DNA of 36,297 bases from Cyanobacteriota bacterium (GTDB taxonomy: Bacteria; Cyanobacteriota; Cyanobacteriia; PCC-6307; Cyanobiaceae). Positions 1-36,297 of the stretch are shown piece after piece; within the stretch, counting starts at the first letter, position 1; the number at the start of each line of letters is the position of its first letter. Location: positions 1 through 36,297 of the forward strand of contig JAPLIB010000131.1 of assembly GCA_026389335.1 (NCBI GenBank), in the 5' to 3' direction. The position numbers and the translations under genes were made by a program. Below the pieces are notes generated by a model that was not told the origin of the DNA, did no database searches, and worked only from the letters and a program-made list of their open reading frames with translations.

Positions 1-3000
1 CCCTGTGCGCCTGGAGTTGCACCGACGACCACCTGCCAGCCGTTCCAGGAGGCGCCGCTATCGCTGCTCGATGTCCAGTAGAGGGCCTCTCCGGCCTGAA
101 ACGCCATGTAGAAGTTGGTGCCGTTGCTGGCCAGGGCGGTGCCCGCGGCCGGTTGCAGCGACGTCGAGCCGACCACCTGCCAATCGCTCCAGCTGATGTC
201 GCTGCCTGAGCTGTTCTTGGTTCCATAGGCCCACTGGATGGCGCCGTTGCTGATCACGGCCGAGTAGACGGTATTGCTGCCATCGAACACCAGGGCCGTT
301 GCGCTCGACGGGGTGATTCCCAGGTTGCTCCAGGGAGTGGTCGTGGCTTCATACTGCTGGAGTTGCAGCTGATTGGGTAACGACGATTTGCCGTAGCTCA
401 GGGTCAGGCCGGTGTCGTTGCCGCTGAGTCCGAGGGCCGTCTTTGTGCCTGGGTCGATCAGTTGTTGGATGGCCCAGGAGCTGCCGACAAAGGGGTTGGC
501 GCTGCTGGCCAGATAAATCTGCGTGGCGGGGCTATTGGGTGTTCCGCCCTGATAGGCCAGATAGGTCTGGTCGTTGTATTGGCTCACCGTGATCGGACCC
601 GAAGCCGTCTGGTTCTGCAGGTTGCCGGAGCTGGTGTATTGGATCGCATCGCCAACGGTCCAGCCGCTGTTGGATGCGGCATCACTGGTGTAGGCCTTGA
701 GGATGTTCCCCGTGGTGCCGGAGTCGACGTAGTAAATCGCTAGTTGCTGGGTGCCTTGATCGCTTTCGGTGCAGAGGCTGAGATAGCTGGCAGTAGCAAA
801 GGTGCCGCTTTGGCCGGAGATCGGAATCTGATAGGGCGTGCTCCAGTTGCCTGTGCTGCTATCGAGAGAGGTGATATTGATCTCGTTGTTGCCCGTGCCG
901 AGGTAGCCGAGGTAGAGCGTGCCGCCCAGCACGGTCACCGAAGGCGCCACGGCTGAGTTCATGGTGCTGGGCAGTTGTTTCCAGCTGTTCCAGGAATTGC
1001 CGTTATTGGCGCTGGAGGTCCAGTAGAGATAGTCGCCGCCCCCACCTTCCTGGTCGTTGTTGTTGCCCAAGACGGCCATGTACACGGTTTGCTCGCCCGG
1101 GTCCGTGATGTCGAAGGTGGCCACCACGGTTCCGACCGGGGGCGGGGTTGTGGTCGACGCCTGCGTCAGGATGTTCAAGGCGTTGATCGTCAGTGTCGGC
1201 TGTTGGCTGTCCGTGGTCACCGCCGGTGTGAAGGTCACCGGTGTGCCGTCGACGGTCACCGATTTGCCGTCCTGGGTGGTGGGGGCACTGGGGGTGAGCG
1301 TGAAGCTGGGGAGCGTGGCGCCACTGCTCACCAGGGCCGCTCCGGCCGCTGTCAGCTGCACCTGGTATTCCGTCTTGCCGCTAGCTGTTGTGGTGGTCCC
1401 CTTCTCATAGGCAGTGGTCTGGCTCAGGGAGACGCTGACCGGCGTGCTGATCGTGCCGCCGTTGCTGCTGATCGTGCTGGCACTGGTGGAGTACACGGCG
1501 ACTGCCGTACCGGTGGTAGCTGCGGAGGTCAGAGTGGCTGGGGTGATCGTCAGCGATGGCAGCGTGGCGATCGCGGTCTTGATCACCGCTGGTGCGATCT
1601 GAAGCTGGGCCGTGTAGGTCTTGCCACTGATCGGGGTGAGCGTGAAGGCCGGCAGAGCCGTGCCGTTTTGGATCCGCGCCTGACCGGCCGCTGTGAGCAG
1701 CACCTGGCCGGCATTGGCACCTGTCCCCAGGGCATAGTTGGTGGTATCGCTGAGGGCCACGGTGATGCTCTGGCGCGCCAGGGACGGTGTCGCTGGCGAG
1801 GAGCCGCCATTGACGCCGGTCCAGGAGTTGCCCGTGTTGATGCCCGCCACCAGCACCGTGCTGCTCAAAGGGGTCGCAAACACGCTGGCTGCTGGCGTGG
1901 GGGTGAGACTGGGAGATTGGATGGTGGTGTAAGGCGCCCAGGTGGTGGTGGTGCTGGTGACCGTGGCCTGTTGCAGGTTGAGCACCGGCAGGCTTGCACT
2001 GCTGACGTCAGCGAAGCTGAGAATCAAACCTTGGCTATTGGTGGTGAGGCCGACACCGCTATGGGAAGGACTGGTTGATTGGGGGATGTTGTCTGTAACC
2101 CACCAGCTCGATCCAGAGCCTGGATCGGTGCTGCCGCTCAGATAGATGGTGTCGCTGGGGCTGGATGGTGTTCCGCCTTGATAGGCGAAGTATGTGGTTC
2201 CAGTGTCGTCTGAAGCCGATCCAAGCCTCGTGGCCACGATCTGGCCGGAGGCCGTCTGGTTGGGAATCACCATGCTGGCATCCCAATCATTGTTCTGCGA
2301 AGGCGATGTACTCGTGTTGTATGTGCGGTATATTTTATCGTCTGTTCCAAGATAGTAAATGCCCAGCACGGACTTGCCCTTCTTCTTGTCCCATTCGTAG
2401 ACCATGCTGATCGACTGGGCATATTGATTGAGCTGGTAAACGCTGGCCCAGGTGTTGTTGGGTTCGCTCAGCGACATCGAGGTGATGTTGATCTGTTTAT
2501 TGGTGCCCACATAGGCCAGGTACAGCGTGCTGCCGATGATTCCCAGGGCTGGAGCCAGCTCCGTGGTCATCGTGGTCGGCAGCTCCTGGCTGGTCGCCCA
2601 GGTCTTGCCGCCGTCGCTGCTGGAGCTCCACCACAGCGTGTTGCTGCTGTCCAGGCTGGCCGCGTAGATCACATCATTCGCGGTGTCCCAGGCAAACGCG
2701 GGGGGGGCCACCGCCTTGTCGGCGCTGAGGTCTTGCCAGTTCGCCACGGTGGTGCCCAGGTTGATCGTCGTGCCGATCTGCTGGCTGACGGTCCAATCGC
2801 CGCTATTGGCGCCGGGGAGTTGCACCGTGCTGTTCAACCAGGTGAGGCTGTCGGCGTCGGCGCGATTGGGTACCGCATTGATCCAGATCTCGTTGGCCTG
2901 ACTGTTGTCATTGCGCACATTGACCAGCATCAAGGTGCCATCCACGTTCAAAGGAACGCTGCCCACAGCGGTGCTGATCTGACTGAGGGTGGTGAGATCC

Positions 3001-6000
3001 CAGCCCAGATCCCCGTTGATGGTGTCGATGACGCCGAAGCTCCCTAACTTCACGCCCGCCACCGGGCTGCCATCGACGCGGATCAGATCGGTGCGGTAGA
3101 GCGTGACGCTGCCGCTGGAGTTGTTGTAACTGAGCGCCAGACCTGTATCCGTGCTGGTGAGCACCGGTTCGGAACTGGAGGTGACACCATCGCTGGCCGT
3201 GAAGCTGGAAATCTGATTCAGAGTGTTGTTGGCACCGTTGCCGGCATACACAACGATGGTGCCGTTGTTGTTCACCGCCAGCACCGGTATTCCCCCCAGC
3301 CAGGTGACACTGGGGGCGGCTGTGGCGCTGATCGCCGTGGTGGGGCTGCTGCCCTGTTGCAGCTTGTTGGGAGCGGTCCAGCTGGCTACGGCGCCGAGAT
3401 CGACGAGGCTGGTCTTGACCGTGTTGCTGTTGGCGGAGTCGTTGATTCCCGCCAGGATCAGTCCCTGTCCGCTGCCAACGGCGTCAAGCGTGCTCACGTT
3501 GTTGCTCAGGCCTACCGGCAGATTGAGGCTGGTGGGCGTTTGTACCGTCACCGTGCCACTGGAGTCCGGCGTGAGCAGGCTCACCTGCAGCTCATTGCTT
3601 TGGCTGGAGTTTCCGTAGGTGAGCCACAGGCCATCCAGGTCGCTGCTGAGCCCCAGGCCAGTGCGGGTGTCTGGATCCAGCAGCGCCTGAGCCGTCCAGC
3701 CCGAACCAATGTTGAGATTGCTGCTGCTGCTGGTGGCGAGATAGATTTCATCGCTGGCGCTGCTGGTGGTGCCGCCCTGGTAGGCCAGATAGGTCAGGCC
3801 GCCGTACTGACTTACGGCGATCGGCCCGGAGGCGGTTTGCACACCGCTGCTGGTGTCACTGGCGTCGTAGTCGTAGTAGATCTGCTGATCGCTCGTCCAG
3901 TTGCTGCTCGATGAGGGGGTGCTGGTATAGGCCTTGAGGATGCGATTGGTGGAATCGTACGATACGTAATAGACCGCTAGCTGCTCCTCTCCACCCACGA
4001 GCTCGCAGCTGAGGCTGGCATAGGCGGCGGTTTGGCCGGGAATCTGATACGGCGTGTTCCAGGTGTTGCTGGAGGCATCCAACGAGACGATATTGATCTC
4101 GTTATTGCCATCGCCCAGATAACTCAGATACAGCGTATTGCCCACCACCGCCAGCGAGGGCGGCAACACCGAGGTGATGCCCGAGGGGAGGGCAGTCCAG
4201 GGGACCCAGCTGACGCCATCATCGGTGCTGGAGGTCCAGTAGATCGCGTTGCCGCCGGCGCCGGATTGCACCGCCATGTACAAGGTGTTGCCGAGGCGGG
4301 CGAGGGCGGGGGCCGCCACCGACGAGCCCACGCCGATGGGGCTCCAGGGCACTGTTGCCGTTGGTGTGGTGGAACTGGCGCTGCAGACCTGGCCGGTTTC
4401 GGAATCCACCCACACCACGTCCAGGCTGTCGCCGCCATTCACCAGCTGGGGGCTGTACCGGCTGTCGTAGGTGGCGCCGCTGCTGTAGATGCTGTCAGGG
4501 CTGGCGATGGTGTTGGGGGAGCTCCAGTCGGCGGGACTGGCGCTGTCAGGATCCCAGCTGGCCACCGACAGCGCACCGCTGCTGTCGACGAAGCCGAGAT
4601 AGAGCCGGTCGTCGAAGAACGCCAAGGACGGCGAGGCGGTGGTGGCAAAGCCCGCGTAGCTGTTGCTGAGGTCCGTCCAGTCGGCCCAGCTGTTGCCGCC
4701 ATCGCTGCTCTGGCTGAACCAGATCGTGGTGTCTCCGGCCCCAACCCCTTGGACGGCGGCATAAAGGGTGGTGCCCACGGCGATCACACTGGCGGCTGCA
4801 CTGGTGAGACCGCTGGCGATCGTCAGCCCTGGTAGCTTCAGCGCCGCGGTGTCGAAGCCGGGCCCCACCGGTGCCAGCAGGCCGAAGCCGGGGGAGGCGG
4901 GCAACTGGTCGTTGGGCCGCCCATAGAAGATGCCGGTGGTGCTGCCGGCACCAGCGTTCTGATTGGTCTGATCGGAGGCGCTCAGATTCTGATCGAGGAA
5001 CAGGGCTAGATCGCGGTAGCCATCGCCATTCATATCTCCGGCGGCCAGCACCTGGGTGCCATTGGCCACATTGAAGTTGTAATACCTGTAGGGAGTGCTG
5101 GGCAGGGTTGCCTGACTGTTCTGGCCGAAGTAGAGGCGCACACTGGTGAGCACATCCCCCGGCAGAATTGAGATCACATCACCGATGCCATCGCCGTTGA
5201 AATCGCCGATCGACTGCAGTGATCCCGGCAGCGTGCTGGCCTGATCGTCGATCACCATGCCGCTGTCGGAGGCCATTCGGCTCAGTTGCAGATTGGCGTT
5301 GGCGGCAAGATCGCTCCCTCCCCAGCTGACGCTGGCGCTGCCGTTGGGGCCGGAGCCCAGCGGGATGTCGGGGATCGCATCCCCATTCACATCACCGGCA
5401 CCGCAGGTTCCCTGGCCGGTATAGCCAGGCTGGCCGGAACCCAGCAGGCTGAGGATGGCCCCATTGATCGTGGTGCCATCGGCGCGCTGCAGGCTGCCGA
5501 TCGATCCGGGCGCCACACTGCCGCTGGCGGCGGCGATGCCGCTCGGCGTGCTGGTGCTGAGCAGCTGGTCGTTGCCGAACAGCACGTAGCCCACCCCCGC
5601 CCCGTTGGCTGCGTTGAAGCCCTGCACCAGCAGATCGCCATAGCCATCCTCGTTCACATCGCCGAGGCTCACCAATCCATTGGCGAAGTTGTCGCCGCTG
5701 GCGGCGCCATAGAGGGTCACGCCGCTGGCCAGGTACGCCAGATACTGATTGGAACCGAGATTGATGTTGCTGATCGCGCTGGGCTGGCTACCGGGGGCGG
5801 CCGTGAATGCTTGGCTGGTATCCACCAGATAGAGCGCGCCCGATCCACCCGTCTGCGGTGCGCCGATCGACAGAATCGAGTTGCTGTTGCGGTTGGTGAG
5901 ATCGGCAAAGCTGAGGCTGGTGCCGAAGCCCGTATCGCCGAGGGTGTTCCAGGGATTGGGGCCGTAAAAGCTGGCGCCCCCATAGACGGCCTGGTTCACG

Positions 6001-9000
6001 GCCTGGTCGCTGATCGGGTTGCCCCCTTGCTGCCCCTGCAACTGCAGATCACCGCTGCTGTTGAACAGATAGACCGCTCCCACGGCGGCACTCTGGATCG
6101 CCTGGTTGTTGCGCTGGGTGGCCGGCACAATCGTGTCCACCTGCAGAGCCTTGAGGTTCTGCATCGTTGGGCTGGTGGCGGCCGCCTGGCTGGCGCCGCT
6201 GGCTACAGGCAGCAGCTGCGGATTGCTGGATCCCTGGAGGGTTGAAACGCTGGGAATAGGATTGGGAACGATGGTGAGGATCGTCTCTCCAACCGTGTTC
6301 GGTTGGCTGACTCCGTAGTACCTTTTGATGGTGCCATCAATGTAGGTGGAGGAGTCAATGCCGGTGATCGTGGTGCCGGCGGCCACGCCCACCCCGGTCA
6401 CCAGGTCACCCACCTGCACCTGGTTGATGCTGCTGGCTTCGCCGCTCAGCTGCATGATTTTTTCGCTGATGCTGCCTTGCAGGGCGAAGGAAATAACCCC
6501 AGGCAGCTGAATCTTTTCCAGCGCCCCAGCGTTGGCGGGGCTGGTGGGAGTGTTGCCCGTTCCCAGCTCTTGCTGCACCGCTTCGCTGCCGCCATAGAGC
6601 AGTGAGGCCTGCACGCCGGGGGCCGATACGGCGATGCCGCTGCTGCCGTCGACGTTGATGTCATTCACGGCGATGGCGCTGCCGAAGCGGCTGCCCCAGT
6701 AGGTGCTGATCGCGGCGCCGGCGGCGTCGGTGCTGATCGTGACGCCACCGCTGCCCACTGCTGCACAGGCGAGCGGCGTAGCCAGGTTCTGGTCCCAGCC
6801 GCCCGGATTGGAGGCCGCGTAGGTATAGCTGTAGACGGCGCCGATCGGCTGCAGCGAGCTCTGCGGTGTGCTGTTGCCTGGGTTCAGCTGGCGCTGATAG
6901 TTCGGGGCGCCGATCCAGAGGGTCTTGCTGACATTGTCGAAGGCCAGAGCTGAGCCAAAGGCGGCGGCACTGATGTCATCGCCGCTACCCGAGGCTGCAG
7001 ACGGCGTCAGCACGGTGACGTAGCCGGCCAGGCTGTCCGGATCGGAGAGATCGAGGATCTTGGTCCCGGCGCTGGTGGTGAGCTGCTTCTGGATCCAGAG
7101 GCCATTGATGATCAGCACCTTGCCGCCGCCATTGGCCTGGGGCGCCGAGATCACCAGATCCTTGACGCCGTCGTTGTTGACATCCGCCACCAGCATGGTG
7201 TCGCCGAAGCCCTGGCCCCAGCCGGCGCTGGCCTCGGCGCGGATCAGCAGGCCGCCGCTGCTGCTGGGGTTGCTGACGTCATCGCGCAGCGGCAGGTTGG
7301 GACGATCGGCCTCGAAGCGGCTGCTCGCCAGGGCCTTCAGCCAGGTGGAGGGTGCCTGGGCTGCGGTGCTGCTGGGGACGCCGTTGGCCGACTGGCCGGT
7401 GTACTGAACGAAGACCTGACCGGGCGCTGGCTTCAGGCCCTCGCTGGCGAAGGGCTGGGCGATCGCCAACCAGCCGTAGCTGTTGCCGGCGCTGTCGTTG
7501 AACTGGCCCACCACCTGCGATTGGCCGAAGCTGCGGAGCGGCTCGGTGAGGGCGGGGTTGTTCGCCGCCTCGGCGTTGGAGGCACTGCGCAGCACCAGGC
7601 CGTTGTCGAGCCCTTGCAGTGTGAGCGGCGTGTCGCCCACCACCAAGGCCGTGCCGATCACCGCAGCGCTGTTGCTGGATCCTGCCGTCGACCCCCAAGC
7701 TCCTGGCTGGCTGTCCGCCGGGGGCAGGCTGGCGCCCTCATCGAGAACGCCGCTCAGAATCGTGAGCGCGGTGCTGCCGAGCACCTGGTTCTGGCTGACG
7801 CTATAGATGCCACTGCCTTCACCACCTCCGTTGGTGGCGGCGCTGAACGGCGTGCGGATCCCGGTGATGAAGGTGCCCGGGGCCACCCCTGTGCCACTGA
7901 GCAGATCGCCGACTTCAAGGTTGCCGTTGAGGCTGGTCACCGTCAGCACCGTGCCGGTGATCGCGCCCTGCAGCGAGCCCTGGCTGGGGGAGAGGGTGGT
8001 GACGTCGCCGAGGATGGTGAGCGTGGTGGTGCTGCTGAGCGTCTGGCTCTGGCTGACGGTGTAGATGCCTTTGCCGCTGCTGGATTTGAATGCCGTCAGG
8101 ACGGCGGTGATGCTGGTGCCGGGGAGGATGCCGGGCCCTGAGATCAGATCACCCACCGCCAGGGTGCCGTTGAGGCTGGACACCGTCAGTTTTGTGCCGG
8201 CGATGGTGCCCTGCAGCGAGCCCTGGTAGGTGGCGAAGTCGAACGTCACCGAGGCGGCATAGCGATCACTGAGGCTCTGAGTCCCGAGTGAATCGCTGCC
8301 GGCCGGGAGCTGATCGGCGGGGATCAGTAACGTCAGGGCCGGCGTATTGGTGGGAACGCGGTACAGGAAACTGCTGGCTGTGGCCAGGGGCTGCAACGAT
8401 TGCAGCGACTGATCGCCGAGCAGCACCTGATCAGCACTGAGCTGCAGCGTCAGCGGTGTCTCCGAACTCCTGCTGATGTTGACCAGGGTGACCGTCACCC
8501 CACTGAGCAGCTGGTTGCTGGGATCGAAGAACTGGTTGTTGCTGCTGCCACTGGCCGTCGTCTGCAGCCAGTCGTCGCTCGTCCAGCTGCTGATCGGCAC
8601 GTTGATCACCAGCCCATCCTGGGCCGGGGTGCCATTGCGCCGGAAGCTGGGGCTGGTGGGCAGCGGCTGGGCCAGCGGGGTCAGGGGGCTGGCCTCAGAC
8701 CAGGTGCCGGTGTCGGCGTTGAACGCTGAGGTGTAGCTGGTCAGCGGCGATGCCTTGGGATCGACATTGCGCGCGGCGTAGTGCTGGCTGATCGCACCCG
8801 GGATGGTGCCGGGATCGGGGCTTTGGCCAGCGATGCTGTAGCCCATGGCGGCCAGCAGGGCGAGGGCTTCCGTACTGGTGGGAACGGGCCACTGGCCCGA
8901 GGTGTCGGGGCTGAAGCTTGTGCTGGTGAGGGCCTTGTTGTAGAAGGCCAGCTGATCGATCGCACCGCCGACGTTGTTGGTCAGCAGCTGGGCCTGGTCG

Positions 9001-12000
9001 TTGAGGTTGAGCAGTAGCGGGACGTTGGCCACCCCGCTCTGCTGGGCCACCAGCTGGTTGTCCACATAGAGCGAGGCCACCCCGCTGTTGCTGGGGCTTT
9101 GGCTGACCACCCCGCCGTTGTCGGTGCTGACGTACGTCGGCAGGTAGGTGGCCACGATGTGATGCCAGCTGTCATCACGCAGATCTGCCGGCACAGCTGT
9201 GCCGATCGCCTGCGAGACCAGGGAGGTTCCCTGGCCGAGGTCGTACACCAGCTGGCCGGATCCATTCACCGACACGGCGATGCCATTCACCAGCGAGAAG
9301 CCCAGTTCATAGCCGGCGTAGTTCTCGGCTTTGGTGGGGGTTGGCGTGCCTTCGCTGCTGCCGTCGGGACTGAGATCGAAATGAACCTTGGCCTCTCCGG
9401 TGCTGCGCTGGTAGTCCCAGAGGGTCTCGAACATCCCGATGAGGGAGCTGTTGGTGGCGCTGCTGTCCTGCAGATCGCTCAGCAGCACCAGGCCCTGGTT
9501 GAGCACCGCTGTGCTGGGGTCGATGGCGATGGCCTTGAGCGCTGAGTCCGGCTGGGCGCCGATCGCGGCGACGCTGGTGCCGAACTGCAGCTCGGTGGAG
9601 GGGGCCCTGGCGATGGTGGCGGCGTTGAGGCCATCGACACCCACCAGGTCGGCCGCGGTCAGCTTGTAGTTGGCCAGGAATTGATTGACGCCTTCAAGGG
9701 CAGCGCCGCTGGCCAGATTGTTGAGCAGCAGGGCATTGCTGTAGACGTTGCTGCCGCCGTTGCCAACCATGGCCTCGGTGTTCGCCCCGCTGGCCTGCAC
9801 GGCCCACTGCCAGCCATAGATCGCTTTCGGATCGTCAATACCCGGGCTGGTGATCAGGCCGCGGGCGGCTGCCTGCTCATAGGTGATCTGATCCACCAGG
9901 AAGCTGGAGTTGAGCAGCCAGCCATCGGGAAGGATGGCGGCGCCGACGGCGGTGCTCGAGGGCTGCCCAAGGGACACCAGGCCGGCCCCTTTGGGATTGC
10001 TGCCCTGGGGCAACTGGGCCCAGAATTCGATGCTGTAGGGGAGTGTGGTGCTGACTGGGGTGACGCTCAGGGAGGCCACGGGAAGTGCATTGCTGTAAGC
10101 GGTATTGAGCGTGAAGGTTCCCGTGCCCGCAGCGCCGTCATAGCTGTTGATCGAGACGATGCTGGTGCCCGGTGTGATCCCAGGACCACTGATGACGTCA
10201 CCCACGGCCATGCTTCCAATACTGAAGAAGCTGCTGGGGTCGAAGAGGCTGAGGCCCGTCACCGTGAGGATGTCGTTGGTGATCGAACCGCTGAAACGGC
10301 TGACGCCGGGGTCGGAGCTGGTGCCGTTGGTTGGGCTGCTGTCGGGTGGGATGTCGGCGGCGATGGCGCGGATCGAGCGCAGCATTGTGCCCAGCCCGGT
10401 GCTGATCAAACCGGTGCCGTCGCTGTTCTGAACGGCCGTGGCATTGGAGTCGGGGATGGCGCCGGCGATGGCGTAGTTCAGTCCTCGGCTGGAGGCGCTG
10501 GTGGCGGTCGCGATCGAATCGACGCTGCCGAGGTTGATGTCGTTCAGGCCGCTTTGCAGACGGTTGAACTGCAGGTAGAGGATCGGTGCGTCGTTGAGAA
10601 CGCTCTCGCTGTAGCTGGGCAGTGCTGCCTGGCTCCAGCTGAGCAGCGGACTTTGGCTGAGGCTGCCATCAGCCAGCGGCATTGGCTGCGAGGCGATGCT
10701 GAGGTCGTTGATCGCCAGGCCCACGTCGACGCTGGGATCCCAGGGAATTGTCTGAATCGACGAGCGACCCTGGGCATCGCTGAACAGCGAATTCCAGTCC
10801 CAGGCACCGGATGAGCTGATCGGCTGGGCATTGGGGTTGATCCAGCCCGCCTTGATCACGGTGGGGATCGTGTTGGTCTGTTGGTTGCCATCGTTCGCGA
10901 TCGCTCCTTGCAGGGCGGCGATCGAGGTTTCAGACCACACCACCAGGGTGGCGATGCCGCCAGGCGCGGTGGCATTGGCGACATTGACCGCTTTCAGATC
11001 ATGGATCACCGCTGGATTGGCGGGCGTGTAGAGATCAGCCAGCGCCGGCACCGCCCAGGTTCCGTCTTGAAGAATGCGGAAATTGATGCGTTGGTTGCCA
11101 TACAGGGCCTGCAGGTAGTCCTGCACATTGCTGCTGCCATCGCCTGGGGTGGTGATCGGAATCACCGGCCCGCCGGCTTCCACCCAGGCCACGAAGGTGG
11201 CACTGCCATTGGCACCGTCGCCGGCGAGGGTGATGGCGGTGGGCGAACTGGCGGCGCTGAACACGATGGTGTTGGCATCGCTGTAGAGCGCGGCTGGAGT
11301 CAGCTGGTCGGGGCTCACACTTCCCTGGGGCGCTTCGCTGCCAGCGCTGGTTGTCGTGCTGCCGTTGAGATACACGACGCTTGACACCGCCGCGCCGCCG
11401 CTGTCGCTGGTGCTTACGTAAGCCACCCGGTTCTGCACCGCTGCCCCACCCATCGCCGCAGTCAGGGTGAGCCCATCACTCATCCCAGCGGCGAGGTACA
11501 CGCCGGCCCCCAGCTGGCCCTGCTGGGCACTGAACTGCTCATCGGCTACCAGATTGTTGAAACCAAGCGCCTGGGAGTCGACCGTGTACACCGGGTTTTC
11601 CGATCCCGCCGGCAAGCTGGCCAGCACCGCTTGCGGCAGGGTCAGGCTGAGCGAGTAGCTGCTGGCGCCGTTCACCGGCACGAACAGCAGCGGTTGATCA
11701 AGCAGCACCTGCTGGATCACGCCCCCACTGAGCAGCACGGTGGCAGTGACGGTGGGATCGGGATTCAGCAGGCTGACTGCCGCCCCACCGGCCTGCAACT
11801 GAACGGCAACGCCCCGGTAGGCATAGGGGCTGTTGTCGTTGCTCGGCGCTGCGGTGGTAACGGTGGGGGTCGCCGGGTTGTAGAGCGGATAGCGCACTGC
11901 GGCCGCTTGAGCCGCTGGGCTCACCGGCACCTCCACCACCCGTTCGATCGCCTGGATCTGCAGTGGCGAGTCGCTCAGGCTGGAGTTCACCGTGACCAGA

Positions 12001-14231
12001 GGCAGGCCGGCGTAGGGATTGGCACTGCTGCTGGCTGAGCTGCTGGCGGTGCTGGTTGGCACGATGCCTGTCGAGTAGACATCCAGCACCAGCGCGTAGT
12101 CGTTGTTCTGAGGTCCGCTGCCACCGAACAACGGCAGGTCGAGATAGGAGCCCGCGGCGCTGATCTGAAAACTGCTCGGATCGATGCTGCCGCCGACCAC
12201 GTTGAAACTGGCCAGGGCGCCGGAGGCCTGGCTGCCATCCACGGTGACACCAAGGATCGGAACTTGGGTGTAAACGCCATCGTTGAGACCGCTGCCGGCG
12301 TTGTAGAGCGTCAGCGCATTGCCCGTGCCGGTAGCGCCGGCATTGATCGCGCCGATGGCGGTGGGCGCCAGCGAGAACAACTGCAGTGGCGTCGCTGCTC
12401 CGCCCAGCAGCACCGGATTGCCTGCACTCGATGAGCTGACGGAGGACAGCAGTGAGGTGCTGCCTGCCTCGGGCGCATAGACGAACGGATACGCCGCGCC
12501 ATCGGCGGCCGCTGTGTAGCTGCCGGAGCTGCTGAAGCCAGCGGCCGCCGACGTGCCGGGATCGCTGAGCTTGTGGCTGTACTGCAGCAAGGGGATCAGG
12601 CCGCCCAGGGGCAGGCGTGCATCCACCTGGGCACCCACCTGGGTCGAGAACGGGCCGGCGACGCCGTTGGTCTGCAGGCTGGAGATCTCGGTGGCGGCCC
12701 TGGCCTGCAGGCCGAAGCTGCCGTTCCAGATCGCGTCAGCCGTGGAGCTCACCGACTGGTTGGCGGCCGAGCCTTGGGCGAAGGCCACCGCCTCGGGCAG
12801 GGTATAGCCGGCCTGGGTCAGGGCGATCCAGCTGGCGGGGCCGAGGGCGGCCAGGGCGGTGCCGGCGAAGGCGTTCTGCTGGGCCAGGGACACGGAGCCG
12901 GCCTGGGGCGCAACGGGCAGCCCGCTGCCGGCGAGGGGGTTGAGCCAGTCAGGTAACACTCCACCGCCGGTGCTGGTCAGGCTCTGCTGCCAGCTCCAGC
13001 CAGCGGCGTACACCGCATCCAGCTGCACGCTGGTGCCACTGCCGAGGTATCCGAAGGCGCTGGGATTGGAGTCCAGGCCTGCGGATTGGGATGTCGTGAC
13101 GCTCAGCAGCGGCCTGCTCAGCTGGCCGGGATAGGAGCTCGTCAGTCCGTAGCCATACAGCGTGCGCAGCTGTCCGCCGAAGGTTGACTGTGGGCTTGCA
13201 CCAGAGGCGGCCAATTTGGCGCTACTGAAGGCTCCGACGCCCGCTCCCGCCGGCGCCGATAGGCCGAAGACGCCGCGATAGGCAGGACTGCCGGCCCCGG
13301 CCAGCCACACCGGTGAGCTCCAGCTGGAAGCGATGTTGGCGCTCTGGCCTGAGGCCGTGCCGCCGCTGCCGAAGGGTTCAGGGCTGGCTCCGGGCCAGGC
13401 ATTGAGCAGATCGGCGCCGGTGCGCGCCATCCCCTGTAGGTAGGTCGGCTGGCCGGGCAGAGGCGCCGGGGCGGCCAGACCGGCTCCCAGCCCCGAGGCC
13501 GGCCAGCCCGGCAGGGCCACGCTGGTATTGGAATTGGCCGCCGCGGTGCTGCTGCCACTGAGGCTCCAGCGCGTCAGCGAGGACCCCGCGGCGATTCCGG
13601 CGGCTGGCGACCCCAGCAGCTCCTGCCGCGTCTGCAAGCTGCTGGGCGCTGGAACGGTTGGCTTGGCGGTCGCCAGCACAGCGGGCGACAGCGCCCCCAG
13701 GCTGGCGCCGCTGCTGACATCGATCAGTTGCGGTTGGGCCGGGTCCTGGATCGCGAAGGGGATGGCGTATAGATCGCTGTCGGCCGCAGGCTTGTCAGCT
13801 GACTGACTGCCGGCTGGCTGGTTCTGCAGTACCAGCGAGAAGCCCGTGCTGCTGGGCACCAGGCTGAAGCTCTGGTTGTCGGCCTGATCGGTGCTGAGCC
13901 GTATCGGCGCCGACCAGACCAGCTGGCCCTGGCTGTTCCACTGCGCCAGGCTCCCGTAGATCGGTGCACTGCTCCCCAGCCCGACGCGATAGGCCAGCAC
14001 GAAGCCGGGCTTGCTGCCGCTGCGGCCGTCGCTGTCGGTGGGCCAGAGGTTGGGCACCACCAGGGCCTGCAGCTCACTGGCACCGCTCACCTCGGGCAGC
14101 AGTTCGGCCCGATCCCAGCGCTGGGCCTGGGCGTTCCACTGGCACCGCCAGATGGCCCCCTCGTCGATCACGAAGGCGTGGGCGGTGCCGTTGCCATCGT
14201 TGACGAGCTGCAGCCTGCTGGTGGTGGACAT
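1..14231 (-). CDS. Giant repeat surface protein (LamG, FG-GAP, sialidase-like repeats), C-terminus outside window
   Basis: The frame is open from ATG at 14231 to the window edge (4743 codons, no stop). No Sec signal, membrane segment or Gly-Gly leader is visible at the N-terminus (MSTTSRLQLVNDGNG). Domains by position: a Ser/Ala/Gly-rich region (14231-10350); a LamG-like concanavalin fold (about 10046-8930, with DSWHHIVATYLP and SLYVDNQLV); six FG-GAP-type calcium motifs such as DVNNDGVKD near 7170, GDVNEDGYGD near 5655, GDFNGDGIGD near 5200 and GDMNGDGYRD near 5030; then sialidase/BNR-like units (YWTSS.D.G.SW) from about 4735 to the edge. Such proteins are usually secreted by type I systems and act in adhesion or motility; that role is inferred. 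A palindromic operator lies upstream. The gene is GC-rich, unlike the export operon. A SwmB-like role is possible but unproven. Confidence 0.9.
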   Translation of the reverse strand, partial: MSTTSRLQLVNDGNGTAHAFVIDEGAIWRCQWNAQAQRWDRAELLPEVSGASELQALVVPNLWPTDSDGRSGSKPGFVLAYRVGLGSSAPIYGSLAQWNSQGQLVWSAPIRLSTDQADNQSFSLVPSSTGFSLVLQNQPAGSQSADKPAADSDLYAIPFAIQDPAQPQLIDVSSGASLGALSPAVLATAKPTVPAPSSLQTRQELLGSPAAGIAAGSSLTRWSLSGSSTAAANSNTSVALPGWPASGLGAGLAAPAPLPGQPTYLQGMARTGADLLNAWPGASPEPFGSGGTASGQSANIASSWSSPVWLAGAGSPAYRGVFGLSAPAGAGVGAFSSAKLAASGASPQSTFGGQLRTLYGYGLTSSYPGQLSRPLLSVTTSQSAGLDSNPSAFGYLGSGTSVQLDAVYAAGWSWQQSLTSTGGGVLPDWLNPLAGSGLPVAPQAGSVSLAQQNAFAGTALAALGPASWIALTQAGYTLPEAVAFAQGSAANQSVSSTADAIWNGSFGLQARAATEISSLQTNGVAGPFSTQVGAQVDARLPLGGLIPLLQYSHKLSDPGTSAAAGFSSSGSYTAAADGAAYPFVYAPEAGSTSLLSSVSSSSAGNPVLLGGAATPLQLFSLAPTAIGAINAGATGTGNALTLYNAGSGLNDGVYTQVPILGVTVDGSQASGALASFNVVGGSIDPSSFQISAAGSYLDLPLFGGSGPQNNDYALVLDVYSTGIVPTSTASSSASSSANPYAGLPLVTVNSSLSDSPLQIQAIERVVEVPVSPAAQAAAVRYPLYNPATPTVTTAAPSNDNSPYAYRGVAVQLQAGGAAVSLLNPDPTVTATVLLSGGVIQQVLLDQPLLFVPVNGASSYSLSLTLPQAVLASLPAGSENPVYTVDSQALGFNNLVADEQFSAQQGQLGAGVYLAAGMSDGLTLTAAMGGAAVQNRVAYVSTSDSGGAAVSSVVYLNGSTTTSAGSEAPQGSVSPDQLTPAALYSDANTIVFSAASSPTAITLAGDGANGSATFVAWVEAGGPVIPITTPGDGSSNVQDYLQALYGNQRINFRILQDGTWAVPALADLYTPANPAVIHDLKAVNVANATAPGGIATLVVWSETSIAALQGAIANDGNQQTNTIPTVIKAGWINPNAQPISSSGAWDWNSLFSDAQGRSSIQTIPWDPSVDVGLAINDLSIASQPMPLADGSLSQSPLLSWSQAALPSYSESVLNDAPILYLQFNRLQSGLNDINLGSVDSIATATSASSRGLNYAIAGAIPDSNATAVQNSDGTGLISTGLGTMLRSIRAIAADIPPDSSPTNGTSSDPGVSRFSGSITNDILTVTGLSLFDPSSFFSIGSMAVGDVISGPGITPGTSIVSINSYDGAAGTGTFTLNTAYSNALPVASLSVTPVSTTLPYSIEFWAQLPQGSNPKGAGLVSLGQPSSTAVGAAILPDGWLLNSSFLVDQITYEQAAARGLITSPGIDDPKAIYGWQWAVQASGANTEAMVGNGGSNVYSNALLLNNLASGAALEGVNQFLANYKLTAADLVGVDGLNAATIARAPSTELQFGTSVAAIGAQPDSALKAIAIDPSTAVLNQGLVLLSDLQDSSATNSSLIGMFETLWDYQRSTGEAKVHFDLSPDGSSEGTPTPTKAENYAGYELGFSLVNGIAVSVNGSGQLVYDLGQGTSLVSQAIGTAVPADLRDDSWHHIVATYLPTYVSTDNGGVVSQSPSNSGVASLYVDNQLVAQQSGVANVPLLLNLNDQAQLLTNNVGGAIDQLAFYNKALTSTSFSPDTSGQWPVPTSTEALALLAAMGYSIAGQSPDPGTIPGAISQHYAARNVDPKASPLTSYTSAFNADTGTWSEASPLTPLAQPLPTSPSFRRNGTPAQDGLVINVPISSWTSDDWLQTTASGSSNNQFFDPSNQLLSGVTVTLVNISRSSETPLTLQLSADQVLLGDQSLQSLQPLATASSFLYRVPTNTPALTLLIPADQLPAGSDSLGTQSLSDRYAASVTFDFATYQGSLQGTIAGTKLTVSSLNGTLAVGDLISGPGILPGTSITAVLTAFKSSSGKGIYTVSQSQTLSSTTTLTILGDVTTLSPSQGSLQGAITGTVLTVTSLNGNLEVGDLLSGTGVAPGTFITGIRTPFSAATNGGGEGSGIYSVSQNQVLGSTALTILSGVLDEGASLPPADSQPGAWGSTAGSSNSAAVIGTALVVGDTPLTLQGLDNGLVLRSASNAEAANNPALTEPLRSFGQSQVVGQFNDSAGNSYGWLAIAQPFASEGLKPAPGQVFVQYTGQSANGVPSSTAAQAPSTWLKALASSRFEADRPNLPLRDDVSNPSSSGGLLIRAEASAGWGQGFGDTMLVADVNNDGVKDLVISAPQANGGGKVLIINGLWIQKQLTTSAGTKILDLSDPDSLAGYVTVLTPSAASGSGDDISAAAFGSALAFDNVSKTLWIGAPNYQRQLNPGNSTPQSSLQPIGAVYSYTYAASNPGGWDQNLATPLACAAVGSGGVTISTDAAGAAISTYWGSRFGSAIAVNDINVDGSSGIAVSAPGVQASLLYGGSEAVQQELGTGNTPTSPANAGALEKIQLPGVISFALQGSISEKIMQLSGEASSINQVQVGDLVTGVGVAAGTTITGIDSSTYIDGTIKRYYGVSQPNTVGETILTIVPNPIPSVSTLQGSSNPQLLPVASGASQAAATSPTMQNLKALQVDTIVPATQRNNQAIQSAAVGAVYLFNSSGDLQLQGQQGGNPISDQAVNQAVYGGASFYGPNPWNTLGDTGFGTSLSFADLTNRNSNSILSIGAPQTGGSGALYLVDTSQAFTAAPGSQPSAISNINLGSNQYLAYLASGVTLYGAASGDNFANGLVSLGDVNEDGYGDLLVQGFNAANGAGVGYVLFGNDQLLSTSTPSGIAAASGSVAPGSIGSLQRADGTTINGAILSLLGSGQPGYTGQGTCGAGDVNGDAIPDIPLGSGPNGSASVSWGGSDLAANANLQLSRMASDSGMVIDDQASTLPGSLQSIGDFNGDGIGDVISILPGDVLTSVRLYFGQNSQATLPSTPYRYYNFNVANGTQVLAAGDMNGDGYRDLALFLDQNLSASDQTNQNAGAGSTTGIFYGRPNDQLPASPGFGLLAPVGPGFDTAALKLPGLTIASGLTSAAASVIAVGTTLYAAVQGVGAGDTTIWFSQSSDGGNSWADWTDLSNSYAGFATTASPSLAFFDDRLYLGFVDSSGALSVASWDPDSASPADWSSPNTIASPDSIYSSGATYDSRYSPQLVNGGDSLDVVWVDSETGQVCSASSTTPTATVPWSPIGVGSSVAAPALARLGNTLYMAVQSGAGGNAIYWTSSTDDGVSWVPWTALPSGITSVLPPSLAVVGNTLYLSYLGDGNNEINIVSLDASSNTWNTPYQIPGQTAAYASLSCELVGGEEQLAVYYVSYDSTNRILKAYTSTPSSSSNWTSDQQIYYDYDASDTSSGVQTASGPIAVSQYGGLTYLAYQGGTTSSASDEIYLATSSSSNLNIGSGWTAQALLDPDTRTGLGLSSDLDGLWLTYGNSSQSNELQVSLLTPDSSGTVTVQTPTSLNLPVGLSNNVSTLDAVGSGQGLILAGINDSANSNTVKTSLVDLGAVASWTAPNKLQQGSSPTTAISATAAPSVTWLGGIPVLAVNNNGTIVVYAGNGANNTLNQISSFTASDGVTSSSEPVLTSTDTGLALSYNNSSGSVTLYRTDLIRVDGSPVAGVKLGSFGVIDTINGDLGWDLTTLSQISTAVGSVPLNVDGTLMLVNVRNDNSQANEIWINAVPNRADADSLTWLNSTVQLPGANSGDWTVSQQIGTTINLGTTVANWQDLSADKAVAPPAFAWDTANDVIYAASLDSSNTLWWSSSSDGGKTWATSQELPTTMTTELAPALGIIGSTLYLAYVGTNKQINITSMSLSEPNNTWASVYQLNQYAQSISMVYEWDKKKGKSVLGIYYLGTDDKIYRTYNTSTSPSQNNDWDASMVIPNQTASGQIVATRLGSASDDTGTTYFAYQGGTPSSPSDTIYLSGSTDPGSGSSWWVTDNIPQSTSPSHSGVGLTTNSQGLILSFADVSSASLPVLNLQQATVTSTTTTWAPYTTIQSPSLTPTPAASVFATPLSSTVLVAGINTGNSWTGVNGGSSPATPSLARQSITVALSDTTNYALGTGANAGQVLLTAAGQARIQNGTALPAFTLTPISGKTYTAQLQIAPAVIKTAIATLPSLTITPATLTSAATTGTAVAVYSTSASTISSNGGTISTPVSVSLSQTTAYEKGTTTTASGKTEYQVQLTAAGAALVSSGATLPSFTLTPSAPTTQDGKSVTVDGTPVTFTPAVTTDSQQPTLTINALNILTQASTTTPPPVGTVVATFDITDPGEQTVYMAVLGNNNDQEGGGGDYLYWTSSANNGNSWNSWKQLPSTMNSAVAPSVTVLGGTLYLGYLGTGNNEINITSLDSSTGNWSTPYQIPISGQSGTFATASYLSLCTESDQGTQQLAIYYVDSGTTGNILKAYTSDAASNSGWTVGDAIQYTSSGNLQNQTASGPITVSQYNDQTYLAYQGGTPNSPATQIYLASSANPFVGSSWAIQQLIDPGTKTALGLSGNDTGLTLSYGKSSLPNQLQLQQYEATTTPWSNLGITPSSATALVFDGSNTVYSAVISNGAIQWAYGTKNSSGSDISWSDWQVVGSTSLQPAAGTALASNGTNFYMAFQAGEALYWTSSSDSGASWNGWQVVVGATPGAQ
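340..1030 (-). repeat. Sialidase-like repeat unit C in giant protein
   Basis: The third unit has landmarks LYWTSSANNGNSW, GTLYLGYLGTGNNEINI, LAIYYVDSGTTGNILKAYTS and TYLAYQGGTPNSPATQIYLA. A further unit begins at about 85 (LYWTSSSDSGASWNGW) and is cut by the window edge, so the array continues. Confidence 0.75.
1246..1790 (-). repeat. Tandem pair of short repeats in giant protein
   Basis: Two related stretches lie between sialidase-like units B and C. One (about 1620-1790) has LSDTTNYALGTG then VLLTAAGQARIQNG and LPAFTLTP. The other (about 1285-1440) has LSQTTAYEKGTT then VQLTAAGAALVSSG and LPSFTLTP. The shared core is LTAAG followed by LP.FTLTP. The pair probably forms small beta-rich spacer domains. 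Confidence 0.65.
1960..2640 (-). repeat. Sialidase-like repeat unit B in giant protein
   Basis: The second unit has landmarks LWWSSSSDGGKTW, STLYLAYVGTNKQINI, LGIYYLGTDDKIYRTYNTS and TYFAYQGGTPSSPSD. It is the most diverged of the three full copies. Confidence 0.7.
3568..4245 (-). repeat. Sialidase-like repeat unit A in giant protein
   Basis: One of three full units of about 230 residues. The unit runs from YWTSSTDDGVSW through NTLYLSYLGDGNNEINI, AVYYVSYDSTNRILKAYTS and TYLAYQGGT to LWLTYGNSSQSNELQVSLL. Units B and C repeat the same landmarks in the same order. The Ser-x-Asp-x-Gly-x-x-Trp element is an Asp-box (BNR) signature, typical of beta-propeller blades. Confidence 0.75.
7850..8229 (-). 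repeat. Adjacent pair of VGD-x-(I/L)SG-PGT repeats in giant protein
   Basis: Two copies of a module of about 43 residues: GSLQGTIAG then SSLNGTLAVGDLISGPGILP (about 8229-8090), and GSLQGAITG then TSLNGNLEVGDLLSGTGVAP (about 7986-7850). More diverged copies occur at about 10310-10140 (VGDVISGPGITPGTSI) and 6510-6340 (VGDLVTGVGVAAGTTI). The copies are dispersed among LamG and FG-GAP regions, not in one array. Confidence 0.7.
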
Positions 14232-14243
14232 GGGGGGGGGGGG
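14232..14243 (-). repeat. Poly-C(12) tract touching the giant gene start codon
   Basis: Twelve consecutive C on the minus strand lie directly against the ATG of the giant gene, where a Shine-Dalgarno sequence would normally be. No other ribosome-binding sequence is visible nearby. Homopolymers of this length slip easily during replication and are hard to sequence. Confidence 0.9.
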
Positions 14244-14303
14244 AGTGAAACGGCTTAAGAAATGACTAGACAGACGCTAAACGGGCCGCTGCTCCGGCAC
14301 CAT

Positions 14304-14317
14304 CCTGCAGATGTAGG
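14304..14317 (-). promoter_or_regulatory. One-mismatch copy of the CCTACA-NN-TGTAGG operator before the giant gene
   Basis: The minus strand reads CCTACATCTGCAGG; a single change breaks the palindrome found upstream of four substrate genes. It lies 72 bp before the ATG, against 49-53 bp for the others. The -35 slot (14298-14303, ATGGTG) and -10 slot (14275-14280, TTAGCG) expected from the other promoters are poor here, so the promoter position is unclear. Confidence 0.6.
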
Positions 14318-14346
14318 GGTGCCCCTCCAGGCACCAGGGCGGCCAA

Positions 14347-14379
14347 CCCAGGGTTGGCTCCGGGCTGGCCAACCCTGGG
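14347..14379 (-). terminator. Strong hairpin between P5 and the giant gene
   Basis: A perfect 12-bp GC-rich stem (14347-14358 with 14368-14379) encloses a 9-nt loop. It lies about 380 bp after the P5 stop and just upstream of the giant-gene operator. No U-run follows on the minus strand, so it is not a classical intrinsic terminator. It may insulate the two transcripts. Confidence 0.4.
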
Positions 14380-14759
14380 GAGAGTGTGCCGCTGGAGCTT
14401 GCACTGGATGGGATCCGCGCCGTCGGCCGGATCCGACGGCCATGGCTGTTCTGGACAGGGATGGGCGTGCTCCTGCTCCTGGCGTTGGTTGTCTCAAGGC
14501 CCAAGGGCCTGAATCGGTTTACGCTGATAAAAAGCTTAAGTAAGACAGGGCACTGCTGTGCAGAATGGTGAGATAATCACAGCTTTGATTCGGATCCTGG
14601 CTCGCTGGCCTGAATGTCGGGCGCTGGCGGCTGGACAAGGCTGATTCGGCTCCAGAGCGTGAATCTTGGCCACGGTGGCGATACCAGGTTGGATACGCCT
14701 CAGATTGGCCCTGGGACCAGGGACACAGGCCGGGATTTTGGTCCAGGACGCATGCAGGT
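14380..14759. other. Intergenic stretch after P5 with no recognisable gene
   Basis: This is 380 bp between the P5 stop and the hairpin. Short open frames exist on both strands but have no supporting features. One 75-codon minus-strand frame starts at 14763 and overlaps the P5 stop as ATGA; its composition gives no sign of selection. I see no RNA gene or operator here. Confidence 0.5.
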
Positions 14760-17700
14760 TCATGCTAATTCAACGACAACTTCTGCATCAGCTCCGATAA
14801 CCTCCATCTCTTCGATTTCGGCTTCGGCTGCTGTATCGAGATCGACTTCGGCTTGGGTTGTGTCGCTGACGACGTCAGAGATGGCCTCGGATTCAGCGTC
14901 ACTGGCAGCCTCGAGGAAGCCCTGGCGAAGATCCTCATCAACGATACGTTTGACTTCCCTGTCGGCCAGGTCATCAGCCTCGGTTTCGAGGTCCTTGTCG
15001 GCGACGTCAGTTTCAAGCTTGCGCCCATCATGTAACGCTTCGTCCACGTCGTCGAGCTTCTTGTCCTCCATCAACTTGGTTCTGGCATCATCATCTAAAT
15101 TCTCCATTTCACGCGTCTTGCCACGTTCAAGTTCTTTGTTTGAGACATTGATCTCGCCATCTTTTTCTTCATTGACAAGTTCTTTCCCCTTCGGCTCTGC
15201 TTTGACATCAAATTTCTCCATCCCTTTATCGGTAAACTTATTGTCCTCTAGCTTGTCGTTGATAGCGCTGTCCTTGCTGAGCGCCTTGTTGCCAAGATCT
15301 TTTTCGGTGGTCTCTCCATCCTTCACCATCTCCTCGTCCTTGGCGACGTCTTTCTTCGCATCAGCTTCTTTCTCTTTAGCCTTCTTGGCCTCCTCTGCTG
15401 CTTTTTCTTTTGTTTCCTTGGATTTTTTAATTTTTTCGCTTATTTTGTGAGACCAATGTTTGATCTGCATGATATAAGCAAACAGCGATGGATTGTGCGG
15501 TGTGATCGCAGAATTGGAGTTGGAGGATCCATGGGCGGCAAAGCTGATTGACAAAAGATGCGGATCTTGGGCGATATTAGTAAGAGTCGCACGCACATTA
15601 GACAGGGTTTGGCGCTGGTTGAGGACTGACATGGAAGGCTTGGGAATAGTGTCCCAAGTAGAATGATGGCCGACGTTGTCTGTTTTCACATTAAGGATCA
15701 GACTGCCAACTGAAACTTGTTGCCCTGATTTAATCTCAGCTTTTTCGCTATTCCATTCTTTTGCTTCGTTGGCATCTTTGCTTTTAGCAGTGTTTTTGAT
15801 CCTCTTCAGTGCATGGTTAGTATTTTGATTGTAGCTAATCCAGCTGTCGAATTGTGAGCGGTACTCTGCTTGCTGCGCAAGGGTGAGGCTTTTCCATTTT
15901 CCTGTATGTCCAACTAAGGTGGCAAAGGATTGGCCGAGAAGCTTATTTTTTTGCAGGGTGCTCAGCGTCGACAGGTCGGCTTCGGTCACCTCGGTATGGC
16001 CAATCTTCTCAATACGCTCATATTTATGGATCTGCTTCTTCAGGGTTTGATGGTAGGTCTTGACTTTAAGATAGTCCTTGGTGATCAAGCTTTTTTGATT
16101 GTCCTTGAGCCAATGTGTTAACACCTTGTTGACCAAGGGTTGGGACACGATCGTGTCAACTTCTTTGAACTTACTTTCCAGGTTTGAGCGAACATTCCGG
16201 GAAACAGTCACCAGACCCGGATCTTTTTTGATCTCCTGTTTGATCTCCTGGTAGTAATGATTAACTTCGAAGCCGCCGATGATGTCAGTAAATGCATGTT
16301 TGCCAAGCTTATTGCTCTTAATTAAACTTTTGACTTCGTTTTGACCGCTCTTGCTGTTGATGGAGAACAGCAGGGCATTCATCAGCTTGACACCCATCCA
16401 TTCACCCACATTGTTCCAATCTGTAGTAACGGCCGTCGAGTAGTCCTTCTTGAAAGCTCCTAGACGTGAAAGCACAAGCTTGGCATTATTGTTCAAATTC
16501 TGCATGCCAAGTTTGATCGTGCCTTGCTTGGAAGCCTTGGTCGCATCCTTGAGTGCCAAAAAGCTCACGGCCACTTCCTTCTTGCCGAGCACTCCCAGTC
16601 CCTTGTAAGCTTTGTGCAGTTTTATGTATTGATTGAGATCGAGATCGTACTGGTTAAGCGTCCATTTTTTGATTTTCTTACTCTTGTGGGAGAGCTTGGA
16701 AACCTTGTCCAGAATGTCATGGATACCTGAATGGAGATAGGTGTGAACTTGCGGCTTCAGCTGGGACGTAAAAGCATTGATCCGATAATTTACACTGGCC
16801 TTATAGTTGGTATTTGTCTTATATTTTCTGTAATCTAAGATCAGCTTCTTCCAGTGGCTCTTGATGTCTTGGTGCGCTATCTCTATTTTGCTGCTCAAGT
16901 TATCTAATTGAGCGGGCTTGATGCTGTCGTACTGTTTTGTAAGGAATTTCGAATAGTTGCTGATAAAATGCTGAATAGGTGAAGTAAGAAATCCGGTGCG
17001 ATGTAGATCGCGTCTCAGATGCATGCGCAACACCTCAATCTGGATGGCCGTTCTGGTCGCAGCTGTCTTACCCACCAAGGCCGCCAGGCCGGCAAACTTC
17101 CAGGCCTCACCAATCATGCGAACTTTCTTGTAAAGCTTCTTGTGATAGGCACCAAGAAACACAGATTTCCAGTTAGTGCTATCGCCACCGATAGCGCGAC
17201 AAACTTGATAAATTGTTCGAGCATACACTGACATCGCCCATACGATGTCGTGATAGACAAACTTGACAAGATGCCAGATGCCTTTAAAATCCAATTTCAG
17301 TCCAGCCCAGATTTTTCGATACTCCCAGGGATGGGTCAGAGCAAATAGGAGTTGCTTGCCAAAATGAACAGTATGGTCACACAGATGCTTGGGAAGGTGC
17401 CAGAGTCCTTTGATCGCATGCCAGCCAATGAATAAAACAGAATTGGCCGTTTTACGCTCGGCACCGGCCATCCAAGATCCAGCTTTTGGACTGATGAAGC
17501 TCAGCGTATGATTAAACCACTTGAACTCATGCTTGTAGATAGGTCCGAGAGTATAATGCCAAATGGTTTTCGTCCATGAAACAGTCTTGCGAGCGATGCG
17601 GTGGAACGGATGAAATCCAGTAAATTTATTGTTTTTCATATAATTATCTTCCTTGGTCATTTTATTGTAGATAAACTGCCCGATCTTTAGCCTGATGGCT

Positions 17701-19739
17701 AGCCGCAGCTTCCAGGCAAAATGATGGCGATTTAGATGTACAACTTCCTTGGCAACACGGAGTTGGCGATGAAAGATGAAGGGGGCATATGCTAACTTGT
17801 CAGCAGAACTAGCGTATTTTAGTTCCCTCTTGTCCTCTTCCAGTAGGGCCGCAAAATAAACAGCTGTTGCGCCCAATCGCGCCATTTTCTTGGTGGCTCC
17901 TGCTCCGAGTAGATCAATATAGGCTCCTTGGCCGGCCAAGTAGGCAGTTCTCTCTGTGGTGTGGAAAGACTTTTCTGAATTGTAGGCAGGATTGAAAGCT
18001 TTATACTGGTTCTTCTGGCTGAGGTTCTGCCAATAGTCGTTTCTATAGGTAGAGGGTACAAGGTGAAAGCCCTTGCCATTCGAGTTTTTCTGAATCGTGT
18101 AAGGAGATGTTGTTTTGGACTTGGCGACAATATATTTGTCTTCATTGTCTATTTTAATGCCTCTGCGAAGTTCGAGATAGTCTAGGGTCAGCTTGGGATG
18201 CTCTTTCCAGCCGCCGCCCATATGCTCTTTGATCGTAGTTAATCGCTTGACTGAGTTATTGATCCCTGTCTGGATGGCTTTAAGGTCATGATAGGCTTGA
18301 CCAATAACAATCTTTTGGGCCCTAAGGCTGCCATATTGGCTTGTGATCTTGGCCTCAATTCTTCGATCCCTCTCGATGTCAGCCATGGTGACATCAGTCA
18401 TCGTGAAATCAGTATAGAGTTTCTGTAGTTCTGCGTGATTCTTGACCGCTGTCTTTGCCTCTGCGATGGCAGCAGAATGATTGAGCCGCTCATGGCAATT
18501 TTGCTGTGGTTCAAGTTTCTTAATCTTCTTTTCGTCCCTTTTTCGTTGTAGCGAAACCAGGGTGACGCCATGTCGCTTAGCGCTCCTGCGCTTTGCATCC
18601 AACGTGTTCGTCAAGTCTTGCTGTTCCGACCTCAGTTGCTTGACCGTCAGCGGCACCTTGGCCTTAGGAAAGACATGTTTGAATCGGGTCATAGCTTGAC
18701 TGGATTGTCCCGTTTTGGCGTTGAGGGCGCAGCGTGCATTCCAGTTATTGACGTGTTGATCCCAGGTCGCCGTCCACTCCGCAGCCTGCTGCTTCCGATG
18801 CGCATGCCATAGCGCCCTGGCCGTGAAGTCATTCACCACTGTCAAGGCCGGATCCAGTTCGGCTGCGCCCGTGGTTTTGTTGAGCAATATCGTACCGCGA
18901 TCGCCTTGCCAGTCAAACGTGATGCTCACAGAGCGTGAACTACCGCTGCCGTCAAAGCTATAGGTTGGTTTGACGATCAGCCCGGCTTTGACTTCTGCTT
19001 GGTAGTTCTGTTTGTAATACTGCTTGTCGATCTGTAGAACTTGCTTGCCTGCACCCTGATGCTCGCATCCACCGCGGCCAGGCGTTCCTGCAACGATGAG
19101 TTTTTCTATTTGGACCGCATTTTCCTGCTTCTGAGTAATAAATTTACTTTTTTCGTTTTTGGATCTGGTTTTCCCTTTGCTCTCGATGCTCTTGGCCTGC
19201 GTCTCTTTGGTGTCCTTTAAATTATTAATTTTTGACACTTTTTCGTCGACCTGGTACAGCAGAGAACTATGTATTTTGGTTTCGATGCTGCCACCAATCT
19301 CCACATAACGTCCGAGTTTTGTTGCGGCAGCAGCGTTGTATGCCCCAGCAGTCTCAAACTTTCGCAGTAACAAGCCACGTTTGAGCGTCCGCATCGACAT
19401 CATCCCCCCAGCGATCGCATCCACTGCGGCCAGGTGTTCCTGCACCAAGGCTCCCAATGTCGGCACAAGCGTCTCTGGAATCGCCTCACCTTGATGCAGG
19501 AAACGATTAACAGCGTCACCCAGAACAGGATCCATTGCCGAGGAGGCGGCAAAGGTGTGGAAGGATTGCTTCAGCTCCGTGTAGCTATACCCTTCATCGT
19601 CCAGCCACTGTTCCCGCTCTTCCGTAGCCAGGAGAATCCACTCACCATACCCCTGCTCACTGGCGAAGAGATCGGCCAGCCAGTAAAGGAGCGCTTCCGG
19701 CTTGTCTGTCAGATTCGAATCAGGCTTGGAAGTCGTCAT
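14760..19739 (-). CDS. P5: 1659-residue giant protein with short WLDDEGY/Gly-Gly leader
   Basis: I do not recognise a known family for the body. The N-terminus carries WLDDEGY at 45-51 and HLAAVDAIAGG ending at 111-112, which places Val at -7 and Ile at -4 from the cleavage site, as in double-glycine leaders. This makes it a likely substrate of the C39 transporter at 26776-28905. After the leader comes a long Lys/Arg/His/Trp-rich helical region (to about residue 1430) with aromatic repeats such as HAIKGLWHLPKHLCDH and FKGIWHLVKFVYHD. An extreme Glu/Asp/Lys-rich region follows, becoming strongly acidic to the end (EVVVELA). There are few Cys and no clear catalytic motif. No palindromic operator or clear SD precedes it. 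It is more AT-rich than the giant gene downstream. It could be a structural surface protein or a large antagonistic protein; neither is shown. Confidence 0.9.
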   Translation of the reverse strand: MTTSKPDSNLTDKPEALLYWLADLFASEQGYGEWILLATEEREQWLDDEGYSYTELKQSFHTFAASSAMDPVLGDAVNRFLHQGEAIPETLVPTLGALVQEHLAAVDAIAGGMMSMRTLKRGLLLRKFETAGAYNAAAATKLGRYVEIGGSIETKIHSSLLYQVDEKVSKINNLKDTKETQAKSIESKGKTRSKNEKSKFITQKQENAVQIEKLIVAGTPGRGGCEHQGAGKQVLQIDKQYYKQNYQAEVKAGLIVKPTYSFDGSGSSRSVSITFDWQGDRGTILLNKTTGAAELDPALTVVNDFTARALWHAHRKQQAAEWTATWDQHVNNWNARCALNAKTGQSSQAMTRFKHVFPKAKVPLTVKQLRSEQQDLTNTLDAKRRSAKRHGVTLVSLQRKRDEKKIKKLEPQQNCHERLNHSAAIAEAKTAVKNHAELQKLYTDFTMTDVTMADIERDRRIEAKITSQYGSLRAQKIVIGQAYHDLKAIQTGINNSVKRLTTIKEHMGGGWKEHPKLTLDYLELRRGIKIDNEDKYIVAKSKTTSPYTIQKNSNGKGFHLVPSTYRNDYWQNLSQKNQYKAFNPAYNSEKSFHTTERTAYLAGQGAYIDLLGAGATKKMARLGATAVYFAALLEEDKRELKYASSADKLAYAPFIFHRQLRVAKEVVHLNRHHFAWKLRLAIRLKIGQFIYNKMTKEDNYMKNNKFTGFHPFHRIARKTVSWTKTIWHYTLGPIYKHEFKWFNHTLSFISPKAGSWMAGAERKTANSVLFIGWHAIKGLWHLPKHLCDHTVHFGKQLLFALTHPWEYRKIWAGLKLDFKGIWHLVKFVYHDIVWAMSVYARTIYQVCRAIGGDSTNWKSVFLGAYHKKLYKKVRMIGEAWKFAGLAALVGKTAATRTAIQIEVLRMHLRRDLHRTGFLTSPIQHFISNYSKFLTKQYDSIKPAQLDNLSSKIEIAHQDIKSHWKKLILDYRKYKTNTNYKASVNYRINAFTSQLKPQVHTYLHSGIHDILDKVSKLSHKSKKIKKWTLNQYDLDLNQYIKLHKAYKGLGVLGKKEVAVSFLALKDATKASKQGTIKLGMQNLNNNAKLVLSRLGAFKKDYSTAVTTDWNNVGEWMGVKLMNALLFSINSKSGQNEVKSLIKSNKLGKHAFTDIIGGFEVNHYYQEIKQEIKKDPGLVTVSRNVRSNLESKFKEVDTIVSQPLVNKVLTHWLKDNQKSLITKDYLKVKTYHQTLKKQIHKYERIEKIGHTEVTEADLSTLSTLQKNKLLGQSFATLVGHTGKWKSLTLAQQAEYRSQFDSWISYNQNTNHALKRIKNTAKSKDANEAKEWNSEKAEIKSGQQVSVGSLILNVKTDNVGHHSTWDTIPKPSMSVLNQRQTLSNVRATLTNIAQDPHLLSISFAAHGSSNSNSAITPHNPSLFAYIMQIKHWSHKISEKIKKSKETKEKAAEEAKKAKEKEADAKKDVAKDEEMVKDGETTEKDLGNKALSKDSAINDKLEDNKFTDKGMEKFDVKAEPKGKELVNEEKDGEINVSNKELERGKTREMENLDDDARTKLMEDKKLDDVDEALHDGRKLETDVADKDLETEADDLADREVKRIVDEDLRQGFLEAASDAESEAISDVVSDTTQAEVDLDTAAEAEIEEMEVIGADAEVVVELA

Positions 19740-20101
19740 AGCAGAAGATGCGGAAGATTCAGGAGAGTGATGAGCTGATCAGGGGGTGTCAGCGGGCCGC
19801 TGCTCTGAGAGGAGCTGTGATCAATTAGAGTGAATTAATCGCTGGGTTAGAGATCCAGGAGATTAGGGAAAACTGTGAGTATCGTAAACATCAACACTGC
19901 AAAGGACTCAAGTCGATGTTTCAATAAGGGCACCACAAACAATTGCTCATCCCGCCCTTGCAAGCCGCAGGTCAGTCGGTGACTGCAATGCTTGTTGTGT
20001 TGCGTAACCCATGGATTCGGGATTTTTTAAGGTGCCCTTCAGTGACTTTGGTCCAAATCGATCCATCCTCATGAATGGATCATAGGACGCGGGGCAGGGG
20101 C
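19740..20101. other. 362-bp intergenic region with a long inverted repeat
   Basis: The region separates P1 (upstream on the minus strand) from P5. It contains no gene I can support. A 9-bp perfect inverted repeat (AAGGGCACC at 19926-19934, GGTGCCCTT at 20031-20039) has imperfect inner complementarity (CACAAACAATTGC against GCAATGCTTGTTGTG), giving a possible folded element of about 114 bp. A weaker 7-bp hairpin at 20060-20081 lies just after the P1 stop and could help end P1 transcription. No CCTACA-NN-TGTAGG site is present upstream of P5. Confidence 0.4.
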
Positions 20102-21403
20102 TCAGATTTTGATGACGTCTTCGGCTGTTTCTTCGGCCTCCCGAACCGCTGCTTTGGCCTCCCGTTCCGCGAGCGCTGTTGCTTCTCTGGCTCGATAAAG
20201 GACATCGTCCTTAGCAATGACTTTTGATTCCTTGAATGTGGCTTTGCCTTCATTGATAAACTTAAGCATGGGATTATCCATTTCTTCTTGTGCTTCCTTC
20301 TTGGCTAGCTCAACCTCGTCTCTGACGAGTTTTGTGTAGCAACTTGTGAGTTCTTTCGTGAATTTGGCGCGTATTTCGGTTCCCTTGCTTGACCATATCT
20401 CTTTTTGCATATTTTCAAAAAAGTCATCATACTCTCCATTCTCAACTGCGCTTGCGGCATCTCTGATAGCCCTCTTGGTGTCTAGCGATAGATCGCTACT
20501 GGCTTCTGCTGTAATAGGGTCGTTTGCTGCAATCCTGAAGACTCTCTCCTTGTATTCAGGGCTTGAACGGATCATATCTTTGATGTCTTTGTCGATGGTT
20601 GTTTCTGCAAATGCTACAGCATGATCGCCAACGAGCTTTTCCACTCTAAGTTCGATGTGTTGTTCGGTATATTCGGTGATACTTGTTTTATTTAGAACGA
20701 CATCTCTCCTCATGGATTCTGTGTATTTCAAAAGTTCTGCTGGATCTTTCATGGCCCTTTCCAGCAGGGGGCCTTCTTCACGTCGTGCTTGGCGTTCAAG
20801 ATCTCCTGCCTCGCGCTCAAGCCTTTCCGTTCCTCTTACTTCATCTCGGTCGATGTCGCGCTCTAAGGCTCCCTGGTTTCGGTTCCTCCATTTATTAGCA
20901 AGCCATCGCACACCATTTACGGCCTTGTATCCTACATAGATTGTAGCCGCTGTTCCAGTAACCACACCTAAACTAATAGCCACATCTTTGCCTGCTGAAC
21001 TACCACCAGCGGTGGCCTGCAGCTGCTGCTCTTCCGTCACGGCCAGAGTTTCCAGGGTTTCGATCTCCTTGGCCAGGGCAGCATGATTGGTCTGGACATG
21101 TTCCATCAGCTTAGGCAGCCCCTCCGGCTCGTCAGCGCTGGATTGGAGGAAGCCCCGCAATTCGGCCCCACCCTGCACCCCCAGCTTGGCCTCACAAACC
21201 TGGTTGAGAATCAAACCAAAACCATCCCGGTCGTAACCTTCCTCATCCAGCCACTGCCACCAGCCTTGCAGGCTGCGGTTGACGGCCGTCTCATCCTGGT
21301 CCAGCTGCTGCAGGATGGCGACCAGGGCACTGCGGAACTCAGCTGCTGCCCCTGCAGCCATGGCGGGATGGATCAATTGGAGGGTCTCAAGCAGTGCTGG
21401 CAT
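20102..21403 (-). CDS. P1: double-glycine-leader exported coiled-coil protein, 433 aa
   Basis: I chose the ATG at 21403 (MPALLETLQLIHP). The longer frame begins with GTG at 21454, inside the promoter. From 21403, WLDEEGY falls at 51-57 and ATAGG ends at 134, exactly as in P2, P3 and P4. The leader has Leu at -7 and Thr at -4. The body starts with a short linker and a hydrophobic segment (ISLGVVTGTAATIYVGY), then a basic stop (RWLANKWRNRN). A long Glu/Lys/Arg-rich helical region follows, ending EETAEDVIKI. The expected path is cleavage after Gly134 by the C39 ABC transporter, then export through the HlyD-like and TolC-like proteins. The mature protein would be 299 aa. Body function is unknown. 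Its body is homologous to P2 but diverged, while the leader DNA is almost identical. Confidence 0.88.
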   Translation of the reverse strand: MPALLETLQLIHPAMAAGAAAEFRSALVAILQQLDQDETAVNRSLQGWWQWLDEEGYDRDGFGLILNQVCEAKLGVQGGAELRGFLQSSADEPEGLPKLMEHVQTNHAALAKEIETLETLAVTEEQQLQATAGGSSAGKDVAISLGVVTGTAATIYVGYKAVNGVRWLANKWRNRNQGALERDIDRDEVRGTERLEREAGDLERQARREEGPLLERAMKDPAELLKYTESMRRDVVLNKTSITEYTEQHIELRVEKLVGDHAVAFAETTIDKDIKDMIRSSPEYKERVFRIAANDPITAEASSDLSLDTKRAIRDAASAVENGEYDDFFENMQKEIWSSKGTEIRAKFTKELTSCYTKLVRDEVELAKKEAQEEMDNPMLKFINEGKATFKESKVIAKDDVLYRAREATALAEREAKAAVREAEETAEDVIKI

Positions 21404-21427
21404 CGGTGGAAGCCTGTCAGTAGCATC

Positions 21428-21470
21428 ATTGTGCTGCATCGCCTCAATCACCACAACCTACAAATGTAGG
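21428..21470 (-). promoter_or_regulatory. P1 promoter with palindromic operator
   Basis: The palindrome CCTACATTTGTAGG (minus strand) is at 21457-21470. It is followed without a gap by -35 TTGTGG (21451-21456), a 17-bp spacer and -10 CACAAT (21428-21433). The ATG at 21403 is 24 nt after the -10. The operator centre would fall near -42, the class II position used by LuxR-type activators. Confidence 0.75.
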
Positions 21471-21547
21471 GCTGTCAGCACAGGCCTGGCTGTGGAGCCG
21501 AATCGAGCCATGGACGCCGTTTTCGACCCAGCGGCAGGCGATCGACG

Positions 21548-21567
21548 GGTAGGCGCAAAGGCCTACC
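21548..21567. terminator. Hairpin between P2 and P1
   Basis: A 7-bp stem (GGTAGGC at 21548-21554 with GCCTACC at 21561-21567) has a 6-nt loop. It lies between the P2 stop and the P1 operator. No clear U-run follows, so it is a weak terminator candidate. The 195-bp gap otherwise holds only the P1 promoter. Confidence 0.35.
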
Positions 21568-21649
21568 ACGAAAGTTCTCAGCTTTGCCCTCCGCAAGCGG
21601 CTGATCTCCCTGGGTCGACCCTGGTGGTTTGCTTCAGGAAGGCTGCTGA

Positions 21650-22936
21650 TTAGATATCACTAAAAATATCCAAATCTTCCATTATTTCTGCACTATCACG
21701 CTCGGCCGTAGCCTTGGCGTCTCGAGCAGCCCCTCTTACCTCCAGTTCAACCCTTATTTCTGATTTTTTAGCCAATCCCTTGCCATCGCTTACCATGTTA
21801 ATCATTTCGTTGTCGGCATCATTCAAGGCTTCTCGCTTGGCGATAGCCACTTCCTCCTTCACTAGCGGTTTGTAGGACTGTGTGAGTTCAGATACGATCT
21901 CTTTCCTTAGCTTGCTCATGTCAGTTGTTTCAAGCTCGGCGAGTTTGCCCTTGAACCAAGACCCATTTTCTACCTTAGCGATTGCCGTTTGATAGATATC
22001 GCTGTTTTTAATCTCGGCGCCGAGGTCCATAAAATCTAGCTTTTCTGCTTCTGTATCAATGAGCTGGTCTGTTTCTTGCAGAACTTGTTTTTGGTATTCA
22101 GGGTTGGCGCGAAGCTTGTCTGCAATAGCTGCTTTAATTTCGACATCGATTTCTTTTGCAAATATCATCGTATGTTTGCCTACTAGTTGTGCAACATGTG
22201 TTTCGATATCATTATCTTCATACCTTTCAAGGCCTTTCCCCAGGTTTACGACAGCGCTTGGATCCATCATGACCTTTTTGAGAGCCTCGAAGTCATGGGC
22301 TACGCTCTCCAGGGTGGCATCTTCTCTTTCTACCCTCACCCCCATTCTGGCCTCTTTACGAAGAGCTGCAGCAGCATTTTCTTTTTCAACTGTAAGCATT
22401 TGCTCTGCTCTTTCCCGAGCTACATTACGTCTGTTCGCATTAGTTCTTTTATGTATAAACGTCATTAACAATCCACCCCCCGCGACAACTAATAGTCCGC
22501 CTATAGCTCCTCCAATCGCTGCGCGACTGCTTGTGCCACCCGCCGTGGCGACAAGCTGCTGCTCTTCCTCCACAGCGAGGGCCTCCAGGCTTTCGATCGT
22601 CTGGGCCAGGTCCGGAACTTCAGACTGCACATGGTCAATCAGCTTCGGCAGCCCCTCCGGCTCAGCCGCGTTGGCTTGGAGGAAGGCCCGCAGCTCGGCG
22701 CCACCCTGCTCCCCCAGCTTGGCCTCACAAACCTGGTTGAGAATCAAGCCAAAACCATCCCGGTCGTAGCCTTCCTCATCCAGCCACGTCCACCAGCCTT
22801 GCAGGCTGCGGTTGGCGGTCGTTTCGTCCTGTTCCAGCTGCTGCAGGATGGCGATCAAGGCACTGCGGAACGCAGCCGCTGCCCCTGAAGCGATGGCGGG
22901 ATCAATCAGCTGGAGGGTCTCAAACAGGGATGCCAT
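21650..22936 (-). CDS. P2: double-glycine-leader exported coiled-coil protein, 428 aa
   Basis: The start is the ATG at 22936 (MASLFETLQLIDP), not the GTG at 22987, which overlaps the predicted -35 box. WLDEEGY is at 51-57 and ATAGG ends at 134. After the cleavage site is a glycine-zipper-like hydrophobic segment (AIGGAIGGLLVVAGGGLLM) with GxxxG spacing, followed by HKRTNANRR. The rest is a charged, probably coiled-coil body ending in MEDLDIFSDI. The mature product would be 294 aa. It is a tandem paralogue of P1: the promoter and leader match closely, and the bodies share short landmarks (LVG.H near the middle, then an EVA.AKREA-type stretch). The glycine zipper recalls pore-forming or oligomerising microcin-type proteins, but the long body argues for a structural protein too. 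Confidence 0.88.
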   Translation of the reverse strand: MASLFETLQLIDPAIASGAAAAFRSALIAILQQLEQDETTANRSLQGWWTWLDEEGYDRDGFGLILNQVCEAKLGEQGGAELRAFLQANAAEPEGLPKLIDHVQSEVPDLAQTIESLEALAVEEEQQLVATAGGTSSRAAIGGAIGGLLVVAGGGLLMTFIHKRTNANRRNVARERAEQMLTVEKENAAAALRKEARMGVRVEREDATLESVAHDFEALKKVMMDPSAVVNLGKGLERYEDNDIETHVAQLVGKHTMIFAKEIDVEIKAAIADKLRANPEYQKQVLQETDQLIDTEAEKLDFMDLGAEIKNSDIYQTAIAKVENGSWFKGKLAELETTDMSKLRKEIVSELTQSYKPLVKEEVAIAKREALNDADNEMINMVSDGKGLAKKSEIRVELEVRGAARDAKATAERDSAEIMEDLDIFSDI

Positions 22937-22960
22937 CAGTGGGGAAATCTCAATAGCATC

Positions 22961-23003
22961 ATTATGCTGCATCAGCTGAACCACCACAACCTACAGATGT
23001 AGG
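22961..23003 (-). promoter_or_regulatory. P2 promoter with palindromic operator
   Basis: The palindrome CCTACATCTGTAGG (minus strand) is at 22990-23003. It is followed by -35 TTGTGG (22984-22989), a 17-bp spacer and -10 CATAAT (22961-22966, five of six consensus bases). The ATG is 24 nt further on. Layout is identical to P1. Confidence 0.78.
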
Positions 23004-23046
23004 GCCGTCACCGAATCCACCCCTGCCCAGCACGAGTCCTGCTCCA

Positions 23047-23062
23047 GCAGGTTGAAACCTGC
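23047..23062 (-). terminator. Short hairpin after the export operon
   Basis: GCAGGTT (23047-23053) pairs with AACCTGC (23056-23062), effectively a 5-bp stem with a 6-nt loop. It lies between the outer-membrane-factor stop and the P2 operator. It is a weak candidate for the end of the export operon transcript; no U-run is present. Confidence 0.3.
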
Positions 23063-23087
23063 CAGTCTGCGGCCTTCCCTGCCCCTC

Positions 23088-24743
23088 CTAGCGAACGGCA
23101 AGTGGTGAAAAGCCTGCCTGGATGGCCAGTTTCGCAAACACATCGAGGTATTGAGCAATCGAGGAGAGGAGTTGCAAGCGGCTCTGATGAACGTCCATCA
23201 TGGCTTGGATGTTGTCATTGGACGTATTGAACTTGTATTTGGTGCGAACCTTCATGTCCGTGGCAATGGCTGTTGCCGCTTCGTAGTCGGCCAGGTTCAG
23301 TGCGATTTGCTGTTTCAGGAGGCTGAGCTGTTTGTACATCGATTTCACGTTAACAACAATCTGCTGTTTGGTGTCCGTATATTGTGACAGTATCGATTTG
23401 GATTGCCGATCGTAGGAGATTGCCTGATTGCGATTGGTGTGGCCGTCAAATAAATTCCAGGATACTGACAGTCCAATATAGTTTGAGATCGAAGCTGAAA
23501 AGGCACCGCTGGGCTGGGTGGGGGGTTGGTAGTTCTGGCTGCCCCACGTATATTGATATGTTGTGTAGCCAAGAATGCCAATTGTTGGCAAAATTCCAGC
23601 CCACTCCTGGTTGGCATTGTCAATGGCTATTCCCGCTTGCAGCTTGAGCTGTTTAAGGTCTTGAGATTCCTGGACCGAAAGATTAATTGTCTCTTGCAAA
23701 CTATAGGGCCAATCGCTCACTGGGTATTGATCAACGGGTAAATAATTGATCAGATCTTCAACGTCGGGAATCCGGCTCGAATCAGCACTCGTCGAGGCTG
23801 GCCTGCTCTTGGCAAGCGCTTGATCGAGTGCGATCGAGGCATTCGATTGGGCGATTCTTGCCGCCACCAGCTGCGATTGATAGTCCAGCAGATTCCTGAA
23901 CTGCTGCACACCTGAGAGTCGAGGATCAAGCCCGGCCTTGACGCGTCGTGTCGACTCCTGGAAATTCTGATTCTGTAACGTCACCAGGTCGTTGAGCTCG
24001 CCAAGCCTTAAGCCTGACAACAGATAAAGGGCGATATTGCGAGACAGCAGGTCCGTACGCTGCATGATCGTTTCAGTAGCCTGAGACTTTGCTAAGTCAA
24101 CTTGTTTTTTGGCTGCGGCAATTTGTGGATACCGCGCAGGATCCATGAAATTCCACTGTAATGTGATAACGGGATAAGCCTGTGTGTAGGTTGATGATGA
24201 TTGTTGAGTCGAGGTCAGTGAAGACGAAGAGCGTCGGCGCAGATCTCGGGTACTGCTGCCATTGAACGGATTGAAGGCGCTGCCTGCCGTGGCAGGAGAC
24301 GACGGAGTTGTGGGATTGCCGCCATAGTTTTGGGCTGCATTGATATCGGTGAATAGCAGCGAGCTATTCGACATCGATGCGGTTGGCCACCAGCTTCCCT
24401 TGGCCGACTTGAGTCCATAGTTAGCTGACTGGATTAACTGCTGCTGAGAAATCACTAAGTTGTCTTTCAAGATCGCCTGATCGACAATGTCCAGCAGTTT
24501 GTCGGCTGAATATTGCTTTGCCAGGTTTGGATCCTCTATGCTTCTCCCCGCCTCCGGTGTGGCAGGAGCACAGAAGTTGAAATCAGGTAATTGCTTGGAA
24601 ACTAACGAGGTGATCTTGATTTTGCGACAATAAAGCTCATCGGATTCGTCAGTCGTTATCGTTGAGGCTTCAATGGTATCAGCTTGGGCACCAAATGGTT
24701 GCAGGCAAAGCAGAGCAAGTAGAAGATAGCGTGAAGACTTCAT
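23088..24743 (-). CDS. TolC-family outer-membrane factor, 551 aa
   Basis: This would be the outer-membrane channel of the type I export machine, receiving substrate from the HlyD-like adaptor. It has a clear signal peptide (MKSSRYLLLALLCLQPFGAQA, likely cut after AQA) and the helix-rich, Gln/Ser/Leu-heptad pattern of TolC proteins in two halves: YGLKSAKGSWWPTASMSNSS early and ANQEWAGILPTIGILGYT in the second half, each followed by a beta-strand-like region. A Ser/Thr/Asn-rich insert (about residues 145-180) is unusual. It is the last gene of the operon; its ATG overlaps the preceding stop by four bases (ATGA), which implies translational coupling. Length is somewhat above E. coli TolC. Confidence 0.88.
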   Translation of the reverse strand: MKSSRYLLLALLCLQPFGAQADTIEASTITTDESDELYCRKIKITSLVSKQLPDFNFCAPATPEAGRSIEDPNLAKQYSADKLLDIVDQAILKDNLVISQQQLIQSANYGLKSAKGSWWPTASMSNSSLLFTDINAAQNYGGNPTTPSSPATAGSAFNPFNGSSTRDLRRRSSSSLTSTQQSSSTYTQAYPVITLQWNFMDPARYPQIAAAKKQVDLAKSQATETIMQRTDLLSRNIALYLLSGLRLGELNDLVTLQNQNFQESTRRVKAGLDPRLSGVQQFRNLLDYQSQLVAARIAQSNASIALDQALAKSRPASTSADSSRIPDVEDLINYLPVDQYPVSDWPYSLQETINLSVQESQDLKQLKLQAGIAIDNANQEWAGILPTIGILGYTTYQYTWGSQNYQPPTQPSGAFSASISNYIGLSVSWNLFDGHTNRNQAISYDRQSKSILSQYTDTKQQIVVNVKSMYKQLSLLKQQIALNLADYEAATAIATDMKVRTKYKFNTSNDNIQAMMDVHQSRLQLLSSIAQYLDVFAKLAIQAGFSPLAVR

Positions 24744-26776
24744 TGCGACACCTCCACTTTGCCATCTTTGGAGATTGAAACAACTGTATCGAACAGCTGC
24801 AAACCGCTACTTCGATGTAATGTAGAAATGTGCATGTCACAGTTGTCGTTGATCAGGCGCAAGGATTGAAGATGCATCTCTTCTGGCAGGTGACAAGTTG
24901 GCTCATCCGTGATTACGACTGTGTACCTGCCGAGCAGCACTCTTGATAATTTAAACAGCTGGAGTTGGCCAAGCGACAAGTCTCGCGAGTATTCGCTGAC
25001 TGGTGTTTTCCATCTCAGCGGTAAGCTTTCAAGGATTGAAGTCAGTCCTGCCTTTTCAGCCGCGCTCTCTAGGCTGTCTGTAGAATGGATTCCCTGCGGA
25101 TCGAGAACCTCACGCAGTGTCGAGCCAAACAGTCTTGCTTCTTGGCTAATCACCAAGGTTCGAATTGAGCTCAAGCCTGCTTTCATGACCATTGAGTTTG
25201 AGTCGTAAAGCAGAACTTCTCCTTGTTTTGGAGTCAGATTGCCTGTTAAAAGGCGAAGCAAGGTCGACTTCCCGCAGCCCGACGGACCCATGATCGCGAT
25301 CTTGCCGGGTGATTGCAGCGTGAAGTTGATGGGATGCGGGAACGGTTCATCGAGTCCTTTGGCGAGGTAGATAAGGTCTTTGACCACCAGCAAGCTCGGT
25401 TTCGCATCCGATAGCTGTGGCTGGGGCGTCCGATAGTCGCTGGCATCACGGAGTGGGTTCGGGGTCCAGTATGTAGGTAGCGTTTGAATGATCGAAACGA
25501 GATCTTGTGAAATGGAACCTAAGGCCCCACCGATTGTACCAACTGCAAAGTAGATCACTAGCAAGGAGCCAACGGACTGCTCACCGGCCGCACCTGCTGT
25601 TACCGAATTGTAGTACTGGAGGAAGATGAAACTGTAGAGTAAGGCCGTTGAAATGCTGCCAACAATTTCGGCTGACGCTGAGAATAGCCCTGATCTGATC
25701 ATGCTTTCGGCAATCGCTTGGCGTGATCGCTCAAATCTCGTGATGAAGACATCCTGAGTGCCCAACAGCGAGATGGCACGAATTTGCTTGACGACATCAA
25801 AGATGATCGACTCAAGCCTGGACTGCTGGCCCATGATCTTGATGTAGATATTGCTACTAAGCAGTGTGATGATCAAGCTGATCACTGTTGGTATCAGCAA
25901 GACAAAAAAGAGTTGAACGGCACCCGCAGGATCGGTAAAGCCACCGATCACAATCAAGTTCACAACAAGCGAGATCAGCGCCAGTGGAATCGAGACAACG
26001 AGTGCCTGCAGTGATCCTAGAAAAGAACTGGAAACTTGTAAGGATATTCTCCAGCTTCCAACATCTCTTACTGGTAATGATTGCGATGAGGCCTGAAGAA
26101 ACCTTAAGGCCGTCGTGGTGCGTGTGGCTAGGTCAATTTGATCATTAAATAAGCTTTGATAGAGTTGGCTAACAGAGCTGATCACCTGACCTGCCATCTG
26201 CATGGCAATGGTTGCGACGCCTACAAGGACGATGGAGGGGATTCGGCCTTCAGGGATGAAGGAGTCAAACAAGGGTTGCTGCAGTAGCTCCGGTACCACC
26301 GAGAGCAGCACCGGCGGTATTCCAATCGCCAGCAGAAACAGAAAACCACCTTGGCGTCCCTTTGTAAAGATCCCGACAAACTCGGTTTTGCTCAGCTTTC
26401 GTTGTGGCAGCTTCTCTGCTGCCATATAGATAGCGGATTCCGACAATGGGGCGGATTGACTATCAATGCTAGCAAATTGACTTGATGGTAAAAACAAACC
26501 ATCCCGTACGGCGAACGATACTGGTGCCAGTTCTTTGAGCCTTTTGGGGCTGATATCCGTAAGGCTGACAGGATTTAGGCTTATATAATCCTCCAGAAAC
26601 GTAACCAGCGTGCCCGAACTCAGTTCTGGATTGGAGCTCAGCGACTCCAGTTGCTCCTGCAGTGGCAAGCCCTTGAGCGGTGAAACCTTGAGCAGGTCCG
26701 ACTGAATGTAGAAGGCAAACTGCTGGGGAGACAGCCAGGTTTTCCTTTCGGCTTGGTCAATAATTTCAGCTTTCAT
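24740..26776 (-). CDS. ABC transporter without peptidase domain (NHLM-type partner), 678 aa
   Basis: An N-terminal region of about 140 residues without a C39 domain is followed by six predicted membrane helices (about 146-430) and one nucleotide-binding domain. Visible motifs: Walker A GPSGCGKST (497-505), Q-loop VISQEARLF (Gln545), signature LSLGQ (600-604), Walker B VVITDE (620-625) and H-loop His654. After Walker B the D-loop reads TCHLPEE instead of the usual SALD. NHLM export clusters characteristically pair a peptidase-bearing with a peptidase-free ABC protein, and this gene follows the peptidase one with a 1-nt TGATG overlap. The two may form a heterodimer. The N-terminal region could bind the substrate leader, though this is inference. 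The next gene overlaps by four bases. Confidence 0.88.
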   Translation of the reverse strand: MKAEIIDQAERKTWLSPQQFAFYIQSDLLKVSPLKGLPLQEQLESLSSNPELSSGTLVTFLEDYISLNPVSLTDISPKRLKELAPVSFAVRDGLFLPSSQFASIDSQSAPLSESAIYMAAEKLPQRKLSKTEFVGIFTKGRQGGFLFLLAIGIPPVLLSVVPELLQQPLFDSFIPEGRIPSIVLVGVATIAMQMAGQVISSVSQLYQSLFNDQIDLATRTTTALRFLQASSQSLPVRDVGSWRISLQVSSSFLGSLQALVVSIPLALISLVVNLIVIGGFTDPAGAVQLFFVLLIPTVISLIITLLSSNIYIKIMGQQSRLESIIFDVVKQIRAISLLGTQDVFITRFERSRQAIAESMIRSGLFSASAEIVGSISTALLYSFIFLQYYNSVTAGAAGEQSVGSLLVIYFAVGTIGGALGSISQDLVSIIQTLPTYWTPNPLRDASDYRTPQPQLSDAKPSLLVVKDLIYLAKGLDEPFPHPINFTLQSPGKIAIMGPSGCGKSTLLRLLTGNLTPKQGEVLLYDSNSMVMKAGLSSIRTLVISQEARLFGSTLREVLDPQGIHSTDSLESAAEKAGLTSILESLPLRWKTPVSEYSRDLSLGQLQLFKLSRVLLGRYTVVITDEPTCHLPEEMHLQSLRLINDNCDMHISTLHRSSGLQLFDTVVSISKDGKVEVSQ

Positions 26777-28905
26777 CAGCTTGCCTCCTCAGCAGTTACA
26801 AACTTCCGAGTATTGATTTGGGGAAGCTTTTTGATGATCGCGCTATCTCCATGTTGTACGATTAATATATTAATGCCTAGCTTTTTGAAGCCGCTAAGAA
26901 TTGGCGCGTGTAATTCTTCTGGCAGGCTGGCAAGTGCTTCATCAATTAATAGTATCTTGGGTTTTTTCATGGCTGCCCTTACCAAGCCAATCATCACGGC
27001 TTGTCCCGTGCTGATCGATGTGTCGTCTTGCAGGTATCGCTGACTTTGCTGGGTAAAGATTGTCTGCTCTTGCAGGCCAAGGCACTGGATGGCATCCATA
27101 TAGCTCATCTCGGTCTGCGTGATCCCGAGCTGTGCATTCTGGCGAACCGAACCTGCTGTAATTGTTGGTGATCGATCTACAAGCTGTATCAGCTTATTCC
27201 TTTCTTGCTGGCTAAGTGATGCGATTACATGGCCGTAGAGACAGACCTTGCCACTCATTGGTTTGGCAAATCCAAGTAGTAAGTTTAAAAATGTTGTCTT
27301 ACCCGATCCTGTGTCACCATCCAGGTGGACGCACCACGACGCATCTGATTTGGATTTCACGGAGATTGAAAAATTTTCAATGATGTTTGGCGCATAGGCC
27401 GAATGCCTGTAATAGACAGACTCGAAGCTGATCGCTTTCAGCTCGTTCTGTTGTCCTTGCTGCTCGTCCTCCCCGATATTTCCTGCAAGTATGGGAGGGG
27501 CGGTGTACAACTCATTGGCTGCTTTCAATGTCATTCTTGAATTCTGAATCGCTTCAATGATCGAAGAGAGTGAACGTATGGGCTGGAGTGCGGTCCCGAT
27601 GATCACGTTGATGGCAGCATAGGTTCCCGTCGTCAGATTCCCTTGTACAATCAACACGGCAGAAACCACTAGCAATGTTGCGTTCAAGACTTGATCAACA
27701 AACGATAGGAAGAATTCGTTGACGGCTTCGGTTTGTTGAATCTTTAGATAGGCATTAGTCTCAAATAAATACCCGGTAGTAAATTCTTTGATGATCGAGG
27801 CATCACTATTCTCTTGTACGATTTGATCCTTGCCAGAGATTAATTTGTATTCTGCCGTTGCGGCTGCTGCCTGACCCTCTCTGGCTAAGTAGTTATTTTG
27901 AATGTTGAGTCCATAGAACTTCAATCCAACTCCAATAAATCCAAAGATGGCAAGCAGAGCGATCAAGGCCAGCGGCCAGCTGACCACAGACACGGCAATG
28001 AAAAATATTGAAAGATTCAGCAAGCCTGTAAAGCTTGCAATTACAGCTGATTGAAAGCTCAGCAGCGATTCATCAACTTGATTAAAACGAGACGAGATCA
28101 GGCCCGAGCTCTTATTGATAAAAAAGGAGTATGGTGCATTGAACAGTGACCTAAAGACTTCCAGGTTCCATTTCAGGATTGAACCTTGTACTTGTCGCAT
28201 CAGCAGATATTGCATCAGGATTTGTGTGACGGCCAGTGCTACCCCGAGCACGATTGTAAATACAACAAGCCCTTTCGTCCAGGCAATCTCGCCCTCTTCT
28301 ACGATGTATGTCATGAAGACATCTTGTGCGGCAGCATTCACCAGCGTTAGAATCGACGCAACCGCTGCAAGCGCTATCACAGAAGCTGTCAGAATTTGTC
28401 GAATCGGCAAAACGCTTGCCAGGCTGCTTGTCTCGCGAGGAATCCTTGGCAAGGACAGAAAACGTTTGATTGTTCGAAACGTGATGGTCAGATCTGAATA
28501 GTATAGATTGAAGCTTTCTGTATCTAGAATTAGCGCTCCATCTGATGGGTCTGCCACCCAGTACTTTCCGTTTTTGATCTTCCATAAAACACTAAAATGT
28601 TCTCCTCTTGCGAAAATAATGCAAGGTAATGTTGGCGATTCATCGATTTCGCCGTATTTTGGTGTTGCTCTAAGGCCATGGTCAGAGGCGAACCTGCAGA
28701 GTTCACCGACAGTCATCCCGCCGCGTGTGGAGCCATAATCGCGTCGTAGGAGTTCAAGGTCGCTGCCTAACTCGTTAGCCGCCAGGATCATGCTCAGGGA
28801 AGCCAGGCCACATTCCGTTTCATCATTCTGAATGATGAGCGCGAAAGGGGGGGTCTGCGTGACTTGCCTCAGCAGGCCACGCACTCCATCCATGATGGTC
28901 TGCAT
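26776..28905 (-). CDS. C39-peptidase ABC transporter (PCAT, NHLM-type), 709 aa
   Basis: This protein should cut double-glycine leaders and drive export. The N-terminal C39 domain has its full set: Gln26 and Cys32 in QNDETECGLASLSM, His103 in GEHFSVL, Asp119 in VADPSDG. Membrane helices follow, then an ATPase domain with Walker A GDTGSGKTT (530-538), signature ISTGQ (631-635), Walker B ILLIDE (651-656) and His685. The Q-loop position reads LVDRSPT, apparently lacking Gln, and the D-loop reads ASLPEE. I chose ATG 28905 because it overlaps the preceding stop as TAATG, has AGAGG seven bases upstream, and puts the C39 domain at the usual distance from the N-terminus. A longer frame from 29001 would overlap the upstream gene by 97 bases. 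Confidence 0.92.
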   Translation of the reverse strand: MQTIMDGVRGLLRQVTQTPPFALIIQNDETECGLASLSMILAANELGSDLELLRRDYGSTRGGMTVGELCRFASDHGLRATPKYGEIDESPTLPCIIFARGEHFSVLWKIKNGKYWVADPSDGALILDTESFNLYYSDLTITFRTIKRFLSLPRIPRETSSLASVLPIRQILTASVIALAAVASILTLVNAAAQDVFMTYIVEEGEIAWTKGLVVFTIVLGVALAVTQILMQYLLMRQVQGSILKWNLEVFRSLFNAPYSFFINKSSGLISSRFNQVDESLLSFQSAVIASFTGLLNLSIFFIAVSVVSWPLALIALLAIFGFIGVGLKFYGLNIQNNYLAREGQAAAATAEYKLISGKDQIVQENSDASIIKEFTTGYLFETNAYLKIQQTEAVNEFFLSFVDQVLNATLLVVSAVLIVQGNLTTGTYAAINVIIGTALQPIRSLSSIIEAIQNSRMTLKAANELYTAPPILAGNIGEDEQQGQQNELKAISFESVYYRHSAYAPNIIENFSISVKSKSDASWCVHLDGDTGSGKTTFLNLLLGFAKPMSGKVCLYGHVIASLSQQERNKLIQLVDRSPTITAGSVRQNAQLGITQTEMSYMDAIQCLGLQEQTIFTQQSQRYLQDDTSISTGQAVMIGLVRAAMKKPKILLIDEALASLPEELHAPILSGFKKLGINILIVQHGDSAIIKKLPQINTRKFVTAEEAS

Positions 28906-30134
28906 TACAGACCTCTCAGGAAAGGCAGGATCAAACTGATCGGCCTCACCTTGTCTGAGACAATTCTTGCCGTGCTTGTGCTTCCAGGTCTCATCCCCCA
29001 TGGAGGCTGCTTGCCAAGCGTCCAGACCGGTAAGCCCTTGAGGTCTTGCTCCACTTCGACATCCACGAGGAAGGGTAAGTCAACCTGACCACCAGTGTTG
29101 AAACTGCTGAGCAATGTCTGCACGGTCACGGTCGAACCGAAGGCTTTCATCAACTCTCCCTGGGTCGCAGGTGCCTGGGCAAGCTTCAGGATCTTGCCTT
29201 TGATAAAGCCGAACCGCACCGATGGTGTCGCTGTTGGTGAGAGCAGCACCTCATCGCCCATATTAATCCGTTGAAAATCATTGGATCCCACCAGTAGGAT
29301 GGCCCGCAAGGGTCCTGAGGAGGGCATGATCGTGATCAGCGGGTCGCCTGGATTGGCCAGATTGCCCACGGTGGCTTCAAATCCAACTACAGTCCCGGTT
29401 ATGGGTGATTTGATGTACTTGGCTTGATTAACTGTCTCTTTTAGGCCTGCAAGTCCAGCAATGAGTGAAGTGTTCTGCTGCACCAGATTGATGGCGTTGC
29501 CAGCGTTCTGTTGACGAGCCTGTTGATAGGCAGCTTTCGTGTTGTTGATATTTTGAGCCAGCTGCAACAACTCTGACTTTATGTTTGATAACTCGTCGAA
29601 TGCTGATGAAAGGTCACTGGCAGAAACGATTCCCGATTTGTAGAGCGATTGAGCAGCTTGGTAGGCCTGCTGCTGCTGTTTCATTCTTTTTTCGAGGCTT
29701 GGCGCTTGATCCTGGTAGGCTCGTTCTGCTTGTTCTAGCAACCGCTTATTGGTCGCTTCCAGCATTTGCCCCGCTTGAACGCTTGCTCCTGATAAGGGAA
29801 TGTTTGTTTTCAGTTGCTGGCGTGTGGAATCAATCTGAATCTGTTGCTGAGAGGTGTCTAGGCTCATCAATAGATCGCCGCGTTTGACAGCATCATTGAT
29901 TTTGACATACTGCTGTTTAATGATTCCTTCCTGTTGGCTGTTGACCACGAACAGACGATTGCCACGCACGATCATGCCTGTGCCCGTTACTTCGGATTTT
30001 AATGTTCCGAAGAATCCCCAGATCAGCAGCCCGCCCGCCAACGACGACAGCGCGATCGCGACCACAGAGATTGGGTTGTCCCTCAGGGTCGTCAACATAT
30101 TTTGGTCATGGGAGTCTGGGGCTTTTCGGGTCAT
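28905..30134 (-). CDS. HlyD-type membrane-fusion protein (NHLM secretion protein-like), 409 aa
   Basis: This is the periplasmic adaptor joining the ABC transporters to the TolC-like channel. A single N-terminal membrane helix (about 24-43, VVAIALSSLAGGLLIWGFFG) is followed by the first half of the lipoyl-like domain (VVNSQQEGIIKQQYVKINDA), then a long Gln/Ala/Leu-rich coiled-coil hairpin (about 95-215). The returning half follows (IKSPITGTVVGFEATVGNLA) with a beta-barrel region (LVGSNDFQRINMGDEVLLSP). The C-terminus (RPISLILPFLRGL) resembles NHLM secretion proteins. It is the first gene of the export operon; the next gene starts within its stop codon. No Shine-Dalgarno is evident at the ATG, and no copy of the palindromic operator precedes it. 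Confidence 0.88.
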   Translation of the reverse strand: MTRKAPDSHDQNMLTTLRDNPISVVAIALSSLAGGLLIWGFFGTLKSEVTGTGMIVRGNRLFVVNSQQEGIIKQQYVKINDAVKRGDLLMSLDTSQQQIQIDSTRQQLKTNIPLSGASVQAGQMLEATNKRLLEQAERAYQDQAPSLEKRMKQQQQAYQAAQSLYKSGIVSASDLSSAFDELSNIKSELLQLAQNINNTKAAYQQARQQNAGNAINLVQQNTSLIAGLAGLKETVNQAKYIKSPITGTVVGFEATVGNLANPGDPLITIMPSSGPLRAILLVGSNDFQRINMGDEVLLSPTATPSVRFGFIKGKILKLAQAPATQGELMKAFGSTVTVQTLLSSFNTGGQVDLPFLVDVEVEQDLKGLPVWTLGKQPPWGMRPGSTSTARIVSDKVRPISLILPFLRGL

Positions 30135-30212
30135 GCTTTTGTTTTTAGATTAGGAATTAGGAACCTTTATTGCTATTGGTTCGCTCCCGTGTTCTGGTGG
30201 CCATTTCGACAC

Positions 30213-30239
30213 CGAGGCTCGCTGATTCTGCGAGCCTCG
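30213..30239 (-). terminator. Perfect 10-bp hairpin between P3 and the export operon
   Basis: CGAGGCTCGC (30213-30222) pairs with GCGAGCCTCG (30230-30239) around a 7-nt loop. No U-run follows on either strand. It may act as a partial terminator or RNA stabiliser, letting P3 be expressed more than the transporter. Confidence 0.45.
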
Positions 30240-30272
30240 AGCCGCTCTCAAGCTGATCCAGCTTGCTGGCTT

Positions 30273-30291
30273 GCCTCACTGTGATTGAGGC
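30273..30291. other. Small hairpin next to the 30213 hairpin
   Basis: GCCTCA (30273-30278) pairs with TGAGGC (30286-30291) around seven bases. Its sequence overlaps in theme with the neighbouring stem (GAGGC), so alternative pairings between the two are possible. Confidence 0.3.
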
Positions 30292-30423
30292 TGCTTGTTT
30301 CGATCACAGATGTTGTTGCATCTTGTGCCAATTCTCCGTTCTGAGGACTAGTCATTTTAGTAGCGTTAGTGGTGATTGACTGTTGACGCCGTTGACATCA
30401 CCCGTTCATTTGCTCTACAAATC

Positions 30424-32082
30424 TTATATATCATCTAAGCTGTTCTCGGCTTTCTTCTCTGCAGCCCGTGTTGCTTGCTTGGTCTCGATGATTACATCAT
30501 CGACCTCGCTAGTGATTTCTGCAGAGATCCTTTCCTTTTCGCTTTTTTCGAATGTGTCGAGAGCGCCCTTCGCTTCTTCTGCTTCTTTCTCCTTGATGGC
30601 CTGTGCTTCGCTGTCTAGATTTTCTTTGATTTCTTTCTCGATATTTGCTTTATCTTTGCTTAGATACTCTTTGAGCTCTTGCTTGAAGTCTGTTTTCTCC
30701 TTGATTAATCTTTCATCTTTGATGGCTTGTCTTTTCGCCTCTTTGGTCATTTTTTCGTGGACATCGTATTTGAGATATTTCTCTAGTCCACTATATTCGT
30801 ATTTATCAAGATTTTCTAGCGCTTGCTCCCTGTTGAATGTCGCCATATCGTTCATGGCGACACTGCGGATGTACTCGCGTAAGCCAACTTTGACGCTCGG
30901 ATAACGTAAATCAAAGGCATTAGCATATATTGATTCCTTGCTTCCCCAGAATTGTAGCCCTTCCCTAATCTTGCTGGGGTCCATGCCAAGGGTCTTGTGT
31001 ACTATAAGTTTGTCGAGATCGTAAAGGCTGTCTATTTCACTGTCCGAAAAAACCGCTTCAAATTCAGGTTTCAATTCAGTGTCGACGATTTCTCCTAAGG
31101 CTTTGCGATCCTTGCGAAGTTCAGCTCGTGTGGCTAATTCAATCCATTTATTCCTCAAACCGGTGCCTGCTGGAAACATTTCCCCTCGTAGATTTTGAGC
31201 TTCTTTTTCGGCCATAATTTCTATGATTTTTGGGCTTGGTTCGAATTTTTCTATGATTCGGAACATAACATCATCACGATCTGCCTCGGCAACTGTCTGC
31301 ATGATCTTTGTCTTCTCTAGTTTTTTTAACACATTGTATCGGGAATCAACCTTTATATATTCAATGTGTTTGGCGACATCTGCCGCTCGTGATCTTAGGT
31401 ATTCTGTCCGCTGTTCATTTGTTGCTCCACGGATTTGGGGCCGATCATCAGCAAACTTACTCTCTATGTTTGCTTTGTCAGGTGCGACGTTTTCTAGCTT
31501 TTCTGTTTCCTGTTGTACATCATTCGTGGCTTTCATTTCGGCCTTCTCTACTAATCTGGATTCTCGCTCTGCCTTGTTTCGCTTCCAATACGAGTGGATG
31601 CCTTTGCCGACTAAACCAACCAGGCTGACGCCGGCAAGTGTACCTACTCCTATGAGTGCACCCTTGGCGACTTTGCTCATCCCGCCTGCCATATTTTGAA
31701 TTTGAATGTCTTCTTCCTCTGCCAGTTTTTCAATCTTGGCTATTTCCTCGGTCAGGTCAGGATAGTGCTTATTGACGTACTCGATCAGTGTTGAAATCCC
31801 ATCGGGATCGTTTTCGATTGACTTGCTGTAAGCCGTCAGCGCTGCAAATGCCTCGTCACCGATCGTGGTTCTGCCGAGTTGGCACAGAACCTCGGCAAAG
31901 GCCTGGCGCTCATAGCCCTCATCGTCCAGCCACTGCCACCAGGCCCACAGACTTTGATGTCCGGCCTGGGTCTCCTCATGCATTTCTCTGCCGATGGCAG
32001 CCAGAGCAGCGTGAAAACCAGCCACCGAAATCCCTACACTCCCGGGGTACTTTTTTGATAGTTCCTGACTGAGTGCAGTCAT
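30424..32082 (-). CDS. P3: double-glycine-leader exported coiled-coil protein, 552 aa
   Basis: Starts at ATG 32082 (MTALSQELSKKYP), 23 nt after a predicted -10 box. The next upstream ATG is followed at once by a stop. WWQWLDDEGYERQAF puts the motif at 51-57, and IQNMAGG ends at 134 with Ile at -7 and Met at -4, a good double-glycine leader. The mature part (418 aa) begins with MSKVAKG and a hydrophobic glycine-rich segment (ALIGVGTLAGVSLVGLVG), then a very long Glu/Lys-rich helical body ending ATRAAEKKAENSLDDI. It is the longest of the four P1-P4 paralogues. It has no enzyme motif I can see. It is co-directional with the export operon just downstream. Possible roles are surface fibre, cell-contact protein or membrane-active toxin. 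Confidence 0.88.
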   Translation of the reverse strand: MTALSQELSKKYPGSVGISVAGFHAALAAIGREMHEETQAGHQSLWAWWQWLDDEGYERQAFAEVLCQLGRTTIGDEAFAALTAYSKSIENDPDGISTLIEYVNKHYPDLTEEIAKIEKLAEEEDIQIQNMAGGMSKVAKGALIGVGTLAGVSLVGLVGKGIHSYWKRNKAERESRLVEKAEMKATNDVQQETEKLENVAPDKANIESKFADDRPQIRGATNEQRTEYLRSRAADVAKHIEYIKVDSRYNVLKKLEKTKIMQTVAEADRDDVMFRIIEKFEPSPKIIEIMAEKEAQNLRGEMFPAGTGLRNKWIELATRAELRKDRKALGEIVDTELKPEFEAVFSDSEIDSLYDLDKLIVHKTLGMDPSKIREGLQFWGSKESIYANAFDLRYPSVKVGLREYIRSVAMNDMATFNREQALENLDKYEYSGLEKYLKYDVHEKMTKEAKRQAIKDERLIKEKTDFKQELKEYLSKDKANIEKEIKENLDSEAQAIKEKEAEEAKGALDTFEKSEKERISAEITSEVDDVIIETKQATRAAEKKAENSLDDI

Positions 32083-32423
32083 CTGATGTGACTCATGGAT
32101 GCTGCATTCTGCTTCTCTTCGCCTCTTCTGTCAACCTACATGTGTAGGGCCGCCGTAATTTTGGTTGCAAGCATCTCGGCTGGTTTCCAGGGTCGTGGTT
32201 TTTGGTCTTGCCCCCGCGCTAGTGGTAGCCGTGTACCAGTGCTCGTGGCTTTGGCCGCTCTCCGTGGTTTGTGTCTTGGCGGTTGAGTCCTGTTCGGCAC
32301 CTTGCTTGTGGTGCTGCCGCACCTTCAAGCGCTAACCTTTCCCTGCTGCAACGTTCACCCTCCCGCCACAGGTTTTCACCCCTGCTGCAGCGCAGGCTAT
32401 CTTTTTCCTTTTTGCTGCCGATC
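32083..32423. other. Divergent intergenic region between P3 and the plus-strand small gene
   Basis: The 341 bp contain the P3 promoter near the left end. The right part should hold the promoter of the plus-strand gene, but I see no convincing -35/-10 pair there. A pyrimidine-rich run precedes 32424. The palindromic operator is 276 bp from that gene, too far for direct control. Confidence 0.4.
32106..32148 (-). promoter_or_regulatory. P3 promoter with palindromic operator
   Basis: The palindrome CCTACACATGTAGG (minus strand) is at 32135-32148. It is followed without a gap by a perfect -35 TTGACA (32129-32134), a 17-bp spacer and -10 CAGAAT (32106-32111). The ATG lies 23 nt beyond the -10. Confidence 0.8.
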
Positions 32424-32807
32424 ATGACGTCTTCTTTTCAAGCCACTGACGAAAGCACTGAGCAATCCGCCACTTCCGAAGCCTTCTTGGCTTGTATTCG
32501 TGAAGAGGCGGAAATCATCCAGGCTGAGTTTGACAATGTCACACCGATGATTGCCCAGGCCAGGGCCTTGCTCTGGCTGGATACGCTGGCTCGGCTGCAT
32601 GAAGCCGGTCTGGATGAGGCGATCAAAGCCAATGACCCGCAGCAGGCCAGTGCCTGGACCCGTGATCTGGCCTTGTTTGAGGTGGTGATCTCCCTGATCC
32701 GTAACATCCAGCCGATGGATCTGGGGGACGATGCTGCTGCTGGCTTTGCGTCTGCGACGCCTGGCCTTGCTGCCGCTGATGCGGACGAGGCCGTTTCGAT
32801 CAATTAG
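32424..32807 (+). CDS. Small acidic helical protein of unknown function, 127 aa
   Basis: I do not recognise this protein. It is the only convincing plus-strand gene. The start ATG at 32424 (MTSSFQATDESTEQ) is preferred over an upstream frame extension of Arg/Ser-rich residues that looks non-coding. No SD is evident. The predicted protein is mainly helical and acidic, with a core of IREEAEIIQAEFDNVTPMIA and LLWLDTLARLHEAGLDEAIK, and an Ala/Asp-rich tail. It has no signal peptide, membrane helix or Gly-Gly leader, so it should be cytoplasmic. It ends at a good intrinsic terminator (32818-32849). It lies between two substrate genes, so an accessory or immunity-type role is conceivable but unsupported. 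Confidence 0.7.
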   Translation: MTSSFQATDESTEQSATSEAFLACIREEAEIIQAEFDNVTPMIAQARALLWLDTLARLHEAGLDEAIKANDPQQASAWTRDLALFEVVISLIRNIQPMDLGDDAAAGFASATPGLAAADADEAVSIN

Positions 32808-32817
32808 ATTTGAATCG

Positions 32818-32849
32818 CCGCAGTCTCGGAGATCCGAGGCTGCGGTTTT
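32818..32849 (+). terminator. Intrinsic terminator of the small plus-strand gene
   Basis: A 12-bp stem with one G-T pair (32818-32829 with 32834-32845) has a 4-nt loop, followed by TTTT. It begins 10 bases after the stop codon. Confidence 0.85.
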
Positions 32850-33020
32850 CCTTTCATTGATCAGATCACTGACAGAACTCCATCTTTAGTCGCGAGCTGC
32901 TGGTGTTGCACGCTCCCCCCCGCTGATGATGCTGGGCTAGCAGACACTACTGCTTTTTCCGATTCGATCGCGTTTGTAGACATCGCTGGGTCCTGGTCAG
33001 GGAAGCAGCGATGCCCAGTT

Positions 33021-33056
33021 GCACCAGGGCAACCATCACAATGGTTGCCCTGGTGC
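33021..33056. terminator. Perfect 16-bp hairpin, convergent terminator after P4
   Basis: The left arm 33021-33036 and right arm 33041-33056 are perfect complements around CACA. On the plus strand it is followed by T-rich sequence (GTTTTGGTCTTTTT). On the minus strand it lies 18 bp after the P4 stop and is preceded by an A-rich run. It can end transcription from both sides. Confidence 0.8.
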
Positions 33057-33074
33057 TGTTTTGGTCTTTTTGGT

Positions 33075-34475
33075 TCATAAATCAAAAATATCTTCTTTGG
33101 CAGCTCTTTCTGCGGCCTCTTCTGTTTCTACTGCCGCAACTTCCGCTTTTCTTGCCCCGTCTTCTGCAAGTTGTGCGGCTTCTAGTTCTTCTTTTTTCGC
33201 AAATTCTTCAGCCGCTTTGTCAAAGTTTTGCCTTGCTTCTTTTGCTCGCTCCTCGATATCAACCGAGAGTTTGGTGCCGAATACGTCAATTTCTTCAATA
33301 GCCTTGTCGACGTCTTTGTTGGCAAATCCCTCGGCTTTGCTTATCGCTTTGCTTAAGGCGTGTAATTCCCCATTTTCTTTGTACGCTTTTTCGATTACTA
33401 GTAAGTCTTTGTATGCTTGTTGGATGCTTTCGGTGCTTTTTTCGTAGGCTTTCCTGGCGTCACTTTCCGCTTCTCTGCCATACCTAGTTTTACCCCATGT
33501 TGACACGACTTTGTCGTATTCTGCGGTTCCTTTGTATTTTTCGATGTCACGTAGTTTCCCGTCTCTTGCGAATGAACCAAGGTTTTCTCCCCACATTTCT
33601 TTCATTCTTTTTTCTTCGCTGCCTCCGTTGGCCTCGAAATATTTCTGCGTATCTGCATTCAAACGGTCTTCGTCATTTAAGTAACTTTTTTCTACCTCGT
33701 CTTTGACTAATTTTTCAACGTCCCTCTCGAACTGCTTGGTATGCGCCTTTGTGTAGATCTCTGCTTTGTCGCTGAGATCTTTGTCGTTAAACTGTGTTAT
33801 GGCATATCGTTCTCTGGGTTGGGATTCATTCGATTTCAGGCTGTCAATAATCTTTTGTGGATCATCTGCGACGTGGAGATAGACTTCTCTGCTCTCGTTG
33901 CTGATGGTGCGTTGGGCTATTTCGCTTTCTCTGACTGCTTCCCGTTCGATGCCGTGGCTAATGGTTCCTGATTTGTTTTTCCTTGCTACTGCAAGGTATA
34001 TTCCTCCGCTAACAAGACCCACGACTCCGATTGCTCCTATTGTTGCCAAGGCAATCTTTCCTCCTTTGCCCAGTCCTCCTGCGGTGGCTCCTAGCTGATT
34101 TTCTTCTTCTAGGGCCAGGGATTCCAGGGTTTCCACTTCTTCTGCAAAGCTTGGATGGCTTTGCTTGATTCGCTCCAGCAGCATGGCGATGCCAGCTGGG
34201 TTGTTTTTGGACGCCTTGGTGAACGAGCTCAGCTCGGCCAGCGGTTGTTCGCCAATCCTGGCGTTGCAGACCTGCGTGAGGATTGTCGCAAATGTTTCAC
34301 GGTCGTAGCCTTCGTCATCCAGCCATTGCCACCACGTTTGCAGGCTATGGGTCTGCGACTCGGGGTCTTCCTGTAGTTGTCTGCCGAGGCCGATCAAGCT
34401 GCTGCGGACTGCCGCCGCCCCATCGGTTCTGATCTCCGGAACGATTTGGATCAGGGCTTCGGTGAACGTGGTCAT
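33075..34475 (-). CDS. P4: double-glycine-leader exported coiled-coil protein, 466 aa
   Basis: Starts at ATG 34475 (MTTFTEALIQIVPEIR), 20 nt after a predicted -10 box, with no SD. WWQWLDDEGYDRETF puts the motif at 51-57; LEEENQLGATAGG ends at 134 with Leu at -7. The mature 332-aa product starts LGKGGK, then a hydrophobic segment (IALATIGAIGVVGLVSGGIY) and a basic stop (AVARKNK). A charged body follows (with DVEKLVKDEVEK, a landmark shared with P1) and a tail AAERAAKEDIFDL. The leader-coding DNA is richer in GC than the body, which is visibly AT-rich. It lies 80 bp downstream of the LuxR-type gene on the same strand but has its own promoter in that gap. Expected export is through the system at 23088-30134. 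Confidence 0.88.
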   Translation of the reverse strand: MTTFTEALIQIVPEIRTDGAAAVRSSLIGLGRQLQEDPESQTHSLQTWWQWLDDEGYDRETFATILTQVCNARIGEQPLAELSSFTKASKNNPAGIAMLLERIKQSHPSFAEEVETLESLALEEENQLGATAGGLGKGGKIALATIGAIGVVGLVSGGIYLAVARKNKSGTISHGIEREAVRESEIAQRTISNESREVYLHVADDPQKIIDSLKSNESQPRERYAITQFNDKDLSDKAEIYTKAHTKQFERDVEKLVKDEVEKSYLNDEDRLNADTQKYFEANGGSEEKRMKEMWGENLGSFARDGKLRDIEKYKGTAEYDKVVSTWGKTRYGREAESDARKAYEKSTESIQQAYKDLLVIEKAYKENGELHALSKAISKAEGFANKDVDKAIEEIDVFGTKLSVDIEERAKEARQNFDKAAEEFAKKEELEAAQLAEDGARKAEVAAVETEEAAERAAKEDIFDL

Positions 34476-34495
34476 GATTTTTAGTGGCTTTTGTT

Positions 34496-34538
34496 ACTCT
34501 GAACTAGTTGGCTTGCGCTGTCAACCTACATCTGTAGG
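34496..34538 (-). promoter_or_regulatory. P4 promoter with palindromic operator
   Basis: The palindrome CCTACAGATGTAGG (minus strand) is at 34525-34538. It abuts a perfect -35 TTGACA (34519-34524), followed by a 17-bp spacer and -10 CAGAGT (34496-34501). The ATG is 20 nt beyond. A direct repeat TCTATCTAT lies just upstream, between the operator and the regulator stop codon. Confidence 0.8.
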
Positions 34539-34555
34539 TCTATCTATAGCTCTAT

Positions 34556-35449
34556 CTATCGGGTCGTTGGGCTGGCTGGTTGTGCTGTGGCGTCGCTGCT
34601 TGGCACGTCAGCGGCTTCGGGCTGTCTGGCCACAGTGGCTTCGGCTGCTGTTGCTTCGGCCCTGCTCCTCTGCCCGGTGGCCGCCGCCAGTCTGGGTCCA
34701 TGGCGATTGCCGATCAGTCCCATCGCCATCGCCTGGCTCACGGCCTGGGTGCGGTTGTTCACCCCGAGCTTGCGACAGAGGCTGCTCACGTAGTCGCGAA
34801 TCGTGGTGGCGGCGATTTCGGCTTCCAGCGCGATCTGCTTGTTGGTGCGTCCGCGGGCCAGCCCCTCCAGCGTCTGCTGTTCGCGGCTGGAGAGTGTCAT
34901 CGCCTCCGGCGGCTGCAGCTGCTCTTGCAGCCGCTTCTTCAGCAGTGGATCCTGGAAGCGTTGTCCTCGGCGCAGGGCCTGCAAAGCCTTGATCATGGTG
35001 CCGTTGCCGAAGCTCTGCACATGCACGATCGCCTGGGCCTGGCATGCCGCCAGGGCCGCGGCGCTGATCCAGCTGTCGTCCTGCACCAGCAGCAAAATCT
35101 GCAGCTTGGTCAGGCGGCGCCTCAGGTCTCGCATCAGCTGCTGGCCCTGGTCGCTGGCTACCGAGTCCAGCAGCAGCACCAGCGGCAGCCTTCCCTCTTC
35201 TGCCAGCACCTCCTGCACCAGATCCTTTACCTCTCTGGCCGTGATGCCGCAGCCCCGCAGGTTTGGTACGGATGTTGCCAATCCCAGCCTTGACACCAGA
35301 TGGGCCTCCACCAAGGAGCCGGTGCCAACCACGATCGACCAGCCACCCAGCAGTCCATTAACCAGCCGGGCGCGGCGAATGAAGCCCGGGCTCCTGGCCT
35401 GGAACCGCCGGCCTTCTCCGTTCTCAGGCATCAGCATTGGCCCCGCCAT
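34556..35449 (-). CDS. LuxR/NarL-type transcriptional regulator with degenerate receiver, 297 aa
   Basis: The C-terminal half carries a clear GerE/LuxR helix-turn-helix (about 190-250: LSSREQQTLEGLARGRTNKQ, then LEAEIAATTIRDYVSSLCRK). The N-terminal part (about 35-165) has the strand-helix rhythm of a response-regulator receiver (WSIVVGTGSLVEAHLV, LPLVLLLDSVASDQG, KLQILLLVQDD). The N-terminal acidic pair is missing and the usual switch Lys is not at its place (VHVQSFGNG), so normal phosphorylation is doubtful. An Asp at LLLD could be the old acceptor site. An Ala/Thr-rich tail of about 45 residues follows the HTH. The gene starts 26 bp after the VTT gene and is probably cotranscribed with it. 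Its position beside P4 makes it the best candidate to bind the CCTACA-NN-TGTAGG sites. Confidence 0.88.
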   Translation of the reverse strand: MAGPMLMPENGEGRRFQARSPGFIRRARLVNGLLGGWSIVVGTGSLVEAHLVSRLGLATSVPNLRGCGITAREVKDLVQEVLAEEGRLPLVLLLDSVASDQGQQLMRDLRRRLTKLQILLLVQDDSWISAAALAACQAQAIVHVQSFGNGTMIKALQALRRGQRFQDPLLKKRLQEQLQPPEAMTLSSREQQTLEGLARGRTNKQIALEAEIAATTIRDYVSSLCRKLGVNNRTQAVSQAMAMGLIGNRHGPRLAAATGQRSRAEATAAEATVARQPEAADVPSSDATAQPASPTTR

Positions 35450-35475
35450 CGTTCTGGGTGTGTCTTGCGCAGCGT

Positions 35476-36288
35476 TCAGCTTTGGTGGTTTTCAACGCCG
35501 CAAGACTCTGACGCACCCGCTGTTGCCTCCAGCTGCTCTTTCGTGTCGCTGTGTACAATAGCTTGCCTCAGCCGTCGGCCCAGGATCACCAGCACGGTCG
35601 CCGTGGCGCTCAGGGCGATGGCGTGGCTGGCGATGGCCAGGGGGCTGAGGTTGCCGCGGCTGGCTTCCGCCCCCACTGCTCCGGCCTGCACCAGCACGGC
35701 AAAGCGTGGCAGCAGCACCAGGCTGGCGAGGGCATAGGGCCGCCAGGGTGTGGGCGACAGGGCGCAGCTGGCATTGACCAGATTCATCGGAATCAGGGCC
35801 AGCCGCAGCAGCAGCATCAACTGCAGGCTCGCCGGCGTCTGCAGCAGCCGTCGCAGCCTGCGGCCGCGCTGCTGCCGCTTCAGCCAGCGCTGGATCCCTG
35901 GCCGCAGCAACCCCCGGCAAAGCTGCCAGTTCAGCACCAGCCCGATGCTTTCACCCGCCATCACCACCGCCAGGCCCAGGTAGCCGCCGTACAGCACCCC
36001 GGCGCTCACCACCAGCACTCCCGCCGGTAGGCCCAGCCCGACGCCGCCTGCCAGCAGCAGGACATAAAGCAGTGGGGGGATCAGGGGCACCGGTGTGATC
36101 CATTGGCGCCGAAAGGCTAGGGACTTGGGCAATGGCGAGGGCCCCTGTGCCGATCCATTAGCAGCGTCCCGTGGAGTGGTGTAACTCAGGAGGAGCAGCC
36201 CCGGCGTAGCCGGGGCTGACGGCTCGCCTCCCTCAGTTCTCTGTTGTGGCAATGGGTGGGCCGGTCTGTGACCCTGTTCGGAGCACAA
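35476..36288 (-). CDS. VTT/TVP38-TMEM64 (DedA-like) membrane protein, start uncertain
   Basis: Family features are visible: a hydrophobic core with GLPAGVLVVSAGVLYGGYLG, then ESIGLVLNWQLCRG, and a later LLLRLALIPMNLVNASCALS, matching the conserved parts of TVP38/TMEM64 proteins. These are polytopic inner-membrane proteins linked to lipid scrambling or transport; the exact substrate is unknown. The frame from TTG 36288 has an atypical Pro/Ser-rich N-terminus of about 65 residues, contains a strong hairpin (36196-36218), and remains open to the window edge, so the true start may lie inside (for example TTG at 36132, giving 218 aa) or outside the window. It is GC-rich like the giant gene. It is followed closely by the regulator gene and does not look functionally tied to the export system. 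Confidence 0.75.
   Translation of the reverse strand: MCSEQGHRPAHPLPQQRTEGGEPSAPATPGLLLLSYTTPRDAANGSAQGPSPLPKSLAFRRQWITPVPLIPPLLYVLLLAGGVGLGLPAGVLVVSAGVLYGGYLGLAVVMAGESIGLVLNWQLCRGLLRPGIQRWLKRQQRGRRLRRLLQTPASLQLMLLLRLALIPMNLVNASCALSPTPWRPYALASLVLLPRFAVLVQAGAVGAEASRGNLSPLAIASHAIALSATATVLVILGRRLRQAIVHSDTKEQLEATAGASESCGVENHQS
36196..36218. other. Perfect 10-bp hairpin near the VTT gene start
   Basis: CAGCCCCGGC (36196-36205) pairs with GCCGGGGCTG (36209-36218) around GTA. It falls in the doubtful N-terminal extension of the VTT frame. It is more like an upstream terminator stem than coding sequence, which supports a start downstream of it. Confidence 0.5.
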
Positions 36289-36297
36289 CCACCAAAC

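Follow-up and report, generated by a model that had tools for sequence, protein, structure and literature searches.

The 1659-residue protein encoded on the minus strand at 14760–19739, called BIG here, is on balance best explained as a leader-bearing cargo of approximately 176 kDa of the neighbouring, peptidase-active C39 T1SS, and as a member of a cargo family that is marked at both ends. The window, which is the whole 36,297-nucleotide stretch of DNA analysed, encodes this exporter together with four other predicted cargoes, P1–P4 (Table 1). In the proposed mechanism, residues 1 to approximately 112 of BIG would form a shortened leader of the P1–P4 family and dock on the ABC exporter (26776–29001) through its C39 domain. 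The peptidase would cut after IAGG112 or at an equivalent place, and the unfolded product of approximately 176 kDa would exit through the ABC, HlyD and TolC proteins. The acidic, hydrophobic-ended tail most likely serves as a second, C-terminal element, either in export or in keeping the basic body soluble beforehand. Outside the cell, the strongly basic and probably helical body would act at a surface, and a role as an extracellular or cell-surface interaction protein is favoured over that of an enzyme; this is the weakest step of the proposal.

Table 1. Features of the window, in order of position (., no strand assigned).
Feature	Positions	Strand	Basis
Giant protein with FG-GAP repeats, 4743 aa, cut by contig end; island flank	3–14231	-	domain match
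One-mismatch palindrome upstream of giant FG-GAP gene	14304–14317	.	pattern search
BIG, 1659-aa protein	14760–19739	-	intact ORF, ATG start, no internal stop
BIG acidic tail, residues 1431–1659, end VVVELA	14763–15449	-	charge; C-terminal trait of most cargoes tested
Conserved block 2 of BIG, residues 1320–1499 (IKSGQ..VG ... acidic-tail start)	15243–15782	-	common to G056 homologue, E 3e-06, single comparison
BIG basic body, His/Trp-containing, residues 113–1430	15450–19403	-	charge profile; very low-confidence model of residues 600–1440
Conserved block 1 of BIG, residues 653–797 (FHPxHR ... PKHL)	17349–17783	-	common to G056 homologue, E 1e-07, single comparison
Probable BIG leader, residues 1–112, end AIAGG; QWLDDEGY at residues 44–51	19404–19739	-	leader-motif comparison with P1–P4
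Predicted cargo P4, start shifted to codon 18	20102–21403	-	palindrome abuts listed GTG
Palindrome upstream of P4	21457–21470	.	pattern search
Predicted cargo P3, start shifted to codon 18	21650–22936	-	palindrome abuts listed GTG
Palindrome upstream of P3	22990–23003	.	pattern search
TolC-type outer-membrane channel	23088–24743	-	domain match
Second ABC permease/ATPase, no peptidase; best match NHLM_micro_ABC2, below cut-off	24740–26776	-	
C39-peptidase ABC exporter; Q58, C64, H135, D151	26776–29001	-	domain match; residues kept in G056 orthologue
HlyD-type adaptor; best match NHLM_micro_HlyD, below cut-off	28905–30134	-	
Predicted cargo P2, 134-aa leader, end NMAGG	30424–32082	-	leader alignment
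Palindrome upstream of P2	32135–32148	.	pattern search
Predicted cargo P1, 134-aa leader, end ATAGG	33075–34475	-	leader alignment
Palindrome CCTACANNTGTAGG upstream of P1	34525–34538	.	pattern search
LuxR-type regulator	34556–35449	-	domain match

The BIG gene and its island

The open reading frame had been noticed in a first-pass annotation of the window, which gave no strand. It is a real gene: it starts with ATG, has no internal stop and lies on the minus strand. A copy with 95% identity is present in a sister MAG (G380, locus L003); it spans residues 529–1659 only, and its contig ends there. Across 1127 codons of this part, dN/dS is 0.285, with a value of 0.60 for the acidic tail. For residues 529–1659, these values show that the gene is genuine and under constraint, which is looser in the tail. 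The scarcity of cysteine, which accounts for 5 of the 1659 residues, weakly favours the proposed cargo role.

BIG is the last gene of an island that holds the full exporter. The G+C content across 14760–34475 is 49.2%, against 64.9% and 66.4% in the flanks. The island measures 20 kb (14232–34555) and lies between the LuxR gene and the giant FG-GAP gene. Of the 33 genomes that bear the palindrome CCTACANNTGTAGG, five loci (L052–L056) were inspected. In a protein-level test, the LuxR gene, the palindrome and the start of the giant gene were contiguous only in G175 (L054) and G301 (L056), which belong to the same genus as the window. Here, LuxR identity is 58% and 70% and that of the giant protein, over its first 140–190 residues, is 43% and 50%, respectively. 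In G126 (L053), LuxR and the palindrome are adjacent and the giant protein has no match, while in G286 (L055) the palindrome precedes the giant gene and LuxR has no match. As the LuxR and giant genes are adjacent in G175 and G301, P1–P4, the exporter and BIG look like an insert of approximately 20 kb between genes that are neighbours elsewhere. The palindrome upstream of the giant-gene relatives in L054, L055 and L056 is exact, and the copy at the giant gene of the window has one mismatch.

The exporter and its counterpart in another genus

Residues Q58, C64, H135 and D151 of the C39 ABC protein, which we take to be the catalytic residues, are intact in the window and in G056, a complete genome from another genus that has a cognate locus with exporter. 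The G056 locus encodes an 861-aa leader protein, LuxR, HlyD, the C39 ABC, the second ABC and TolC, followed by proteins of 1323 and 478 aa. Identity between window and G056 is 51% for the C39 ABC, 43% for the second ABC and 36% for LuxR. Past its GG, the 861-aa leader protein (L020:7929–10514) consists mostly of repeated DGLNDRGxEPRRDYMPT / GGVESPxARRYDDVREE units. One leader gene of G056 is interrupted by a stop, leaving a 225-aa remainder (L021:8431–9108 and 9650–10700), and is adjoined by ORF fragments that look transposase-like by eye.

The two ABC genes and HlyD find their best named matches in the NHLP/NHLM exporter (TIGR03794, TIGR03796, TIGR03797). In the portion of the source that was available, this system likewise combines a C39 ABC with a peptidase-less ABC and HlyD near genes for GG-leader proteins (PMC2887384). 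The ABC genes of the window fall far under the equivalog cut-offs (224.9 against 853.3 bits for ABC1 and 135.2 against 709.4 bits for ABC2), and HlyD falls somewhat under (128 against 156.2 bits). In addition, the window locus has a TolC gene, its leaders match no NHLP or Nif11 model in NCBIfam, and there is no modification enzyme among the listed ORFs of the island. The cargoes differ as well: instead of peptides, mature proteins of 32–48 kDa (P1–P4) and 176 kDa (BIG) are predicted.

Uniqueness of the exporter was rejected as an argument, because the genome of the window has seven C39-domain matches, six of them above cut-off. The link between BIG and this exporter therefore rests on neighbourhood, leader likeness and G056. 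A close copy of the second ABC was not found in G380, which holds the last two thirds of BIG, or in G339; both are fragmented drafts with leader proteins, and the missing gene counts against strict coupling.

The leader family

P1–P4 are paralogous cargoes with divergent bodies and a 134-residue leader in common. For P3 and P4 this length applies after a shift of the start to codon 18, from which the leaders align. The listed starts (22936 and 21403) are probably 17 codons early, and were shifted because the palindrome comes to within three bases of that GTG codon. The leader profile matches 4 of 399 genomes of the order, including that of the window. Three further leader proteins of the family lie in the same genome, at L024:118–1899 (contig C9), L026:6215–8011 (C136) and L025:6653–8201 (C50). 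The stretches inspected around them hold no exporter and no palindrome, and a frameshift has apparently split the C50 protein into pieces of 331 and 206 aa. In G097 (L037/L038) and G152 (L039/L040), a more distant exporter with two ABC proteins stands beside one 580-aa protein each. These proteins have a leader-like start of approximately 120 residues that ends in AVAGG, and an end rich in Trp, Asp and Ser; they were excluded from the counts of the leader family.

The N-terminus of BIG is probably a diverged leader of the P1–P4 type, with a likeness that is weak beyond QWLDDEGY and AGG. QWLDDEGY, which contains the WLDxEGY motif of the leader family, is letter-identical in P1 and P2. In VDAIAGG at residues 106–112, position −3 is alanine and position −7 is aliphatic, a pattern shown by all 12 other leaders. 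The distance from motif to GG is 67 residues in BIG, against 83 in 11 of the 12 leaders and 74 in one, which places BIG outside the 83-residue spacing of the family; the segment between QWLDDEGY and AGG is 16 residues shorter than in P1–P4. When residues 1–150 of BIG were shuffled, a bare GG arose within residues 91–140 in 29% of cases, so that GG alone means little. The family-type pattern [ILVM]xxxAGG arose in the same interval in 1% of shuffles.

Further comparisons were made with whole leaders. The pairwise local scores of the BIG leader against P1, P2, P3 and P4 were equalled by 2, 0, 6 and 0 of 500 shuffles, respectively. A 12-leader profile was made, on purpose, without BIG and its G056 homologue. 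It was also made without the 225-aa and 206-aa pieces, in which the leader is out of frame, and without L009, which nearly duplicates the C136 protein, and L010, a partial hit. Residues 1–150 of BIG score 16.0 bits against it, higher than all 1000 of their own shuffles (best 12.5), with an E value of only 0.0012 in a set of 2004 sequences. The four-leader profile A3 did not retrieve BIG from its own genome.

The 1323-aa protein of G056 is a distant homologue of BIG in two collinear blocks (Table 1). Its N-terminus has the motif QFLIDQGY, and the spot of BIG's GG is taken by TGAG, at a motif distance of 66–67. GG itself is therefore not conserved; the G056 protein has none before residue 284, and the residues that precede its GA are off the family pattern, with serine at −7. 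Against the 12-leader profile it scores 7.8 bits (E 0.39), which beats its own 1000 shuffles (best 6.1) and is lower than one shuffle of BIG (12.5 bits). GA does figure as an alternative cut site in the passages available from PMC4997328.

The first-pass annotation had proposed that IAGG at 109–112 might be used and a product of approximately 1547 residues exported. Given the leader likeness and the location beside a C39 exporter, export of this product is the best reading, and cleavage at GG112 is plausible; the absence of GG from the G056 homologue speaks against the use of that site. It is improbable, if still worth weighing, that BIG leaves uncut through the same T1SS. The N-terminus would then only dock, as in HlyB-like systems, the acidic end would be the true signal, and the GG would be a remnant or a coincidence. 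The homologue that keeps a QFLIDQGY-like motif and the tail without a GG fits such a route, as does the ease with which a bare GG arises by shuffling; moreover, large T1SS cargoes mostly bear an uncut C-terminal signal according to the part of PMC8277102 that was available. Against it stand the retained peptidase residues of the exporter and the rarity of a family-type cut site among shuffles, and the GA of the G056 protein, at the same spacing, could itself be cut if the alternative described in the excerpt from PMC4997328 applies. Leader-directed export followed by cleavage remains the preferred account.

The body and the acidic tail

BIG has no match in Pfam, NCBIfam, PHROGs or PADLOC at E 0.1, with noise only at E 10, and a PDB profile search returned no solved relatives. 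Homology to a cytoplasmic family, which the first-pass annotation had named as grounds against secretion, was thus looked for in these five resources and none was found. RTX repeats (GGxGxDxUx) are absent from BIG and from the G056 homologue. Structure prediction, also suggested at that stage, was run on two parts. The AlphaFold model of residues 600–1440, from a two-row alignment, has a mean pLDDT of 32 and is too poor for a fold search, and the leader model has a mean pLDDT of 49, so only the description "mostly helical", for residues 600–1440, is usable.

The distribution of BIG is narrow. A single-sequence search matched 2 of 399 genomes of the order, one of which is the window's own, and a search of assembled-genome contigs gave one locus, the sister-MAG contig (L003). 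Relatives are absent from the viral contigs, plasmids and phages searched. Profile A5, which combines BIG with its MAG copy and the protein of G056, matched 3 of 386 genomes of the phylum. Two of these are A5 members; G533, the remaining one, scored 15.7 bits (E 0.0014) and was judged a chance match. Within the genus of G056, A5 matched one of 31 genomes, G056 itself.

The division of BIG into a basic part and an acidic end, noted at first pass, is borne out by calculation. Residues 113–1430 have a net charge of +101 and a pI of 9.95, against −32 and a pI of 4.44 for residues 1431–1659. The most acidic 100-residue stretch among the 11 proteins of the window lies in this tail (−28, the next being −16). 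The G056 homologue is divided in the same way (body pI 9.83, tail 4.05). Recurring Trp-His pairs had also been noted, and they are enriched in BIG, with five observed against 1.3 expected (0.7% of shuffles). The homologue has none, and so the pairs are no conserved motif and were rejected as a functional signature. The hydrophobic glycine zipper of P1–P4, which the annotation had found missing from BIG, is indeed absent directly after its GG: the best 19-residue hydropathy in the mature part is 0.97, against 1.5–2.1 just past the GG in P1–P4.

An acidic, hydrophobic-ended C-terminus is a trait common to the cargoes, and BIG, which has both features, is its extreme case. With BIG and its homologue counted, 10 of 12 cargoes carry a net charge of −6 or lower over their last 60 residues, compared with 8 of 63 controls; with these two excluded, 8 of 10 cargoes are acidic. 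A hydrophobic residue closes 10 of the 12 cargoes and 24 of the 63 controls. The 12 cargoes were drawn from 17 assembled proteins by omitting the L003 copy of BIG, the upstream piece of the frameshifted gene and three near-duplicates, and two of them are downstream pieces of broken genes (225 aa in G056, 206 aa on C50). The controls are stop-to-stop ORFs of at least 300 aa from the G056, G097 and G152 loci, as opposed to curated genes of the window's genome. In a looser test on 15 of the 17 proteins, without the L003 copy and the upstream piece of the frameshifted pair, an acidic end was found in 12 of 15 cargoes against 12 of 131 controls and a hydrophobic end in 12 of 15 against 48 of 131.

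At first pass, the basic part of BIG had been proposed as a possible binder of polyanions or of the acidic tails of partners. Since most cargoes tested have such a tail, the idea of the acidic part as a ligand within a partnership is not supported, and a partner-binding polyanion was dropped as first choice. Instead, a trait common to most cargoes favours a role in export or solubility over the binding of a particular partner, and this is the most likely function of the tail.

A large secreted antibacterial toxin, with the other cargoes as companions or variants, is a possible though doubtful identity for BIG, and one that overlaps the preferred account in its function outside the cell. The very patchy distribution, the island location, the glycine-zipper segments of P1–P4 and the pairing of a common leader with divergent bodies would all suit a toxin. 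The domain searches described above (E 0.1) gave no toxin or pre-toxin domain in BIG, and no obvious immunity gene is present among the ORFs of at least 80 aa beside it. In polymorphic toxins the variable toxin domain occupies the C-terminal position, which is where BIG has its conserved tail. The look of residues 700–870 had raised a polymorphic toxin as an identity; no library match was obtained and it is kept as a rival only. The passages on polymorphic toxins available from PMC3482391 contain nothing that bears on C39-dependent export of such a protein.

The palindrome and control of the locus

The 4.05-Mb genome of the window has exactly four copies of the palindrome CCTACANNTGTAGG, each upstream of one of P1–P4. 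G056 also has four, all of them in its locus, where they precede the genes for HlyD, the 1323-aa homologue and the 478-aa protein and one ORF of 116 aa. At least one site is present in 33 of 374 genomes of the order, and four sites are found only in the window's genome and G056. A reversed control pattern reaches five copies in some genomes (0 in G000, 1 in G056), and the weight therefore rests on the clustering ahead of these genes rather than on the number of copies. The LuxR protein is likely to be the reader of the palindrome. The 116-aa ORF (L021:2538–2888) may be an accessory or immunity gene.

Upstream of BIG the palindrome is absent, even when up to two mismatches are allowed, in agreement with the first-pass annotation, which had deduced from this and from the missing zipper that BIG may have another job and control. 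Control does differ in the genome of the window. The deduction does not carry over to G056, where the homologue lies beside the cognate exporter and the palindrome stands 53 nt upstream of it. Linkage of BIG-type genes to the exporter is thus seen in two genera, with the operator in common in one.

The weak leader, the GG missing from the homologue and the lack of an operator at BIG raise the question of whether the protein is exported at all. It might act in the cytoplasm as a helper or chaperone-like partner for the cargoes, or its gene might be fading, and the two draft genomes that have leader proteins and no cognate exporter in view would be consistent with this. Such an explanation is unlikely in the light of the purifying selection across 1127 codons, the G056 homologue under the same operator and the cargo-type tail of BIG.

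Relation to known systems and significance

The RTX and large-adhesin T1SS (HlyB, LapB), whose exporters have a C39-like domain, also move very large cargoes by the TolC route, and these cargoes have a C-terminal end with acidic and hydrophobic residues, as does BIG. In contrast, the exporter of the window has intact peptidase residues, and BIG carries a leader-like segment at its N-terminus and lacks RTX repeats. Removable GG-type leaders are normally found on tiny exported peptides. According to one review, peptidase-containing ABC exporters whose C39 domain is active all appear to carry substrates of up to approximately 10 kDa; cargoes of more than 50 kDa, with a C-terminal signal, are carried by exporters whose C39-like domain is inactive (PMC8277102).

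Among cyanobacteria, EbfG1–4 and PteB of Synechococcus elongatus provide a case of GG-motif proteins whose export is aided by a C39 ABC protein, and such export can serve biofilm formation, as set out in the excerpt from PMC4997328. The EbfG proteins are small, and are likened here by description. In Wang et al. 2011, cyanobacterial bacteriocin clusters assigned to groups IV and V also combine HlyD, a C39 ABC and an extra peptidase-less ABC, with precursors of 28–164 aa according to the portion of that paper available (PMC3140520). No description of C39-exported cargoes as large as these was found among the open-licence papers listed, as judged from titles and the starts of abstracts.

The best reading is NHLP- or bacteriocin-type C39 export with cargoes far above the approximately 10 kDa quoted for peptidase-active exporters. 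More tentatively, and with less confidence than is placed in BIG as a cargo, the locus may represent a separate class of T1SS. This class would unite a peptidase-active C39 exporter and a second ABC with very large cargoes, in a picocyanobacterial island. The cargoes would be marked at both ends, by an AGG leader of approximately 110–150 residues and an acidic, hydrophobic-ended tail, and would measure 32–82 kDa in most cases and 176 kDa for BIG. BIG and its G056 homologue would be the founding members of a cargo family that has no known relative.

Since the C39 exporter of this locus is intact and its neighbours are leader-bearing cargoes of 32–48 kDa and 176 kDa, the 10-kDa rule becomes directly testable. 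If export and cutting are true, leader processing and very large cargo would be combined in one T1SS, and the approximately 1550 residues of BIG would be a protein family without a known fold. If they are not, the locus would illustrate the decay of a leader to a domain for docking.
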